Source: Azoarcus sp. Aa7 (GTDB lineage Bacteria; Pseudomonadota; Gammaproteobacteria; Burkholderiales; Rhodocyclaceae). From it: 64,000 nucleotides of DNA. Position 1 is the stretch's first letter. Each line of letters opens with the position of its first letter. Under the pieces are notes generated by a model. It was not told the origin of the DNA. It ran no database searches and was given only the letters and a program-made list of their open reading frames with translations. The stretch spans positions 1 to 64,000 of the forward strand of contig NZ_QVLR01000092.1 in NCBI RefSeq assembly GCF_014822185.1, in the 5' to 3' direction. Both the position numbers and the translations under genes were made by a program. This document shows positions 1 through 64,000 of this stretch, piece after piece.

Positions 1-654
1 CGGTGCAGGGCCTCGACGCCTCGCAGGTGCGGCTGGCCGTCGACATGGCGACGGGCGACCTGCTGATCCGCGCGGCCAGCGGCGAGGAGATGCGCATCGT
101 CGGCCAGAACACCGGGACGGGCATCGAGCAGATCGTATTCGCCGACGGCACGACGTGGGGGCAGCCGGAGATCGCCAACGCCACGCTCGAGTACCGCGGC
201 ACGGACAGCAACGACGTGCTCGTGGGCACGTCGGGCGTCAACTGGATGGACGGCGGCGCCGGTGACGACGAGCTGCACGGCATGGATGGGAGCGACACCT
301 ACGTGATGTCGAGCGGCGGCGGAAACGACCGGGTGGTCGACTACGGTGCGCCGTGGGACGTGGACACGGTGTCGGTGCAGGGCTTCGACGCCTCGCAGGT
401 GCGGCTGATCGGGGACATGGCGACGGGGGACCTGCTGATCCGCGCGACCAGCGGCGAGGAGATGCGCATCGTCGACCAGAACACCGGGATGGGTATCGAG
501 CAGATCGTGTTCGCCGACGGCACGATCTGGGGGAAGCTGGAGATCGCCAACGCCACGCTCGAGTACCGCGGCACCGCCGGCAACGACGTGCTCGTGGGCA
601 CTTCGGACGGCGACTGGATGGACGGTGGTGCCGGTGACGACCAGCTGGTCGGCA
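1..654 (+). repeat. 372-bp in-frame tandem repeat inside the RTX gene
   Basis: The sequence from base 1 recurs at base 373 with few differences, up to about base 654. The offset is exactly 372 bp (124 codons). Both copies encode DASQVRL, MATGDLLIRA, SGEEMRIV, IEQIVFADGT, NATLEYRGT and WMDGGAGDD. The first copy is cut by the window edge, so more copies may lie to the left. Confidence 0.9.
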
Positions 655-1547
655 ATTCCGGCAACGATGTGCTGATTGGCGGCGCGGGAGCCGACGTCCT
701 GCAGGGCGGCGAAGGATCCGATACCTACGAGGTCGATCAGCCCGGCGACGTGGTCATCGAGACCGATGCGAATGCGGTGACCGGCGGAGTCGATACCGTC
801 AATAGCTATCTGTCCGCCTACACCCTCGGGGCAAACGTCGAGAACGGCGCGATCTTGATGTCAGGCAACGCCAACCTGACGGGCAATGCGCTGAACAATG
901 TGATCGAGGCCGGAGCCTTCAACAACGTCATTGACGGGGGCAAGGGCATCGATACCGCGAGCTATGCTGCGGCCGGTGTCGGCGTGAGCGTGAGCCTGAG
1001 TACAACCAAGGCTCAGGTCACGGGCGGCAGCGGTACCGACACGCTGCTGCGGGTGGAGAACCTTGCAGGATCCGCGTTCGGTGACAAGCTGACGGGCAAC
1101 AGCGTATCCAACCTTATCGAGGGCGGCGCGGGTAACGATTACCTGGCCGGTCAGGGAGGAAGTGACTCCCTTTCCGGCGGCACGGGCGACGACGTGCTGA
1201 TCGGTGGCGTGGGGGCGGATCGACTGACGGGCGGTCAGGGGCGCGACGTCTTCGACTTTAATGCACTGACCGAAACCGGTACGACCAGCACGAGTTGGGA
1301 TCTGATCACCGATTTCGAATCCGGGATCGACTGTCTGGACCTGTCGTCGCTGGATGCCAATCAGGCCACATCCGCCAACGACGGGTTCTCCCAGATGCTG
1401 GCAGCCGGCGCGTCCTTTACCCAGGCGGGGCAGCTCATGTATTCCAACGGGGTTCTGTATGGGAACACCGATGGCGATGCGGCGGCCGAATTCGCCATCG
1501 GTCTGTCCGCGGCGCCGGAGCTGACGATGTCCGACATCGTGCTTTAA
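1..1547 (+). CDS. RTX-type calcium-binding secreted protein, C-terminal part (5' end outside window)
   Basis: The frame is open to the left edge, so only about the last 515 residues are visible. They contain several blocks of glycine/aspartate nonapeptides of the RTX form GGxGxDxLx, for example GGAGDD, GNDVLIGGAGAD and a longer run near the C-terminus ending GGQGRDVFDF. These fold as calcium-binding parallel beta-rolls. The last ~100 residues (ITDFESGIDCLDLSSLD onward) resemble the C-terminal module of serralysin-type proteins and probably carry the uncleaved type I secretion signal. The first ~220 residues are two copies of a 124-residue unit. No catalytic domain is visible, so adhesin, S-layer-like protein or enzyme cannot be told apart. 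No type I secretion genes lie to the right. Confidence 0.85.
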   Translation, partial: VQGLDASQVRLAVDMATGDLLIRAASGEEMRIVGQNTGTGIEQIVFADGTTWGQPEIANATLEYRGTDSNDVLVGTSGVNWMDGGAGDDELHGMDGSDTYVMSSGGGNDRVVDYGAPWDVDTVSVQGFDASQVRLIGDMATGDLLIRATSGEEMRIVDQNTGMGIEQIVFADGTIWGKLEIANATLEYRGTAGNDVLVGTSDGDWMDGGAGDDQLVGNSGNDVLIGGAGADVLQGGEGSDTYEVDQPGDVVIETDANAVTGGVDTVNSYLSAYTLGANVENGAILMSGNANLTGNALNNVIEAGAFNNVIDGGKGIDTASYAAAGVGVSVSLSTTKAQVTGGSGTDTLLRVENLAGSAFGDKLTGNSVSNLIEGGAGNDYLAGQGGSDSLSGGTGDDVLIGGVGADRLTGGQGRDVFDFNALTETGTTSTSWDLITDFESGIDCLDLSSLDANQATSANDGFSQMLAAGASFTQAGQLMYSNGVLYGNTDGDAAAEFAIGLSAAPELTMSDIVL

Positions 1548-1589
1548 ACCGGCAGGTGGGCGTGGGGCACAGATCCACGCCATGAATCG

Positions 1590-1642
1590 GGCGGCGGCAA
1601 CGGGGCATGCGAATCTGCTCCTTGTCGCCGCCTGTATTTTTT
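1590..1642 (+). terminator. Rho-independent terminator after the RTX gene
   Basis: A G/C-rich arm (GGCGGCG at 1590-1596) pairs with CGCCGCC at 1626-1632. Pairing continues inward with one mismatch, and the stem is followed by a T run at 1637-1642. It lies 43 bp after the RTX stop codon. Confidence 0.75.
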
Positions 1643-1780
1643 AGGGTGCCACCATGGCAGCGGTGCACATCATTCCGCATGGGGGCGACCGCATTGCCTG
1701 GTGTGCCCGTCGAGTTGTCGGGGTATGAAAAGGGCTTCAGGCATGAGACCCTCCACCCTTTGTTGTCTGGAACACATTAA

Positions 1781-3826
1781 TTGGTGGAAGAGAACTTCTT
1801 CATCGACCCCGAGGCCGTCGTGCCGGCGGAGGACGATGCCGAGAGCGACGACGAACTGCTGGACGTCGCGCGCGAACTTCATCTCTGGCTGCAGAGCTTC
1901 AACGCGCGCCTCGTGCACAACGAGGGGGCGGTCGCGATCGAGGTTGCCGGCGAGGTCGAGGCCGAGGGGCGACGCTTCCCCTACCGGCTGGTGCCGGAGC
2001 GCTGCGTGCTGGCGCGGGTGCAGAAGTGGCGCAAGCTGCCCGAGGATAAGCATCTCGCGCTGGTGCGCGAGCGGCTGCACATGGCATCGGTGGCCGAGTT
2101 CGAGGCCGACGTGCGCGCCTTCGTCACCGCCGTGCTGAAACGGGCGCAGGCCGAAGGGCTGGACGGCGCGCGCTTCCTGAGTGCGCTGGAAACCGGCAAA
2201 GAGCTGGCGAGCCGGCGCTTCCGCATCGTCGAGGACCGGCTCGCCGAGGCGGCCGTGCGCCGCCGGACGGAGACGCTGGCCGAGGCTGCGCGCGATACGG
2301 TCAAGCTGGCGCGCTATCCGGAATCCTTCGAAACGGCGTTCATGATGCGCCGCCGCTTCGTCGCGATCCTCGGGCCGACGAATTCTGGCAAGACGCACCA
2401 GGCGATGGATGCGCTGGCGCAGGCGGCGACCGGCGTGTACCTGGCACCGCTGCGCCTGCTGGCGCTGGAGAACTACGAGCGCCTCGCCGACCGCGGCGTG
2501 GCGGTGAGCCTCGTGACCGGCGAGGAGCGGCGCATCACCCCCGGCGCGACCCACGTCGCGAGCACCATCGAGATGCTCGACACTTCGCGCCCGGTCGAGG
2601 TCGCGGTGATCGACGAGATCCAGATGCTGGAGGATCTTGACCGCGGCTCCGCGTGGACTGCCGCGGTGTGCGGAGCCGCAGCAAAGACGGTGTTCCTGCT
2701 CGGCGCGCTGTCGGCGCGCCCGGCGGTGGAAGCGCTCGCCGAGCGCCTCGGCTGCGAGCTCGAGGTGCGTACGCTGGAACGCAAGTCGCCGCTGGAGATG
2801 GCGCCGCGTGCGGTGGGCAGTATCGGGCAACTGCGACGCGGCGACGCGGTGATCGCATTCTCGCGCCGCGACGTACTTAACTGGGCGACAAATGTCGCGG
2901 AGGCCGGGTTCCGCGTCGCGACGATCTACGGCAACCTCTCGCCGGAGGTGCGCCGCGCGCAGGCGCAGCGCTTCCGCGACGGCGAGGCCGACATCGTCGT
3001 CGCGACCGACGCGATCGGCATGGGGCTCAACCTGCCGGTCGCGCGGGTCGTGTTCTCCACTGCGAAGAAGTTCGACGGCATCTCCGAGGACATCCTGCCG
3101 CCTTGGCTCACGCATCAGATCGCCGGGCGGGCAGGGCGCTTCGGGCTGCACGAGGCGGGCCTCGTGGCGGGCTTCGACGACCACACGCACAGCATCGTCG
3201 GCCGCCTGATGCGCACGGCTGCCGAGCCGCTGTCGAGCCGGGGCTTTTACGTGACGCCCTCGCTGCACCACCTGAAGAGCATTTCGGCTGCGACCGGCGA
3301 GCGCTCGCTCGCGCGCCTGCTCGAACTCTTCTCGCGCAACATCGACCTCACCGACGACTTCTTCCTGCCGGGCGACATGACCGAGCAGATCGAACGAGCG
3401 CGCTGGCTGGACGCGCTGCCGCTGTCGCTGGAACATCGCTTCACGCTGTCGCTCGTGCCGGTGTCGACGCGCGTCGAATCGCTCAATCAGGCGTGGCAGG
3501 AATGGGCGCGTGCATTGTCGAAGGAGCGCACGTCGCACCTCTTGATCGAACCGGTCGGTGCCGGGCGCTTTGCGCTGCAGGCGGCCGAGGATGCCTGCAA
3601 GAAGTACTCGGCCTATGCGTGGCTGGGCTATCGCCTGCCGGACCATTACCCCGATGCGGAGGTGGCCGTGGCGCTCGCGCGGAGCATGTCGGAGACGGTC
3701 GACGAGATGCTCGCGCGCCAGCATGGGCGGCGGCGCGACTCGGGGAGCCGGGGCAGGGGCCGCGGTAAGCCGCGGCGGGATGGTGCGGCGCAGCGTCAAT
3801 CGGGCGGTCGCCGCAACAGCCGGTGA
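1781..3826 (+). CDS. SUV3-like superfamily 2 RNA helicase
   Basis: The 681-residue protein has SF2 helicase motifs in order: Walker A GPTNSGKT (about residue 197), the Walker B variant VIDEIQM (DEIQ, typical of the Suv3 branch rather than DEAD), and the motif VI region QIAGRAGRFG. The C-terminal third matches the general layout of Suv3-type helicases, and the tail is rich in Arg/Gly (residues ~655-681), as in RNA-binding tails. The likely role is ATP-driven RNA unwinding in RNA turnover. The frame opens just after a TAA at 1778-1780. Only TTG (1781) and GTG (1784) are available near the start and neither has a good ribosome site, so the N-terminus is uncertain. The gene appears monocistronic. 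Confidence 0.85.
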   Translation: MVEENFFIDPEAVVPAEDDAESDDELLDVARELHLWLQSFNARLVHNEGAVAIEVAGEVEAEGRRFPYRLVPERCVLARVQKWRKLPEDKHLALVRERLHMASVAEFEADVRAFVTAVLKRAQAEGLDGARFLSALETGKELASRRFRIVEDRLAEAAVRRRTETLAEAARDTVKLARYPESFETAFMMRRRFVAILGPTNSGKTHQAMDALAQAATGVYLAPLRLLALENYERLADRGVAVSLVTGEERRITPGATHVASTIEMLDTSRPVEVAVIDEIQMLEDLDRGSAWTAAVCGAAAKTVFLLGALSARPAVEALAERLGCELEVRTLERKSPLEMAPRAVGSIGQLRRGDAVIAFSRRDVLNWATNVAEAGFRVATIYGNLSPEVRRAQAQRFRDGEADIVVATDAIGMGLNLPVARVVFSTAKKFDGISEDILPPWLTHQIAGRAGRFGLHEAGLVAGFDDHTHSIVGRLMRTAAEPLSSRGFYVTPSLHHLKSISAATGERSLARLLELFSRNIDLTDDFFLPGDMTEQIERARWLDALPLSLEHRFTLSLVPVSTRVESLNQAWQEWARALSKERTSHLLIEPVGAGRFALQAAEDACKKYSAYAWLGYRLPDHYPDAEVAVALARSMSETVDEMLARQHGRRRDSGSRGRGRGKPRRDGAAQRQSGGRRNSR

Positions 3827-3851
3827 TTCTGACGTCGGTGCAGTGCACAAT

Positions 3852-3902
3852 AGAACATGATTCTGTGATAAAGTTGCGTCACATGCAATAAAGTTCTATT
3901 AT
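3852..3902 (+). promoter_or_regulatory. MFS gene promoter with AGAAY-N3-RTTCT operator pair
   Basis: A sigma-70-like promoter reads TTGCGT (3874-3879), 17-bp spacer, TATTAT (3897-3902). A perfect dyad AGAACATGATTCT lies at 3852-3864, 22 bp before the -35 start. A half-degenerate copy, GCAATAAAGTTCT, lies at 3885-3897 in the spacer and abuts the -10. The spacing matches the other promoters described for this motif. Confidence 0.7.
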
Positions 3903-3958
3903 TCGGCCATTCGCGGCGGATCCCGGTCCGCCTTTCATGATCGAGAGTGGAGATCCCG

Positions 3959-5359
3959 ATGGCCAGCATCACGGAACATGAACCCCACGGAGAACACCAG
4001 ACGAAGAAGGCGACGGCCAGCGGATGGATCGGCTCGGTGCTGGAGTATTACGACTTCTTCATCTATGCGACGGCAGCCTCGCTGATCTTCCCGCAGATCT
4101 TCTTTCCTGCCACGGATCCCAAGGTCGCGATCGTCGCTTCGCTGGCCACCTACGGTGTCGGTTACGTCGCCCGACCGATCGGTGCCTTCTTCCTTGGTCA
4201 TTGGGGTGACACCCACGGCCGCAAGCAGGTGCTGTTGGTGTGCATGTTTCTGATGGGTATTTCGACCGTTGCCGTGGGGCTGCTGCCGACCTACGAGCAG
4301 GTTGGCCTGCTCGCCCCGGCGCTGCTGGTCGTGTTGCGCCTGATCCAGGGTTTCGCGGTCGCTGGCGAGATTTCCGGCGCGAGTTCGATGATCCTCGAGC
4401 ACGCGCCTTTCGGTCGTCGCGGCTACTACGCGAGCTTCACGCTGCAGGGCGTGCAGGCGGGGCAGGTGCTTGCCGCCGCCGTGTTCCTGCCGCTCGCGCA
4501 CTATCTGCCGACGGAGGATTTCAATTCCTGGGGGTGGCGGATTCCCTTCCTGCTGAGCTTCGTCGTGATCGTCGCCGGCTACTACATCCGCAGCGAGGTC
4601 AAGGAAACCCCGGCCTTCGCGGAGGAGAGCGAGCACGGCGAAGTGCCCAAGGCGCCGGTCATCCAGGCGCTCACGCACAGCTGGCGGGACATGCTGCGCG
4701 TGGTGTGCATGGCACTGATGAACGTTATTCCGGTGGTCACGACCGTGTTCGGCGCGGCCTACGCGGTGCAGGCGGGCTACGGAATCGGCTTCGACAAGGA
4801 CGTGTACTTGTGGATCCCGGTCCTCGGCAACTGCCTCGCGGTGATCGTGATCCCCTTCGTCGGCAAGCTCTCCGACCGCGTCGGCCGCCGTCCGCCGATC
4901 ATCTTCGGTGCGCTCGCCTCGGGGCTGCTGTCCTTTGCTTACCTCTACGCGATCAGCATCCATAACGTGCCGCTCGCGATAGCGATGTCCCTGCTGATGT
5001 GGGGCGTGGTTTACCAGGGCTACAACGCGGTGTATCCGAGCTTCTACCCCGAACTGTTCCCGACGCGTACCCGCGTTTCGGCGATGGCGATCTCGCAGAA
5101 CCTCGGCACGCTGGTGACGGCGATGCTGCCGATGGTTTTCGCCGCGGTCGCGCCCCCGGGATCGACCAACATCCCGATGGTGGTCGGCAGCATCACCCTC
5201 GCGGTGACGGTGGTGGCGGCGTTGGCCGCGTGGAGCGCGCGCGAAACCTACCGGGTGCACCTGAACGACCTCGGTCAGCCGGACGCGGTGCCGATGGACA
5301 AGGACGAATACGACCAACTCTCCGCGCAAAGCCTCGCGGTCGCCAGGCAGGCTGCGTAG
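3959..5359 (+). CDS. MFS transporter, metabolite:H+ symporter (MHS) type
   Basis: This 466-residue inner-membrane permease has the MHS-family layout: a charged N-terminus, then SVLEYYDFFIYA in TM1, the cytoplasmic loop GHWGDTHGRKQ (major facilitator signature), a matching GKLSDRVGRRP in the second half, and about 12 hydrophobic segments. MHS members carry organic acids or betaines such as shikimate, 2-oxoglutarate, proline or citrate with protons. The substrate cannot be read from sequence. ATG 3959 is chosen over the in-frame GTG at 3947 because GGAG at 3949-3952 is well spaced from it. The promoter carries the shared AGAAY-N3-RTTCT sites, linking it to the TRAP, DMT, porin and aldehyde dehydrogenase genes. 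A strong terminator follows. Confidence 0.88.
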   Translation: MASITEHEPHGEHQTKKATASGWIGSVLEYYDFFIYATAASLIFPQIFFPATDPKVAIVASLATYGVGYVARPIGAFFLGHWGDTHGRKQVLLVCMFLMGISTVAVGLLPTYEQVGLLAPALLVVLRLIQGFAVAGEISGASSMILEHAPFGRRGYYASFTLQGVQAGQVLAAAVFLPLAHYLPTEDFNSWGWRIPFLLSFVVIVAGYYIRSEVKETPAFAEESEHGEVPKAPVIQALTHSWRDMLRVVCMALMNVIPVVTTVFGAAYAVQAGYGIGFDKDVYLWIPVLGNCLAVIVIPFVGKLSDRVGRRPPIIFGALASGLLSFAYLYAISIHNVPLAIAMSLLMWGVVYQGYNAVYPSFYPELFPTRTRVSAMAISQNLGTLVTAMLPMVFAAVAPPGSTNIPMVVGSITLAVTVVAALAAWSARETYRVHLNDLGQPDAVPMDKDEYDQLSAQSLAVARQAA

Positions 5360-5375
5360 GGGGGTGTCCGATTCG

Positions 5376-5403
5376 GGGGAGGCCTTTGCGGTCTCCCCTT
5401 TTT
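5376..5403 (+). terminator. Rho-independent terminator after the MFS gene
   Basis: A 9-bp stem (5376-5384 with 5390-5398, one G-T pair) closes a 5-base loop and is followed by five T residues (5399-5403). It lies between the convergent MFS and ketopantoate-reductase-like genes. Confidence 0.85.
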
Positions 5404-5442
5404 CGTCTACGCGGGGCAGAGTGTGCAGCGCCGGACGCAGCC

Positions 5443-6354
5443 TCAGAGCGGCGTCGTGCCCTCCGCGGCGCGTTCTTCGAACAGCTTCACCAGGCTGTAC
5501 AGCACGCGGTTGACCGGCGTCGCGACGCCCAGCGTTTTGCCGCGGCGCAGTACAAAGCCGTTCAGGTGTTCGATTTCGCTGCGCTTGCCGCGTGCGAGAT
5601 CCTGCGCCGTGGAGGAGAACTGCGTCGGCATCGTCTGCGCGATCCGCTGCACCGCGGCCCAGCAGTCGCCCGGCACCGTGATGCCCTCCGCCCACGCCAG
5701 ATCGAGGCATTCCTGCACCGCGTCGCGCATGACGTCCTCGACGGCATCCCCGGCGACGAGTCGGCCATAGGGCAGCTGCGTGATTGCCGACAGGGCGTTG
5801 TACGCGCAGTTGAGGATCAGCTTGGCCCACAGCGCGCCGACGACGTTGTCGGAAATTTCGACGGGCACGCCGGCGGCGGCGAAGAGTTCGACGAGGCGGC
5901 CGGATGCGTCCGACGGGCCGATCACGAGTTCGCCCCGGCCGTGGTGCTTCACGTGGCCCGGGCCTGCCATCTCGGTCGCGACATAGACCACCGCGGCGCC
6001 GACCTCGCGGCCCAGCAGCGCCTGCAGCCGTTCGGCGTTGTCGACGCCGTTCTGCAGGCTTAGCACGATCGCCTCGGAGGCCAGGTGCGGCGCCATCGCG
6101 GCGGCGGCATCCGCGGTGTCGGTCGATTTCACGCAGCACAGCACGAGCTGCGCACCGCGCACGCCCTCCGCGCCGGTGCTGGCCCGCACCGGCACGCGTT
6201 CCTTGAAGTCGTGCGTGTCGAGGAGGAGTCCGTCGCGCGTCACGACGTCCATGTGCACCGGGCGACCGACCAGGACAACCTCGTGACCGGCGCGCGCGAG
6301 CATGCCGCCGTAGTAGCAGCCGACCGCGCCGGCTCCCATCACTGCAATCCTCAT
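5443..6354 (-). CDS. panE: 2-dehydropantoate 2-reductase family protein
   Basis: The 303-residue protein starts with the dinucleotide-binding loop MRIAVMGAGAVGCYYGG, typical of ApbA/PanE ketopantoate reductases that reduce 2-dehydropantoate with NADPH for pantothenate and CoA synthesis. The probable catalytic lysine and substrate-binding stretch is ALWAKLILNCAYN, in the C-terminal helical domain. The start at 6354 is chosen because GGAGAG lies 8 bases upstream; ATG 6360 would be too close to it. The gene sits alone among transport genes, so it could instead be a paralogue acting on another 2-oxo acid. It is divergent from the DMT gene, and one AGAAY-N3-RTTCT dyad (6617-6629) lies between them. 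Confidence 0.85.
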   Translation of the reverse strand: MRIAVMGAGAVGCYYGGMLARAGHEVVLVGRPVHMDVVTRDGLLLDTHDFKERVPVRASTGAEGVRGAQLVLCCVKSTDTADAAAAMAPHLASEAIVLSLQNGVDNAERLQALLGREVGAAVVYVATEMAGPGHVKHHGRGELVIGPSDASGRLVELFAAAGVPVEISDNVVGALWAKLILNCAYNALSAITQLPYGRLVAGDAVEDVMRDAVQECLDLAWAEGITVPGDCWAAVQRIAQTMPTQFSSTAQDLARGKRSEIEHLNGFVLRRGKTLGVATPVNRVLYSLVKLFEERAAEGTTPL

Positions 6355-6605
6355 GAGCATCTCTCCGTTGTGTCGGGGCGGTCGCGGAACGCGCGCCCAT
6401 GAGACGGCGATCCGCGGCAAGGTGGACATGTTAGCCCCATGCCGTGCGACCGGCACGAACCGGCTGTTCGTGGCGGGGACGGCGAACCGGGTCCGCGGTG
6501 AGAGCAGCATCGGCACGTACGGCGGATGCGGGGATGGGGCTGGATGGGGCAGTCGGGAGCGAATCCCTGCACGGGCGCCCGGCAGTTGTTATGCGCCGAA
6601 TGGTG

Positions 6606-6634
6606 TTGCGTTAAATAGAATCGTGTTCTAAAGT
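6606..6634 (+). promoter_or_regulatory. DMT gene promoter with AGAAY-N3-RTTCT operator
   Basis: TTGCGT (6606-6611), a 17-bp spacer and TAAAGT (6629-6634). The dyad AGAATCGTGTTCT (6617-6629) fills the spacer and shares its last base with the -10. The gene-free stretch 6355-6677 holds this promoter; I see nothing else in it except the ribosome site of the leader frame. Confidence 0.7.
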
Positions 6635-6677
6635 GGAGTCGGTCACAAAACTTGAATTCCAAGAACAAGGAGACGCC

Positions 6678-6794
6678 ATGACCGACCGCTATGCCGTGAT
6701 CGGCCGACCTGAGCGGCACGGGTATGCGGCCGGATGTGCGCCCCGCCATCGACATTTTCCGCAGCGCCTGACACGGTCGGGGACGCACGCGTGA
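6678..6794 (+). pseudogene. 38-codon leader frame resembling the N-terminus of shikimate dehydrogenase
   Basis: ATG 6678 has a strong ribosome site (AAGGAGA, 6667-6673). The frame starts MTDRYAVIGRPERHG and ends at TGA 6792-6794. The first nine residues equal the typical start of bacterial AroE proteins (MTDRYAVIG followed by NP), and then the similarity stops. The stop codon overlaps the GTG start of the DMT gene (GTGA, 6791-6794). It may be a gene remnant or a coupled leader peptide. The AroE comparison is from memory. Confidence 0.45.
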
Positions 6795-7672
6795 CCGATA
6801 CGCATGTTTACCGCACGCGCGTGCTGGGCCCCTTGCTGATGTGTCTGGCCTGCCTGTGTTTTGCAGCGCTCGACACGCTGATCAAGTATCTGTCGCACCG
6901 GCTGCCGCTTACCGAAGTGATCTGGGTGCGCTATGCGGTGCAGACGATCGCCATCGCAATCCTCTTCGTGCCCAAGATGAAGGGGCGCATCCTGCGCACC
7001 GCCAATCCCCGGCTGCAGGCGCTTCGCGGCATGTGCCTGCTCGGCGCGAGCCTGTTCGTGATCAACGGGCTGTCGCGCCTGCCACTCACCGAGACGACGG
7101 CCGTCCTTTTTCTTGCGCCGTTGATCATCACACTGCTTTCGGGGCCGGTGCTGGGCGAGCACATCAAGCGGGTGGACTGGCTCGCGGTGACGCTCGGCTT
7201 CGTGGGCGTGCTGATCATCGTGCGTCCGGGCGGAGGGCTGCTGACCTGGGCGATCCTGTTTCCGGTCGGCACCGCCTGCTGCAACGCCGTGTACCAGATG
7301 GTGACGCGTTCCTTCCATAGTGCGGAGCATCCGGTGACGACCAACCTCTACACCGGATTGGTCGGCGTGCTCGTTCTCGCCCCGCTGATGCCTTTCGTGT
7401 GGCAATGGCCTACCGTGGAGCAGTGGGGCGTGCTTGTGCTCGCCGGGCTCGTCGGCGGGCTCGCGCATTACATCATCACCAAGGCGCTGGAATGCTCCAG
7501 CGCGGCGGCGCTCGGGCCGTACGGCTATACGCAGCTGGTGTGGGCGGCCCTGCTCGGATTCACGGTGTTCGGGGCTTTGCCGGACGCGGTCACCTGGCTC
7601 GGCATCGCGGTGATCGCGAGCAGCGGGCTGCTGCTGTCGATCTATCACTTGGTGACAGCCCGGCGAAGCTGA
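6791..7672 (+). CDS. DMT-family (EamA) inner-membrane transporter
   Basis: The 293-residue protein has about ten hydrophobic segments in two repeated EamA halves, the usual drug/metabolite transporter fold. The first half holds FAALDTLIKYLSHRLPLTEV, the second ends AVIASSGLLLSIYHL. Family members export or import amino acids, nucleosides or other small metabolites; the substrate is unknown. GTG 6791 is chosen because GGGGA (6779-6783) is spaced 7 bases from it and because it overlaps the stop of the upstream 38-codon frame. An in-frame GTG at 6734 is possible but less likely. Its promoter carries the shared dyad. Confidence 0.85.
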   Translation: MTDTHVYRTRVLGPLLMCLACLCFAALDTLIKYLSHRLPLTEVIWVRYAVQTIAIAILFVPKMKGRILRTANPRLQALRGMCLLGASLFVINGLSRLPLTETTAVLFLAPLIITLLSGPVLGEHIKRVDWLAVTLGFVGVLIIVRPGGGLLTWAILFPVGTACCNAVYQMVTRSFHSAEHPVTTNLYTGLVGVLVLAPLMPFVWQWPTVEQWGVLVLAGLVGGLAHYIITKALECSSAAALGPYGYTQLVWAALLGFTVFGALPDAVTWLGIAVIASSGLLLSIYHLVTARRS

Positions 7673-7711
7673 AAATTCAAGGAGTTTCTCCTCGCGCAGC
7701 GAATGCGCTTA

Positions 7712-7737
7712 GAACCCGCTCAAGCGGGTTCCTTTTT
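7712..7737 (+). terminator. Rho-independent terminator after the DMT gene
   Basis: GAACCCGCT (7712-7720) pairs perfectly with AGCGGGTTC (7723-7731) around a two-base loop. A T run (7733-7737) follows. It separates the DMT gene from the TRAP promoter. Confidence 0.85.
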
Positions 7738-7756
7738 ATAAGGGGACTTAATTTTG

Positions 7757-7807
7757 AGAACATGATTCTGAATATTAGTTGCGTACAACAGAATTACGTT
7801 CTATAGT
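7757..7807 (+). promoter_or_regulatory. TRAP operon promoter with two AGAAY-N3-RTTCT operators
   Basis: The promoter is TTGCGT (7779-7784), 17-bp spacer, TATAGT (7802-7807). Dyad 1, AGAACATGATTCT (7757-7769), lies 22 bp before the -35 start. Dyad 2, AGAATTACGTTCT (7790-7802), lies in the spacer and touches the -10. The two dyads are 33 bp apart, about three helical turns. This is the clearest member of the set. Confidence 0.78.
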
Positions 7808-7950
7808 TGCTGAAAGTCAGCCTACGCGATTTACGCGCGTCTCAAGAACAAGGCAGCAAGTCCGAACGGCCCCGAAGAGGCCGAAGGCATCCCGACGGAA
7901 GGCGCGACGTTGGATGACAGTTTGCACACGATGTCCTGGAGGAGAAGTCG

Positions 7951-8553
7951 ATGAGTTCACCAGAAAGTCCCGTATCCGTCGTCACGAAAATCGTGGACGG
8001 GTACTTCCGGTTCCTGAAGTTCGTGATTGCGCTGTGTCTGGCAATCATGGTCGTGCTGGTGTTCGGGAACGTGTTCCTGCGCTATGCGTTCAACAGCGGC
8101 ATCTCGGTCTCCGAGGAAGTGTCCCGCTGGTTCTTCGTGTGGATGACCTTCCTCGGCGCCCTGGTTGCGATGCGCGAGCATGGGCACCTCGGTGTCGATG
8201 CCTTCGTGATGCGCCTCTCGCCCCTGGGCAAGCGCGTGTGCCTGGTCATAGGCCAGGTGCTGATCGCGTACGTCTGCTGGCTGCTGCTGATGGGGAGCTG
8301 GGACCAGACGGTCATCAACCTCGACGTGAAGGCGCCGACTTCCGGCTGGTCCATGGGCTGGTTCTACGGCATCGGGGTCGTGTTCGCGGTCACCGGCGGG
8401 CTGATCACCCTGCACAACCTCTATCGTGCGTTGTTCTGCAAGCTGGCCGAGCACGAGCTCGTGCAGGTCAAGGAATCCGAGGAAATCCACGGCGAACACG
8501 CCGACACGCATGGCGAACCCGCGCTGCGTGCGGTGGCGGGCGGCAAGCACTGA
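7951..8553 (+). CDS. dctQ: TRAP transporter small permease (DctQ type)
   Basis: The 200-residue protein has four membrane segments, including FVIALCLAIMVVLVFGNVFLRY, and the conserved SEEVSRWFFVWMTFLGA of DctQ subunits. It pairs with the large permease to form the sodium-coupled TRAP translocator in the inner membrane. The C-terminal tail after ~residue 165 is hydrophilic and rich in His/Glu. The start is fixed by GGAGGAG at 7938-7944. It is the first gene of a dctQ-dctM-dctP operon, 16 bp before dctM, behind the double-operator promoter. Confidence 0.92.
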   Translation: MSSPESPVSVVTKIVDGYFRFLKFVIALCLAIMVVLVFGNVFLRYAFNSGISVSEEVSRWFFVWMTFLGALVAMREHGHLGVDAFVMRLSPLGKRVCLVIGQVLIAYVCWLLLMGSWDQTVINLDVKAPTSGWSMGWFYGIGVVFAVTGGLITLHNLYRALFCKLAEHELVQVKESEEIHGEHADTHGEPALRAVAGGKH

Positions 8554-8569
8554 GACAGGGAGCCCCATC

Positions 8570-9850
8570 ATGACCATTACGATCTTCCTCGGATCCCTGC
8601 TCGGCGCGATGGCGCTGGGCGTCCCCATCGCATTCTCGTTGCTGATCTGCGGTGTGGCACTGATGTACCACCTCGACATGTTCGATGCGCAGATCATCGC
8701 GCAGAACGTGATCAACGGCGCCGACAGCTTCCCGCTGATGGCCGTGCCCTTCTTCCTGCTCGCCGGCGAAATCATGAACGCGGGCGGTCTGTCGAAGCGC
8801 ATTGTCAATATTGCGCTCGCGATGGTCGGCCACGTGCATGGCGGCCTCGGCTACGTGGCGATCCTTGCGTCCTGCCTCCTGGCTTCGCTGTCGGGCTCGG
8901 CGGTTGCGGATTCGGCCGCGCTGGCTGCGCTGCTCGTGCCGATGATGACCGCGGCCGGGCACAACAAGGAGCGCTCCTGCGGCCTGATCGCAGCGGGCGG
9001 CATCATCGCCCCGATCATCCCGCCCAGCATCGGCTTCGTGATCTTCGGCGTCGCGAGCGGCCTGTCGATCTCCAAGCTATTCCTCGCCGGCATCTTCCCC
9101 GGCCTGATGATGGGTATCGGCCTCGCCATCGCCTGGTGGATCGTCGCTCGCAGCGACGACGTCAAGCCGCTTCCGCGCAAGTCGTCGAAGGAGATCGTCG
9201 CCACGATGATCGACGGCGCGTGGGCGATGATGCTGCCGGTGATCATCATCGTCGGCCTGAAGTTCGGTGTGTTCACGCCGACCGAGGCGGCGGTCGTGGC
9301 TGCGGTGTATTCGCTGATCATCGCGGTGTTCGTCTATAAGGAACTCAAGCCGAAGGACGTCTACGCGGTGTTCGTGCAGGCCGCGACGACCACGGCGGTG
9401 GTGATGTTCCTGGTTGCCGCCGCGATGGTGTCGGCATGGCTGATCACGGTTGCGGACCTGCCGGGCGAGCTCATCGCGCTCCTCGAGCCCTTCATGGACA
9501 ACCCGACGCTGCTGCTGATCGTGATCATGCTGGTCGTGGTTGCCGTCGGTACCGCGATGGACATGACGCCGACCATCCTGATCCTGACGCCGGTGCTGAT
9601 GCCGGTGGTCAAGCAGGCCGGCATCGACCCGATCTACTTCGGCGTGTTGTTCATCATGAACAACGCGATCGGCCTGATCACGCCGCCGGTGGGAACGGTG
9701 CTCAACGTCGTTGCCGGCGTCGGCAAGATAAGCATCAGCGACCTCATGCGCGGCGTGTGGCCGTTCCTGATGGCCCAGCTTGCCGTCCTCTTCGCGCTGG
9801 TGGCGTTCCCGGTGCTCGTCACCGGCCCGGCCAAGTGGTTCGCAAGCTGA
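8570..9850 (+). CDS. dctM: TRAP transporter large permease (DctM type)
   Basis: The 426-residue protein has about 12 hydrophobic segments and typical DctM motifs: GVPIAFSLLICG near the N-terminus, ASLSGSAVADSAALAALLVP, and IIPPSIGFVIFG. It forms the substrate path of a TRAP transporter driven by a sodium gradient. The start at 8570 has a short purine ribosome site (AGGGAG). It follows dctQ directly and is followed by dctP after 98 bp. TRAP systems take organic acids (C4-dicarboxylates, 2-oxo acids, aromatic or alicyclic acids); which one is not visible. Confidence 0.93.
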   Translation: MTITIFLGSLLGAMALGVPIAFSLLICGVALMYHLDMFDAQIIAQNVINGADSFPLMAVPFFLLAGEIMNAGGLSKRIVNIALAMVGHVHGGLGYVAILASCLLASLSGSAVADSAALAALLVPMMTAAGHNKERSCGLIAAGGIIAPIIPPSIGFVIFGVASGLSISKLFLAGIFPGLMMGIGLAIAWWIVARSDDVKPLPRKSSKEIVATMIDGAWAMMLPVIIIVGLKFGVFTPTEAAVVAAVYSLIIAVFVYKELKPKDVYAVFVQAATTTAVVMFLVAAAMVSAWLITVADLPGELIALLEPFMDNPTLLLIVIMLVVVAVGTAMDMTPTILILTPVLMPVVKQAGIDPIYFGVLFIMNNAIGLITPPVGTVLNVVAGVGKISISDLMRGVWPFLMAQLAVLFALVAFPVLVTGPAKWFAS

Positions 9851-9948
9851 TGAACACGGGTCCGGCAGGCGCCGGACTCCCCGATGAGCGCAGCTTCCGC
9901 GCTTTGAAACAGGAAGTCTTTCTTTCGCACGCAGGACCAGGAGACAAA

Positions 9949-10968
9949 ATGAAAACTCAGATCAAGAAACTGGTGGCAGGTGTCCTCGGCTCGGTCGCCA
10001 TGCTGTCGACGGGTGTCATGTTCTCGGCGGATGCCGCGGCGCGTGACCTGAAGCTGGCGATGCAGACCAATCCGGGCACGGCGCAGTACGACGGTGTCGA
10101 GAAGTTCGCGGCGCTGGTGAAGGAAAAGAGCGGCGGCAGCCTGACGGTCAAGATCTTCGGCGGCGGCGCGCTGGGCGGCGACCTGCAGGTCGTTTCCTCG
10201 CTGCAGGGCGGCACGGTGGAGCTGTCGCAGATGAACGCGAGCCTGCTGAACGGCCTCGCGAAGGAGTTCTCGGTTCTCGACTTCCCCTTCCTGTTCGATA
10301 ACGAGAAGGAAGCGCACGCCATCATGGACGGCCCCATCGGCAAGAAGCTGATGGACAAGCTGCCGGAGAAGGGCATCGTCGGCCTGGCCTACCCGGAACT
10401 GGGCTTCCGCCACATCTCCAACAACAAGCGCCCGGTCAAGAAGGTCGAGGACCTGACCGGCCTGAAGATCCGCGTGATCCAGACCCCGGTGTACGTCGAC
10501 ATGATGAACGCGCTGGGCGCGAACGCGACGCCGCTGCCGTTCCCTGAAGTCTACAACGCGCTCGAGCAGAAGGCCGTCGACGGTGCGACCAACCCGCTCG
10601 TGACCATTCCGGTGATGAAGTTCGACGAGGTGCAGAAATACCTGACGCTGACCCGTCACCAGTACAACCCGCAGATCATCATCATGAGCAAGAAGGCCTG
10701 GGACAAGCTGACCCCGGCCGAGCAGAAGATCATCCAGGAATCGGCCAACGAGGCGCGCGATTTCGAACGCCAGGTCTCTGCGAAGAAGAACGCCGAGGCG
10801 CTCGAGTACCTGAAGAAGAAGCTTGAGGTCACCGAGCTGTCGGCCGAGGAAATGGCCAAGATGCGCGAGAAGGTCAAGCCGGTGATCGAGAAGTACACGA
10901 AGGAGCTGGGCGAGCCCTTCGTCAAGGAAGTGTACGCCGAAGTCGCGAAGGTGCGCGGCGCCAAGTAA
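9949..10968 (+). CDS. dctP: TRAP transporter periplasmic substrate-binding protein (DctP type)
   Basis: The 339-residue protein starts with a signal peptide (MKTQIKKLVAGVLGSVAM, cleavage probably after SADAAA). The mature part has the DctP fold with the conserved carboxylate-binding arginine region GLKIRVIQTPVYVDMMNALG. It delivers substrate to DctQM. ATG 9949 is preceded by AGGAG at 9939-9943. It is the last gene of the TRAP operon. A long stem-loop without a T run follows (10992-11039), which may protect the 3' end of this transcript, since binding proteins are usually needed in excess. Confidence 0.92.
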   Translation: MKTQIKKLVAGVLGSVAMLSTGVMFSADAAARDLKLAMQTNPGTAQYDGVEKFAALVKEKSGGSLTVKIFGGGALGGDLQVVSSLQGGTVELSQMNASLLNGLAKEFSVLDFPFLFDNEKEAHAIMDGPIGKKLMDKLPEKGIVGLAYPELGFRHISNNKRPVKKVEDLTGLKIRVIQTPVYVDMMNALGANATPLPFPEVYNALEQKAVDGATNPLVTIPVMKFDEVQKYLTLTRHQYNPQIIIMSKKAWDKLTPAEQKIIQESANEARDFERQVSAKKNAEALEYLKKKLEVTELSAEEMAKMREKVKPVIEKYTKELGEPFVKEVYAEVAKVRGAK

Positions 10969-10991
10969 GCCTCGTCGCGTTCGCGCAGCAA

Positions 10992-11039
10992 GCCGGCTGG
11001 TACGGCCACATCGACGGCGATGTGCTCGTACCAGCCGGC
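10992..11039 (+). other. Long intercistronic stem-loop between dctP and the Bug gene
   Basis: GCCGGCTGGTACG (10992-11004) pairs perfectly with 11027-11039. Inside, CACATCG (11007-11013) pairs with CGATGTG (11018-11024) around a four-base loop. No T run follows, so it is more like an mRNA-stabilising or processing structure than a terminator. Confidence 0.7.
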
Positions 11040-11082
11040 GCGATCACCCTTAATGAAGCTGATATCGAGCGAGGAGTGTGCG

Positions 11083-12039
11083 ATGGTGCCATTCGTGATG
11101 CGTCTTGTTGCGGTGCTTGCCGCCGTCTTGCCGGCCGTGGCGACCGCGGCTCCGCCGGAGCCCAGGTTCACTCTCGTCGTGCCGTTCGTCGCCGGCGGCC
11201 CCACCGACAAACTGGCGCAGCCCTTCGTCGCAGCCTTCGGGCGAGCGCTGGGCGAGCGCGTGTCGGTGAAGAACATCGGCGGCGGGGGCGGTTCGGTCGG
11301 CACGCGCGAGGTGCAACGTGCCCGTCCTGACGGCAAGGTGTTGCTGCTCGCCAACATCGGTCACGCCGCGGCTCCCGCACTCAACGCCAAGCTGCCCTAT
11401 GATCCGCAGAAGGATTTCGAACCCGTGGGGCTGATCGCCGACGTGCCGATGACGCTCATCGCGCGCGGCGACCTGCGCGCCCACGATGTCGCTGAACTGC
11501 GCACGCAGATGGAGAAGGGGCGGCGCAAGCTGACCATCGGCCATGCCGGGGCAGGTTCGGCGTCCCATCTCTGCAGCGTGCTGTTCGCGCGCGCCGCGGG
11601 CAAGGATCTGCCGACGCTGACACATCCCGGCACCGCGAGCGCGATGAATGCGATGCTGAGCGACGGGCACATCGACCTCATGTGCGACCAGACGACGCAC
11701 ACCCTCGCACGCATCAGGAGCGGCGAAGTGCAGGCCTTCGGCGTCACGGCGCCCGAACGGCTGGCGGCACTGCCCGACCTGCCGACGCTCGCGGAGGCGG
11801 GCCTGCCCGGCGTGGAACTCGTCGTGTGGCACGGCCTGTATGCGCCCAGGGGCACACCGCCCGAGGTCATCGAGCGTCTCGCGGCAGCCTTGCGGCAGGC
11901 CCTGCAGGACCCGGCACTGATCGAGGCGCTGAAGGACCTCGGCGCGATCCCCGCCAAAGCGGACGACGCGACGCCGAAGGCCCTGCGTGCGCGCCTTGCT
12001 GCGGACGTGGAACGCTGGAGCAAAGCCCTGAAGCAGTGA
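11083..12039 (+). CDS. Bug/TctC-family periplasmic solute-binding protein
   Basis: The 318-residue protein has a signal peptide (MVPFVMRLVAVLAAVLPAVA, cut near ATAA) and the Bug fold: FTLVVPFVAGGPTDKLAQPF near the start, then the family patterns LLLANIGHAAAPALNAKLPYD and TLAEAGLPGVELVVW. These proteins serve tripartite tricarboxylate transporters, but no tctA or tctB is present here. It is therefore an orphan binding protein, as is common in betaproteobacteria. Start 11083 has GAGGAG at 11071-11076; an in-frame ATG at 11053 lacks one. It sits between the TRAP genes and the quinate/shikimate-dehydrogenase-like gene, suggesting a related organic acid ligand. Confidence 0.85.
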   Translation: MVPFVMRLVAVLAAVLPAVATAAPPEPRFTLVVPFVAGGPTDKLAQPFVAAFGRALGERVSVKNIGGGGGSVGTREVQRARPDGKVLLLANIGHAAAPALNAKLPYDPQKDFEPVGLIADVPMTLIARGDLRAHDVAELRTQMEKGRRKLTIGHAGAGSASHLCSVLFARAAGKDLPTLTHPGTASAMNAMLSDGHIDLMCDQTTHTLARIRSGEVQAFGVTAPERLAALPDLPTLAEAGLPGVELVVWHGLYAPRGTPPEVIERLAAALRQALQDPALIEALKDLGAIPAKADDATPKALRARLAADVERWSKALKQ

Positions 12040-12158
12040 CAGGCAGGGCGGCTTGCCGGGGGCAGTGGTCCGTCCGCCAATCGAACATCAATTCAATAGC
12101 AGCAGCGGTGATGCGACCGACCGGTCCGCAGGGAATGCCGCGAAAGGAGCAAGCGACA

Positions 12159-13022
12159 ATGAGTGCAAACGCGAAGCAGCAATCCTTCCTCTGTGGCCTG
12201 ATCGGTTCGGGCATCCAGGCCTCGCGTACGCCGCCCATGCATGAGCGCGAAGGCGACGAACAGGGCGTGCGCTACATGTACAAGAAGATCGACACCGAGG
12301 TTCTCGGCCTCACCGCCGATGACCTGCCCGAACTCCTGACTGCCGCCGAGCGCATGGGCTTCTGCGGCCTGAACATCACCTTCCCGTTCAAACAGGCGGT
12401 GATTCCGCTGCTCGACGAACTTTCCGACGACGCCCGGGCCCTGAATGCGGTGAATACGGTGGTCCTGCGCGAGGGGCGGCGCATCGGCTACAACACCGAC
12501 TGCAGCGGCTTCGGCGAGAGCTTCCGGCGCGGCCTTCCCGATGCCAGGCGCGACGTCGTTGTGCAGCTCGGTGCGGGCGGTGCGGGCGCCGCGGTGGCGC
12601 ATGCAGCCCTGCAGCAGGGCGTCGGCAAGCTGTATGTGCGCGATTCGGACCCCGTGCGCGCCGAGACGCTTGCCGCCAGCCTGTGCGAAGCATTCGGCGT
12701 CGGCCGTGCGGCCGCGTGCACCGACCTTGCCGCAGCCATGGACGAGGCGGACGGCCTCATCCACGCGACGCCGACCGGCATGGCGAAGTTCCCCGGCATG
12801 CCGCTGCCCGCGGAACTGCTGCAGTCGCGCCACTGGGTGGCCGAGATCGTGTATTTCCCGCTCGAGACCGAACTGCTGCGCGTAGCTGCGGCGAAGGGCT
12901 GCCGCACGCTCAACGGCGGCGGCATGGCGGTGTTCCAGGCGGTCGATGCGTTCCGCCACTTCACCGGGCTGGAACCCGACGCCGAGCGCATGCTGCGGCA
13001 TTTCGCGTCGATGGGCGCCTGA
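12159..13022 (+). CDS. Shikimate/quinate dehydrogenase family protein
   Basis: The 287-residue protein has the AroE/YdiB two-domain layout. Substrate-binding elements are GSGIQASRTPPMHE (SRTP where AroE has SKSP) and NITFPFKQ with the catalytic Lys (near residue 75); NAVNT and NTDCSGF follow. The NAD(P) loop is QLGAGGAGAAVAHA. SRTP with MHE fits the quinate/shikimate dehydrogenase or paralogue branch used in catabolism more than the biosynthetic AroE. It would interconvert quinate or shikimate with the 3-dehydro acid, or act on a similar hydroxy-cyclohexane acid. ATG 12159 has AAAGGAG at 12143-12149. It follows the Bug gene and precedes a universal stress protein. Confidence 0.85.
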   Translation: MSANAKQQSFLCGLIGSGIQASRTPPMHEREGDEQGVRYMYKKIDTEVLGLTADDLPELLTAAERMGFCGLNITFPFKQAVIPLLDELSDDARALNAVNTVVLREGRRIGYNTDCSGFGESFRRGLPDARRDVVVQLGAGGAGAAVAHAALQQGVGKLYVRDSDPVRAETLAASLCEAFGVGRAAACTDLAAAMDEADGLIHATPTGMAKFPGMPLPAELLQSRHWVAEIVYFPLETELLRVAAAKGCRTLNGGGMAVFQAVDAFRHFTGLEPDAERMLRHFASMGA

Positions 13023-13064
13023 ACAATCGATCGGACACTGACTGGATCAATCGAGGTAATCACC

Positions 13065-13487
13065 ATGTACAAGAACATCCTGCTGCCTACCGACGGATCG
13101 GAGCTGTCGCGGATGGCGATCCGGCACGGCATCGCACTCGCCAAGGCCGTGGGGGCGAAAGTCACGGGGCTTTCAGTGGTCGTTTCGTCGCATGCGCCCG
13201 CCGGCGCGGGCCTCGCAATTGCCGGCGATAACGTTCAGGAAGATGCAGCAGCGGAGTTCCTCGCGGTGATTTCGCACGAGGCGCACGAGCAGGGCGTCGA
13301 GGCCGAATGTTTCTATGTGAGCGGTGCATCGCCGCACGAGGAGATCATCGCGGCGGCGCAGCAGCGTGGCTGCGACCTGATCTGCATGGCCTCGCATGCC
13401 CGCACGGGCCTGTCGGGCCTGCTGCTGGGCAGCGAAACGACATCGCTGATCAACGGCTGCCGTATTCCTGTACTGGTGCTGCGCTAG
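13065..13487 (+). CDS. Universal stress protein (UspA family)
   Basis: The 140-residue single-domain protein starts YKNILLPTDGSELSRMA and ends with the nucleotide-binding signature MASHARTGLSGLLLGS followed by IPVLVLR. This is the ATP-binding UspA type, a cytoplasmic stress-linked regulator of unknown direct target. It lies 42 bp after the dehydrogenase gene on the same strand and probably ends that transcript. Such proteins are often placed in anaerobic aromatic and alicyclic gene clusters. Confidence 0.9.
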   Translation: MYKNILLPTDGSELSRMAIRHGIALAKAVGAKVTGLSVVVSSHAPAGAGLAIAGDNVQEDAAAEFLAVISHEAHEQGVEAECFYVSGASPHEEIIAAAQQRGCDLICMASHARTGLSGLLLGSETTSLINGCRIPVLVLR

Positions 13488-13514
13488 GAGCCAAGTTGTA
13501 AAGTTGCAACAGGC

Positions 13515-13565
13515 GAATCACGGTTCTAAAAATAAGTTGTTGTAGGTAGAAATGTGTTTTATTGT
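13515..13565 (+). promoter_or_regulatory. Porin promoter with degenerate AGAAY-N3-RTTCT pair
   Basis: TTGTTG (13537-13542), a 17-bp spacer and TATTGT (13560-13565). The spacer dyad is AGAAATGTGTTTT (13548-13560). Thirty-three bp upstream, 13515-13527 keeps a perfect right half (GTTCT) with a poor left half. The layout equals that of the MFS and TRAP promoters. The transcript would carry a leader of about 270 bases before the porin ATG; the leader 13566-13843 holds a small CAGGTG/CACCTG hairpin and no gene that I can support. Confidence 0.62.
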
Positions 13566-13843
13566 AAGCCTGTCGATCGGCCATGAGCCGGACGGGACCA
13601 CATAAGTACGCAAGGCCAGAGGAGGAACGGGGAGGGTGACGACCACGACGAGAACCTAGCGCGAACTGACGCCAGATCAGGACCGACTTTGCGGCGCCGG
13701 ACTTCTGCCCCGAAGATGAGCCGCCAGGTACAAAGAGAAGGCACAGCAAGCCGACTGCCACCGGGAGTCGCAGGTGTTGCACCTGGCGCGGCGCGGGCAA
13801 CCGGCTTGCAGGAATGAAAAACCAAACCAAAGGAAGGACCACG

Positions 13844-14959
13844 ATGAAGAAGCAAGTCACTATCGCCGTGCTCGCAGCACTCGGCGCCGGCGCCGCCCAG
13901 GTCGCATCGGCGCAGGAAACCAACGTCACGATCTACGGCCGCGCACACGTCTCGTTCGAGCAGATCCGCAAGTCGGGTCAGGAAACGACCCAGTTCCTGA
14001 AGAACAACACCTCGCGCATCGGTTTCCGCGGCGAAGAAGCGCTCGGCAACGGCCTGAAGGCGTTCTTCCAGATCGAATCGGGCGTCGCGCTCGACGACGG
14101 CTCCACCGGTGGTTCGAACAAGCTCGCCGGCCGCGAGAGCTTCGTAGGCCTGAAGAGCGACTTCGGCACCGTCAAGGCGGGCAACTTCTACCATCCGTAC
14201 GACGACCTGCATTCGATCTCGGGTAACTACTTCCAGCTGTTCACCGGCACTTCGAACGACGCGACCCTGTGGGCCAACGGCTCCAGCGCCGCGACCGGCG
14301 GTTTCGACGAGCGCCTGCCGAACGCGGTCGGCTACGAGTCGCCGAAGTTCGGCGGCCTGAGCGCCAAGCTGTGGTACTCCTTCGGCCCGTCGGACAACGG
14401 CGGCGAGGAGCAGCTGGGCGACGACGGTTCGCGCATGTTCTCGGCCAACGTGGTGTACGAGAACGGTCCGCTCAAGGCGGCGTGGGGTCACCTGCAGCAG
14501 CGCCGCATGGAAGCGCAGTCGAAGAACTTCTACGACGACGGTTACTCGAACTTCATCACCGCCGGTTACCAGGCAGGCCCGTTCTACCTCGCCGGCCTGA
14601 TCGAGCGCGACGTGCTGAAGAACATCAACCAGTCCGGCGACGAGCGTACCCGCAACTACTGGCATCTGCTCGCGAAGTACACGACCGGCGCGCACACCGT
14701 CGGCGCCTTCTACGGCAAGGCCAACGACTGGAAGGGCGACGCCGGCATCGACGACAGCGGTGCGCGCATGTACACCGTGGGCTACAACTACGCCTTGTCG
14801 AAGCGCACCCAGGTCTACGCGCTGTATACCAACCTCAAGAACCAGGACGCAGCTGCATATCAGCTCGGCGGCAGCCCGGCGCGCGCAGCCGGCCAGGACT
14901 GGACCATTGCTCCGGAGAAGCAGAGCGCCGTCGTGACGGGTATCGTTCATAACTTCTGA
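13844..14959 (+). CDS. Gram-negative trimeric porin
   Basis: The 371-residue protein has a signal peptide (MKKQVTIAVLAALGAGAA, cut after ASA) and a mature start ETNVTIYGRAHVSFEQ, the first beta-strand of betaproteobacterial general porins (Porin_4/OmpC-like). Alternating strands follow, with the internal motif NNTSRIGFRGEEALGNGLKA, and the chain ends with a terminal Phe (IVHNF) as needed for outer-membrane assembly by the BAM machinery. It gives passive uptake of small hydrophilic solutes. ATG 13844 is chosen over ATG 13814 because it has AGGAAGG upstream and begins a proper signal peptide. Its promoter carries the shared operator pattern, so it likely feeds the transporters of this block. 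Confidence 0.93.
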   Translation: MKKQVTIAVLAALGAGAAQVASAQETNVTIYGRAHVSFEQIRKSGQETTQFLKNNTSRIGFRGEEALGNGLKAFFQIESGVALDDGSTGGSNKLAGRESFVGLKSDFGTVKAGNFYHPYDDLHSISGNYFQLFTGTSNDATLWANGSSAATGGFDERLPNAVGYESPKFGGLSAKLWYSFGPSDNGGEEQLGDDGSRMFSANVVYENGPLKAAWGHLQQRRMEAQSKNFYDDGYSNFITAGYQAGPFYLAGLIERDVLKNINQSGDERTRNYWHLLAKYTTGAHTVGAFYGKANDWKGDAGIDDSGARMYTVGYNYALSKRTQVYALYTNLKNQDAAAYQLGGSPARAAGQDWTIAPEKQSAVVTGIVHNF

Positions 14960-15010
14960 TCGGGCGATTCTGGCCGGGGATGGCGGCGTGTCGTCCCCTG
15001 TCGGCAAAGG

Positions 15011-15044
15011 AACGGCAAGGCGCGGGTCTTGCCGTTTTTTTTTT
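15011..15044 (+). terminator. Rho-independent terminator after the porin gene
   Basis: AACGGCAAG (15011-15019) pairs perfectly with CTTGCCGTT (15028-15036). The T run reaches 15044. Confidence 0.92.
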
Positions 15045-15092
15045 CGCCTGCGCGAAGCGAGTCCGGGGGGCTCGATACTGATCGGATAAAAC

Positions 15093-15161
15093 AGAATTTT
15101 GTTCTAAAAATGTTCTTGAATTCCCCGAGTCTTTGGTTAAAATAGAACCATGTTTTGTTTA
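15093..15161 (+). promoter_or_regulatory. Aldehyde dehydrogenase promoter with AGAAY-N3-RTTCT sites
   Basis: TTGGTT (15133-15138), a 17-bp spacer and a weak TGTTTA (15156-15161). The spacer dyad AGAACCATGTTTT (15144-15156) has one mismatch. A perfect upstream dyad, AGAATTTTGTTCT, lies at 15093-15105, here 51 bp away instead of 33. A lone GTTCT half-site is at 15112-15116. Confidence 0.62.
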
Positions 15162-15247
15162 GTGCAACGAGACGGAGTGTGCCAGACATCTCCGGCAACC
15201 GCTGCACCGGCCGCGCGCCGCCTTGGAATTCCTTTACGGAGCTCACG

Positions 15248-16738
15248 ATGTCGAATCTCGATTCCCTCCCCAAATACGGCCAGTACATCAACGGTGCCGA
15301 GGTGCCGCCCGCGTCCGGTGAGTACTTCCCGACCGAGAATCCCTATAGCGGCGAAGCCTGGGCGCTGATTGGCCGGGGCGGCAAGGTGGATGCCGACGCC
15401 GCGGTCGCCGCCGCGCACGCCGCCTTCGAGCAGGGCGAATGGCCCTCGCTGACTGCCAGCCAGCGCGGCAAGCTGATGCGCAAGCTGGCCGACCTGATCG
15501 TCGCCAACGCCGAGCATCTGGCCGAGATCGAGCGCCGCGACAACGGCAAGCTCGCCGCCGAGGTCGTCGCGCAGGTCAAGTACATGGGCGACTACTTCCA
15601 CTACTACGCGGGTCTCGCCGACAAGATCGAGAGCCACGTGATCCCGACCGACAAGAAGGGCGTGTTCTGCTACACGAAGTACGAGGCCAAGGGCGTCGTC
15701 GTCATCATCACGCCGTGGAACTCGCCGCTCACGCTCACCAGCTGGAAGCTCGCGCCGGCACTCGCTGCCGGTTGCACGGTCGTCATCAAGCCGTCCGAAT
15801 TCACTTCGGCCTCCGCAATCGAGTTCGCGAAGTTGTTCGCCCAGGCCGGCTTCCCGCCGGGGGTCGTCAACGTTGTCACCGGCTTCGGTCATGAAGTCGG
15901 CGCGCCGCTCGTCGAGCATCCGGACACAGCCCACATCGGCTTCACCGGCGGCGAGATCGCCGGCCAGAAGATCTACGAAGCGGCCGCGCGCGGACTCAAG
16001 ACCGTGACGCTGGAACTCGGCGGCAAGTCGCCCAACATCGTCTTCGACGACGCGGATCTTGACCAGGCCGTGAAGGGCATCGTGTCGGGCGTGTTCGCCG
16101 CCTCGGGGCAGACCTGCCAAGCCGGTTCGCGCCTGCTGGTGCAGGAAAGCATCCACGACGAAGTCGTGCGCCGCCTGGTCGAGTTCGTCAGCACCGCGAA
16201 GATCGGCGACCCGTCGCAGCTCGACACGCAGGTCGGCCCGATCGCGACCCGTCCGCAGTTCGACAAGATCATGAGCTACATCCAGATCGCCAAGGACGAA
16301 GGCGCGAAGTGCGTGCTGGGCGGCAAGTCGCGCCCCGATCTCGGCGCGGGCCAATTCGTCGAGCCGACGATCTTCACCGGCGTGAATAACAAGATGCGCA
16401 TCGCGCAGGAAGAGGTGTTCGGCCCGGTGCTGTGCGTGATCCCGTTCAAGGACGAGGAAGACGCCGTGCGCATCGGCAACGACGTGTTGTACGGCCTCGC
16501 CGGCGCCGTGTGGACCAAGAGCCTGCACCGCGCGATGTACGTCACGGACAAGCTCAAGGCCGGCACCGTGTGGGTGAATAACTATCGCGCGACCAGCTAC
16601 ACCTCGCCCTTCGGCGGCTACAAGCGCTCGGGCATCGGCCGTGAGTCCGGTGCGGATGCGATCAAGGAATACCTCGAGACCAAGTGCGTATGGATCTCGA
16701 CCGATCTCGACGTGCCGAATCCGTTCATCCGTCGCTGA
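15248..16738 (+). CDS. NAD(P)-dependent aldehyde dehydrogenase
   Basis: The 496-residue protein is a standard ALDH: the cofactor and oxyanion motif TPWNSPLTLTSWKLAPALAA, the general-base Glu in TLELGGKSPN, and the catalytic Cys290 in ASGQTCQAGSR. The C-terminus has the usual PFGGYKRSGIGRE. It oxidises an aldehyde to the acid; overall it resembles betaine-aldehyde or aryl-aldehyde type enzymes, but the substrate is not clear. ATG 15248 has GGAG at 15237-15240; an in-frame earlier start at 15155 is inside the promoter region and is rejected. It is monocistronic, with its own operator-bearing promoter and a terminator after it. Confidence 0.92.
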   Translation: MSNLDSLPKYGQYINGAEVPPASGEYFPTENPYSGEAWALIGRGGKVDADAAVAAAHAAFEQGEWPSLTASQRGKLMRKLADLIVANAEHLAEIERRDNGKLAAEVVAQVKYMGDYFHYYAGLADKIESHVIPTDKKGVFCYTKYEAKGVVVIITPWNSPLTLTSWKLAPALAAGCTVVIKPSEFTSASAIEFAKLFAQAGFPPGVVNVVTGFGHEVGAPLVEHPDTAHIGFTGGEIAGQKIYEAAARGLKTVTLELGGKSPNIVFDDADLDQAVKGIVSGVFAASGQTCQAGSRLLVQESIHDEVVRRLVEFVSTAKIGDPSQLDTQVGPIATRPQFDKIMSYIQIAKDEGAKCVLGGKSRPDLGAGQFVEPTIFTGVNNKMRIAQEEVFGPVLCVIPFKDEEDAVRIGNDVLYGLAGAVWTKSLHRAMYVTDKLKAGTVWVNNYRATSYTSPFGGYKRSGIGRESGADAIKEYLETKCVWISTDLDVPNPFIRR

Positions 16739-16817
16739 TACCGACTCTCCCGACGGGGAGGGCGGCCGCCGTCTTTCGTTTGGGCTGCGGCGGACGCCGC
16801 CCCCGTCATTCCCTTGG

Positions 16818-16849
16818 CAGGCTTCGCGATTGCGGAGCCTGTTTTTTTT
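16818..16849 (+). terminator. Rho-independent terminator after the aldehyde dehydrogenase gene
   Basis: A 10-bp stem (16818-16827 with 16832-16841, one T-G pair) closes a GATT loop and is followed by eight T residues (16842-16849). The rest of the stretch 16739-17019 shows nothing I can name. Confidence 0.9.
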
Positions 16850-17019
16850 CGTCCCGCGCGCGGGCCGCGGCGGGGTGCGAAAAATGGCGAATCCGGGGCG
16901 CGCAATCTGCTACTGTTGCGCTCCGCGCGGAGCGCCCCGGCGAGAGCCGGTGTTCCCCGCGCGCCGTCGCATCCGGACTCCGCCGGATGGCGCGGCCTGA
17001 TATCCGCATCCATCGCCTG

Positions 17020-18312
17020 ATGAATACGCAGCGCATTCCCCGACTCGTTCCCGTCCTTTCCTTCCTCGCCGCAGTTCTCGGTGGCTGCGCGGCCGTTCCC
17101 CCATCGCCAGCCGTCCAGGCGCCCGCGCCGGTTGAAACGCGAACGGCCGACGCCCTCCCGTCCGCGCCACCGCCGCAGGGCACAATGCCGCCGGCGCCGG
17201 CCGAGGGGCGATTCGTGCCGGGATTCCCGCCGCGGGTGCAGGAACAGGACGCTCGCAGGTTTGTGTATGCGCTGCTTCCGCCCGGTGTGATGCGTGAGCG
17301 CGACGAGTGGGCGGCGGACATCGTTGCGGCCTTCATGGCGCTGCGCCTCGCGCCAAGCGCAGAAAACTTCTGCGCGTCGATCGCGGTCATCGAGCAGGAA
17401 TCGAGCTTCCAGGCAGATCCGGTGGTGCCGGGCCTGTCGCGCATCGTATGGCGCGAGATCGAGACACGCCGCAACCGCTACCTGATTCCGAAGATGGCGC
17501 TGGATGCCGCGCTGTCGCAGCCGTCGCGCGACGGGAAAACTTACCGCCAGCGTATCAACGCGCTGAAGACCGAGCGCCAGATGAGCATCCTATACGGCGA
17601 CATCATCGACGAGGTGCCCGGCGGCAAGCTGTTGTTGAGCGGATACAACCCGGTGCGTACCGGCGGTCCGATGCAGGTGAGTGTCGCGTTCGCTGAGACG
17701 CATGCGCGCGACAAACCCTACTCGGGTGCGACGAACGGCAAGGTGCGCGAGGCGGTGTTTTCGCGCCGCGGCGGCGTCTATTTCGGCATCGCGCATCTTC
17801 TCGATTACCCGGCGCCGTACCGCAGTCCGCTCTACCGCTTCGCGGATTTCAACGCAGGGCACTACGCGAGCCGCAATGCGGCCTTCCAGCTGGCCTTGGG
17901 CAAACTGGCGGGGCAGGCCCTGGTGCCCGATGGTGACCTATTGCGCTACGAAGATGGTCGTCCGAGCGAGGTCGCTAGTTCCACGCAGCGGGCCGCGCTG
18001 AAGGTTTCGCGCAGGCTGCGTCTGAACGAGGTGGAGATCGAGGCCGCGCTGCGTCAGGAGAAGGCGGAGTCTTTCGGGCGGACGAAACTGTATCAGCGCG
18101 TCTTCGCGCTCGCCGATGAGGCGGCCGGGCGGACGGTGCCACGCGAGGCGATGCCGCAGATCCGCCTGAAGAGTCCGAAGATCACGAGCAAGATCACCAC
18201 TGGGTGGTTCGCGGACCGGGTAAATATGCGCTATCGCACGTGCATGAACCGCGCCGCCGCGGTGCCGGACCTGCAGCTGCCGCTGGAAACCAACGGCAGC
18301 CGCAGGTTGTAA
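17020..18312 (+). CDS. DUF1615 family lipoprotein
   Basis: The 430-residue protein has a lipoprotein signal with lipobox LGGC (Cys at about residue 23), followed by a Pro/Ala-rich linker to ~residue 70 and a globular domain. Segments such as FCASIAVIEQESSFQADP, NPVRTGGPMQVSVAFAE and FADFNAGHYASRN are typical of DUF1615 proteins, which are lipoproteins of unknown function. The E-x-ES motif followed by G-x-MQVS faintly recalls lytic transglycosylases, so a peptidoglycan role is possible but not shown. ATG 17020 is chosen to give a compact signal peptide; ATG 16987 is an alternative. It converges on badK with an 8-bp gap. Confidence 0.8.
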   Translation: MNTQRIPRLVPVLSFLAAVLGGCAAVPPSPAVQAPAPVETRTADALPSAPPPQGTMPPAPAEGRFVPGFPPRVQEQDARRFVYALLPPGVMRERDEWAADIVAAFMALRLAPSAENFCASIAVIEQESSFQADPVVPGLSRIVWREIETRRNRYLIPKMALDAALSQPSRDGKTYRQRINALKTERQMSILYGDIIDEVPGGKLLLSGYNPVRTGGPMQVSVAFAETHARDKPYSGATNGKVREAVFSRRGGVYFGIAHLLDYPAPYRSPLYRFADFNAGHYASRNAAFQLALGKLAGQALVPDGDLLRYEDGRPSEVASSTQRAALKVSRRLRLNEVEIEAALRQEKAESFGRTKLYQRVFALADEAAGRTVPREAMPQIRLKSPKITSKITTGWFADRVNMRYRTCMNRAAAVPDLQLPLETNGSRRL

Positions 18313-18320
18313 CGACAGGC

Positions 18321-19094
18321 TCAGCGATCGGCGAAGCGGGGCGGCCGCTTGTCGACGAAGGCGCTCATCCCTTCCTTCTGGTCCGCCAGCCCGAAGGTCG
18401 CGTGCAGCGTGCGGCGCTCGAACAGCAGGCCCTCGTTGAGCGGGCCTTCGAAGGCACGATTCACCGTTTCCTTCATCATCATGAGGACGGGCAGCGAGAA
18501 GTTGGCGATCTTCGCGGCTGCTGCGAGCGCCTCGTCGAGCACGCTCTCGGGCGGGTAGATGCGCGCGACCAGGCCACTGCGCTCCGCTTCCTGCGCATCC
18601 ATCAGGCGGCCGGTCAGGCACAGGTCCATCGCCTTGGTCTTGCCCACGGCGCGCGGCAGGCGCTGCGTGCCGCCCGCGCCGGGGATCGTGCCGATCTTGA
18701 TCTCCGGCTGGCCGAAGCGGGCATTCTCGGCCGCGAAGACGATGTCGCACATCATCGCGAGCTCGCATCCGCCGCCCAGGGCAACCCCGGAGACGGCGGC
18801 GATGGTCGGCTTGCGGAAGGTCTTGAGACGCTCCCAGTTGCGCGTGATGAAGTCGGACTTGTACGCGTCCATGTAGTCCATCGTGCGCATCGCGGCGATG
18901 TCCGCACCGGCGGCGAAGGCCTTCTCGGAGCCCGTCACCACGACGCAAGCGATGGCGGGATCCGCTTCGAAGCGGTCGAGCGCCTGGCCGATCCCGGTCA
19001 TCACGTCATCGTTGAGCGCGTTAAAGACTTCCGGGCGGTTGATGCGGATAAGGCCGACCTTGCCGCGCGTTTCAGTGAGGATCGCTGAAGTCAT
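18321..19094 (-). CDS. badK: Cyclohex-1-ene-1-carboxyl-CoA hydratase (BadK-like enoyl-CoA hydratase)
   Basis: The 257-residue crotonase-family protein has both acid/base glutamates in place: GGGCELAMMCD and FGQPEIKIGTIPGAGGTQRL, as in active hydratases. In the cyclohexanecarboxylate pathway this step adds water to cyclohex-1-ene-1-carboxyl-CoA to give 2-hydroxycyclohexane-1-carboxyl-CoA. The role is inferred from its place directly behind aliA, 20 bp downstream and on the same strand, and from the nearby badH and badI; the sequence alone would fit a general enoyl-CoA hydratase. ATG 19094 is chosen for its GGGAGA ribosome site; ATG 19115, overlapping the aliA stop, is an alternative. Confidence 0.82.
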   Translation of the reverse strand: MTSAILTETRGKVGLIRINRPEVFNALNDDVMTGIGQALDRFEADPAIACVVVTGSEKAFAAGADIAAMRTMDYMDAYKSDFITRNWERLKTFRKPTIAAVSGVALGGGCELAMMCDIVFAAENARFGQPEIKIGTIPGAGGTQRLPRAVGKTKAMDLCLTGRLMDAQEAERSGLVARIYPPESVLDEALAAAAKIANFSLPVLMMMKETVNRAFEGPLNEGLLFERRTLHATFGLADQKEGMSAFVDKRPPRFADR

Positions 19095-19114
19095 CGTGTC
19101 GTCTCCCGTTGCCA

Positions 19115-20743
19115 TCACTGGTCGTTGCCGAAGGACTTGGCGGTCTCGCGCAGCTTGAACTTCTGCAGCTTGCCGGCCGGCGTGCGGGGCAGGTCTTCGA
19201 CGATCTCGAGGCGCTCCGGGTAGTACTGCTTGGCGACCTGCTGCTTGTCGAGATAGGCCGTGAGGTCCTCGAATGTCAGCGTGCACCCGGGTTTCAGCGA
19301 GACGAAGGCACACACGCGCTCGCCCAGACGGCGATCGGGGTAGCCGACGACCGCGACGGTGGTGATGGACGGGTGGCGGTAGAGCAGGTTCTCGATCTCG
19401 ACGACCGGAATGTTCTCGCCGCCGCGGATCACGATGTCCTTGCTGCGGCCGTTGATGCGGATGTAGCCCTCGCCGTCCTGGAAGGCGAGGTCACCGGTGT
19501 CGAACCAGCCGTTCGCGTCGACGCTGTTTAGCTGGGGACGCTTGAGATACCCGGCGAACAGCGACGAGCCGCGGATCAGCAGTTCGCCCGTCTCGCCGGT
19601 GCGTACCTCGTCGCCGTTCGCGTCAATGATGCGGACCTCGATGCCCGGAAGGGCGCGGCCGTCGGAGACGCCTGACTTCTCAAGCGCACGGACGGGTTCG
19701 GTGATCGTGACGGCGCCGCATTCGGTCATGCCCCAGGCCGAGCACACGCGCAGCCCCATCAGCTCCCAGGCGCGCTGGACGACGACCGGCGGGATGGGTG
19801 CACCGGCGCAGTTGAACTTGGTGAATTGCGGCGAGACCGGGGCGCCCGCTTCGACCGCCGCGCACAGGTCGGAGATGAAGGCGGTCGAGGCCATGCTGAA
19901 GGTCACGCCCTCGTCACGGACGATCTCGAGTGCGCGCGCGGGATCCCAGATCTCCTGCAGCACGGTCGTCGAGTTCAGGATCAGCGGCAGCATCGCGAGG
20001 TAGCCGTAGCCGGTGAGGTGAGCCATCGGCGAAGCGCCGAGGACGACGTCCGAGGAGCCCAACTCCATCGTCGCGATGTACGCATGCAGGTTCGAGAAGA
20101 GCGTGTTGGACGTGTGCATCACGCCCTTGGGCTCGCCCGTTGTGCCAGACGTGTACATGAGGAGCGACACGTCGTCGGGTCCGAGGCCAAGGCCGGCAAG
20201 GGGCGGCGTGTCGTCGCGCATCAGCACGCGGTCGAAGCTGTCTTCCCCGTCGCCGTCCACGACGACGACCTGCTTCAGATGGGGCAGTTTGGGCTGTAGT
20301 TCGCGTGCCATCGCCGCGTGGTCGAACTTGCGGAACACGCTCGGCACGATGAAGACCTTGGTCTCGGCGAAGTTCAGCATGTAGGTGAGTTCATGCTGAC
20401 GGAAGATCGGCATCACGGGGTTCGCAGCGGCACCGATTCGGGCGCAGGCGAGGGAAAGCGCGACGAATTCCCAGCGGTTGGGCAGCTGGAAGCTGACGAC
20501 GTCGCTGCGGCTCACGCCCAGTGCGACGAGATTGCGGGCGATCAGGTCGACGCGTCGATCCAGTTCGCGATAGCTGAGACGGGCCGCTTCGGCTTGGCCG
20601 TCGCGGTATGCCACTACGGCCAGCTTGTCGGGGCAGTTCTCCAGCGCACGCTGGAAATGCACGTCGATCGTCTCGTTGCGCCACAGGCCCGCGGCCTTCA
20701 TTGAAGTCATGCGGTCGGCGATCAGCACCGGGTCGAAATTCAT
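19115..20743 (-). CDS. aliA: Cyclohexanecarboxylate-CoA ligase (AliA-like)
   Basis: The 542-residue acyl-adenylate-forming ligase carries the P-loop-like motif YTSGTTGEPKG, the A8 hinge motif GRSKDIVIRGGENI and the C-terminal lysine in PRTPAGKLQKF. It would activate cyclohexanecarboxylate with ATP and CoA in the cytoplasm, the entry step of the pathway. Substrate assignment rests on the neighbouring badK, aliB, badR, badH and badI genes. ATG 20743 has GAGGAG just upstream; the frame runs further upstream but without a ribosome site. Its promoter region carries a CAAT-N2-ATTG dyad at 20969-20978. Confidence 0.85.
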   Translation of the reverse strand: MNFDPVLIADRMTSMKAAGLWRNETIDVHFQRALENCPDKLAVVAYRDGQAEAARLSYRELDRRVDLIARNLVALGVSRSDVVSFQLPNRWEFVALSLACARIGAAANPVMPIFRQHELTYMLNFAETKVFIVPSVFRKFDHAAMARELQPKLPHLKQVVVVDGDGEDSFDRVLMRDDTPPLAGLGLGPDDVSLLMYTSGTTGEPKGVMHTSNTLFSNLHAYIATMELGSSDVVLGASPMAHLTGYGYLAMLPLILNSTTVLQEIWDPARALEIVRDEGVTFSMASTAFISDLCAAVEAGAPVSPQFTKFNCAGAPIPPVVVQRAWELMGLRVCSAWGMTECGAVTITEPVRALEKSGVSDGRALPGIEVRIIDANGDEVRTGETGELLIRGSSLFAGYLKRPQLNSVDANGWFDTGDLAFQDGEGYIRINGRSKDIVIRGGENIPVVEIENLLYRHPSITTVAVVGYPDRRLGERVCAFVSLKPGCTLTFEDLTAYLDKQQVAKQYYPERLEIVEDLPRTPAGKLQKFKLRETAKSFGNDQ

Positions 20744-20942
20744 CGTTATCTCTCCTCTCGTGGCGGGGGCGTGGCCCGCACAACCCTGAATGTCGTCTTG
20801 CGAGACGGCAGCGCTTCGGTCGCAGCGACGACGGCGACGCGTCGGCGTGGAAATGCGGTTCGGCAATGCCTGTTGCGCCCGGTTTACCTGGGCACGTCTC
20901 GCTCGTTGATGTTGGCCCCCGGCCTTCGCCGATGGCGACGCA

Positions 20943-20978
20943 AAGCTATTATCTTTGCAGAAGTAAGTCAATAGATTG
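20943..20978 (-). promoter_or_regulatory. aliA promoter with CAAT-N2-ATTG operator candidate
   Basis: On the minus strand CAATCTATTG (20978-20969) runs into TTGACT (20971-20966) as -35, with a weak TAGCTT (20948-20943) as -10 after 17 bp. The arrangement matches the aliB promoter. The aliA-aliB gap (20744-21178) holds these two promoters and a roughly 190-base aliA leader; I see no gene in it. Confidence 0.5.
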
Positions 20979-21113
20979 TCGCAACGGCGGGTATGCTTGG
21001 CTGGCTGTGCTGGCTTGTGGTTCGCTGTAACAATCTGTGCGGAAAGGGCGACGGGCCTTTTTGGTGTTGGTTGGTGATGAACCCCGTTTTGGCCGGTTTA
21101 AAAAATTAAATAG

Positions 21114-21150
21114 CAATGTATTGACAGATAAGTTCGACGCTCCCTAGAAT
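21114..21150 (+). promoter_or_regulatory. aliB sigma-70 promoter with CAAT-N2-ATTG operator candidate
   Basis: TTGACA (21121-21126), an 18-bp spacer and TAGAAT (21145-21150) form a good promoter about 22 bases before the ribosome site region. The dyad CAATGTATTG (21114-21123) shares its last three bases with the -35, so a bound protein would block RNA polymerase. BadR is the obvious candidate. Confidence 0.68.
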
Positions 21151-21178
21151 GCGCTCAACCTACACAGGAGGAGCAGCG

Positions 21179-22327
21179 ATGGATTTCAGTCTCAGTCCCG
21201 AGCAGCAAGCGCTCGTCGACACCGCAAGCCGTTTCGCCCGCGAGCGTCTCGCTCCCGGCTACAAAGCACGCGAAAAGGCTGAACGCATCGAGCGCGAAGT
21301 GATCAGCGAAATGGGCGAGCTGGGCTTCCTCGGACCGGAGCTGCCCGAGGAGCATGGCGGCATGGGCGTCGACTGCCTGACCAGCGGCCTGTTGCTGGAG
21401 CAGATCTCGTACGGCGACTTCAACGTCTCCTACGTCAATCTGCTCACTTCGCTGTGCGGCCAGATCGTTGCGAACTATGCGCAGCCGGCCATCGCGAAGG
21501 AGTGGCTGGGCCAGGTCATCGCCGGCAAGAAGTCGATCGCGATCGCGCTCACCGAACCCAGCGCGGGCTCCGACGCTGCGCGCCTGAAGCTGAAGGCGAC
21601 CCGCGACGGCGATGTGTGGGTGCTCAACGGCGAGAAGACCTCGATCTCGATGGCGACGCAGGCGGATGTGGCGGTCGTGTTCGCCCGCACCGGCAGCGAA
21701 GCCGATCGTGCCCGCGGCATCAGCGCCTTCCTTGTGCCGATGGATCTGCCGGGTATCACCCGCACGGCTTTCGACGACATCGGCACCCGCCCGGTGGGCC
21801 GCGGCTCGATCTTCTTCGACGACGTGCGCGTGCCGGCCGAAATGATGCTCGGCGACGAGGGCAAGGGTTTCGTCCAGGTGATGCAGGGCTTCGACTACAG
21901 CCGCGCGCTCATCGGCATCCAGTGCATGGGCGTGGTGCGCGCCTCGCTCGACGAAACCTGGCGCTACGTGCAGGAACGCGAGGCCTTCGGCAAGAAGATC
22001 GGCGAGTTCCAGGGCGTGACTTTCCCGCTCGCCGAGGCGGAGACGATGTACGAGGCGTGCCGTGCGCTATGCCTGAAGACGCTGTGGCTGAAGGATCAGG
22101 GTCTCGAGCATACGGCCGAAGCCGCGATGTGCAAGTGGTGGGCGCCCAAGCTGGCGTGCGAAATCATTCACCAGTGCCTGCTCACGCACGGCCACGGCGG
22201 CTATGCGAGCGACTACAACTTCGGTCAGCGGTATCGCGACGTGATGGGTCTGCAGATCGGCGACGGCACCGCGAACATCATGAAGATGATCATCGGCCGC
22301 CAAAAGCTCGCAGCGCACGAGATCTAA
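21179..22327 (+). CDS. aliB: Cyclohexanecarboxyl-CoA dehydrogenase (AliB-like)
   Basis: The 382-residue acyl-CoA dehydrogenase has FAD and substrate motifs ALTEPSAGSDAARL and GEKTSISMATQADV, and a C-terminal helical domain ending GDGTANIMKMIIGRQ. It would oxidise cyclohexanecarboxyl-CoA to cyclohex-1-ene-1-carboxyl-CoA. At the usual catalytic-base position the protein has Asp362 (GDGT) where most acyl-CoA dehydrogenases have Glu (EGT); Asp here is, from memory, a feature of alicyclic acyl-CoA dehydrogenases. ATG 21179 has AGGAGG at 21166-21171. It overlaps badR tail-to-tail by 4 bp. Confidence 0.87.
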   Translation: MDFSLSPEQQALVDTASRFARERLAPGYKAREKAERIEREVISEMGELGFLGPELPEEHGGMGVDCLTSGLLLEQISYGDFNVSYVNLLTSLCGQIVANYAQPAIAKEWLGQVIAGKKSIAIALTEPSAGSDAARLKLKATRDGDVWVLNGEKTSISMATQADVAVVFARTGSEADRARGISAFLVPMDLPGITRTAFDDIGTRPVGRGSIFFDDVRVPAEMMLGDEGKGFVQVMQGFDYSRALIGIQCMGVVRASLDETWRYVQEREAFGKKIGEFQGVTFPLAEAETMYEACRALCLKTLWLKDQGLEHTAEAAMCKWWAPKLACEIIHQCLLTHGHGGYASDYNFGQRYRDVMGLQIGDGTANIMKMIIGRQKLAAHEI

Positions 22328-22794
22328 AGCTTGGCCATGTTGCGCTGCAGGAGGCTCACGTAATGGATGAACTGCAGGCGGTCGTCGAACGAGAAACCCT
22401 TCAGCGCCTCGTCGTAGAAGGCGTGGATCGGGTCGATGAGCTTGACCCACAGTTCCTCGCCCTTGGGCGTGAGCTTCACTTTGCGCGAGCGACGGTCTTC
22501 GGCGCTGGTGACGCGCTCGATCAGGCCGTCGCGTTCGAGGCGGGTGAGGATGCCCGACAGGTTCTGGCGGCTGACGAGGAGGAAGCGCGACAGCTCGCCG
22601 ACGCCCATGCCTTCCTTGACCTTCGGGCGGGACAGGGCGCCGAGCACGGACCACTGCTGCGTCGTCACGCCGAATTCGTCGAGGGCCTGCGTGCCCTTGG
22701 TGTGCAGCGTGTTCGCGGCCTGGAAGAAACGGAAGAACAGCCGGTTGCTGATCTCCATCGTGGCGAGGTCCTTGGCAGCGGAAAGGTCTTTCAT
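22324..22794 (-). CDS. badR: MarR-family regulator (BadR-like)
   Basis: The 156-residue protein has a winged-helix core: VTTQQWSVLGALSRP, the recognition helix LLVSRQNLSGILTRLERDGLI and the wing ERVTSAEDRRSRKVKLTPKG. MarR proteins bind dyads as dimers and release DNA when a CoA-thioester or aromatic ligand binds. Placement inside the ali/bad genes supports a role as local regulator. The start is uncertain: ATG 22794 gives a family-length protein but has no clear ribosome site, and in-frame ATGs at 22827 and 22842 have none either. Its likely sites are the CAAT-N2-ATTG dyads between aliA and aliB; the 99-bp gap to badH shows no copy. Confidence 0.85.
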   Translation of the reverse strand: MKDLSAAKDLATMEISNRLFFRFFQAANTLHTKGTQALDEFGVTTQQWSVLGALSRPKVKEGMGVGELSRFLLVSRQNLSGILTRLERDGLIERVTSAEDRRSRKVKLTPKGEELWVKLIDPIHAFYDEALKGFSFDDRLQFIHYVSLLQRNMAKL

Positions 22795-22893
22795 CGGGGC
22801 GTCGGGTTGGTTTCGAACGGCGCCCATTGAAGCGCAAAGCATGGCCCGGACGCAACGGGCCTGATTGATGGTTATCCAACAGGAGGAAGCAAA

Positions 22894-23661
22894 ATGAGAG
22901 GTCTTGAAGGCAAAGTCGTGATCGTGACGGGTGGCGCCGGTGGCATCGGTTCCGCAATCTGCCGCCGTTTCGGCGAGGAGCGTGCGAGCGTCGCGGTGTT
23001 CGACATCAACCGCGAAGCGGCCGAAGCGGTTGTGGCTGAAATTCAGTCCGCCGGCGGCAAGGCGCGTGCCTTTGCGGTCGACCTGACGAGCCAGGATTCG
23101 GTGATCTCGGCCGTAACGGCCGCCGAAGCTGAACTCGGCCCGATCGACGTGCTGGTGAATAACGCCGGCTGGGACAAGGTCGGCAACTTCCTCGATACCG
23201 AGAAGCCGCTGTGGGACAAGATCGTTGCGATCAACCTGTACGGCGCGCTGTACATGCATCACGCGGTCGTCAAGGGCATGCGCGAGCGCGGCCGTGGCCG
23301 TGTCATCAACGTCGCGTCCGACGCCGGCCGTGTCGGCTCGTCCGGCGAGGCGGTGTATTCGTTCTGCAAGGGCGGCCTGATCTCGTTCTCGAAGACGCTG
23401 GCCCGCGAAGTCGCCCGTCAGCAGATCAACATCAACGTCGTGTGCCCCGGCCCGACCGACACCCCGCTGCTGGATGACATCTGCGGCGAAGGCGAGCGCG
23501 GCGAGAAGCTGCGTACCGCCTTCACCCGCGCCGTGCCCTTCGGTCGTCTCGGCCAGCCGGGCGACCTGGCGGGTGCCGTGACCTTCCTCGCCAGCGACGA
23601 CGCCGCGTTCATCACCGGTCAGGTGATCAGCGTGTCGGGCGGCCTGACGATGGCCGGCTAA
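22894..23661 (+). CDS. badH: 2-hydroxycyclohexanecarboxyl-CoA dehydrogenase (BadH-like SDR)
   Basis: The 255-residue short-chain dehydrogenase has the cofactor loop TGGAGGIGSAIC, the structural NNAG, a Ser in NVASDAGR and the catalytic pair Tyr155/Lys159 (YSFCK). It would oxidise the 2-hydroxy group to 2-ketocyclohexane-1-carboxyl-CoA with NAD+. AGGAGG at 22881-22886 fixes the start. badI follows after 34 bp, which supports the assignment because BadH and BadI act one after the other. Confidence 0.88.
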   Translation: MRGLEGKVVIVTGGAGGIGSAICRRFGEERASVAVFDINREAAEAVVAEIQSAGGKARAFAVDLTSQDSVISAVTAAEAELGPIDVLVNNAGWDKVGNFLDTEKPLWDKIVAINLYGALYMHHAVVKGMRERGRGRVINVASDAGRVGSSGEAVYSFCKGGLISFSKTLAREVARQQININVVCPGPTDTPLLDDICGEGERGEKLRTAFTRAVPFGRLGQPGDLAGAVTFLASDDAAFITGQVISVSGGLTMAG

Positions 23662-23695
23662 GCACCCAATTCACGACAACGACGAGGAGCAGAAC

Positions 23696-24478
23696 ATGGA
23701 ATACCAGGACATTCTCTACACCAAGCAGGACGGCATCGCGACCGTTACGATCAACCGCCCCGCCCAGTACAACGCCTTCCGCGCCCAGACCTGCGAGGAG
23801 ATGATCCACGCGCTCAAGGATGCGGATTACGACCGCAGCATCGGCGTGGTCGTCCTGACCGGCGCCGGCGACAAGGCATTCTGCACCGGCGGTGACCAGG
23901 GTACGCAGGACGGCGGCTACGGTGGCCGCGGCGTGATCGGCCTGCCGATCGAGGAAGTGCAGAGCGCCATCCGCGACATCTCCAAGCCCGTGATCGCTCG
24001 CGTGAACGGCTTTGCGATCGGCGGCGGCAACGTGCTCGTGACGATCTGCGACCTCGCGATCGCCTCCGACAAGGCCCAACTCGGCCAGGCCGGTCCGCGC
24101 GTCGGCTCGGTCGACCCCGGCTTCGGCACCGCGCTGCTGGCGCGTGTGGTCGGCGAGAAGAAGGCGCGCGAGATCTGGTACCTGTGCCGCCGCTACAACG
24201 CGCAGGAAGCGCTCGCGATGGGCCTCGTCAATGCCGTCGTGCCGCACGACCAGCTCGACGCCGAAGTGAAGAAGTGGTGCGACGAGATCGTCGAGAAGAG
24301 CCCGACCGCAATCGCGCTGGCGAAGAAGTCGTTCAACGTCGATACGGAAATGATCCGCGGCATGGGCGGCCTGGCGATGCACGCGCTCAAGCTCTACTAC
24401 GAGACGGCCGAGTCGGCCGAAGGCGGCAATGCCTTCCGCGAGAAGCGCAAGCCCGAGTTCCGCAAGCACCAGAAGTAA
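23696..24478 (+). CDS. badI: 2-ketocyclohexanecarboxyl-CoA hydrolase (BadI-like)
   Basis: The 260-residue crotonase-family protein resembles the dihydroxynaphthoyl-CoA synthase branch: INRPAQYNAFRAQT, GDQGTQDGGYGG and GFAIGGGNVLVTICDLAIA. The hydratase glutamate of GGGCE is Asn here (GGGNV), as expected for BadI/MenB rather than enoyl-CoA hydratases. It would open the ring of 2-ketocyclohexane-1-carboxyl-CoA by hydrolytic C-C cleavage to pimeloyl-CoA. The ribosome site is GAGGAG, and the gene is cotranscribed with badH by position. A REP element follows. Confidence 0.9.
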   Translation: MEYQDILYTKQDGIATVTINRPAQYNAFRAQTCEEMIHALKDADYDRSIGVVVLTGAGDKAFCTGGDQGTQDGGYGGRGVIGLPIEEVQSAIRDISKPVIARVNGFAIGGGNVLVTICDLAIASDKAQLGQAGPRVGSVDPGFGTALLARVVGEKKAREIWYLCRRYNAQEALAMGLVNAVVPHDQLDAEVKKWCDEIVEKSPTAIALAKKSFNVDTEMIRGMGGLAMHALKLYYETAESAEGGNAFREKRKPEFRKHQK

Positions 24479-24498
24479 GCCGGTATTGCACGGCCCGC

Positions 24499-24595
24499 CG
24501 TAGGGCGGGAGAAGCGTGAGCGTATCCCGCCATAGCGGCGTGGCGACATCCCGACGATCGGTTGGCGGGATGCGCTGCGCTCCTCCCGCCCTACG
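24499..24595. repeat. REP/REPIN element, copy 1
   Basis: The element starts CGTAGGGCGGGA and ends with the inverse form TCCCGCCCTACG. Each arm is itself a small hairpin (GGCGGGA...TCCCGCC). Length 97 bp. It sits between badI and the acyl-CoA dehydrogenase gene and could attenuate or stabilise that transcript. Confidence 0.85.
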
Positions 24596-24658
24596 TCCGA
24601 CCGTCGCCCGATCGGCACCTATACAACATTGCATCAACACCCGGAGAGGGAACACGAC

Positions 24659-25813
24659 ATGATCCGCGACCAGGAGACACTCAACATTCTTCTCGACACG
24701 ATTTCGCGCTTCGTGCGCGAGCGCCTCGTGCCGCAGGAAGCACATGTTGCCGAGACCGACCAGATCCCGCCGGAGTTGGTTGAAGAGATGAAGGAACTCG
24801 GCCTGTTCGGCCTGTCGATTCCCGAGGAATTCGGCGGCATGGGGCTGACGATGGAAGAGGAGGTCCTCGCGACCTTCGAGATCGGTCGCACCTCGCCGTG
24901 TTTCCGCTCCCTCTTCGCCACCAACAATGGCATCGGCGCGCAGGGTATCGTCATCGACGGCACGCCCGAGCAGAAAAGCTATTACCTGCCCAGGCTCGCG
25001 ACTGGTGAGATCATCGGCGCCTTCGCTCTCACCGAGCCCGACAGCGGTTCCGACGCAGGCAGCCTGCGCACCAGCGCGCGCCGCGACGGTGACCATTATG
25101 TGCTGAATGGCACGAAGCGTTACATCACCAACGCGCCCGAAGCCGGCATCTTCACGGTGATGGCGCGCACGAATCCGGACGCCAAAGGGGCGCATGGAAT
25201 TTCGGCCTTCATCGTCGAGCAGGGCACGCCGGGCCTGTCGCTCGGCCCCATCGACAAGAAGATGGGCCAGAAGGGCGCGCACATCTGCGACGTGATCTTC
25301 GAGGACTGCCGCGTGCCGGCAACGAACCTGATCGGCGGGCGCGAGGAAGTCGGTTTCAAGACCGCGATGAAGGTGCTCGACAAGGGGCGCATCAACATTG
25401 CCGCGGTGTGCGTGGGTGTGGCCGAGCGCATGCTCGACGACGCGCTGCGCTATGCGCTCGAGCGCAAGCAGTTCGGCAAGCAGATCGCCGAATTCCAGCT
25501 GATCCAGGCGATGCTGGCCGACAGCAAGGCCGAGATCTATGCCGGACGCAACATGGTGCTGGATGCCGCACGCCGTCGCGACGACGGTCTGGACGTCGGC
25601 ACGGAAGCCGCGTGCGCCAAGCTCTTCGCTTCGGAAATGTGCTGCCGCGTCGCCGACCGTGCCGTGCAGATCTTCGGCGGCGCGGGTTACCTGGCGGAAT
25701 ACGGCATCGAGCGCTTCTACCGCGACGTGCGTCTGTTCCGCATCTTCGAGGGCACGAGCCAGATCCAGCAGCTCGTGATCGCCCGCAACATGATCCGGGC
25801 TGCAGGCGAATGA
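24659..25813 (+). CDS. Acyl-CoA dehydrogenase, probably pimeloyl-CoA-directed
   Basis: The 384-residue acyl-CoA dehydrogenase has ALTEPDSGSDAGSLRT, the FAD-contacting QIFGGAGYLAEYGIER and the usual catalytic Glu364 in IFEGTSQIQQ, unlike the Asp in AliB. In this context it most likely oxidises pimeloyl-CoA, the product of BadI, to the 2,3-enoyl-CoA; glutaryl-CoA or a generic medium-chain substrate is possible. ATG 24659 has GGAGAGGG at 24642-24649. The stop overlaps the next start (ATGA). Confidence 0.85.
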   Translation: MIRDQETLNILLDTISRFVRERLVPQEAHVAETDQIPPELVEEMKELGLFGLSIPEEFGGMGLTMEEEVLATFEIGRTSPCFRSLFATNNGIGAQGIVIDGTPEQKSYYLPRLATGEIIGAFALTEPDSGSDAGSLRTSARRDGDHYVLNGTKRYITNAPEAGIFTVMARTNPDAKGAHGISAFIVEQGTPGLSLGPIDKKMGQKGAHICDVIFEDCRVPATNLIGGREEVGFKTAMKVLDKGRINIAAVCVGVAERMLDDALRYALERKQFGKQIAEFQLIQAMLADSKAEIYAGRNMVLDAARRRDDGLDVGTEAACAKLFASEMCCRVADRAVQIFGGAGYLAEYGIERFYRDVRLFRIFEGTSQIQQLVIARNMIRAAGE

Positions 25814-26550
25814 ACGCGCGCGTGCGTGAGGATCCCGTCGTGTCCTTCGGCGGCGACGAGGCGGCGCTCGACTGGCTGATCTCGCGTCGCCGTTCGATAC
25901 GCGCCTTCCTGCCGGTCACCGTCGATACGGGCACGATCGAGGATGTGCTGCGGATCGCCGCGCGCGCGCCGTCTGGCAACAATATCCAGCCGTGGCGGGT
26001 GCACGTCGTGGCCGGCGCGAAGCTCGAGTCCTTGGTGAACGCCGTCTGCGCCGCCTTCGACGAGGGCGGCGACAGCCATGTGCCGGAGTATGCCTATTAC
26101 CCGAACGAGTTCTTCGAGCCGTATCTGGGCAGGCGGCGCCGCAGCGGCTGGGGACTCTACGCCCGGCTCGGCATCGAGAAGAGCGACCGCGAACGGATGC
26201 GCGTGCAGACGCGCCGCAACTTCCGCTTCTTCGATGCGCCGGTCGGCTTGATCTTCACCATCGACCGCCGCCTGGGGCAGGGCAGCTGGATCGACTACGG
26301 CATGTTCCTGCAGAACGTGATGCTGGCGGCCGAGGCGCGCGGTCTTTCCACTTGCGCGCAGGCGGCGTGGACGCCGTACCACCGGATCATTTCCGACGTG
26401 CTCGGCTTCGGCGAGCACGAGCAGCTGGTGTGCGGCATGGCGCTCGGTTACGGCGACCCCGACGCGTCCGAGAACGCGCTCGTGACCGAGCGCGCGCCCT
26501 TGTCGGAATTCGTTGTCATGCACGGCGAGGCGGCCGTTGCAGAACACTGA
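25810..26550 (+). CDS. Nitroreductase-family flavoprotein
   Basis: The 246-residue protein shows nitroreductase-fold signatures: ISRRRSIRAFLP (FMN phosphate contacts), RAPSGNNIQPWRVHVV, and the C-terminal GMALGYGDPDASENALVTERAPL. Such FMN enzymes use NAD(P)H to reduce nitro groups, quinones or enones. The start ATG overlaps the stop of the acyl-CoA dehydrogenase (ATGA, 25810-25813), so the two are translationally coupled. No step of the cyclohexanecarboxylate pathway clearly needs it; a reductase for side products or re-oxidation of reduced cofactors is conceivable. The function is not known. Confidence 0.85.
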   Translation: MNARVREDPVVSFGGDEAALDWLISRRRSIRAFLPVTVDTGTIEDVLRIAARAPSGNNIQPWRVHVVAGAKLESLVNAVCAAFDEGGDSHVPEYAYYPNEFFEPYLGRRRRSGWGLYARLGIEKSDRERMRVQTRRNFRFFDAPVGLIFTIDRRLGQGSWIDYGMFLQNVMLAAEARGLSTCAQAAWTPYHRIISDVLGFGEHEQLVCGMALGYGDPDASENALVTERAPLSEFVVMHGEAAVAEH

Positions 26551-26637
26551 GGTTTTTCCGTGGGGCGCTCGTGCCGAGCGTCCCGCCTCCGGTGCAGTTC
26601 GTCCTGCTCCCTTCTCCCAAACTCGCCGGAGTTCTGG

Positions 26638-26672
26638 CCGGCTCGACGCCTTCGCGTCGAGCCGGATTTTTT
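26638..26672. terminator. Strong Rho-independent terminator, shared by convergent genes
   Basis: A perfect 12-bp stem (26638-26649 with 26654-26665) closes a CTTC loop. It is followed by a T run (26667-26672) on the plus strand. It ends the badH-badI operon and lies just beyond the stop of the minus-strand gene at 26675. Confidence 0.9.
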
Positions 26673-26674
26673 CC

Positions 26675-27289
26675 TCAGCTACGCTTCTTTTGCTCGCTCA
26701 GCGGCACGATCTCGGGCATCACGATGCGCTTGCGTCCCGACTCGACTGCCGTCAGCGCGTCGGTCTCTTCCATCGTCGCGAGGCAACGAACGGCGAGGTT
26801 CTGGTAAATCCCGGTCCCGCGCACCTTCCACGCCATTTCCTGCTCGGTGAGCGCGCGCACGACCTTGGCCGGCACGCCGGCGACCAGCGAGTTGGCCGGC
26901 ACGTCCATCCCCGCCTTCACGAAGCTGCACGCCGCGACGAAGGTGTTCTCTCCGATCACTGCGTTGTCCATCACCACGGCGTTCATGCCGACCAGCGCAT
27001 TGCGCTTGATCGTGCAGCAATGCAGCACGGCGCCGTGGCCGATGTGGCCGTTCTCTTCAACCACCGTATCGTGCTCGGGGAAGCTGTGGATCACGCAGGT
27101 GTCCTGCACGTTGACGCCGGCCTGCAGGATCAGGCGGCCGAAGTCGCCGCGCAGGCTGGCACAGGGGCCGACGTAGCAGCCGGGGCCGACGATCACGTCG
27201 CCGATCAGTACGGCAGTGGGATGGACGTAGGCGGTCGGGTCGACGACCGGCACGACGCCGTCGATCGCGAATACTCGGGGTGTGCTCAT
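26675..27289 (-). CDS. PaaY-like gamma-carbonic-anhydrase-family hexapeptide protein
   Basis: The 204-residue protein is a left-handed beta-helix: imperfect hexapeptides such as [14 protein letters not shown] and [26 protein letters not shown]. Metal-ligand histidines are seen in VIHSFPEHD and [10 protein letters not shown]. It is closest in layout to PaaY/CaiE; PaaY acts as a thioesterase that clears blocked CoA esters in phenylacetate catabolism. A matching housekeeping role next to these CoA-dependent genes is likely. AAGGAG lies just before ATG 27289. It is divergent from the enoyl-CoA hydratase gene. Confidence 0.85.
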
Positions 27290-27504
27290 CGAAGCTCCTT
27301 GTTCGCCCGCAGAGCGGGCTCGTGGGGTGGGGGGCAGCCCGGTGCGATCTTCCCGGCCTTACGCGCCGGGTCAGGCCTGAAAGGCATTATATTGCCCCGT
27401 TTATTCGATTCTAGGGGTTTATCCCTCGGCGGAAAAGCAGTATCGTGCATTTTCCAAATTAGACAGAAAAGCGGTTCGCAGTGCGGACCCAAGGAGAGAG
27501 CGAG

Positions 27505-28275
27505 ATGGATGCAGTAGTCGTCGAACGGCCGAATCCGCAGGTCGCGGTGGTGCGGCTCAACCGGCCCGAGGCCCGCAACGCGCTGAACCAGCAGGTGCGC
27601 ATGCAGCTGGCCGAGCACTTCACCGCGCTCGCCCGCGACCCCGAAGTGCGTGCCATCGTCCTGACGGGCGGTGACAAATACTTCGCTGCCGGCGCCGACC
27701 TGCGCGAAATGGCCGAGGCGGGCGCGATCGAGATCATGCTGCGCAACACCCATCGCCTGTGGGGCGCGATCGCGAGCTGCCCGAAACCGGTAATAGCCGC
27801 GGTGAATGGCTTCGCGTGGGGCGGCGGCTGCGAGCTCGCCATGCACGCCGACATCATCGTCGCGGGCGAGGGTTCGTCGTTCTGCCAGCCGGAAGTGAAG
27901 GTCGGGATCATGCCCGGCGCCGGCGGCACGCAGCGCCTGTCGCGCGCGGTGGGCAAGTTCAAGGCGATGAAGATGGTGCTGACCGGGCAGCCGGTGAGCG
28001 GCCGTGAGGCGGGCGAGATGGGCCTCGCGAGCGAGGTCGTGCCGGATGCCGAGGTGCAGTCGCGCGCGATGGAGCTGGCGACGCAGATCGCCGCGCTGCC
28101 GCCGCTCGCGATCACCCAGATCAAGGAAGTGCTGCTCGCCGGCCAGGATGCCTCGCTCGACGCGGCGCTGATGCTCGAGCGCAAGGCGTTCCAGTTGCTG
28201 TTCGCGAGCCGTGACCAAAAGGAAGGCATGCAAGCCTTCTTCGACAAGCGTCCGGCCGGTTTCGAGGGGGTTTGA
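27505..28275 (+). CDS. Enoyl-CoA hydratase
   Basis: The 256-residue crotonase has both catalytic glutamates (GGGCELAMHAD and CQPEVKVGIMPGAGGTQRL) and the oxyanion loop AAGADLREM. It hydrates a trans-2-enoyl-CoA. By position it begins a beta-oxidation operon (hydratase, 3-hydroxyacyl-CoA dehydrogenase, thiolase) likely to process the pimeloyl-CoA or adipyl-type intermediates made upstream. ATG 27505 is preceded by AAGGAGAG (27491-27498). The 215-bp gap to the PaaY-like gene contains an AT-rich patch near 27386-27480, a likely promoter region. Confidence 0.88.
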   Translation: MDAVVVERPNPQVAVVRLNRPEARNALNQQVRMQLAEHFTALARDPEVRAIVLTGGDKYFAAGADLREMAEAGAIEIMLRNTHRLWGAIASCPKPVIAAVNGFAWGGGCELAMHADIIVAGEGSSFCQPEVKVGIMPGAGGTQRLSRAVGKFKAMKMVLTGQPVSGREAGEMGLASEVVPDAEVQSRAMELATQIAALPPLAITQIKEVLLAGQDASLDAALMLERKAFQLLFASRDQKEGMQAFFDKRPAGFEGV

Positions 28276-28278
28276 GAG

Positions 28279-29799
28279 ATGTTCGATGCAATGCGTAATG
28301 ACCTGACGCTGGGCGTCGTCGGCACGGGCCTGATGGGCCGCGGGATCGCGCAGATCGCGGTGCAGGCGGGCGTGTCGGTGCGGCTCTTCGACACCCGCGC
28401 GGGTGCAGCGGCGGAAGCGTGCGATGCGGTGGGCGGCATGCTCGCCAAGCTCGCCGAGAAGGGCAAGATGGACGCCGCTGCCGCGCGCGTGGCGACCGAG
28501 CGGATGACGGTCGCGGCGAGCCTCGCGGAGCTCGCCGGCTGCGACGTCGTCGTCGAGGCGATCGTCGAGAACCTCGACGCCAAGCGCACACTGTTCCGCG
28601 ATCTCGAAGAGGTCGTCGCGGACGGGTGCGTGCTGGCGACCAACACGTCGTCGCTGTCGGTGACCTCGATCGCCGCCGGCTGCCGCCGCCCCGAGCGGGT
28701 CGTGGGCTTCCACTTCTTCAGCCCCGTGCCGCTGATGAAGGTCGTCGAGGTCATCGACGGCGTGCGTGGCGACCGCGCGGCGGGCGATGCGCTGACCGCG
28801 CTGGCTCGCCGCATGGGCCACACCCCGGTGCGCGCCGCCGACACCCCGGGCTTCATCGTCAACCACGCCGGACGCGGCTACCTCACCGAGTCGCTGCGCG
28901 TGCTTGGCGAAGGCATCACGGACTTCGCGACGCTGGACCGAATCCTCAAGGAATCGGTCGGCTTCCGCATGGGGCCGTGCGAGCTGCTCGACCTCACCGG
29001 GCTGGACGTGTCGCATCCGGTCATGGAGTCGATCTACGACCAGTATTACCAGGAGCCGCGCTACCGCCCGTCCCCGATCACGCGCCAGCGGCTCGCCGGC
29101 GGGCTGCTCGGGCGCAAGAGCGGACAGGGCTTCTACGTGTACAAGGACGGCAGCGCCGAGCCGGTCGCCATGCCCTCCGTGCCGGCCGTCGCGCCGCAGC
29201 CCCTGTGGGTGAGCCGGCGTGACGCCGACCTGCACGCGCGCGTCGTCGCGGCGCTGGAGTCGCAGGGCGTCGCGCTCGACCGCGGCGAACGTCCCGCAGA
29301 GGGTTCGGTGTGCATCGTGCTGCCGGTCGGCACCGATGCGACCACCTGCGCGCTGGCCGAGGGGCTGGATCCGAAGCGCACGCTGGCGCTCGATCCGCTG
29401 TTCGTTGAAAAGCACCTGACCCTGATGACCACGCCGCTGACCGCAGCCGAATCGCGCGATGCTGCGTGGGCGGCGCTCGCTGCCGGCGGCAAGTCCGTGT
29501 CGGTGGTGCGCGACAGCGCGGGCCTCGTCGCGCAGCGCGTCGTCGCGGCGATCGTCAACATCGGCTGCGACATCGCACAGCAGCGCATCGCGACGCCGGA
29601 AGACATCGATTCGGCCGTGCGCCTGGGCCTCGGCTATCCGAAGGGGCCGCTCGCGCTCGGCGATTCGCTGGGTGCCTCGACGATCCTCGCGATCCTCGAC
29701 GGCATGCACGAGTTCTACCGCGATCCGCGCTATCGCCCGAGCCCCTGGCTCACCCGCCGCGCGCGCCTGGGCGTGTCGCTGCTGACGCCCGACAACTGA
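28279..29799 (+). CDS. 3-hydroxyacyl-CoA dehydrogenase (PaaH type)
   Basis: The 506-residue protein has the NAD-binding start LGVVGTGLMGRGIAQIA, the central VGFHFFSPVPLMKVVEVI with the catalytic His, and two C-terminal helical domains, the second holding RIATPEDIDSAVRLGLGYPKGPL. The length of about 500 residues with a duplicated C-terminal domain is typical of PaaH/PaaC rather than the short ~290-residue FadB2 type. It oxidises the 3-hydroxyacyl-CoA to the 3-oxo form. It starts 3 bp after the hydratase stop. Confidence 0.9.
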   Translation: MFDAMRNDLTLGVVGTGLMGRGIAQIAVQAGVSVRLFDTRAGAAAEACDAVGGMLAKLAEKGKMDAAAARVATERMTVAASLAELAGCDVVVEAIVENLDAKRTLFRDLEEVVADGCVLATNTSSLSVTSIAAGCRRPERVVGFHFFSPVPLMKVVEVIDGVRGDRAAGDALTALARRMGHTPVRAADTPGFIVNHAGRGYLTESLRVLGEGITDFATLDRILKESVGFRMGPCELLDLTGLDVSHPVMESIYDQYYQEPRYRPSPITRQRLAGGLLGRKSGQGFYVYKDGSAEPVAMPSVPAVAPQPLWVSRRDADLHARVVAALESQGVALDRGERPAEGSVCIVLPVGTDATTCALAEGLDPKRTLALDPLFVEKHLTLMTTPLTAAESRDAAWAALAAGGKSVSVVRDSAGLVAQRVVAAIVNIGCDIAQQRIATPEDIDSAVRLGLGYPKGPLALGDSLGASTILAILDGMHEFYRDPRYRPSPWLTRRARLGVSLLTPDN

Positions 29800-29828
29800 C
29801 AACCATACCCGTTACCAAAGGAGATTCC

Positions 29829-31037
29829 ATGCTCGACGCCTACATCTACGCCGGTCTGCGTTCCCCCATCGGCCGCCACGCCGGCTCGCTCGCCCCGGTC
29901 CGTCCCGACGACCTCGTCGCCACCGTGATCCGCGAAGTCGTCGCGCGCTCGCCGTTCGCTGCAGCGGACATCGAGGACGTGGTCCTCGGCTGCGCCGCGC
30001 AGGCCGGCGAGGATTCGCGCAACGTCGCACGCCACGCGGCACTGCTCGCGGGCCTGCCGACCAACATCGCCGGCCAGACGGTGAACCGCCTGTGCGGCAG
30101 CGGCTTGGCCGCGGTGCTGGACACCGCGCGTGCGATCACCGCGGGCGAGGGCGAGCTGTACGTCGCCGGCGGCGTCGAGAGCATGAGCCGCGCGCCCTTC
30201 GTCGTCGCGAAGGCCGAATCGGCCTACAGCCGCGACTTCAAAGTGTTCGACACGACCATCGGCGCGCGCTTCCCGAACCCGAAGATCGTCGAGCAGTACG
30301 GCAATGACAGCATGCCGGAGACGGGCGACAACGTCGCCGCGGAATTCGGCATCTCGCGTGAGGATTCGGACCGCTTCGCTGCTGCGTCGCAGGCGAAGTA
30401 CGCGGCCGCGAAGGAAGCGGGCTTCTACGCAGGGGAGATCCTGCCGATCTCGGTGGCGACCGGCCGCAAGACCCCGCCGCTGGTCGTCGCCGATGACGAG
30501 CATCCGCGCGCAGAGTCGACCTACGAGTCGCTGGCGAAGCTCAAGTCCCTGTTCCCGAACGGCGTTGTCACCGCCGGCAACGCCTCCGGCATCAATGACG
30601 GTGCGGCGGCGCTACTGATCGGCAGCAAGGCAGCGGGCGAGAAGGCCGGCGCGAAGCCGATGGCGCGCATCCTCGCGGGTGCAGTGGCGGGCGTCGAGCC
30701 GCGCATCATGGGCGTCGGTCCCGCCTATGCGATCCCGAAGGCGCTCGCGCGCGCCGGGCTCACGCTCAAGGACATGGACGTCATCGAGATCAACGAGGCC
30801 TTCGCGCCGCAGGTGCTGAGCTGCCTGAAGCTGATGGGTGTGGCGTTCGACGATCCGCGCGTGAACCCCAACGGCGGCGCGATCGCGATCGGCCACCCGC
30901 TCGGTGCGTCGGGTGCGCGCATCGCGCTGTCGGCCGCGCGCGAGCTGGAGCGGCGCAACGGCCGCTACGCGGTGGTCAGCCTGTGCATCGGCGTCGGCCA
31001 CGGCATCGCGCTGGTGATCGAGCGCATTCCGGGCTGA
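29829..31037 (+). CDS. Acetyl-CoA acyltransferase (3-oxoacyl-CoA thiolase, PaaJ/PcaF type)
   Basis: The 402-residue thiolase has the nucleophilic Cys in NRLCGSGLAAV, the motif GGVESMSRAPFV, the His in NPNGGAIAIGHPLGASGAR and the second Cys in SLCIGVGHG. It cleaves a 3-oxoacyl-CoA with CoA to acetyl-CoA plus the shortened acyl-CoA; for a pimeloyl-derived substrate the products are acetyl-CoA and glutaryl-CoA. The 3-oxoadipyl/3-oxopimelyl type is inferred from resemblance to PaaJ/PcaF. It has an AAAGGAG ribosome site and follows the dehydrogenase after 29 bp. A REP element follows. Confidence 0.9.
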   Translation: MLDAYIYAGLRSPIGRHAGSLAPVRPDDLVATVIREVVARSPFAAADIEDVVLGCAAQAGEDSRNVARHAALLAGLPTNIAGQTVNRLCGSGLAAVLDTARAITAGEGELYVAGGVESMSRAPFVVAKAESAYSRDFKVFDTTIGARFPNPKIVEQYGNDSMPETGDNVAAEFGISREDSDRFAAASQAKYAAAKEAGFYAGEILPISVATGRKTPPLVVADDEHPRAESTYESLAKLKSLFPNGVVTAGNASGINDGAAALLIGSKAAGEKAGAKPMARILAGAVAGVEPRIMGVGPAYAIPKALARAGLTLKDMDVIEINEAFAPQVLSCLKLMGVAFDDPRVNPNGGAIAIGHPLGASGARIALSAARELERRNGRYAVVSLCIGVGHGIALVIERIPG

Positions 31038-31061
31038 GGCAGGGGCGAACGCGCACGATCC

Positions 31062-31160
31062 CGTAGGGCGGGAGGAGCGCAGCGCATCCCGCCACAACGG
31101 CGTGTCATCATGTCCGGCGTGCGTATGGCGGGATACGCCTCCGGCTCCTCCCGCCCTACG
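31062..31160. repeat. REP/REPIN element, copy 2
   Basis: A 99-bp element with the same ends as copy 1 (CGTAGGGCGGGA and TCCCGCCCTACG). It lies after the thiolase gene, probably at the 3' end of its transcript. Confidence 0.87.
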
Positions 31161-31251
31161 GCCCGGACACCGTCAGGGCAGGCAGCACTCGTGGGCAATA
31201 CGCATCAGGTAAGCTGTGGCCCGGCAATCGTGTTCGCGTGGAGGTGGGGAA

Positions 31252-31842
31252 ATGGAAGACCGTCCGACATCGTCCCGCGGCATCGTCGGTATCCTGCTCG
31301 CAGCGGGGCAGGGCTCGCGCTTCGGCAGCAACAAGCTGTGTCATCCGATCGCCGACGGAACGCCTGTCGCGGTGCGCAGCGCAGTTAACCTGCGGGATGC
31401 GCTGGGCGACGTACTTGCGGTGGTGCGCCCGGACGATGCACTCCTGCGCGGGCACTTCGACGGGGCGGGAATTCCGTGCGTCCTGTGTCCCGACGCCGGG
31501 CAGGGCATGGCGGCGACGCTTGCCTGCGGGATTCGTGCGACGTCCGGTGCCGCCGGCTGGATCATCGCGCTGGGCGACATGCCCTATATCCGTCAGGGCA
31601 CGATGGCTGCGGTCGCGTCGGCGATCGCCAATGGCGCTCTGCTCGCCGCACCGTTCGTCGACGGGCAGCGCGGCCATCCGGTCGGATTCGCAGCGCCGCT
31701 GAAGGACGAATTGCTCGCGCTGCAGGGCGACGAAGGTGCGCGCAGGGTGATCGTCGCGCACAAGGAACAGTTGCACCACATCGACTGCGACGATGCGGGC
31801 ATCCTCGCCGATATCGACGTTCCTGCCGACCTGCGCCCCTGA
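31252..31842 (+). CDS. MobA/MocA-like nucleotidyltransferase
   Basis: The 196-residue protein has the nucleotide-binding start GILLAAGQGSRFGSNK, the Mg-binding region IIALGDMPYIRQ and GQRGHPVGFA, as in MobA and MocA enzymes. These attach GMP or CMP to molybdopterin to finish the molybdenum cofactor. The relatives closest in pattern are MocA-type proteins placed near molybdenum hydroxylases. No molybdoenzyme is next to it here. ATG 31252 follows GGAGG (31240). It stands alone. Confidence 0.85.
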   Translation: MEDRPTSSRGIVGILLAAGQGSRFGSNKLCHPIADGTPVAVRSAVNLRDALGDVLAVVRPDDALLRGHFDGAGIPCVLCPDAGQGMAATLACGIRATSGAAGWIIALGDMPYIRQGTMAAVASAIANGALLAAPFVDGQRGHPVGFAAPLKDELLALQGDEGARRVIVAHKEQLHHIDCDDAGILADIDVPADLRP

Positions 31843-31858
31843 AGCGGGCGCCGTCGTT

Positions 31859-32521
31859 TCAGTCGTCCAGCAGCGCCTCTGTCAGCGTCGCCGGGCTCGC
31901 AAAGGCCCGCCAGTGGGTGGCCATTTCCTCCGGTACCAGGCTGCCGTAGCCCCAGGTCGCGGCGAAGAAGGGCAGGCGGTTCGCGTCGGCCGATTCTCCG
32001 TCCTCGCTACGGTCGCCGACGTACACCGACACGTGCTCGGGAATGTCGTGGTCGGCCATCAGGCGCGCGATCATCGCCGCCTTGCTCGGCAGGCGCGGCT
32101 CGAAGAGATCCAGCGCATACACCGTCTTGAAGTAGCCGCTCCAGCCGAGGTGATCCAGGATCAGGCGGGTCGGATGCAGGCGCTTGTTGGTCGCGATCGC
32201 GAGCGTGCGCCCGCTGGTGGCGAGGCGTTCGAGCATGTCGCCGACGCCCGCATAGGCCGCAGTTTCCCGATAGCCCGTCGTGTCGTAGCTCGCCTTGAAG
32301 TGGCCGGCGAGCTCGTCGATGACCTGCGGATCTTTCGTCCCGGCGAGGATGTGCAGCGTCTCGATCAGCGGCGGCCCGACGATGGACTCGTCTATCGTCA
32401 CGGCCGGCGCGCGTCCCGCGGCAGCGAACGCCTGGCGGTAGCTCGCGAGGATCGCGGGGGCGGAGTCGATCAGGGTGCCGTCGAGGTCGAAGAGGACGTA
32501 CTGGAAGCGGGACATGGACAT
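31859..32521 (-). CDS. HAD-superfamily phosphatase (phosphoglycolate phosphatase-like)
   Basis: The 220-residue protein has HAD motif I FDLDGTLIDS with both aspartates, motif II TNKR (Thr), a Lys in PSKAAM and motif IV VGDRSEDGESA. A cap domain lies between residues ~20 and 90. It is similar in layout to Gph phosphatases that remove phosphate from 2-phosphoglycolate. Two in-frame starts exist (32521 and 32515), neither with a strong ribosome site. The gene is single and converges on the MobA-like gene. Confidence 0.85.
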   Translation of the reverse strand: MSMSRFQYVLFDLDGTLIDSAPAILASYRQAFAAAGRAPAVTIDESIVGPPLIETLHILAGTKDPQVIDELAGHFKASYDTTGYRETAAYAGVGDMLERLATSGRTLAIATNKRLHPTRLILDHLGWSGYFKTVYALDLFEPRLPSKAAMIARLMADHDIPEHVSVYVGDRSEDGESADANRLPFFAATWGYGSLVPEEMATHWRAFASPATLTEALLDD

Positions 32522-32646
32522 TGGGATGCTTGCGGTCGGGCGTGCATTTTACGGCGCTTCGCGTAGCGCCGCGGCGAGGTTCGAGTCACTCGCCCGGGCG
32601 GCGCACAAATTCGATCGTCGTCGGACATGAGCGGTGAAGGGGAATT

Positions 32647-32738
32647 CGTAGGGCGGATGAGCCGAAGGCGTTATCCGCCGAATGTATTGCTCCGTCGGCT
32701 GACATGCGGCGGAAGGCGCTTCGCTTTTCCGCCCTACG
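32647..32738. repeat. REP/REPIN element, copy 3 (variant)
   Basis: A 92-bp element that begins CGTAGGGCGGATG and ends TCCGCCCTACG, a variant of copies 1 and 2 with GGCGGA in place of GGCGGGA. It overlaps the end of the DUF3025 gene by 5 bp and supplies its stop codon. Confidence 0.82.
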
Positions 32739-33597
32739 ATTCATGCATGCGATTGTCAGCATACCTCGCCGCTAGCCGCTGGTTCGCCAGTGCACGCTCC
32801 GGGCGGAACTGGCGGGTGTCGCGGTAATACGCAGCGGACTCGTTTTCCGGCGTGACGTCCGGAATCCCGAGCAGCGGCAGCGGTGCAAGCTCGCGCGGGG
32901 TATTGAGCAGGCCGGCATCGACCAGTTGCTCGGCCAGCCACGCGTCGGTCTCCCTCTGTCGTTCGGTCGCGGGCAGGTCCAGCCACGACCCATCGACGAC
33001 GCGGTAGAGCGCCTTGCCGCACAGCCCGAAGAAGGGCTCGCGCAGCTGTTCCCACGTGCCGTGACCGAAGACGAGGAAGCGGGTGCTGGCGATCAGTCGC
33101 GCGCGCCGCGTCCAGAAGGCCTCTTCCCACGCATGGGCAGCGAGCAGGGCGGGGATCTCCGGATCGCTCGATACGACGACGATGCCGCATTCGTCGAACT
33201 GGGTCAGTGCGTCGCGCCGCGGCCCGCGGCCGGGAATTCCCGCCGCGGTGCGCGCGTCGCGTTCGCGCCGATGGAGGATGTTGCAGGCCGCCTTCGCGCG
33301 CGGCCAGACGCACCACGCGAGCGCGTTGAAGAAATCGTGCCAGTCGTCCGCGCGCGTGGGCACCTCGCCGGTCACGTAGATGTGCTCCTCGTAGGCGAGG
33401 GCGTCCGCGGGCGGCAGGATGAAGCGGATCGGTTGCCCGCCCCCGCTCGTGGCGCCGGTCGCGACGTCGCGCAGCAGCGCGTCGAGCGGCGCGGTGCCGG
33501 GAAGCTCGGGCGCAGCGAAGCGCGCGAGCATTGCCGCGATCGGTTCGAAGAGCGGCCGGGCGGCGAATGCCGCGGGGGTGTCTGTTCCGGCCGTCAT
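32734..33597 (-). CDS. DUF3025 family protein
   Basis: The 287-residue soluble protein matches the DUF3025 pattern by eye: RFILPPADALAYEEHIYVTG, WHDFFNALAWCVWPRAK, RDALTQFDECGIVVVS and FGHGTWEQL. The function of the family is unknown. No signal peptide or membrane segment is seen. AGGAG precedes ATG 33597. The stop codon (TAG, 32736-32734) lies within REP copy 3, so the last residues may have been set by insertion of that repeat. It follows the decarboxylase gene on the same strand, 12 bp after its stop. Confidence 0.82.
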   Translation of the reverse strand: MTAGTDTPAAFAARPLFEPIAAMLARFAAPELPGTAPLDALLRDVATGATSGGGQPIRFILPPADALAYEEHIYVTGEVPTRADDWHDFFNALAWCVWPRAKAACNILHRRERDARTAAGIPGRGPRRDALTQFDECGIVVVSSDPEIPALLAAHAWEEAFWTRRARLIASTRFLVFGHGTWEQLREPFFGLCGKALYRVVDGSWLDLPATERQRETDAWLAEQLVDAGLLNTPRELAPLPLLGIPDVTPENESAAYYRDTRQFRPERALANQRLAARYADNRMHES

Positions 33598-33609
33598 CGA
33601 TCTCCTGCG

Positions 33610-35232
33610 CTATTTGGTGCTCATGCGTTTCACTCCGGCGACGAAGCGCGACAGCGTCGTCGACAGCACGCCGCGCGGGATCGCCACCTCGATCAGCTGG
33701 AAGCGGCCGCGCGTCGCGATCGCCTTGTCGAGCGCGGCCTTCAGCTCGGCGCGCGTTGACACGCGCACGCCGTCACCGCCGAGGCCCGCGGCCATCTCCG
33801 CGAATCCCCAGTGGCCGAGGTCGTTGAAGCCCGATTCCGGCTGGAAGGTGCGCAGCATCTCCCAACTCTCGTTGTTGAACAAGAGCACGATCGGATCCCA
33901 GCCGTAGCGCTTGCAGTTGCCGAGTTCCCAGCCGGTCATCTGGAAGGCGCCGTCGCCGACCAGGATCAGAGGGCGCTGGCCGCTGGTCGCCTGCAGGCCG
34001 AGGCCGGCGGGCACGCCGAAACCCATCGTCGCGTAGTAGCCGGGGGCGATGAGCGCCGTCTGCTCGATCTCCATCGCGGTGAACAGGCAATCGCCGATGT
34101 CGGAGGCGATCGGCAGCCTGCCGTGCTCGGCGAAGAGGTCGTTCACCGCCTTCGCGATGTCGGTCGGCGCGATCGTCTCGCCGTCCGCGACGAGGCCCTT
34201 CGGGTACTGATGGTGTGCGACCGGGAAGGCCTTGTCGGCATTGCCCTTGACGCGTGCGAGCATCTCATCGACGAGTGCGGCGAGCGGGATGTTCGCGTAC
34301 AGGTGGTAGCCGAGCGTGACCTGGCCGTTGTGCGCCTGGATGGTCTTGCGCAGGTCGATGCGGGTCTCGGACACGGCGAAGTTCGTGTCCGAGATGATCT
34401 CGCCGAGCAGGAAGAGGCCGTCCGAACCTTCCACGAGCTGCGTGACGTCCGGCAGTCCGGCGACGCCCATGTAGGTGCCGACCAGCGGCGCGTCGCAGTC
34501 CGTGAGCAGGCCGCGGCCCATGAAGCTGGTGACGACCGGCAGGCCGAGGCGGCGCGAGAGGTCGGCGACCTTCTCCTCGAGGCCGAAGCGGCGCACCTCG
34601 ACGCCCGCCATCAGCACCGGGCTCTTCGCGACGTCGAGCCGGGCAAGGATTTCGTCCACACAGGCTGCCAGCGCATCCCGGTCGATCGCGCGCGGCGCCT
34701 CGCGCACGACCGGCGCGCACGGCTCGCGCACCATGTCGCGCGGGATCTCGATGTAGACGGGCTCGGAGTTGCGCAGGCAGCTCGCCAGCACGCGGGCGAT
34801 GTCGGCCGGCGCGCGCGCCGCGTCGTCGAGCTTGACCTGGTCGCAGGTGATCTCCTTGAAGATCTGCAGCTGCGAGTCAAGCGTCTTGGCCTGATGGTGC
34901 AGCAGCAGGCCCGAACTCGCCTCGCCCTTGCCGGGACCGCCGGAGAGCACGACCACGGGCGACTTCTCCGCATAGGCCGCCGCAACGGCATTGACCATGT
35001 TGAACGCGCCCGCGCCGTAGGTGACGGCGGCGACGCCCAGGCCGCCGCGGATGCGCGCAGTCGCGTCGGCCGCGAAACCGACACCCGGCTCGTGCGAGAG
35101 CGTGTACAGCGGCAGGATCTCCGACTCTTCGATGACGCGGAAGTAAGGCAGTGCGAAGTCGCCGGGGATGCCGAAGATCTCACGGGCGCCGTGGTCCTTG
35201 AGCGCGTGCAGCAGGGATTCGACCAGATTCAT
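33610..35232 (-). CDS. ipdC: Phenylpyruvate/indole-3-pyruvate decarboxylase (ThDP enzyme)
   Basis: The 540-residue ThDP enzyme has the catalytic Glu in TLSHEPGVGFAADA, and the ThDP-Mg motif VGDGAFQMTGWELGNC ending in LLFNNESW. It closely resembles Azospirillum IpdC, which prefers phenylpyruvate but also makes indole-3-acetaldehyde. The reaction is non-oxidative decarboxylation of the aryl-pyruvate to the aldehyde, a step of phenylalanine breakdown to phenylacetate or of auxin synthesis. AGGAGG precedes ATG 35232. It is divergent from an Lrp-type regulator, a pairing also known for ipdC. Which physiological substrate dominates cannot be decided from sequence. Confidence 0.88.
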   Translation of the reverse strand: MNLVESLLHALKDHGAREIFGIPGDFALPYFRVIEESEILPLYTLSHEPGVGFAADATARIRGGLGVAAVTYGAGAFNMVNAVAAAYAEKSPVVVLSGGPGKGEASSGLLLHHQAKTLDSQLQIFKEITCDQVKLDDAARAPADIARVLASCLRNSEPVYIEIPRDMVREPCAPVVREAPRAIDRDALAACVDEILARLDVAKSPVLMAGVEVRRFGLEEKVADLSRRLGLPVVTSFMGRGLLTDCDAPLVGTYMGVAGLPDVTQLVEGSDGLFLLGEIISDTNFAVSETRIDLRKTIQAHNGQVTLGYHLYANIPLAALVDEMLARVKGNADKAFPVAHHQYPKGLVADGETIAPTDIAKAVNDLFAEHGRLPIASDIGDCLFTAMEIEQTALIAPGYYATMGFGVPAGLGLQATSGQRPLILVGDGAFQMTGWELGNCKRYGWDPIVLLFNNESWEMLRTFQPESGFNDLGHWGFAEMAAGLGGDGVRVSTRAELKAALDKAIATRGRFQLIEVAIPRGVLSTTLSRFVAGVKRMSTK

Positions 35233-35296
35233 GGGTTGCTCCTCCTATACGTTGTTGTAGAGCATTATTGCGCGCGCATCGCGCACATTGCGTTCG

Positions 35297-35310
35297 TTAT
35301 GTGCGCATAA
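35297..35310. promoter_or_regulatory. Candidate Lrp-type operator between decarboxylase and regulator
   Basis: TTATG (35297-35301) and CATAA (35306-35310) form an inverted repeat around TGCG. Related GCGCA/ATGCG half-sites repeat through 35263-35335. It sits in the 120-bp divergent gap, where an Lrp protein acting on both genes would bind. Confidence 0.5.
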
Positions 35311-35352
35311 TGCGGTCGTTAATGCACGAAATGCGTATGAGGAAGCGAAACG

Positions 35353-35874
35353 ATGCAACAGATCGTCGTCGATAAGTTCGACCTGCAGATTCTCGATGCG
35401 TTGCAGCGCCGCGGCAACGCCACCAACAGCGCGCTCGGCGAGGAAATCCACCTCTCGGCGTCCCAGATCAGCCGGCGCATCAGCCGCATGGAACAGGGCG
35501 GGATCATCGCGTCGTACGCGGCGCTGCTGGACCCCGCCGCGGTCGGCCTGGACGTCTCCGCTTTCGCGCAGGTCACGCTGGAGCGCCACGGCGAGTCGCG
35601 CAGCGACGCCTTCGAGCGCGCCGTGGCGGCGCTGCCGGAGGTGGTGGCGTGCTTCTCGGTGAGCGGCGACGCGGACTACGTGATGCACATCGTCGCGCCG
35701 GACCTGGTGGCGTTCTCCGACGTGATGATGAAGCGCATCATGCGCCTGCCGGGGCTCGCGCACCTGAAGACCAACATCGCGCTGAAGACGGTGAAGCAGA
35801 CGAGCGTGCTGCCGCTCGACCACATCATGCATGCGCCGCAGCCGCGGCGGCGGATGCAGTTCGCGTCGGCTTAG
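35353..35874 (+). CDS. Lrp/AsnC-family transcriptional regulator
   Basis: The 173-residue protein has an N-terminal helix-turn-helix (LQILDALQRRGNATNSALGE, then SASQISRRISRMEQGGII) and a C-terminal RAM ligand domain (ACFSVSGDADYVMHIVAPDL). Lrp proteins sense amino acids or related acids and form octamers on DNA. It is head-to-head with the phenylpyruvate decarboxylase gene, so it probably controls it in response to an aromatic amino acid or its oxo acid. It overlaps the end of the MepK-like gene by 4 bp, tail-to-tail. Confidence 0.9.
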   Translation: MQQIVVDKFDLQILDALQRRGNATNSALGEEIHLSASQISRRISRMEQGGIIASYAALLDPAAVGLDVSAFAQVTLERHGESRSDAFERAVAALPEVVACFSVSGDADYVMHIVAPDLVAFSDVMMKRIMRLPGLAHLKTNIALKTVKQTSVLPLDHIMHAPQPRRRMQFASA

Positions 35875-36428
35875 GCGCCCCAGCGGCGCACGCGCCCGGT
35901 ATCGAGGTGCACGAAGTCCGATTCCGGGTAATAGCCCACGCCGCCGGCCTTCAGTGCCAACGCGGCGTCGCGCAGCGCGGCGGTGTCGAAGCCGGGCATG
36001 CGCACGTCGATCGCGCGGCCATCCATGTGCAGGCTGCTCGTCGCGACGCCCTTTCCGTCGGCCTTGTGCAGCGTGTCGTTGGTCGCAGGCGAGCGGAAAG
36101 CCGAGATGATCTCGAAACTTTCTCCACCGCAAGCCGTCCGCAATGTATGGAGAATATCCAGCAGGCGCGGATCGATGCGGGCGACATCCCCGGTGCGGAA
36201 GTCGCGCATCAGCCAGTCGATCCGCTCCAGCGCCGACGGCAGGTAGGTGCCGCCGCTGCGGTAGACGATGCGCAGGCTCTCGTCGGTATGCGTGTGACGG
36301 AAGCACAACTCGCACTCGGGTTCGGCGATGCTGGCCTGTGCCGTGCCCAGGTTCAGGCCCAGGGGCAGGACGGCGAGGCCCTTCATCAGAAGCCGGCGGT
36401 GGGTGGCATGGCGGAGGTGTTTCGACAT
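35871..36428 (-). CDS. DUF882 / MepK-like murein endopeptidase
   Basis: The 185-residue protein has a twin-arginine-like signal (HRRLLMKGLAVLPLGL, cut near AQA) and an M15-type zinc peptidase domain: SAFRSPATND, the ligand motif HMDGRAIDVR (His and Asp) and the last His in DFVHLDTGR. E. coli MepK (YcbK) of this family cuts 3-3 cross-links in peptidoglycan. Here the gene is head-to-head with an L,D-transpeptidase, the enzyme class that makes 3-3 links; in E. coli ycbB and ycbK are also neighbours. The start ATG (36428-36426) overlaps the transpeptidase ATG. Confidence 0.85.
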   Translation of the reverse strand: MSKHLRHATHRRLLMKGLAVLPLGLNLGTAQASIAEPECELCFRHTHTDESLRIVYRSGGTYLPSALERIDWLMRDFRTGDVARIDPRLLDILHTLRTACGGESFEIISAFRSPATNDTLHKADGKGVATSSLHMDGRAIDVRMPGFDTAALRDAALALKAGGVGYYPESDFVHLDTGRVRRWGA

Positions 36429-38163
36429 GGCGATACGGAAAACGAGGCTGCCGGACAATGGCGCAATCGTAAACCGGGCGGCGCGGATTGGGCGGCTGAT
36501 CGGGCGGGTGTTACAACTCCTCGCGCTGGCCCTGTGCGTGGCCGGCGCGAGTGCGACTGCGGCCCTGTTTGGCGAGGCTGACGGCGAGGCCGTGCGGCAG
36601 GCACTGCGCGAACGCGTCGTCGCGCTGCGCAGCAACGGCGAGCTGCGTCCGGGGGGCGGGGAGATCGCCGCGCGCCGCCTGATTCCCGACTTCTACGTGA
36701 GCCGCGACTACGCGCCCGTCTGGGGTAGTCCGGAGCGGCGGCGCGCGCTGCTGCGGGCGGTGGATGACAGCGCGAGCCACGGCCTCGATCCGGCCGATTA
36801 CCAGTTCGATCTGTTGCGCAGCCACGCGGACGACGGCGCGCGCGACGCCGGCAGGCTCGCGGACCGCGACCTGCTGTTCACCGAAGCCTTGGTCCGGCTG
36901 GTCTATCACCTGCGTTTCGGCAAGGTCGACCCGCGCGAACTCCATGAAAGATGGAACTTCTCGCGTTCGCTGGGCGCAGTCGAGCCGGTGCAGGCGCTGG
37001 AAGCGCTGGTCGGCGCCGAAGCGCTCGGCGCGGCGATCGAACTTTATGCGCCACGGCTGGAAGCCTATCGTCAGCTGCGCGCGGCCCTGCTCGCGCATCG
37101 TGCGATAGAGGTACTGGGCGGCTGGCCCTCGGTCCCGGCCGGCCCGACCCTGCGACCGGGCGATCGCGACCCGCGGGTTGCGATTCTGCGCGAGCGCCTC
37201 AGGTCGAGCGGCGACCATCTTCGGCCGCCACCGTCCGACCGCGAACTCTTCGACGATGCGCTGCGCGACGCGGTGGTCGCGTTCCAGGCACGCCACGGAC
37301 TCGAGCCGGACGGGGCCGTCGGACGCAAGACGGTCGCGGCGCTGCAGGTCGCAGTGGGTCGCCGCATCGACCAGATCCGCGTGAATCTGGAGCGCCTGCG
37401 CTGGATCGCGCAGGACGTTGCGGGCGATTACCTGCTCGTGAACATCGCCGGTTTCAATGCCCACCTGTACCTGGACGGAAAACTCGCTTGGCAGTCGCGT
37501 GTCGTCGTCGGGCGACCCTATCGCAAGACGCCGGCGTTCCGCGCGGAGATGCAGTACCTCGTGCTGAATCCGGAGTGGGTGATTCCCCCGACGATCCTGA
37601 AGGAGGACGTCCTGCCCAAGGTGGCGCGCGAGCGCGGCTATCTCGCCGAGCACGACATGCGCGTTGTGACCAACGCGGGGCGGGAGATCGATCCCGGCGA
37701 GGTCGACTGGGCGCGCTACCGCAGGGGCGGCTTCCCGTACCAGATCGTGCAGGCCGCGGGGCCGGACAACCCGCTTGGGCGCGTCAAGTTCATGCTCCCC
37801 AACCCCTACACGGTGTACCTGCACGACACGCCGGCGAAGACGCTGTTCCAGCGCAGCGAGCGGGCGTTCAGCTCGGGCTGCATCCGCCTCGAGCGGCCGA
37901 TGGAGCTTGCGGTGCTGCTGCTCGACGACTCCGGGCAGTGGAGCGCGGAGGCGCTGGAAGCGGAGATCGCGAAGGGTGAAACGCGGAACGTGCAGATCGG
38001 CCGACGGGTGCCGGTGATGATCCTGTACCACACGGCCGAAGTCGGCGAGGACGGACGCACCTACTTCCACCCCGACCTGTACGATCAGGACGCCGCGGTA
38101 CTCGAAGCCCTCGCGCGCCCGTTCCGCTTCAGCGCGGTCGGGCGAACCAAGCCGGAGAGATGA
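36427..38163 (+). CDS. L,D-transpeptidase (YcbB/LdtD-like)
   Basis: The 578-residue protein has an N-terminal membrane anchor/signal (RVLQLLALALCVAGASATA), a peptidoglycan-binding domain (DALRDAVVAFQARHGLEPDG, about residues 255-325) and a YkuD catalytic domain with HDTPAKTLF and the nucleophile Cys485 in SSGCIRLERP. It forms 3-3 cross-links between peptide stems of the periplasmic wall and gives beta-lactam tolerance in relatives. ATG 36427 shares the CATG tetranucleotide with the divergent MepK-like start. No ribosome site is evident, so a later start is possible. It converges on the E2 gene. Confidence 0.88.
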   Translation: MAIRKTRLPDNGAIVNRAARIGRLIGRVLQLLALALCVAGASATAALFGEADGEAVRQALRERVVALRSNGELRPGGGEIAARRLIPDFYVSRDYAPVWGSPERRRALLRAVDDSASHGLDPADYQFDLLRSHADDGARDAGRLADRDLLFTEALVRLVYHLRFGKVDPRELHERWNFSRSLGAVEPVQALEALVGAEALGAAIELYAPRLEAYRQLRAALLAHRAIEVLGGWPSVPAGPTLRPGDRDPRVAILRERLRSSGDHLRPPPSDRELFDDALRDAVVAFQARHGLEPDGAVGRKTVAALQVAVGRRIDQIRVNLERLRWIAQDVAGDYLLVNIAGFNAHLYLDGKLAWQSRVVVGRPYRKTPAFRAEMQYLVLNPEWVIPPTILKEDVLPKVARERGYLAEHDMRVVTNAGREIDPGEVDWARYRRGGFPYQIVQAAGPDNPLGRVKFMLPNPYTVYLHDTPAKTLFQRSERAFSSGCIRLERPMELAVLLLDDSGQWSAEALEAEIAKGETRNVQIGRRVPVMILYHTAEVGEDGRTYFHPDLYDQDAAVLEALARPFRFSAVGRTKPER

Positions 38164-38175
38164 GCAGCCGCTGCA

Positions 38176-39279
38176 TCAGGCCGGCTTCGCCAGGTCCGCG
38201 ATCACCGCGGCGAGGAAGCGGCCCGCTTCGCCGCCCGTCACGACGCGATGGTCGAAGGTGAGGCTCAGCGGCAGCACGCAGTGCACTGCCGGCTTGCCGT
38301 CGAACGCGACGACCGCGTCATGCACGCGGCCGGCGCCGAGGATCGCAACCGTGGGTGGCACGACGATGGGCGCGGCGTACTTGCCGGCAATCATGCCGAA
38401 GTTCGACAGCGTGATCGTGTTGCCGCGCATCTCCTCGGCGGGAATCTTGCGCGCCGCGACGTCCGCGCGCATGCGGTCGAGCCCGGCGCGCAGATCGGCC
38501 GGGTCGCGGTTCGCGACGTCGCGCAGCACCGGCACGAAGAGCCCGTCGGTGAGGTCGACGGCTATCCCGACGTCGATCTTTGCAAGTACGCGCCGGCCCA
38601 TCGTGTGGCTCTCGTACCACGCGTTGAGCCCCGGCTCGGCCTTGCAGCCGGCGACCAGCGCGCGGATCAGGCGGATCGTGATGTCCGTGCCGGCCGGCCA
38701 GGCGTGGATGTCGGCGTCGTCGATCACGGTTGCGGCGGCAACCTCGCTCTGCGCGAGCGCCATGTTCTGCGCCATCGCGCGCCGCACGCCGCGCAGGATC
38801 TCGGGCGGGCCCACTTCGGCGAGGATCTTCGCGACGCGCTGCACGTCGGCGAGCGTGATCAGCCCGTCCGGCCCCGAGGGGGTGACCATGGACAGGTCCA
38901 CGTTCAGCTGCCGCGCCTGCGCGCGCACCGCCGGGGTCGCCTTGATCGCCGCCGCAGGCCGTCCGATTGCGGCCGGTGCCTCCTGCTGCACCTGCGTGCC
39001 GACCTTCACCTCGCCGACCACCGTGCCCGCATCCGCATCCCCGGCTGCGCCTTCGAAGCCGATCAGCGGCGCGCCGACCAGCACGATCTGGCCCGCCGCA
39101 CCGAAGAGCTTCTCGATGCGCCCGGCCCACGGAGCGGGAATCTCGACGATGGCCTTCGCCGTCTCGACCGACAGCAGCGGCTGGTCGGCCTGCACCTCGT
39201 CGCCCGGCTTCACGTGCCACTCGACGATCTCGGCTTCCTGCAGTCCTTCGCCCAGGTCGGGCAGTTTGAAGATTTTCAT
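38176..39279 (-). CDS. 2-oxoacid dehydrogenase E2 (dihydrolipoamide acyltransferase)
   Basis: The 367-residue protein has one lipoyl domain with Lys42 in SVETAKAIVE, a peripheral-subunit-binding domain (TPAVRAQARQLNVDLSMV, about residues 115-150) and a catalytic domain with the active-site His in FDHRVVTGGEAGRFL. It transfers the acyl group from E1 to CoA. The family covers pyruvate, acetoin and branched-chain oxoacid complexes; a branched-chain or pyruvate role cannot be fixed. ATG 39279 overlaps the E1-beta stop (ATGA). No E3 gene follows. Confidence 0.9.
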   Translation of the reverse strand: MKIFKLPDLGEGLQEAEIVEWHVKPGDEVQADQPLLSVETAKAIVEIPAPWAGRIEKLFGAAGQIVLVGAPLIGFEGAAGDADAGTVVGEVKVGTQVQQEAPAAIGRPAAAIKATPAVRAQARQLNVDLSMVTPSGPDGLITLADVQRVAKILAEVGPPEILRGVRRAMAQNMALAQSEVAAATVIDDADIHAWPAGTDITIRLIRALVAGCKAEPGLNAWYESHTMGRRVLAKIDVGIAVDLTDGLFVPVLRDVANRDPADLRAGLDRMRADVAARKIPAEEMRGNTITLSNFGMIAGKYAAPIVVPPTVAILGAGRVHDAVVAFDGKPAVHCVLPLSLTFDHRVVTGGEAGRFLAAVIADLAKPA

Positions 39280-40256
39280 GCGCCCTCCAGCGTTTTCCTG
39301 ACCGCCGCGACGATGCGCTCGACGCTCGGCATGTACTGGTGTTCGAGCCGCGACAGCGGCACCACGACGTCCCACGCGGTGACCCGCTGCACCGGTGCCA
39401 GCAGCGAATACAGCCCGTGCTCGGCGAGGTTCGCCGCGATCTCCGCGCCGAAGCCGCCCGTGCGCGTCGCCTCATGCACGATCACGCAGCGGCCGGTGCG
39501 GGCGACCGATTCCAGGATCGTCGTCATGTCGAGCGGCTTCAGCGTCGCAACGTCGATCACCTCGGCCATCACGCCTTCCTGCGCGAGCGCCTCGGCCGCG
39601 GCCTGGGTCTCGTTGAGCATCGCGCCCCAGCTCACCAGCGTCACGTCGGTGCCGGTGCGCAGCGTGAAGCACACGTCGAGCGGCAGCGCCTCGCCGTCGT
39701 CCGCCACTTCCTGCTTGAACAGGCGGTAGAGCCGCGTCGGTTCGAGGAAGATCACCGGGTCCGGGTCGCGGATCGCGGCGAGCAGCAGCCCGTAGGCACG
39801 CGACGGGGACGAGGGGATCACGACGCGCACGCCCGGCAGGTGGGCGAACAGCGCCTCGGGGCTCTCGGAATGGTGTTCCGGCGCATGAATGCCCGCACCG
39901 CAGGGCGCACGCACGACCAGCGGGCAGGACAGCCGTCCGCGCGTGCGGTTGCGCAGGCGTCCGGCGTGATTCCAGATGTGATCCATTGCGGGGTAGATGA
40001 AGCCCGAGAACTGGATCTCCGCGACGGGTTTCAGGCCCTGCGCCGCCATGCCGATCGCGGTGCCGACGATGGCCGTCTCGGCGAGCGGTGTGTCGATCAC
40101 GCGCTCGGGGCCGAAGCGCTCCTGCAGCCCGACGGTCGCGCGGAACACGCCGCCATTCACCCCGACGTCCTCGCCCAGCACGACCACCGACGGATCCTGC
40201 GCCATCTCCCAGTCCAGGGCGCGATTGATGGCCTCGACCAGATTCAGCTCAGCCAT
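39276..40256 (-). CDS. 2-oxoacid dehydrogenase E1 component, beta subunit
   Basis: The 326-residue protein has the transketolase-like beta-subunit features VVLGEDVGVNGGVFRAT, DTPLAETAIVGTAIGMA, FSGFIYPAMDHIWNHAGR and HEATRTGGFGAEIAANL. With the alpha subunit it forms the heterotetrameric, ThDP-dependent E1 that decarboxylates a 2-oxo acid and acylates lipoyl-E2. Separate alpha and beta genes fit BCKDH, acetoin or Gram-positive-style pyruvate complexes. It starts 8 bp inside the end of the alpha gene, so the three genes are tightly coupled. Confidence 0.9.
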   Translation of the reverse strand: MAELNLVEAINRALDWEMAQDPSVVVLGEDVGVNGGVFRATVGLQERFGPERVIDTPLAETAIVGTAIGMAAQGLKPVAEIQFSGFIYPAMDHIWNHAGRLRNRTRGRLSCPLVVRAPCGAGIHAPEHHSESPEALFAHLPGVRVVIPSSPSRAYGLLLAAIRDPDPVIFLEPTRLYRLFKQEVADDGEALPLDVCFTLRTGTDVTLVSWGAMLNETQAAAEALAQEGVMAEVIDVATLKPLDMTTILESVARTGRCVIVHEATRTGGFGAEIAANLAEHGLYSLLAPVQRVTAWDVVVPLSRLEHQYMPSVERIVAAVRKTLEGA

Positions 40257-41340
40257 GGCTGCCTCCTTCGTCGTGCGAAGCGAACCATTGCGCCGCCTCG
40301 CGCTGTTCCTGCAGGGCGGCCGGCAGCGTCGCGTACAGGTGATCGAACATCGCCGTCGTGGTGGGTGGCGGGATCGCGAGATAGGCCTCGACCGCAGCAT
40401 TGATCTGCTCGGTGCACTCCTTGAGCAGGCGCTCTTCCTTCTCCTGATCCCACGCACCGATGCGCGCGAGGTAATTGCGCAGCCGCCGGATCGGCTCGTT
40501 CGCCCATTGCTGCTGCACGACGTCGGGATCGCGGTAGCGCGTCGCGTCGTCGGCCGTCGTGTGGTCGCCCAGCCGGTAGCTGATCGCCTCGATCAGGCTC
40601 GGTCCGCCGCCCGCGCGCGCCTTGTCGATGGCCTTGCGCGCGGCGTCATGCACCGCGACCACGTCGTTGCCATCGACCTGCACGCCCTCGATGCCCGCCG
40701 CAATGGCCTTCTGCGCGAGTGTCGGCGTTACGGTCTGGTGCTCGCGCGGCACCGAGATCGCCCACTGGTTGTTGTTGATCACGACGATCAACGGTGCGCG
40801 CCATACCGCCGCGAAGTTCAGCGCCTCGTAGAAGTCGCCCTTGGAGGTCGCGCCGTCGCCCAGGAAACAGGCCGCGACGCGCGCCTCCTTGCGCAGCTTG
40901 AAGGCGTACGCGACGCCTGCGGCATGGCACACCTGGGTGCCGATCGGCACGCAGATCGGGAAGTCCTCGCGCGGCACGGAAAAATTGCTGCCGCGCTCGT
41001 CGCCGCCCCAGTACAGCAGGCTCTCGGTCATCGTCACGCCGCGCACGAACTGCGCCGCGTGATCGCGGTAGGACGGCACCAGCACGTCCTCCTTGCGCAT
41101 CGCGCCGGCCACACCGACGCCGATCGCTTCCTGGCCGAGCGCCGACGCGAAGGTGCCGATCTTGCCGGTGCGCTGCAGCGCGATCGCCTTCGTATCGAAG
41201 GCGCGCGTGAGCTGCATCGCGCGGTAGAGAGGGATCAGCGTGGCGGGATCGAGCGCGAAGGCGGGAAGTTCCTGCGTCGCCTCGCCTTCCGCATCGAGAA
41301 ACCGGGTGAATCCGATTTCGAACCGGGCAACGGTAGCCAT
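40249..41340 (-). CDS. 2-oxoacid dehydrogenase E1 component, alpha subunit
   Basis: The 363-residue protein has the ThDP-binding motif GDGATSKGDFYEALNFAA ending in INNNQWA, the phosphorylation-loop-like YRLGDHTTADDATRYRD and PREDFPICVPIGTQVCHAAG. It is the first gene of the E1alpha-E1beta-E2 operon, with AAGGAGG before ATG 41340. The amino-acid dehydrogenase at 43.4 kb, which makes branched or aromatic 2-oxo acids, favours a branched-chain oxoacid complex. The gap 41341-41769 to the chemoreceptor gene must hold two promoters; I could not identify either with confidence and see no gene in it. Confidence 0.9.
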   Translation of the reverse strand: MATVARFEIGFTRFLDAEGEATQELPAFALDPATLIPLYRAMQLTRAFDTKAIALQRTGKIGTFASALGQEAIGVGVAGAMRKEDVLVPSYRDHAAQFVRGVTMTESLLYWGGDERGSNFSVPREDFPICVPIGTQVCHAAGVAYAFKLRKEARVAACFLGDGATSKGDFYEALNFAAVWRAPLIVVINNNQWAISVPREHQTVTPTLAQKAIAAGIEGVQVDGNDVVAVHDAARKAIDKARAGGGPSLIEAISYRLGDHTTADDATRYRDPDVVQQQWANEPIRRLRNYLARIGAWDQEKEERLLKECTEQINAAVEAYLAIPPPTTTAMFDHLYATLPAALQEQREAAQWFASHDEGGSHG

Positions 41341-41769
41341 GGCCAGCCTCCTTGTTCGTCTCGTTCTTCTTGACCCCGTCCGGTTCCAGTCTAATGCATG
41401 CCTGCGATCGGTCGGACGCCAGTGCCCCGCGTCGAAGGAAAGACATCACGGTAACGTTCGGATTCGCGGCGGCCCGACCCGACCCATGCGGCGCCGTGGG
41501 GCGGTCGCCGGCGTTCAGGGGGTCACTGCGTCGACCGTCGCCGCACGCGGCAGTTTCCTCGGCATGGATCGGTCGTCAATTGAACGAAATGACGAGCATT
41601 TCCCCGCCTCTTCATGACGTGGCGCTGTGGCGATGTAGATAGAATGTGATACGTGGCCATTGATGGGCCTGCGATTCGCGCCATTCTGCGGATCGCGCAG
41701 CGTTCGGGGTTCAGGCCCGAGCGCGGCCCGGAATTTTTGCGCCCCTGCGTTGGGCGAAGGTGGAACGAA

Positions 41770-43404
41770 ATGCTGCGGATTTCCGATATCAAGATCTGGG
41801 TACGACTGACGGCGTCGATCTGGGCCCTGCTGATCGTCGTGTGGGCGGGGATGATCTTCTGGGACAGCCACAACAGCCGCAAGCTCGCGGTCGAGCAGGC
41901 GATGGATTTTTCGCTCAGCATGCACGACTCGGCGCTCGCGGGGCTGACAGCGATGATGATCACCGAGACGATGCACAAGAAACATGTGCTGCTCGACCAG
42001 ATCAGCCATCTCGCGGCGATCCGCGAACTGCGCGTGGTCCCGGGCGAGCTCGCGCGCGAGGGCGTCGAAAGCTCGAAGAACGAGGGCAAGCCGCGCAACG
42101 ATCTGAAACCCAACGAGCTCGAGGCGCAGGTGCTGCGCACCGGAGAAGCTTACGTCGAAGTCCGCGAGGACAAGGAGGGCACTTACCTGCTTGCGATCCG
42201 TCCGACCAAGAACGTCACCAAGTACTTGGGCAAGAATTGCGTCGAGTGCCACGACGCGCCGGAGAATGCCACGATCGGCACGATCGGGATCAAGATCTCG
42301 CTCGACAAGACGGACCAGGCGATCACCGCCAAGCGCTTCGAATCCCTGGGAGTCGCGCTGGTCGCGAGCCTCGTCGTGCTCCTGTTCATCTGGTCCTTCA
42401 TCCGCGGCGCCGTGACCGGGCCGCTCGAGCGCATGGTCGCGGGACTGCGCGCGATCGTCTCGGGCGAAGGCGACCTCACGCGCCGCCTGGAAGTGCGCGG
42501 CAGCGACGAGATCGGCATTGCGTCGGCGGTATTCAACGAGATGATGGCGAAGATCGCCGGACTGGTACGCCACGTCGGCGAGTCGGCCGCCCAGGTGTCG
42601 ACCGCTGCAGCGGAACTCGTCGTGCGCGCCGATCAGGTCGTCGCGTCGTCGCAGAGCCAGAGCGCGACCTCCGCGACCACGGCGCAGGCCGTCGAGCAGA
42701 TGGTCGCAAGCATCGCCACGGTCGCCCGCAGCGCCGAGGAAGTGCGCCAGTTGTCGCGCGAGAGCCTGCGTCGCTCGGACGAGGGCAACTCCAGCCTCAC
42801 GACACTGGATGAGCGTGTCGGGATGGTCGAAACCACGGTGCGCGGCATCGCCGATTCGGTCGGCGAGTTCGTATCGAGCACGAAGGCGATCACGCACATC
42901 ACGAGCGAGGTCAAGGAACTGGCCGAACAGACCAACCTGCTCGCGCTCAACGCGGCCATCGAGGCCGCACGGGCAGGCGAGCAGGGCCGAGGCTTCGCCG
43001 TGGTGGCCGACGAGGTGCGCAAGCTTGCCGAGAAATCGGCCTCCTCGGCCAACGAGATCGACACCATCACGCACACGCTGGGCAAGCAGTCCGAGCAGGT
43101 CACACGCGCGATCGCCGACGCGATGGATCACATCGCCACCAGCCGCGAGTCTATGATGACGGTGAATGGCGTGCTTGCTGCAGCCAGCGAATCCGTGGTC
43201 GCCGTCGGGCGCGGCCTGGACAGCATCGCCGCGGCCACGCAGGAACAGGAGCGGGTAAGCGCCGACGTCTTCTCGGGCATCGAGAGGATCAAGCAGACGG
43301 CGCAGGGCAACAGCGAGGCCGCCGGTCAGACGGCCGCGGCGGCCCGCAACATGGGCGCGCTGGCAGGGGAACTGCAGGGGGCGGTGGGCCGCTTCCATAC
43401 CTGA
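41770..43404 (+). CDS. Methyl-accepting chemotaxis protein with periplasmic c-type haem motif
   Basis: The 544-residue receptor has TM1 (about residues 9-31), a periplasmic sensor to ~192, TM2 (about 193-212), a HAMP domain and a long cytoplasmic coiled coil with the MCP signature ([33 protein letters not shown]). The periplasmic part contains C157-V-E-C160-H161, a covalent haem c attachment motif, in a region resembling the Tll0287-like DUF3365 sensor. It probably reads redox state, oxygen or another haem ligand and signals to CheA. ATG 41770 gives TM1 directly. No che genes lie nearby. Confidence 0.88.
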
Positions 43405-43440
43405 TCGCCCGCGCTCGTCCGGCAGCGGGAGGATGGGGCG

Positions 43441-44553
43441 ATGAGCGACGCGTTCGATTTTGCCGACGATCTCGGTCCGGCGAAGATCATTCATGTCCAT
43501 GAACCCGGCATCGGCCTGAAGGCCGTGCTGGTGGTCGACAACGTCGCCATCGGGCCCGCGATCGGCGGCGTGCGCATGGCGCCGGACGTGAGCACGGAGG
43601 AATGCTTCCGGCTCGCCCGCGCGATGACGTACAAGAACGCCGCGGCGGGCCTGCGCCACGGCGGCGGCAAAGTCGTCCTCTACGGCGACCCCCGGATGCC
43701 GCCCCCCGACAAGGAACGACTCATCCGCGGGCTCGCGTGCGCGTTGCGCGACATTCGCGACTACATCTGCGGTCCCGACATGGGGACCGACGAAACCTGC
43801 ATGGCCTGGGTACGCGATGAGATCGGCCGGGCGGTGGGCCTGCCGCGCGAACTCGGCGGCATCCCCCTCGACCAGATCGGCGCGACGGGCTGGGGCGTCG
43901 CGCATGCGGGCGAAGTGGCCGCCGCCGCCTGCGGCTTCGAACTGGCGGGCGCGCGCGTCGCCGTCCAGGGCTATGGGGCGGTCGGCCGGCACTCCGCGCA
44001 TTTTCTGGCGCAGAAGGGGGCCGTCGTCGTCGCAGCCGCCGATTCGGCCGGTACGCTGTGGGACCCGCGCGGGATAGACCTCGCCGCGCTGGACGTGCTC
44101 AAGGCCGAAGGCCGCTCCGTCCTCGACTATCCGGGCGGGCAGAAGGGCGGACCCGACGTCGTCATCGACGTCGAATGCGATATCTGGATTCCTGCCGCGC
44201 GACCCGACGTGGTGCATGAGGACAACGTCGGGCGCCTGCGCACGCGACTCGTGCTGCAGGGCGCGAACATTCCCTTCACGCGCGGGGCCGAGGAGTACCT
44301 GCACCGCAAAGGGGTGCTGTGCGTGCCGGACTTCATCGCGAACGCGGGCGGCGTCATCTGCGGGGCCGTGGAGTATGCGGGCGGGAGTCAGGCCGCCGCG
44401 GTCGCGACGATTGCTGAGAAGGTGCGCGAGAATACGCGTGCAGTGATCGAGACCGCATCCGCGCAGTCGATATTGCCGCGCGACGCGGCGATCGCGCTCG
44501 CGACCGCGCGAATCAGGAAGGCGATGTCCTTCGGTCGCTGGCGCGCGGCGTGA
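43441..44553 (+). CDS. Glu/Leu/Phe/Val dehydrogenase family protein
   Basis: The 370-residue protein belongs to the amino-acid dehydrogenase superfamily: GPAIGGVRMAPDV, the catalytic Lys in AMTYKNAAAGLRHGGGK, PDMGTDE, and the NAD-binding loop VQGYGAVGRHSAHFL. It would deaminate a branched-chain or aromatic amino acid to the 2-oxo acid, or run in reverse. The length, shorter than glutamate dehydrogenases, favours the Leu/Phe/Val type. It follows the chemoreceptor after 36 bp; the oxoacid dehydrogenase operon that could use its product is on the other side of the receptor gene. Confidence 0.85.
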   Translation: MSDAFDFADDLGPAKIIHVHEPGIGLKAVLVVDNVAIGPAIGGVRMAPDVSTEECFRLARAMTYKNAAAGLRHGGGKVVLYGDPRMPPPDKERLIRGLACALRDIRDYICGPDMGTDETCMAWVRDEIGRAVGLPRELGGIPLDQIGATGWGVAHAGEVAAAACGFELAGARVAVQGYGAVGRHSAHFLAQKGAVVVAAADSAGTLWDPRGIDLAALDVLKAEGRSVLDYPGGQKGGPDVVIDVECDIWIPAARPDVVHEDNVGRLRTRLVLQGANIPFTRGAEEYLHRKGVLCVPDFIANAGGVICGAVEYAGGSQAAAVATIAEKVRENTRAVIETASAQSILPRDAAIALATARIRKAMSFGRWRAA

Positions 44554-44592
44554 GCGGAGTTACGGAGTCTTCAACGGGGGTTGAAATCACGG

Positions 44593-44934
44593 ATGGGATT
44601 GAACGCTGAATATTCGACGGTCGCGCCCGAGCGCATGGAGATCGACGCGCTGAAGGGCGCGACGGTGCTGGAGTTCGGCACCGGATGGTGCGGGTTCTGC
44701 CGGGGGGCGCAGCCGCTCATCGCGGAAGCCTTCGCTGCCCATCCGCAGGTCCGCCACCTGAAGATCGGGGACGGCCCCGGTCGGCCGCTGGGGCGCTCCT
44801 TCCGGGTCAAGCTGTGGCCGACGCTGGTGTTCCTGCGCGACGGCGTCGAAGTTGCGCGCATCGTGCGTCCCGGCAGCGTCGCAGAGATCGCCGAGGCGCT
44901 GCAGGCGATTGGAAGCGCGCCGGCGGCCGATTAG
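44593..44934 (+). CDS. Thioredoxin-like protein
   Basis: The 113-residue cytoplasmic protein has the active site GTGWCGFCRGAQPLI (CxxC with Gly-Phe) and the cis-Pro strand KLWPTLVFLRDGVEV of the thioredoxin fold. It is likely a disulfide reductase or thiol-transfer partner. The start is uncertain: ATG 44593 or in-frame TTG 44581. It follows the amino-acid dehydrogenase gene after 39 bp. A small perfect hairpin (44943-44958) lies between its stop and the convergent peroxidase gene. Confidence 0.8.
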   Translation: MGLNAEYSTVAPERMEIDALKGATVLEFGTGWCGFCRGAQPLIAEAFAAHPQVRHLKIGDGPGRPLGRSFRVKLWPTLVFLRDGVEVARIVRPGSVAEIAEALQAIGSAPAAD

Positions 44935-44942
44935 CACGGTCG

Positions 44943-44958
44943 AGGGGCCGGGGCCCCT
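44943..44958. other. Perfect G/C hairpin between convergent genes
   Basis: AGGGGCC and GGCCCCT around a GG loop. No T run follows. It may help end transcription in both directions. Confidence 0.4.
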
Positions 44959-44965
44959 GCGGTGA

Positions 44966-45871
44966 TCAGCGGCCCGGTATGCGGAGGTCGATGCGGCCGT
45001 CGCGCATCGGGGGACACCAGTAATAGCCGCCCGTCACCGGCCGGCTGAAGCGGAACAGCGCATCGACGATGCCGTCGTCGAGTCCCGCCATGCGGCGCAG
45101 TTGCGCTTCGAACGCGTCGAAGGAGTGTCCGAAGGCCAGGAACACGAGTCCGGACTGCGCACCGTCCGTCCACGGCATGGAGCGCCGCAGCACGAAGGCT
45201 TCGGGGGCGAAGCTCTCCTGCGCGGTGCGCTTGACGTGGGCGGATTCCGGCGCGTCCTCCAGTTCCTGGTTGTCGCTCTTGCGCCGGCCGATGATGTGGT
45301 CCTGCTCGTTCCCGGGCAGGCGTTCGAAATGATCGAGATCGTGCCGCCAGTGCTGAACCGCCGCGAAGCTTCCGCCCTGCAGCGAGTCCGCGCCGGTCGA
45401 GGTGAAGGCGACGGCGAGCGCCTCGTCACCCTCGGGGTTCTCGGTGCCGTCCTCGTAGCCGGTCAGGTCCAGTCCCTTGCCGTAGCGGAAGGCTTCCGTC
45501 GCCTGCACGAGGCGCAGGGCCGGTGCGAGGGCCGCCTCGATGCGGCGGCTGCGGTGCAGCAATTCGCCGCGATCGTCGCCGCGCAGCCAGCACCACAGGC
45601 CATGCTGCGTCGAGGGGATGTCGATCGGGCTGCCGCCGAGGGTCGGGAAGGGGCGCAGGCCATCGATACGTCCCCCCGCAGCGCGAACGAGCGACTCGCC
45701 GAGGCCTATGACGGTCGTGTCGCCGCCGGCGAGGGGGGCGACCCGGTTCAGCGCGTCGGGCAGTTCGGTGACCGAGTCGAGGGCGAAGAAGAGGTGGCGC
45801 GCCAGTGCTGGCACGGCCTTCGTGATTCCGGCTTGATACCGGCTCGTGTCGGAGGTCTTTTCGGGGGTCAT
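44966..45871 (-). CDS. DyP-type haem peroxidase
   Basis: The 301-residue protein has the DyP signature GYEDGTENP (GxxDG with the catalytic Asp), the probable proximal haem His in QHWRHDLDHFE and the following Arg in LRRSMPWTDG. DyP peroxidases use hydrogen peroxide to oxidise dyes, phenols or other substrates, and act in the cytoplasm or inside encapsulins. No Tat signal and no encapsulin gene are seen. The start at 45871 has GGGAG upstream; the frame extends further but without support. Single gene. Confidence 0.88.
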   Translation of the reverse strand: MTPEKTSDTSRYQAGITKAVPALARHLFFALDSVTELPDALNRVAPLAGGDTTVIGLGESLVRAAGGRIDGLRPFPTLGGSPIDIPSTQHGLWCWLRGDDRGELLHRSRRIEAALAPALRLVQATEAFRYGKGLDLTGYEDGTENPEGDEALAVAFTSTGADSLQGGSFAAVQHWRHDLDHFERLPGNEQDHIIGRRKSDNQELEDAPESAHVKRTAQESFAPEAFVLRRSMPWTDGAQSGLVFLAFGHSFDAFEAQLRRMAGLDDGIVDALFRFSRPVTGGYYWCPPMRDGRIDLRIPGR

Positions 45872-46124
45872 GTCAGCTCCCGGTGGAACAAGGAAAGGAG
45901 GCGTGGCGCTGTCGGTGACGCAGGCGCGCGCATGCAGACGGCAAGAGTAACGCATTCGGCAGCCCGTCTGTAGCGGGGCAGGCCCAGCCGGGAGCGCCCG
46001 CCATACACGGATGCGGTTGCCCATTCATGCAGCACGGATCAAATTTCCTGTCGGGTGAAGGACTTGTGAACGTCATCCAGCACCCGCACACAGACTTATC
46101 CACATACGCTGGGGACAACTCGCC

Positions 46125-48218
46125 TCATTTCCACATCGAACGCATCTTCTCGGCGAGGTCGAACGCGATGCGGCGCGATTCCGCCGTCGGGCGGGGGGCG
46201 GCTGCGGGCGGCGGCCAGGAGGTCTGCTCGAAGCTTTCCAGAATGCGGTTCGGGATGAAACGCGTGCGGCTGGCGTACACGTGACGGTCGCCATGACCGG
46301 GCTGCTGCGACACATGGAAGCGCTGCGGCACGATCAGATCGAGCGCATCCTTTGCGCGCGTCATCGCGACGTACAGCAGGCGGCGCTCTTCCTCGATCTC
46401 GTCGCTACTGCCGGTCGCCAGGTCCGAGGGCAGGCAGCCGTCCACCGCATTGAGCAGGGCCACGGCGGACCATTCCTGCCCCTTCGCCGAGTGGATCGTG
46501 GACAGGATCAGGTAGTCCTCGTCGAGCAGCGGGATGCCCGCTTCGTCGCTCGTCGCGCTGGGCGGGTCGAGCGTGAGTTCGGTGAGGAAGCGTTCGAGGT
46601 TCGGGTAGGTCGCGGCGATTCGCGCGAGCTGTTCGATGTCGCCGGTGCGGGTCGTTGCGTCGTCGTACAGGCGCGCCATCTCGCCGGCATACCACTGGCA
46701 GATCGGCTCGAGGCTCGCAGGCCAGGTGGACGCAGCAACCGATCCCAGCAGTCCTGCGAAGGCTGTCCACGCGCCGCGTGCCGCGTCCGGGACGGGCTGC
46801 TCAGCGAGCAGGAGGCAACCGGGCGCGGCGCTGGCGATGTTGTCGAGCACCCGCCCGGCCGTTTTCGGGCCGATGCCGGCGTGAAGCTGGATGGCGCGGA
46901 AACCCGACACGCGGTCGCGCGGATTGATGGCCCAGCGCAGCACGGCGAGCACGTCCTTGACGTGTGCCGCTTCGAGGAACTTGAGCCCGCCGAATTTCAC
47001 GAACGGAAGGTTGCGGCGGGTGAGCTCGACCTCCAGGCGGGCGCTGTGATGCGACGCGCGGAACAGCACGGCCTGCGACTTGAGGCGCACGCCTTCCTCG
47101 CGGCGCGCGAGCACCGATTCGACGACGCAGGCGGCCTGGTCCGCATCGTCCCGTACCGAGATCAGGCGCGGTTTCTGCGCCCCGGCGCGCTCGGTCCACA
47201 AGTCCTTGGTGAAGCGTTCGCTTGCGAGCGCGATGACGGCGTTCGCGGCACCGAGGATGGGCAGGGTCGAACGGTAGTTGCGGTCGAGCGTGATCTGGTG
47301 AGCCGGCGGGTCGAAATGGGCAGGGAAGTCGAGGATGTTGCGCACCGTCGCGCCGCGGAAGGCGTAGATGGCCTGCGCGTCGTCACCGACGACGGTAAGG
47401 CCGCGTCCGTCGGGTTTCATCGCGAGCAGGATGGTGGCTTGCAGGCGGTTGGTGTCCTGGTACTCATCGACGAGCACGTGGGAGAAGCGGGTGCCGATTT
47501 CCGTCGCGAGATCGGCGTCGGTGATCATCTGCGCCCAGTAGAGCAGCAGGTCGTCGTAGTCGAGGACCTGCTGCGCCTGCTTGGCCTCGACGTAGGCGAG
47601 AAAGAGGCGTTTGAGGTCGGCCTCCCACTCGCTGCACCACGGGAAGGACTGCTGCAGCACCTCGTCGAGCGGCGCCTGGGTGTTGACCGCGGCAGAGTAG
47701 ATCGCGAGGCAGGTCCCTTTCATCGGGAAGCGCTTCGCCTTCGCGGAGAGCCCCAGTTCGTGCCGCACGAGGTTCATCAGGTCGCCGGAGTCCTCGCGGT
47801 CGTGGATCGTGAACCCCGGTTCGAGCCCGATGCGGCCCGCAAACTCGCGCAGCAAGCGGGCGCCGACGCCGTGGAAGGTTCCGGACCATTCGAGGGACGC
47901 GCCGGCGAGCCGCGGACGGGATTTCGCCAGCTGCGCGACGATGCGGGCCACGCGGCGGTTCATCTCCTCGGCGGCGCGGCGCGAAAACGTCAGCAACAGG
48001 ATGCGGCCGGGCTCCGCGCCGCAGGCCAGCAGGTGCGCGACACGGTGGGCGAGCGTGCTGGTCTTGCCCGATCCTGCCCCCGCGATCACCAGAAGCGGGT
48101 GGTTGTGTTCGGGGGCGTCGGGCTCGGTGCCGAAAAGGACGGCGGCACGTTGCGCTTCGTTGAGGTGATCCAGGTAGGCGGGACGTTCCGCGACCTCCGT
48201 CGCATTCCCCGCCTTCAT
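46125..48218 (-). CDS. UvrD/Rep-family superfamily 1A DNA helicase
   Basis: The 697-residue protein has SF1A motifs: HLNEAQRAAVL (Q motif), Walker A IAGAGSGKT, LLTFSRRAAEEM, the Walker B stretch HVLVDEYQDTN, VGDDAQAIYAFRGA, LDRNYRS and the late motifs STIHSAKGQEW and RRLLYVAMTRAK. It unwinds 3'-5' in repair or recombination. ATG 48218 is chosen because it overlaps the stop of the upstream zinc-ribbon gene (ATGA, 48215-48218). The pair lies behind a LexA-like box, which suggests SOS control. It is shorter than E. coli UvrD and is probably a second helicase of this type. Confidence 0.9.
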   Translation of the reverse strand: MKAGNATEVAERPAYLDHLNEAQRAAVLFGTEPDAPEHNHPLLVIAGAGSGKTSTLAHRVAHLLACGAEPGRILLLTFSRRAAEEMNRRVARIVAQLAKSRPRLAGASLEWSGTFHGVGARLLREFAGRIGLEPGFTIHDREDSGDLMNLVRHELGLSAKAKRFPMKGTCLAIYSAAVNTQAPLDEVLQQSFPWCSEWEADLKRLFLAYVEAKQAQQVLDYDDLLLYWAQMITDADLATEIGTRFSHVLVDEYQDTNRLQATILLAMKPDGRGLTVVGDDAQAIYAFRGATVRNILDFPAHFDPPAHQITLDRNYRSTLPILGAANAVIALASERFTKDLWTERAGAQKPRLISVRDDADQAACVVESVLARREEGVRLKSQAVLFRASHHSARLEVELTRRNLPFVKFGGLKFLEAAHVKDVLAVLRWAINPRDRVSGFRAIQLHAGIGPKTAGRVLDNIASAAPGCLLLAEQPVPDAARGAWTAFAGLLGSVAASTWPASLEPICQWYAGEMARLYDDATTRTGDIEQLARIAATYPNLERFLTELTLDPPSATSDEAGIPLLDEDYLILSTIHSAKGQEWSAVALLNAVDGCLPSDLATGSSDEIEEERRLLYVAMTRAKDALDLIVPQRFHVSQQPGHGDRHVYASRTRFIPNRILESFEQTSWPPPAAAPRPTAESRRIAFDLAEKMRSMWK

Positions 48219-48463
48219 CGGCATTCCGGCAGGGCGCCCGTTCCAGACCGGACGAGCGCAACCGAGGCTCCCTCGACTTCACCATCGCTCGGGGAGGAGC
48301 GCTGCAGCCACGGGGGAATGCAGGGCGCGTCGCGCAGCGCGAAGAACACCGCTTCGTCGCAGGCAGGACAGATGCGGTATTCCGCGAGATCGCTGTACGC
48401 ACGCTCCATAGCGTGCGGGTTCAGGGAGGCGTGGCAGTGGGGGCAAATGAATCGGGCAGACAT
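48215..48463 (-). CDS. Small zinc-ribbon protein of unknown function
   Basis: The 82-residue protein has two CxxC knuckles (FICPHCHA and RICPACDE) separated by about 25 residues, which should bind one zinc ion. The C-terminal half is of low complexity. AAGGA lies 8 bases before ATG 48463. The stop overlaps the helicase start, so the two are coupled and the protein may assist the helicase or bind DNA. No named family is recognised. Confidence 0.7.
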   Translation of the reverse strand: MSARFICPHCHASLNPHAMERAYSDLAEYRICPACDEAVFFALRDAPCIPPWLQRSSPSDGEVEGASVALVRSGTGALPECR

Positions 48464-48480
48464 GGCGTGATCCTTTCGAA

Positions 48481-48496
48481 CTGGAACTATATACAG
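48481..48496. promoter_or_regulatory. LexA-like SOS box
   Basis: CTG-N10-CAG with the 16-mer CTGGAACTATATACAG, one mismatch from the CTGT-N8-ACAG form. It lies 18 bp before the zinc-ribbon ATG, where it would overlap the promoter of the zinc-ribbon/helicase pair. The AT-rich centre fits a LexA site. Confidence 0.55.
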
Positions 48497-48649
48497 TATT
48501 CAGGCGGATGCAAGCTCCTCCTTCGATGCAGTCGGATCAATTCCCGGCGGACGGTAGGACGTCTCGTTTTGGGTGCGCGGCGAGGGGGAGCGGTGTAACA
48601 TTCCCGCCTTTCGGGCATCCATCCAGTCATCATTTGCCGCTCCGCCGCC

Positions 48650-51232
48650 GTGCCCACGACCGCAGCCAATCGCCTCGTTCCCGCATTCTTTCGTTGGCTT
48701 TCGTGGCTGGCGGCAGCGGCGGTGTTGATCTCCGGCACCGCCGTCGGCCTGGTGCTGGGCTCGCTCGACGCCGCGCGGGCGTTGAGCGAGGCACGCAGCC
48801 GCACGATCGCCGAACTTGCCACGGTGCAGGCGCAACTCGACGGGGTGCTCAAGCAGGCGATCATCGGCGGTGACGGCATCGTCCACCTGATCCAGCATCT
48901 GGGAGACCTGCCTCCCCATCTGTTCGACGCGATGGCGAAGCAGACCATCGCCGACCAGCGGCTGATCCGCAACATCGCCTACGCACCGGACAACGTGATT
49001 GCGCGCCTGTATCCGCTGCAGGGGAACGAGAAGGCGCTGGGCATCGACTACCGCAGCATCCCGGAACAATGGGCGACCGTGGAACAGGCGATGCAGTCGG
49101 GAATGCCCGTGCTGTCCGGCCCGGTGTCGCTGGTGCAAGGAGGGCGGGCGGTGATCATCCGGGCGCCGGTGGTGCTGCGCGAGGACGGGATCAGCGCTCG
49201 CAGCGGTTACTGGGGCACGGTGTCCATCGTCGGCAACATCGAGGGCATTCTGGCCGACGGCGGGGTCACGGGGTCGCAGGCGCTGCGCATCGCCGTCCGC
49301 GGCAAGGACGGGCGCGGCGAGGAAGGCGATCTGGTCGGCGGCGATCCGGGCGTTTTCGCGGACGAGCCGGTGAAAACGCGCATGGGCGTGCCCGGCGGCT
49401 ACTGGGTTCTGGCGGCGACGCCGATGGAGGGCTGGCCGAGGATGGCGGCATTCGAATCCCAGTATTTCATCATCGCCGTTCTGAACTCGCTCCTGCTCGC
49501 ATGGCTGGCGAACCTGCTCGTCGCGCGCGTGACGGAGCGCAAACGCTCGCATGATGCGCTGCAGCTCGCTTCGACGATCGTCGAATCCACGGCCGATGGC
49601 GTGGTCGTGACCGATCCGCGCGGGAACATCATCGCCACCAACCCGGCATTCACCGAGATCACCGGGTATTCGGCCGAAGAAGTCAGAGGGCGCACGCCGA
49701 GCATCCTCAAGTCCGACCGTCAGGAGGAGGACTTCTACGGCCAGCTATGGGCGTCGATCCAGACCGCAGGCGAGTGGCAGGGCGAGATCTGGAACCGGCG
49801 CAAGTCGGGCGAGGTGTATCCGGAGTGGCTCACGATCAGCGCGGTGCGCGGCGCGGGCGGGGAGATCCGCAACTTCGTCGGGGTGTTCTCGGACATCTCG
49901 GCGATCAAGCGCACGCAGGCCGACCTCGAGCGCCTGGCGCATTTCGATCCGCTGACCTCGCTGCCCAACCGCGTGCTGTTTCACGATCGCATGCAGCATG
50001 CGCTCGATCGCGCGCAGCGCTATGGCCATCGGGTCGGCATGCTGCTGCTCGATCTGGACGGTTTCAAGACGATCAACGACAGCCTCGGGCATCCGGTCGG
50101 CGACCAGTTGCTCCAGCTCGTCGCGGCCCGGCTCGGCACCTGCGTGCGGGTCGAGGACACGGTTGCGCGGCTCGGCGGCGACGAGTTCGCGGTGATCCTG
50201 TCGGAGCTCGGCGACGGCGCCGACGCGGTCGAGGTCATCCGGCGCATCCTCGCCGCGATCCAGGTGCCTTTCGAGATGGCGGGCGGCACCGGCATGGTGA
50301 CCTCCAGCATCGGCGTCGCGGTGTTTCCTGACGACGGGCCGAACGTCACCGAACTGATCCGCAATGCCGACGCGGCGATGTACGAGGCGAAGGGGGCGGG
50401 CCGCAACACCTACCGCTTCTACCAGCGCAACATGACCGCCGAGGCGCAAAAGCGCCTGCATACCGAGAGCGCCTTGCGCCGCGCCATCGACCGCAACGAG
50501 TTCGAGGTGTGGTTCCAGCCGCAGTTCAGCCTCGAGGATGGCGCCTACCTCGGGGCGGAGGCGCTCGTGCGCTGGCGCGACCCGGAACGCGGGCTGATTC
50601 CGCCGGGCGACTTCATTCCCCTTGCCGAGCGCAGCGGTCTCGTGATTCCGCTGGGCGAGCAGGTGCTCGAGCAGGTCGGTGCTGCAGCCCGCCGCTGGCT
50701 CGACGAGGGGCTGGAAATCGGGCGGCTCGCGGTCAACGTGGCGGGGCCGCAGATCGATCGCAGCGATATCGTGGCAACGCTGCGTGCGGTGATCGGGCGC
50801 TGGCACCTGCCGCCCTCGGTGTTCGAGATCGAGATCACCGAAACCGTGATCATGGAGAACCCCGATCACGGCCGCCGCGTCCTCAACGACATCATGGCGC
50901 TGGGCATCACCACCGCCATCGACGATTTCGGCACGGGCTATTCGTCGCTGGCTTACCTGAAGAGGCTGCCCATCGGCACGATCAAGCTCGACCGCGCCTT
51001 CGTGAACGATCTGCCGGACGATCCGTCCGATATCGCTATCAGCCGCGCAGTCATCGCGCTGGGACACAGCCTCGGTTTCAAGGTCATCGCCGAAGGCATC
51101 GAGACGGAGGCGCAGCGCCGCTTCCTGCGCGAGGAAGGATGCGACGAGGGGCAGGGCTACCTGTTCGCGCGGCCCATGCCCGCGGCGGAGTTCGGCCAGT
51201 GGCTGCGGGCGCTGTCGACGCTCACGTCCTGA
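48650..51232 (+). CDS. CHASE-PAS-GGDEF-EAL cyclic-di-GMP enzyme
   Basis: The 860-residue membrane protein has TM1 (about residues 15-38), a periplasmic CHASE-type sensor ([30 protein letters not shown]), TM2 (about 275-292), a PAS domain (about 305-420), a GGDEF domain (about 430-590) with the intact motif GGDEF near residue 510, and an EAL domain with EAL at 637-639 and [17 protein letters not shown]. Both catalytic motifs are intact, so it may make and break cyclic-di-GMP. The start is GTG 48650, as no ATG is near. It overlaps the Pat-like gene tail-to-tail by 11 bp. Confidence 0.88.
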
Positions 51233-53927
51233 CGGGCGGCTCCTGCAGCATCAGGCGCACGGCGAGGATTCCGGGTTCCTCCGAAGCCTTGACGGTGAAG
51301 CCGAACACCTTCAGCAGCTTCAGCATCGGTTCGTTTTCGGCCATGACTTCGCCTGCCAGCACCTGCAGACCGCGTTCGCGCCCGTAGCGGATCACCTTTT
51401 TCAGCAGCGTCGACCCGATGCCGTGGCCCTTCATGTCGGAGCGCACGAGAATGGAAAATTCCGCCGTGTGATTGTCGGGGTCGGCCACGGCACGCACCAC
51501 GCCCAGGGTCTCCGGACGGCCGGAACCGTCCCGTCCGCTGGCGATGAAAGCCATTTCGCGGTCGTAGTCGATCTGCGTCAGGCGCGCCATTTCGCTGCGC
51601 GGCAAGGTCCCGATGTAGTGGAAGAAACGGAACAGGATGTCTTCCGGCGTCACGCGCGATAGGAATTCGTAATGCGTGACTTCGTCTTCGGGACGGATGG
51701 GGCGCAGCACGATCTGACGTCCGTCGCGCAGCGTGGCCGGTTCGGCGAGGTCTTCGGGGTAGGGGCGGATCGACAGTCGCTGGGGATTCGGCGGGGCCGT
51801 CGAAATCTGGATATGCGCATCGACCGCGAGGATCCCCTGTTCATCGACGAACATCGGGTTGATATCGAGTTCCTCGATCTCGGGGATGTCGACGATCAGC
51901 TGCGAAATCCGCGTCAGCATCTGGGCGACGCCGTCGCGATTGGCTGCCGGGTGATTGTGGTAGGCGTCGAGCAGGCCCGCGGCGCGGCTGCGGTTGATGA
52001 GGTCGTGTGCGAGCGGCAGGTTGAGCGGAGGCAGGCCGATGGCGAGGTTGCGGTATACCTCCAGTCCCCGTCCGCCCTCGCCGAAAACGATCATCGGCCC
52101 GAACAGCGGGTCCGTGACCACGCCGACGATCAGTTGCCGGGCATGGGCGCGCGTTTCCATCGGCTGCACGGCGAAACCGCTGATCCTGAGGTCCGGCCGC
52201 GAAGCTGCAACGCGCACGAGCATGGCCTGGGCGGCCGACTCGGCGGCCTCCGGGGTTTCGAGATCGAGCGCGACGCCGCCCACTTCCCACTTGCGGCGGA
52301 TGTCACGGGACATGACCGTGACCGAGACGGGCATGCCCAGCTCGGTGGCGATCGCGGAGACGTCCTGCGGCGTCGCCGCCAGATGGGTCTGCACGACCGG
52401 GATCTCGTACGCCGCCAGGATGTGCTTGGCTTCGGGTTCGGTCAGGCGCGTGCGGCCTTCGGCGATGGCCTTGCGTACCACGCTGCGTGCGCCCTCGACG
52501 TCGGGACGGAAGTTCTCCGAGGTTGAGGGCGGCGCCTGCATCAGCACTTCGCGGGTGTGCCGATGATTGACCATGTGCAGGAACGCGCGCGTGGCGTTTT
52601 CCGGCGTGTCGAAGGTGGCGATGCCCGAATCCGCGAACAGCTTGCGTTCGGCTGCAGCGGTCTCGTCGCCGATCCAGCACGTCAGGAGATTGCCGCCGAC
52701 GCTGCGGATGGTCTTGATCGCCGATTCGGCGATCTCCATGCTGGGGGTGAGGGCGTTGGGCGTGTGGATCACCAGGATCGCGTCGCCATCCTGCTCCTCG
52801 CACAGGATCTTCAGCACGTCTTCGTAGCGCTTGGGCGGCGCGTCGACGCGGATCGCGATGGGGTTGCGGCCGTTCCAGTCCGGCGGCAACAGGCGGCGCA
52901 GGCGAGTGAGTGTGTTGGGGTAGAGATCCGGCAGCGCGTAGCCGCCGAGGTGCAGGCTGTCCTCGGCCATGATGCCGGCGCCGCCGCCATTGCTGACGAC
53001 GATGAGGCGGTCGCCGTGGATCGGGCGCGAACGCACGACGGTCTCGACGGCGCCGAACAGCTCGTTGAGGTGGTCGACGCGCAGGATGCCGGCGCGGCGC
53101 AACACGGCGTCGGCGACGTCGTCGCTGCCGATGAGGCCGGGGCTGTCGAGGAACAACGGGTCGCCGATGCCCGACATGGCGCGCTGCGCGCGTCCGGCCT
53201 TGATCGCCACCACCGGCTTGTTGCGGGCCGCGGCGCGTGCGGCCGCCATGAAGCTGCGGCGTTCGCGGATCGATTCGATGTACAGCAGGATCGCGCGCGT
53301 GCCGGGATCGCTGCCGAGGAAGTCGAGCACTTCGCCGAAGCCGATGTCCAGCGCCTCGCCGAGCGACACGAAGTGCGAGAAGCCGATCTTCTTCGGCAGC
53401 GCCCAGTCGAGCACCATCGTGCCGACGGCGTCGGACTGCGAGACGAAGCCGATGTTGCCCGACAGCCCGCCGACCTGCGAGAAGGTTGCGTTGAGACCCG
53501 CCTGCGGCACCATCACGCCGAGCGTGCTGCCCCCTAGGATGCGGATGCCGTGACGGCGGGCGATCTCGAGGATCGCCACGTCGAGCGGCCGTCCGTCCGT
53601 TCCCAACGTGGTGCCGAGCTGGCTCGCCATGACCATGGCCGCGCGCGTGCCGCGTTCGCCGAGCTGGTCGAGGATGCCCGGGATGGCAGACGGCGGGGTG
53701 CAGATGATGGCGAGGTCCGGCGTGCGCGGCAGGGCTGCGACGTTCGGGTAGGTCAGCACTCCGGCGACGGCGTCGCGCTTGGGATTCACCGGCATGATCG
53801 CACCGCCGAATCCGCCGGCCAGCAGGTTGCGCATGACGACGCTGCCGATGCGGCGGGGCCGGGCGCTGGCGCCGATCACGGCGATCGACTGCGGATTGAA
53901 GAGGCTCTGCAGGTATCGGAAGCTCAT
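51222..53927 (-). CDS. Pat-type protein lysine acetyltransferase (acyl-CoA-synthetase-like plus GNAT domain)
   Basis: The 901-residue fusion has an NDP-forming acyl-CoA synthetase-like part (CoA-binding [16 protein letters not shown], ligase-CoA domain, ATP-grasp at about residues 490-700) and a C-terminal GNAT domain (about 735-895, [20 protein letters not shown]). This is the Pat/PatZ (YfiQ) layout, which acetylates and silences acyl-CoA synthetases. The region where active NDP-forming synthetases carry the phosphorylated His (SHTGALAG-like) reads [17 protein letters not shown], without His, as expected for an acetyltransferase rather than a synthetase. AliA would be a plausible target. It lies 30 bp after ovoA. 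Confidence 0.88.
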
Positions 53928-53957
53928 GGTCTGGGTGGTCGGGGTTGTCGGTAGCGG

Positions 53958-56339
53958 TCAGCGTACGCGCTGCCAGAGCATCGCATGCGTCACGATGTAC
54001 TGGTACTTGCGCGCGTGTTCGCGGATCACAAGGGGCATTTCGGCTTCGCGCCGGAGCTCGAAGCCGTCGGTGCCGAGCAGGGCCTTCAGGGTGTCGGCGC
54101 TGCGCACGGCGTGTTCGCCGTCCATGTAGCCGCCCAGCCAGGCGCCGCGCGGCGTGAACTGTTCGAGCCAGGTGTAGGGCGACAGGATGGCGACGACGCC
54201 GCCGGTGCGCACCAGCCCGCGCGGCCCGCCGAGTCGCCCGAGCAGCGACTTCGGGCTCGGGAGGCGGCACAGCAGGTTGGCGAGCAGCACGGCATCGTAG
54301 TCCGTGAGTTCGGCGGGGAGCGAGCACGCGTCGGCCTGACGGAAGGCGACGCGGCTGCGCTCGATGGCCGGATCGACGCGCGCCTGCAGCGGGTGGCCGA
54401 GTTCGCCTTCGTCGCAGCAGGTGTATTCGAGCACGCCGTTCTCGCGCAGCGTGTGGGCCGCGTCGATGAAGGCGCGGCTCAGGTCTATGCCGAGCACTTC
54501 GCCGAATGTGCGAGCGAGTTCGAAGCTCGCGCCGCCGACCGCGCAGCCAACGTCGAGCGCCCGGCCTGCCGTGATGCCGAGTTCGCGTGCGCCGTCCATC
54601 AGCCAGCGTGCCGAGCGCAGCGGGAACTGGCAGGCGTCGCGCGGTCCCGACTCGTGCGGCATCTGCTCCTGCGGGCTGCCGTAGTGCAGCAGCAGGTACT
54701 CGTTGGTGATCACGGCGCTCTCGTAGGCCCTGCCCGGCGCGCCCTCGGCATCCAGACGCACGGCGCCGCCGTCGTGGGCGGCCTGCACGACGCGGAATCC
54801 CGCGTGCTGGAAGAAGTGCGGGCGGAAATGGAAGCGCGACCACACGCTCGCCTCGTCACCCGTCGAGATCCACGAGCCGCCGAGGATCATCTGGTGCTCG
54901 CCGTCGTAGCACGGGCTGCTGAAATCGTCGTAGTAGGGGTGAACCTCGGCGCCGGGCAGCGGGTTGAACTGGTCCCCCAGCCATTGCCACACGTTGCCGA
55001 AGACGTCGTGGAAGCCTTTCGCGGTCGGCTTTCCCCCAGTGACGGGGGTCGAGGAGCCGCAGCCAAGGTTGAGGTTGAGGCCGTGTTCGCGCATCAGGGT
55101 CGCGCCGCTCGCAGCCATGACCGGGTCGTCGGCGACGGTGCCGACGAAGTCGCGCAATGCGTTGTGCTCCGCCTCGCTCGGCAGGCGGCAGGGCAGGCCC
55201 TGTCGGGCGCTCAGCCACGCGCAATAGGCGCTCGCCTCGTGCCAGTTGACCTCGGCAGGCCAGTCCCAGCGCATGTCGATTTCCTCGAACAGCGTGCGCA
55301 GGCGGAAGCGGTGGGACCCGGCGGGACCGTCGGGCACCCAGAACGTGGGCCACTTGATGTTGCGGTAGGTGCGCCACGACCAGCCGGTCTCGGACCACCA
55401 TTCGCGCTCGCGGTAGCCGCCGTCGGCGACGAACTGCCAGAACTCGCCGTTGCTTACGAGGCTACGGGCTGCGCGGAAGGGTTGCACGTCTACGCCGCGG
55501 CTGCCGTATTCGTTGTCCCAGCCGTAGGAGGGCCAGCCGGCGGGTTTGCCAAGTTGCAGCCGCGCGGCACCGACGGGCAGGAGTTCCATTTCCGGATAGT
55601 CGCGTCCGCGAACCGGTGGAAAGGCGGCAGGGCTTGCCGCCGAGGGATGCAGCGGCGCCCATCCCGCGGGCCGGCGCACGAGCCGCAGCGGCAGCTCGTG
55701 GATCAGCACGGACGAGGTTTCGAGATGGATGCGTTCGTGCTCGAAGCCCATGAACAGCGCCCATAGCGGATCTTCCGGCGTGATCGGCGGGTGGCCGTCG
55801 GCGAGGCCCGGATGATCGTCGATGACGCGCCGAACCAACTCGTACACCGCCTTGCGGTAGGCGTGGGCGTCGTCGAACGCAGGCCAGCGCATCGCGTTCT
55901 TGGACATGTCGTCCCAGCGCATCTCGTCGACGCCGGTTTCGAAGATGCGCTCGAACCAGGGGTTGAGCGGCGCCGGAATCAGTCCGGCCACGCGCAGCTT
56001 GTTGACGTAGAGCGCCGGCGGGTGGCAGTAGTAGAACACCATCGGATGCCGCAGATGGTGGTACGGGGGGCGGTAGAAGGCCTCTTCGCCGATCAGCCCG
56101 GAGAACAGCAGTTCGGTGAGCGTCCAGCCGTTGTCGAAATACGCGCGGACCTCGTCGCGCGTGCAGGTCGCGAGGTTCGGCTGCGGCAGCGAGGTGAGCA
56201 TGCCGTCCGCCGTCCAGCCCGGGCAGCGCTCGGGCGGAAGGGCGGTCCACCAGTCCGGGGGCCGCACGGGGCCGAGGCGTTCGTCGAAACGTCCCTCGAG
56301 ATTCTGTCGCCAGCTTTCGTCGGTCAGGTCGTCTGTCAT
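53958..56339 (-). CDS. ovoA: 5-histidylcysteine sulfoxide synthase / methyltransferase (OvoA)
   Basis: The 793-residue protein has three parts: an N-terminal DinB-like region, a formylglycine-enzyme-like sulfoxide synthase domain with YCAWLSARQGLPCRLPSEAE and GNVWQWLGDQFNPLPGAE, and a C-terminal SAM methyltransferase (LDVGCAVGGASFELAR). The iron ligands are visible as the HX3HXE motif H201-H205-E207 (FEHERIHLE) and an upstream His cluster (HHLRH, residues 94-98). OvoA joins cysteine to histidine as a sulfoxide and later N-methylates the 5-thiohistidine to ovothiol A, a redox thiol. ATG 56339 is chosen for family length; ATG 56369 is possible. It precedes the Pat-like gene. Confidence 0.9.
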   Translation of the reverse strand: MTDDLTDESWRQNLEGRFDERLGPVRPPDWWTALPPERCPGWTADGMLTSLPQPNLATCTRDEVRAYFDNGWTLTELLFSGLIGEEAFYRPPYHHLRHPMVFYYCHPPALYVNKLRVAGLIPAPLNPWFERIFETGVDEMRWDDMSKNAMRWPAFDDAHAYRKAVYELVRRVIDDHPGLADGHPPITPEDPLWALFMGFEHERIHLETSSVLIHELPLRLVRRPAGWAPLHPSAASPAAFPPVRGRDYPEMELLPVGAARLQLGKPAGWPSYGWDNEYGSRGVDVQPFRAARSLVSNGEFWQFVADGGYREREWWSETGWSWRTYRNIKWPTFWVPDGPAGSHRFRLRTLFEEIDMRWDWPAEVNWHEASAYCAWLSARQGLPCRLPSEAEHNALRDFVGTVADDPVMAASGATLMREHGLNLNLGCGSSTPVTGGKPTAKGFHDVFGNVWQWLGDQFNPLPGAEVHPYYDDFSSPCYDGEHQMILGGSWISTGDEASVWSRFHFRPHFFQHAGFRVVQAAHDGGAVRLDAEGAPGRAYESAVITNEYLLLHYGSPQEQMPHESGPRDACQFPLRSARWLMDGARELGITAGRALDVGCAVGGASFELARTFGEVLGIDLSRAFIDAAHTLRENGVLEYTCCDEGELGHPLQARVDPAIERSRVAFRQADACSLPAELTDYDAVLLANLLCRLPSPKSLLGRLGGPRGLVRTGGVVAILSPYTWLEQFTPRGAWLGGYMDGEHAVRSADTLKALLGTDGFELRREAEMPLVIREHARKYQYIVTHAMLWQRVR

Positions 56340-56565
56340 CGCGGATCGCCCTTGGTACGCATTCGCCATTGTGTCGAAGCCCCGCAGAGCCTCATCCGTT
56401 GAGGATACCCCCGGAGCAGGCCACACGCCAACGACTGCCGCCGTCAGCGGGAACCTCGTGCCCACGCGGCCGAGGCGAGGCGCGGGCGTCGGACGTGATC
56501 TAAAGTGAAGTCACCAATTGCCGTGCCCATGCACGGCGTACGGACACCAGGTCGAGGAGGCAGTA

Positions 56566-57297
56566 ATGGAACAGCGGAAACTTGCACTGATCGTCGGCGC
56601 GGGGCCGGGGCTCGGACGCTCGCTCGCGCGCCGTTTCGGCGCTGCAGAGATGAATGTCGCGCTTGCAGCGCGCAACCTCGAGCGGCTGGAGAACCTCAGC
56701 GTGGAATGCGCCGGCATCGGTCGCGGCGCCCATGCCTACCGCTGCGATGCCGGGCGCGAAGATGATGTCCAGGCGCTGTTCCGGGCGGTACGCGGCGACT
56801 ACGGATGCCCGGATGTCGTGGTGTACAACGCGGGGGCTTTCGTTGCGCGCGGCATCGTCGAGACCAGCGCGGAAGAGTTCGAACGCTGCTGGCGCGCAGG
56901 CTGCCTGGGCGGCTTCCTCGTCGGGCGTGAGGCGGCACGGGCGATGCTCGAACGCGTCGGACAAGGCGGACCCGGCGGGACCATCCTGTTTACCGGAGCC
57001 ACCGCCAGCCTGCGCGGGAGCGCCGGTTTCCACAACCTCGCGGTCGGCAAGTTCGGCCTGCGTGCGCTGGCCCAGAGCATGGCACGCGAACTGCAGCCCA
57101 AGGGCATCCACGTAGCGCACGTCGTGATCGACGGCCGGATCCGGCCATCGAATGTCGTCGAACATACCGACGCCAACGACGGCGACGCGCTGCTCGAACC
57201 GGACGCGATCGCCGAGGCCTATTACCAGCTGTACCGGCAGCCGCGCAGCGCTTGGACGCAGGAGCTGGACCTGCGTCCGTGGGTGGAGCGATTCTGA
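56566..57297 (+). CDS. Atypical short-chain dehydrogenase/reductase
   Basis: The 243-residue protein has an SDR cofactor loop in variant form (IVGAGPGLGRSLARRF), YNAG in place of NNAG, and a C-terminal part (MARELQPKGIHVAHVVIDG) like a small clade of SDRs. The catalytic YxxxK is broken: Lys162 is present but residue 158 is Leu, and Ser of the triad is also unclear (FTGATASLRG). It may have lost normal redox activity or use a different mechanism. The function is unknown. GAGGAGG precedes ATG 56566. The gap 57298-57699 to the next gene has an AT-rich stretch at about 57460-57530, probably a promoter, and nothing else that I can name. Confidence 0.85.
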   Translation: MEQRKLALIVGAGPGLGRSLARRFGAAEMNVALAARNLERLENLSVECAGIGRGAHAYRCDAGREDDVQALFRAVRGDYGCPDVVVYNAGAFVARGIVETSAEEFERCWRAGCLGGFLVGREAARAMLERVGQGGPGGTILFTGATASLRGSAGFHNLAVGKFGLRALAQSMARELQPKGIHVAHVVIDGRIRPSNVVEHTDANDGDALLEPDAIAEAYYQLYRQPRSAWTQELDLRPWVERF

Positions 57298-57699
57298 GCG
57301 TTCAGACGACGGCCGCGCTGTCCAGCGGCGGGGGGCCCGTGCAGCCTTCGCCGCCGCCGGGGCAGACGCGGTCGGTGCGGGGCTGTGAGCGTGGCGAAAG
57401 GGGGCGGCGAGGCGCTTCCGGGGCGCCTTGCAACTTGTCCGACGGTGTGTGAAGATTCGCCCCTTGTCATCTCTCGATGACTTTGTAACTGCATGTTTTG
57501 TAATGAAAAATATGCAGAATTGCGAGATTTCCGGGATGCCCCGGAATCTCCGTGCTCCCCGTGCAGGAAGGTCTTCTTCGCCGGTTGCGATCCTCTCCTG
57601 TCCCGCGGGCAGCGCGAGCACCGCTTCGCACGGGGCTTCCGACTGCCGTCGTTCGTTCCGGGAATCGTTTGCCCGGGTGCAGGAAAGCTTGATGTGCTG

Positions 57700-58743
57700 A
57701 TGAGTCTGGTTCGCGGTTTGTCCCTGGCGTACATGCCGACGACGTCTGTCCGGCAGTGCCCGCAACAGTGGTGGGATGATGTGCTCGGTGTCGCGATCCT
57801 CGGTGACGGGGAAGCGGGCTTCGTGCCGTCCGGCGTTCCGCTCGCCCGCGTTGCGACCCCCGTGCTTGCCGGTCCGCAGTCAGTGTGCGAGGTGTGGCGC
57901 GGCGGGCGGCCGGTGAGGGCGGGCACGCGCGGACGGGTCCGTTATCGCTGCACGGAGAGCATGCTGTTCGGGGCCATCGGGCTCGACGAGCGCGCCATGC
58001 CTGGGGGAACGGGCGGTGTCTCGGCGCTGCAGCGGGCGACCGGGGAGGCGTACCGGGAGGTGTTCGCGCTGCTCGACGAGGCCGGATATCCGGCGCTCTT
58101 TCGTGCCTGGAACTACTTCCCCGCGATCAACGCCGTGGCAGACGGCAGCGAGCGCTACTGGCAGTTCAACGCCGGTCGCCAGGAGGCGTTCGGCGCCGGC
58201 GGCCGCCGTACGACCGGCCGTGTGCCGGCCGCATGTGCCCTCGGCTCGGCGCACGGGCCGTTCACGCTGTATTTCATCGCACTGCGCGAAGCGCCGCTGG
58301 CCATCGAGAATCCGCGCCAGGTCTGCGCGTATCATTACCCCGAGCAGTACGGCCCCCGCAGTCCCACCTTCGCACGCGCAAGCCTGGCGCTGTCGCAGAC
58401 GCCGCCGGTGCTGTTCGTGTCGGGCACGGCGAGCATCGTCGGACACGAGACCTTGCATCCGGGCGACGTCGTCGCGCAGACGGCGGAGTCCTTCCGCAAC
58501 ATTGCGGCGGTACTTGCGGAGGCGCGGCGGGCGGCTCCGGCGGGTGGCGGGCTCGATCCGCGGGATCTCGCCTACAAGGTTTATGTGCGCGATCCGGGCG
58601 ATCTCGACGCCGTGCGGGCGTGCTTTCGCGAGCACGTCGGCGATGCGGTGCCGGTCGTGTACGTGCAGGCCGATGTGTGCCGCGACGACCTGCTGGTGGA
58701 GATCGAGGCCTCGGGCGGGCACGCGATGGAGGATGGCCGATGA
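57700..58743 (+). CDS. XanB2/FkbO/Hyg5-type chorismatase
   Basis: The 347-residue protein resembles chorismatases once labelled pteridine-dependent dioxygenases: RVRYRCTESMLFGAI, RAWNYFPAINAVADGSERYWQFNAGR and LFVSGTASIVGHETLHPGD, with a Rid-like fold in the last 130 residues. XanB2 splits chorismate to 3- and 4-hydroxybenzoate, which prime xanthomonadin-type aryl polyenes. Placement before an acyltransferase and a glycosyltransferase and opposite fatty-acid-synthase-like genes fits that role. ATG 57700 has AGGAAAG upstream. The frame is open 69 codons further up, to ATG 57493, but that part looks non-coding. Confidence 0.85.
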   Translation: MSLVRGLSLAYMPTTSVRQCPQQWWDDVLGVAILGDGEAGFVPSGVPLARVATPVLAGPQSVCEVWRGGRPVRAGTRGRVRYRCTESMLFGAIGLDERAMPGGTGGVSALQRATGEAYREVFALLDEAGYPALFRAWNYFPAINAVADGSERYWQFNAGRQEAFGAGGRRTTGRVPAACALGSAHGPFTLYFIALREAPLAIENPRQVCAYHYPEQYGPRSPTFARASLALSQTPPVLFVSGTASIVGHETLHPGDVVAQTAESFRNIAAVLAEARRAAPAGGGLDPRDLAYKVYVRDPGDLDAVRACFREHVGDAVPVVYVQADVCRDDLLVEIEASGGHAMEDGR

Positions 58744-59606
58744 GGGCGGCTGATGCAGGGGCGGGGAGCGGGTTGCTGCGGCGCGGAGTGCTTGCCGTGC
58801 TGCTGGCGCCCGCGTTTGCTCCGGCCGCCGCACCGGCCGCGGAGAAACCGCTGTGGGAACTCGGCGCGGGCCTCACCGTGCTGCAGTTTCCCGCCTACCG
58901 CGGTTCGGACGAGGACCGGCTGTTCCTGCTCCCGGTACCCTATGTCGTTTATCGCGGCGAATTCCTGAAGGCGGACCGGCAGGGGATCCGCGGCACCTTC
59001 TTCGACAGCGACCGCGTCGAGCTGAGCCTCAGTCTCGGCGCTTCTCCGCCGGTCAGCAGCGATCGCGTGAAGGCGCGCGAGGGCATGCCCGACCTGAAGC
59101 CGACGGTCGAGATCGGCCCTTCGCTCGATGTGCGGCTGTGGCGTTCGGCGGACGAGCGCTTGCGATTGCGTACGCGGCTGCCGCTGCGTGCGGGCTTCAC
59201 GGTGGAAGGCAGCCCCGAGTCGACGGGCTGGCAGTTCACGCCGCAGCTCAACCTCGACTGGCGCGATCCCGCCGGGATGAATGGCTGGACGCTCGGCCTC
59301 GTCGCGGGGCCGGTGTATGGCGACCGGCGGCAGCATCGCTATTTCTACACGGTCGAGGCGAACGAGGCGACGCCGCTGCGCCCCGCGTACGACGCCCGCG
59401 GCGGCTACGGCGGAACGCAGGTGCTGGCGGCGCTGTGGAAGCGTTATCCGGGCTGGTGGATTGGCGGCTTCGTGCGCTACGACAGCCTTGCCGGTGCGGT
59501 GTTCGAGGACAGCCCGCTGGTGAAGCGCAAGGATTATGTCGCCGCGGGCTTCGCGGTGACCTGGGTGCTGGGCGAATCCACGCGTCGGGTCGATGCCGAT
59601 GAGTAG
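58740..59606 (+). CDS. MipA/OmpV-family outer-membrane protein
   Basis: The 288-residue protein has a signal peptide (LLRRGVLAVLLAPAFAPAAA) and a mature part of alternating beta-strands, from LWELGAGLTVLQFPAYRGSDE to the C-terminal strand DYVAAGFAVTWVLGES, typical of MipA/OmpV. Members of this family act as outer-membrane scaffolds or small-molecule channels. Its ATG overlaps the chorismatase stop (ATGA, 58740-58743), and the following acyltransferase starts within its end, so it is cotranscribed. It could help place or export the pigment at the outer membrane; this is inference. Confidence 0.85.
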   Translation: MRAADAGAGSGLLRRGVLAVLLAPAFAPAAAPAAEKPLWELGAGLTVLQFPAYRGSDEDRLFLLPVPYVVYRGEFLKADRQGIRGTFFDSDRVELSLSLGASPPVSSDRVKAREGMPDLKPTVEIGPSLDVRLWRSADERLRLRTRLPLRAGFTVEGSPESTGWQFTPQLNLDWRDPAGMNGWTLGLVAGPVYGDRRQHRYFYTVEANEATPLRPAYDARGGYGGTQVLAALWKRYPGWWIGGFVRYDSLAGAVFEDSPLVKRKDYVAAGFAVTWVLGESTRRVDADE

Positions 59607-60441
59607 TGGTGGGCCGATGCAGGGCGGGCCGATGCGGGGCGGGCCGGCGCGGCCGGGCCTGCTGCGGCGTCTGCACGAATACGTGCTGCTCTACCTCGGG
59701 CTGGGCTACCTCGGCACGATCTGCCTGCTGTGGACGCCGCTCGCGATGTTGCTGTATCCGGTGCTGCCGGCACGTGCCGGACGGCGGCTGGGGCGCTTCG
59801 TCATCAACCGGGGATTCAACGGCTACATCCGTTTCCTGGTCCTCATCGGCGCGTGCCGTTTCGACCTGTCCGCGCTGGACAAGCTGCGCGGGCAGGGACC
59901 GCTGATCCTCGCGCCCAACCACCCGAGCCTGCTGGACGCGGTGATGGTGATCTCGCGCCTGCCCGACGTCGCCTGCATCATGAAGGCGGGACTCATGGAC
60001 AACATTTTCCTCGGAGCCGGCGCGCGGCTCGCCCGCTACATCCGCAACGACTCGCCGCTGCGCATGGTGGGCAGCGCGACGAGCGATCTCTCTTCAGGCA
60101 GCTTCCTGCTGGTATTCCCCGAGGGCACGCGCACGACGCGCATGCCGGTCAACCCGCTGATGAGCAGCATCGGCCTGATTTCGCGGCGCGCCAGGGTGCC
60201 GGTGCAGACGATCTTCATCGAAACGGATTCGCCCTACCTGTGCAAGGGCTGGCCCCTGTTCCGCAAGCCGGAAATGCCTGTCGTGTATCGCGTGCGCCTC
60301 GGACGGCGCTTCGATCCGCCTTCGAGCGTGCAGCCTTTCATGGCCGAACTCGAGCGCTATTTCGTTGCCGAACTCGACGATGCAGTTCTACCGCGACCGC
60401 CGGAAAGCGACGATGGCACAATGTCGTCGTCTACGATCTGA
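59593..60441 (+). CDS. 1-acylglycerol-3-phosphate acyltransferase-like protein (PlsC family)
   Basis: The 282-residue membrane-bound acyltransferase has the catalytic block APNHPSLLDAV (NHxxxxD form) and the acceptor block VFPEGTRTTRMP, with a hydrophobic segment at about residues 30-55. In aryl-polyene clusters such enzymes attach the polyene chain to a lipid carrier. Two starts exist (59593 and 59599), both inside the end of the MipA gene; neither has a clear ribosome site, so translation is likely coupled. The N-terminus is Gly/Met-rich. Confidence 0.87.
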   Translation: MPMSSGGPMQGGPMRGGPARPGLLRRLHEYVLLYLGLGYLGTICLLWTPLAMLLYPVLPARAGRRLGRFVINRGFNGYIRFLVLIGACRFDLSALDKLRGQGPLILAPNHPSLLDAVMVISRLPDVACIMKAGLMDNIFLGAGARLARYIRNDSPLRMVGSATSDLSSGSFLLVFPEGTRTTRMPVNPLMSSIGLISRRARVPVQTIFIETDSPYLCKGWPLFRKPEMPVVYRVRLGRRFDPPSSVQPFMAELERYFVAELDDAVLPRPPESDDGTMSSSTI

Positions 60442-60461
60442 ACCCTGTTCCACATGCTGCC

Positions 60462-61280
60462 ATGACGTCCCATCAGGTCACCCTGCCGAAATCCGCGCCG
60501 CTGCCCAGTCCGGTGGAGGCGCCCACTGCCACGCACCTGGTGCTGATCCCGAGCTACAACCCGGGGCCGAAGGTGTTCGAGACGGTGCGCGCAGCGCGCC
60601 ACCAGTGGATGCCCGTGTGGGTCGTCGTCGATGGCAGCACGGACGGCACCACCGACGGGCTGCGCCGCGTGGCGGAGGAGGACCCGGGGCTGCGCGTGAT
60701 CGTGCTGCCGAAGAACTCGGGCAAGGGGGCGGCGGTGCTGCACGGCATCGAGCAGGCGGCGAAGCAGGGTTTCACGCATGTGCTGACGATGGACTCGGAC
60801 GGCCAGCATCCTGCCGAACTGATCCCCGATTTCATGGCGGCGTCAGCGGCACGGCCGGACACGATGGTGCTGGGCATGCCGGTCTTCGACGCCAGCGCCC
60901 CGGCGCTGCGCGTGCGCGGGCGCAAGGTGTCGAACTGGTGGGCGAACCTCGAGACGCTCTGGATGGGGATCGGCGATTCGCTGTTCGGCTTCCGCGTTTA
61001 CCCGATCGCACCGCTCGCCAAGGTGATGCACGGCCAGCGCTGGATGCGCCGCTTCGATTTCGATCCCGAGGCCGTGGTGCGCATGGCCTGGCTCGGGGTG
61101 CGCCCCGTGAACCTGCCGGCGCCGGTGAAGTACTTCCGCGCCGACGAAGGGGGCGTTTCGCACTTCAACTACGCGCGCGACAACCTGCTGCTGACGTGGA
61201 TGCACACGCGGCTGTTCTGCGGCTTCCTCGTGCGCCTGCCGATGCTGCTCGCGCGGCGCTTCAGATCATCCCGCCGTTGA
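60462..61280 (+). CDS. Family 2 glycosyltransferase
   Basis: The 272-residue protein has a GT-A fold: LVLIPSYNPGPKVFETV, VVVDGSTDGTTDGL, KNSGKGAAVLHGIEQA and the metal-binding TMDSDGQHPAEL (DSD). The C-terminal region holds the likely acceptor site (RFDFDPEAVVRMAWLGV). The fold and motifs resemble dolichol-phosphate-glucose-type enzymes. In this cluster it may add a sugar to the pigment lipid. It starts 20 bp after the acyltransferase and overlaps the ketoreductase gene tail-to-tail by 20 bp. Confidence 0.88.
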   Translation: MTSHQVTLPKSAPLPSPVEAPTATHLVLIPSYNPGPKVFETVRAARHQWMPVWVVVDGSTDGTTDGLRRVAEEDPGLRVIVLPKNSGKGAAVLHGIEQAAKQGFTHVLTMDSDGQHPAELIPDFMAASAARPDTMVLGMPVFDASAPALRVRGRKVSNWWANLETLWMGIGDSLFGFRVYPIAPLAKVMHGQRWMRRFDFDPEAVVRMAWLGVRPVNLPAPVKYFRADEGGVSHFNYARDNLLLTWMHTRLFCGFLVRLPMLLARRFRSSRR

Positions 61281-61980
61281 TCGAGATCACCTGGCCGGTG
61301 ATGTAGGCCGCCTGGGGGGATGCCAGGAAACCCACCAGATCGGCGACCTCTTCGGGCTTTCCGGCGCGCTTCATCGGCACGATGCGGGCGATCGCCTCCG
61401 CGTCGAAGGCGTCCTCGCTCATCGCGGTGTCGATGATGCCGGGGGCGACGACATTCACCGTGATGCCCCGGCTCGCGAGTTCCTGCGCGAGCGACTTGCT
61501 TGCCGAGTGCAGGGCGCCCTTCGCCGCCGCATAGTTTGTTTGGCCGCGGTTGCCGGTGATTGCCGCCACCGACGAGATCGTGATGATGCGCCCCCAGCGG
61601 GTGCGGATCATCGGCATGGTGAGCGGCTGGGTGACGTTGAAGAAACCGTTCAGCGACACATCGATGACGCGCTGCCACTGGTCGGCGCGCATGCCGGGGA
61701 ATACCGCGTCGTCGTGGATGCCGGCATTGTTCACGAGGATCTGCAGCGGAGCATCGGCGCCGATCGTCTCCAGCGCGGTGGCGGTGGCCGCGGCGTCGGT
61801 GACGTCGAACGCGACCGCCTCGGCGCTGCCTCCCGTGCCGCGGATTTCGGCGGCAAGCGCTTCGGCCTTGTCGGCGTTGCGATTGGCGTGGACGAAGACG
61901 TGATGGCCGTCGCTGGCGAGACGGCGGCAGATTGCCGCGCCGATGCCGCCGCTGCCGCCGGTGACGAGTGCGCGCTTCAA
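61261..61980 (-). CDS. 3-oxoacyl-ACP reductase (FabG-like; ApeQ type)
   Basis: The 239-residue SDR has the intact cofactor loop VTGGSGGIGAAIC, NNAG, the Ser in ITISSVAAITG and the catalytic YAAAK. It reduces a 3-oxoacyl-ACP to the 3-hydroxy form in the iterative chain extension of an aryl polyene. The start is TTG 61980, which overlaps the stop of the dehydratase gene (TTGA, 61980-61977), so translation is likely by coupling; no ATG fits. It is the last gene of the minus-strand KAS-CLF-dehydratase-reductase set. Confidence 0.9.
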   Translation of the reverse strand: MKRALVTGGSGGIGAAICRRLASDGHHVFVHANRNADKAEALAAEIRGTGGSAEAVAFDVTDAAATATALETIGADAPLQILVNNAGIHDDAVFPGMRADQWQRVIDVSLNGFFNVTQPLTMPMIRTRWGRIITISSVAAITGNRGQTNYAAAKGALHSASKSLAQELASRGITVNVVAPGIIDTAMSEDAFDAEAIARIVPMKRAGKPEEVADLVGFLASPQAAYITGQVISINGGMI

Positions 61981-62453
61981 GATGGGCTCCCGCTGGGGCC
62001 GGCGCCGAGGGCGCCCGCGTCGAGGATCACCGCGGCGCGGCCGGAAACTAGCACGCGCCCGTCCGCGGCGACGGTGAAGGAATAGAGGATCTGGTTGTCG
62101 TTGCCGGTGATGCGTTCGGCGCGGATGTCGAGGTCGGCTGCGACGGTGTCGAGCCGTTCGACCGCGATCCCGACGCTGCGCACGCTCGCGAGGAAGCCCG
62201 CGCGCGGGGTCTCGCCCGGCGTTGCGAGCAGGGCGCCGTGCACGGCCATCGCCTGTGCGGCGTACTCGATGGCGCTCGTCGCCGGCAGGCCGCTATCGTC
62301 GCGCAGCGGGTTGTCGGCGTCGCGGTGGCTCGTCGCGCGGCAGCGGATCGCGTCGGCGTCCCAGGCGTCGACGCCGGAGAGCAGGCACATCCTGCCGTGG
62401 TGCGGGATGCGCGCGGCGATGGCGTCGCGGTCGAGTGTCGCGGGCCCGGTCAT
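61977..62453 (-). CDS. Hotdog-fold 3-hydroxyacyl-ACP dehydratase (ApeP-like)
   Basis: The 158-residue protein has the start RIPHHGRMCLL and the core AIEYAAQAMAVHGALL of FabZ-related dehydratases in polyene clusters. It would remove water from the 3-hydroxyacyl-ACP to form each conjugated double bond. ATG 62453 overlaps the stop of the upstream synthase-like gene (ATGA, 62450-62453). The catalytic His is likely in the PHHGRM stretch. Confidence 0.83.
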   Translation of the reverse strand: MTGPATLDRDAIAARIPHHGRMCLLSGVDAWDADAIRCRATSHRDADNPLRDDSGLPATSAIEYAAQAMAVHGALLATPGETPRAGFLASVRSVGIAVERLDTVAADLDIRAERITGNDNQILYSFTVAADGRVLVSGRAAVILDAGALGAGPSGSPS

Positions 62454-63259
62454 GCCGCGTAATCGACCGCGAGGCGGGCGTGGTCGAGATAGTCGAGGAC
62501 GACGCGGCCCGTGCGGTGCCCGGCAATCGCGGCCAGCAGGGGCAGGCTGCGCGCGGCGGGGATAGCGCAGCGCAGGGCGTCGAGCGCGGAATCCGCGAGG
62601 GTGTCGGCGGGGGCGTCGGTCAGGCTCGCGGCGAGGCGCCCGCAGCTGTCCGCTTCCCGCTCGGGCGTCAGCAGCAGCGCGACGCCGAAGGCGTCGGGGA
62701 TCGGCCGTGCCGCCCGCAGCGGTGGGGGGTAGTCGGCGTCGTAGGCGAGCAGCAGACACGGTTCGCGCTCGACCTGGACCTGCGCGAGCGCTTCGAGGAG
62801 GCCCGCGCCGAAGCTGCCGTCGTAGGCGCACAGCACCGCCGAGGCGGCGGTCGCGCCGGTGGCGATGCCCCAGTAGCCAGCGGCGGCGTTATGCACCGAA
62901 TTGTGAAAACGCGTCGGCGAGATCTGGCGGTCGTCCGATGCGAGGGTTTCGCAGATCTGGTGGCAATTGACGCCGTCGCCGCCGGAGGACGAGAACACGG
63001 TGGCGAGCCCGGACGGATCCACGCCGGCCGCAGTCGTCGCCTGCAAGCCGATACCCAGGGCGAGCTTCACCACCCGCACCGCACGACGGCGTTCGGCCGG
63101 CGGCAGCTGATCGGGGGCGTTGAGCACGGTCTTTTCCGGGTTCCACTCAGCCTTGCCGAGGAGGATCGCGGCGCAGGCCGGCCAGTCGGACAGGCCCGGT
63201 CCGATGAGGCCGATGCTGCGGATCCAGGCCGCGGGCGGGTTCGTCATGGTCGGGCTCAT
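62450..63259 (-). CDS. Beta-ketoacyl synthase-like chain-length-factor protein
   Basis: The 269-residue protein has a ketoacyl-synthase N-terminal fold without a catalytic Cys: the nucleophile region reads TGATAASAVLCAYDGSF, while VFSSSGGDG and HNSVHNAAAGYWGI are typical of KS-like chain-length-factor partners in aryl-polyene clusters. It probably pairs with the KAS encoded just upstream and sets chain length. The ATG overlaps the KAS stop (ATGA, 63256-63259); ATG 63247 is an alternative. Confidence 0.82.
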   Translation of the reverse strand: MSPTMTNPPAAWIRSIGLIGPGLSDWPACAAILLGKAEWNPEKTVLNAPDQLPPAERRRAVRVVKLALGIGLQATTAAGVDPSGLATVFSSSGGDGVNCHQICETLASDDRQISPTRFHNSVHNAAAGYWGIATGATAASAVLCAYDGSFGAGLLEALAQVQVEREPCLLLAYDADYPPPLRAARPIPDAFGVALLLTPEREADSCGRLAASLTDAPADTLADSALDALRCAIPAARSLPLLAAIAGHRTGRVVLDYLDHARLAVDYAA

Positions 63260-64000
63260 GCGGGGCAGCCGAGGACCAGGCTGCAGTTCGTGCCGCCGAA
63301 TCCGAAGGAGTTGCTGAGAACGCGTCGCACCGTCCGGCGGCGCGTGGCGAGTACGTAATCGAGCCCGTCTTCGGGGGCAGTGGTGCCGGCACCTGCCGGA
63401 ATGAAGCCGTCGCGGATCGCGAGCGCGGCGATCACGGCCTCGATGCCGCCGGCGGCGCCGAGGGTGTGACCGGTCGCCCCCTTGGTGGAGCTGCAGGGCG
63501 TCGCGTCGCCGAAGAGCCCCGTCACGGCCCGGCCTTCGGCGGCGTCATTGCTCGGCGTCGCCGTGCCGTGGAGGTTGATGTAGTCGATGTCGCGCGCAGC
63601 CAGGCCGGCGCGTGCCAGCGCGGCGTCCATCGCCTGACGCGCGCCGCGGCCTTCCGGGTGCGGCGAGGACATGTGGTAGGCGTCGCTCGATTCGCCATAG
63701 CCGAGTAGGAGGATCGCGTCCGGCGGGAGTGCGTCCGGTGTCCGCTCCACCAGGGCGAAAGCGGCCCCTTCGCCGATCGAGATGCCGTCGCGGGCGCGAT
63801 CGAAGGGACGGCAGGCCTGCGACGACGTGAGCTCCAGCGAATTGAAGCCGTACAGCGTCGTGAGGCACAGCGAGTCGACGCCGCCGACGAGAGCCGCGTC
63901 GATCAGACCGCTCGCGATCATGCGCGCGGCGGAGGCGAACACCTTGGCGCTGGACGAGCAGGCGGACGAGACGACCACGGCGGGCCCCTTCAGTCCGAAC
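63256..64000 (-). CDS. Beta-ketoacyl-ACP synthase (KAS II-like; ApeO type), N-terminal part outside window
   Basis: The gene enters from the right edge, so only the last ~248 residues are seen. They contain the nucleophile Cys in VSSACSSSAKVF, both catalytic histidines (NLHGTATPSND and KGATGHTLGAAGG) and the closing GFGGTNCSLVLG. It catalyses decarboxylative Claisen condensation of malonyl-ACP with the growing acyl or polyene chain. It is followed directly by the chain-length-factor gene. The cluster continues beyond the window. Confidence 0.9.
   Translation of the reverse strand, partial: FGLKGPAVVVSSACSSSAKVFASAARMIASGLIDAALVGGVDSLCLTTLYGFNSLELTSSQACRPFDRARDGISIGEGAAFALVERTPDALPPDAILLLGYGESSDAYHMSSPHPEGRGARQAMDAALARAGLAARDIDYINLHGTATPSNDAAEGRAVTGLFGDATPCSSTKGATGHTLGAAGGIEAVIAALAIRDGFIPAGAGTTAPEDGLDYVLATRRRTVRRVLSNSFGFGGTNCSLVLGCPA

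Follow-up and report, generated by a model that had tools for sequence, protein, structure and literature searches.

We propose that AGAAYNNNRTTCT, a motif shared by the promoters of transport genes in the window (the whole 64-kb stretch of DNA analysed here), is the operator of IclR1, and that IclR1 controls its own gene together with scattered promoters for the uptake and breakdown of hydroaromatic (shikimate/quinate-like) acids. Judging from sequence comparisons, we give this reading a probability of roughly 0.78. IclR1 is encoded by an IclR-family gene outside the window (G000:C79:104621-105331, G000 being the source genome), which probably lies about 30,000 bases from the transport genes, beside genes that are apparently for the breakdown of shikimate-related plant acids. 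The initial annotation had postulated that a single factor, encoded outside the block, governs a local regulon, and this is now well supported by the retention of the operator in orthologous promoters and by this candidate gene. The relevant features of the window are as follows.

3852-3864, plus strand: MFS upstream operator (AGAACATGATTCT), 33 bp from the next operator; exact in G001 and G016, not retained in G014
3874-3902, plus strand: MFS promoter, TTGCGT-17-TATTAT, with the degenerate operator GCAATAAAGTTCT at 3885-3897
3959-5359, plus strand: MFS permease
6606-6634, plus strand: DMT promoter, TTGCGT-17-TAAAGT, with operator AGAATCGTGTTCT at 6617-6629
6678-6704, plus strand: stub of a lost aroE (MTDRYAVIG); in A. 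diolicum, a promoter of this type precedes an intact aroE
6734-7672, plus strand: DMT (EamA) permease
7757-7769, plus strand: TRAP upstream operator (AGAACATGATTCT), 33 bp ahead of the next; in G014 and G013 it has one or two mismatches
7779-7807, plus strand: TRAP promoter, TTGCGT-17-TATAGT, with operator AGAATTACGTTCT at 7790-7802
7951-13487, plus strand: TRAP genes dctQ, dctM and dctP, then a TctC-type binding protein, an AroE-like dehydrogenase (12156-13022) and Usp
13515-13527, plus strand: porin upstream operator, degenerate, 33 bp from the next; better preserved in G016
13537-13565, plus strand: porin promoter, TTGTTG-17-TATTGT, with operator AGAAATGTGTTTT at 13548-13560
13814-14959, plus strand: porin (Porin_4)
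15093-15105, plus strand: ALDH upstream operator (AGAATTTTGTTCT), 51 bp from the next operator
15144-15156, plus strand: ALDH operator AGAACCATGTTTT, immediately 3′ of a TAAAAT -10 box
15248-16738, plus strand: aldehyde dehydrogenase (ALDH)

We infer that the genes at 7951-13487 form one operon, and the DMT promoter was probably inherited from the lost aroE gene. The best NCBIfam models for the MFS permease were a metabolite/H+ symporter and a shikimate transporter, both below cut-off, and the nearest PDB chains to DctP were TRAP binding proteins.

The shared motif in the window is real. Five exact copies of AGAAYNNNRTTCT are present (at 3852, 6617, 7757, 7790 and 15093) compared with 0.05 expected, and none of 100 shuffles reached five. 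All five dyads listed in the initial annotation were recovered; they differ from AGAAYNNNRTTCT at no position (6617 and 7790), at one (15144) or at two (3885 and 13548). The five upstream regions (1,241 bases) contain five motif copies, against a mean of 0.0024 and a maximum of 1 in 5,000 dinucleotide shuffles, a model that leaves shared promoter ancestry outside. A pattern composed after the sites were already known, with TTG placed 11 bases ahead of a slightly relaxed operator, matched four times in these regions (shuffle mean 0.0006, maximum 1), at the DMT, TRAP, porin and ALDH sites and not at the MFS site.

At the MFS, DMT, TRAP and porin promoters, the operator lies exactly between the -35 and -10 boxes with a 17-bp spacer. 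The same arrangement had been claimed for ALDH, where it does not hold on the coding strand: TTGAAT-16-TAAAAT stands just upstream of the operator, which directly follows the -10 box, and by eye the order is the same in A. diolicum and G014. The ALDH -10 box proposed originally, TGTTTA, has 2 of the 6 bases of TATAAT. On the opposite (minus) strand, the same ALDH site shows the standard layout (TTGCAC-17-TATTTT), which is perhaps a relic of a promoter facing iclR1. Second operator copies lie 33 bp upstream at MFS, TRAP and, weakly, porin, and 51 bp upstream at ALDH. The shared motif of the suggested five-promoter regulon stands, but its extent was underestimated, since there are more than five promoters and several carry paired operators. 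In the MFS operator, 12 of 13 columns are identical among G000, G001 and G014, and all 13 columns of the TRAP operator are identical among G000, G013 and G014, against identity at 74 of 220 columns beyond the promoter block of 30 columns. Four other Aromatoleum genomes retain the operator, with some mismatches, in their orthologous promoters, as the regulon idea demanded, and in Thauera and Castellaniella it is also found close to homologous genes.

The initial annotation had suggested looking for a regulator gene whose own promoter carries the site, and iclR1 is such a gene. Its product contains the HTH_IclR (PF09339, 52.9 bits, cut-off 22) and IclR_C (PF01614, 79 bits, cut-off 24) domains. 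Sites lie upstream of iclR1 in all five Aromatoleum genomes that have it, exact in G013 and G014 and with one mismatch in G000, G001 and G016; the G000 site reads TTGCAACGGAT-AGAACGATGTTCC-ATTATT at -185. A second site near -32 departs from the motif at one or two positions in G013, G014 and G016 and is looser in G000 and G001. Sites with no or one mismatch also precede iclR1 in Thauera and in both Castellaniella loci (L052, a locus titled as a Thiobacillus MAG, was left out of the count of genera, its matches being identical to those of Thauera locus L047). No site with at most one mismatch was found upstream of the iclR1 homologue in the two Zoogloea loci; in Zoogloea ramigera, whose homologue is 65% identical to IclR1, neither of the genome's two matches to the composite pattern described below lies on its contig, and only a looser AAAACNNNGTTTT stands ahead of the gene. 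The iclR1 gene is divergent from ALDH in A. diolicum and Thauera, with an exact site in the gap, and in Castellaniella defragrans, iclR1 shares one locus with TRAP, ALDH and AroE-like genes. IclR1 is present in 5 of 41 genomes, and DctP at 92% identity or more is confined to the same five; nine genomes passed the DctP threshold, and the four without IclR1 hold only relatives of 53% identity or less.

The bare palindrome is not rare, averaging 5.9 copies per genome in the 12 IclR1-less genomes of the genus. G000 has 11 copies, six of them at regulon promoters; the other five (L001-L004 and L006) lie within frames of at least 150 aa without the promoter layout and were rejected as regulon sites. 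On the question of whether the motif is equally common in coding DNA, these five copies put the bare palindrome inside open frames at background level; the composite promoter pattern, TTG-N9-GAAYNNNRTTYTA, gave 21 matches in the five IclR1 genomes and none in any of the 12 congeners without IclR1. The 21 matches stand upstream of TRAP, DMT, aroE, aroQ, CoA-transferase, iclR1 or iclR2 genes. In this strict form the pattern finds only four promoters in G000 and misses MFS, porin and ALDH. Among 24 other relatives, it gave six matches in four genomes, and the reversed control gave eight there. A slightly looser pattern gave four matches in C. defragrans, two of them on the iclR1 contig (one between TIM2 and aroE, one ahead of the CoA transferase, citrate-synthase-like and ThDP genes), and placed 3 of 3 matches on the iclR1 contig in Castellaniella S9 and 2 of 3 in Thauera. 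Exact sites at G013:C52 and G014:C1, as well as a site at G013:C102, lack the promoter layout and were discarded as regulon promoters.

Some isolated copies are worth recording. The L002 palindrome also lies, by eye, just ahead of an apparent pyruvate kinase start. The exact site at G013:C52 overlaps the end of a glycine riboswitch, and the G014:C1 site looks like the same place. A composite match in another genus (G024:C1:75727) resembles the motif.

We infer IclR1 to be the binding protein from the motif, its layout, conservation, co-occurrence and linkage. In a putative mechanism, an IclR1 dimer on the spacer operator would block RNA polymerase, another dimer, bound upstream at a distance of about three helical turns, would help repression at some promoters, and a hydroaromatic acid or one of its products would release IclR1. 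Repression is plausible, and we go no further because the IclR family also holds activators and dual regulators (PMC8222616) and because an operator in the spacer does not by itself imply repression. The alternative that IclR1 activates, or both activates and represses, concerns the sign of control and is compatible with IclR1 as the reader of the motif; we regard it as possible but doubtful. Weak, conserved -35 boxes (TTGCGT/TTGCAC) fit activation, and the upstream operators would centre near -51, a usual position for an activator. However, the good -10 boxes and 17-bp spacing speak against it, as does an operator that fills the -35/-10 spacer at most promoters and ends on the first base of the -10 box.

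Other readers of the motif were weighed as well. The product of a second IclR-family gene, IclR2 (G000:C79:117801-118628), might be the main reader, or both IclR proteins might share the motif. Its gene is itself a target, its promoter carrying the composite site TTGACAAAACATGAACGCAATTCTA and, 18 bp further on, another palindrome. It adjoins TIM2 and an acyl-CoA dehydrogenase, has the same distribution as iclR1 (5 of 41 genomes) and, in Thauera phenylacetica (73%), lies on the iclR1 contig. Nevertheless, we consider a leading role for IclR2 unlikely: C. defragrans has one IclR1 and no IclR2 orthologue (best 29%), yet carries the motif near homologous genes; the clearest iclR2 palindrome in G013 and G014 is, by eye, a somewhat different site (TTGAACCAAGTTCAA), and the G013 iclR2 promoter lacks the composite pattern; and it is iclR1, not iclR2, that adjoins VOC and TIM genes in Aromatoleum and ALDH in A. 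diolicum and Thauera. MarR-type control of the block is very improbable, whether by a BadR-like protein (window 22324-22794), the nearest regulator identified in the partly annotated window and accompanied there by aliA and aliB, or by a MarR gene adjoining iclR1. According to PMC9795900, BadR regulates alicyclic acid catabolism (the bad-ali genes) in Aromatoleum sp. CIB, of the same genus, but unlike IclR1 it belongs to the MarR family, and its CAAN4TTG operator is a different palindrome from the shared motif. The interval between aliA and aliB contains copies of that operator, CAATAGATTG at 20969 and CAATGTATTG at 21114, and BadR was rejected on these grounds; the MarR gene was rejected because it is found at the iclR1 locus in just three of five Aromatoleum genomes. 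Finally, the background of about six palindromes per genome might suggest that no dedicated factor exists and that the shared sequence is a mere promoter type or chance. This is hardly credible, as composite promoters track IclR1 over 17 genomes of the genus and extra copies are placed at fixed distances beyond the -35/-10 boxes.

With IclR1 as the preferred reader, its relation to known regulators can be considered. PcaU, PcaR and PobR are regulators of aromatic acid catabolism linked to quinate genes. Their model, TIGR02431, is the best NCBIfam match of IclR1 (104.1 bits), and the substrates are related; however, the score is far under the cut-off of 284.75, and their sites are of the GTNCG-N5-6-CGNAC kind, whereas the motif here is, by eye, arranged otherwise. 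The putative IclR1 operator partly resembles the published IclR group 2 motif, TGRAACAN1-2TGTTYCA, whose members include E. coli IclR (TGGAAATNATTTCCA) and AllR (Suvorova and Gelfand 2021, PMC8222616); by eye, the core and 3-base spacer are the same (RAAC-N3-GTTY), but the outer bases are A/T here (AGAA..TTCT) and G/C there (GGAA..TTCC). Group 2 regulons likewise have a site at the regulator's own gene, tandem sites and control of transport and catabolism, and a gene set for quinate/shikimate plus 4-hydroxyphenylpyruvate is named among IclR regulons (PMC8222616). None of the factors listed in Table 1 of that paper carries this site, and a regulon of this description was not found in the open literature, taken as titles and the beginnings of abstracts, with most subscription papers outside that scope.

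Further targets (AroE, AroD, AroQ and dehydroshikimate-dehydratase-like genes) point to shikimate/quinate use. Near iclR1 lies a row of CoA transferase, citrate-synthase-like, ThDP, AroE and AroD genes, plus dehydroshikimate-dehydratase-like genes. The AroE-like protein of the window (NF009201, 460.6 bits, cut-off 235), the C79 AroD (210.4 bits, cut-off 139.3) and the A. diolicum AroE and AroQ behind the motif exceed their cut-offs; the C79 AroE-like protein is below cut-offs, and the split QuiC-like parts (TIM and VOC) fall far short of the QuiC cut-off. Identification of the ThDP enzyme as cyclohexane-1,2-dione hydrolase (2PGN) was rejected, as acetolactate synthases and others rank ahead of that match (169.2 bits); with the A. 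diolicum copy as query, no PDB sequence fell below E 1e-100. The operator is also found at ALDH, at the conserved CoA transferase, citrate-synthase-like and ThDP operon and at an acyl-CoA dehydrogenase of Castellaniella S9. Bacteria of the Aromatoleum, Thauera and Castellaniella kind are denitrifiers. From these operator positions we speculate, tentatively and with the odds against it, that IclR1 marks an undescribed hydroaromatic-acid route in betaproteobacteria of this type, with ThDP ring opening and CoA-linked cleavage rather than aromatisation to protocatechuate.

Overall, a motif without a regulator becomes a named, testable factor-site pair. The pairing predicts that the porin, the TRAP, MFS and DMT transporters and the enzymes would serve one substrate class. 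Used as a guide, the operator would link an uncharacterised CoA transferase/citrate-synthase-like/ThDP operon to shikimate-type metabolism in three genera.

The five dyads that the initial annotation had described before the MFS, DMT, TRAP, porin and aldehyde dehydrogenase (ALDH) genes were all found where it had placed them. The palindrome AGAAYNNNRTTCT occurs in five exact copies in the 64-kb window against 0.05 expected. When the five upstream regions, 1,241 bases in all, were shuffled 5,000 times, it appeared on average 0.0024 times per shuffle and at most once.

Features in the window
3852 and 3885: MFS site pair, 33 bp apart; 3852 is an exact copy
6617: exact copy
6678-6704: aroE remnant, first codons only (stub MTDRYAVIG)
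7757 and 7790: TRAP site pair, 33 bp apart; both exact copies
15093 and 15144: ALDH site pair, 51 bp apart; 15093 is an exact copy
19115-22794: aliA, aliB and a BadR-like MarR gene (cyclohexanecarboxylate)
20969: BadR-type operator CAATAGATTG, between aliA and aliB
21114: BadR-type operator CAATGTATTG, between aliA and aliB

The porin site has a degenerate copy 33 bp above it, the DMT site is without a partner, and the CoA-transferase promoter on contig C79 of the same genome (G000) has a partner site at 32 bp. The common layout claimed for all five promoters holds for MFS, DMT, TRAP and porin, with the operator 11 bases on from the TTG, its last T forming the first -10 base and a 17-bp spacer, and fails for ALDH. 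There, the better promoter, TTGAAT-16-TAAAAT, places the operator by eye just after the -10, as also in ALDH of A. diolicum and of the Aromatoleum genome G014. On the minus strand, the ALDH operator (15144-15156) shows the standard layout, perhaps a relic of a promoter facing iclR1, an IclR-family regulator gene. Upstream of the MFS gene, GTGCAGTGCACAATA (3838-3852) is kept in G000, G001 and G014 and may be bound by a different factor.

Genome-wide, 11 exact palindromes were counted (22 rows over both strands), against 1 for the reversed control. The window holds five of them; a sixth, at C79:107734, belongs to a promoter of the same design, and the remaining five fall inside open frames without that design. 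An exact palindrome outside the regulon, AGAACGCAATTCT, overlaps the end of a glycine riboswitch in G013 (contig C52; locus L069, 5033-5119). By itself, the bare palindrome makes a poor marker: over the 17 genus genomes, its mean count is 5.9 even in the 12 without IclR1, compared with 10.4 in the five with it. The composite TTG-N9-GAAYNNNRTTYTA discriminates well, with five matches in G013, four each in G000, G001, G014 and G016, and none in the 12 genus genomes without IclR1. Its six matches in four of 24 other relatives are at chance level, since the reversed control gives eight. The pattern is strict, detecting in G000 only DMT, TRAP, CoA transferase and iclR2, a second IclR-family gene (C79:117801-118628).

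A regulator encoded outside the block had been expected. The candidate is iclR1, which carries a one-mismatch site ~185 bases before the gene and a looser palindrome near -32. On C79, iclR1 (minus strand) accompanies genes for VOC, TIM, CoA transferase, citrate-synthase-like, ThDP, AroE-like and AroD proteins; the VOC and TIM proteins resemble the two halves of QuiC. In locus L012 (7719-9517), the halves of such a QuiC-type dehydroshikimate dehydratase seem to be encoded separately and in swapped order, with VOC ahead of the TIM barrel. IclR1 (at least 89% identity) and the TRAP binding protein DctP (at least 92%) occur in the same five of 41 genomes; nine passed the DctP search threshold, the other four at no more than 53% identity. 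Synteny with A. tolulyticum, where iclR1 lies 31.7 kb from the MFS site, suggests that C79 adjoins the window contig, C92, which would place iclR1 ~30 kb from the MFS site. Repeat proteins, by appearance presumably calcium-binding (RTX-like), lie at window 1-1547 and in locus L042 (6591-8849), near the C79 end.

As expected of a regulon, operators are kept in related Aromatoleum genomes. Across G000, G013 and G014, 13 of 13 columns are identical in both the TRAP operator (74 of 220 outside the promoter block) and the CoA-transferase operator (52 of 137); the MFS operator retains 12 of 13 across G000, G001 and G014 (47 of 125). G014 has not kept the upstream MFS site, and the G013 stretches examined showed no MFS orthologue above 60%. 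In A. diolicum, an intact aroE stands behind the same kind of promoter as the window DMT gene and separates it from the DMT gene, so that no site immediately precedes the latter; the window DMT gene is apparently now driven by the promoter of a lost aroE. An A. diolicum AroQ gene also lies behind the motif.

An exact site lies between the divergent iclR1 and ALDH genes of A. diolicum and Thauera phenylacetica. Locus L052, on a contig titled Thiobacillus MAG, has matches identical to the T. phenylacetica locus and is perhaps misassigned. Two Castellaniella genomes hold iclR1, VOC, TIM, ALDH and an AroE-like gene in one locus, with dctQMP too in C. defragrans, and carry sites before iclR1 (one mismatch) and the AroE-like gene (exact). 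On these iclR1 contigs, composite sites lie between aroE and the divergent TIM2 and before the CoA transferase, citrate-synthase-like and ThDP genes; in Castellaniella S9, one precedes an acyl-CoA dehydrogenase gene. The CoA transferase, citrate-synthase-like and ThDP operon (L012, 9806-13701) is conserved alongside the regulon across Aromatoleum, Thauera and Castellaniella. Looser-composite matches fell on the iclR1 contig in 2/4 cases in C. defragrans, 3/3 in S9, 2/3 in Thauera and 0/2 in Zoogloea (reversed controls 0, 0, 0 and 1), and the motif, with up to one mismatch allowed, was not found at the Zoogloea locus of a 65% IclR1 homologue.

IclR2 might read the motif instead: its gene was picked up by the composite scan, and the protein occurs in the same five of 41 genomes as IclR1 and also in Thauera, where the T. 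phenylacetica copy (L087; L110, 1753-2571) has one in-frame TGA. However, C. defragrans keeps the motif near homologous genes while no IclR2 orthologue was found there (best 29%), which favours IclR1 as the reader. S9 is less decisive, because it has a 47% relative of IclR2.

Within the IclR family, the window motif is like group 2 of PMC8222616 in core and spacing, and no factor in Table 1 of that source matches the exact site. As described there, tandem sites lie mainly two turns apart, with three or four turns less strongly over-represented; tetramers are known, the family includes activators, and its listed regulons include a quinate/shikimate gene set. We propose that IclR1 dimers on the spacer operator would exclude RNA polymerase, that at some promoters another dimer, bound some three turns further upstream, may add cooperativity, and that a hydroaromatic ligand would release the dimers.
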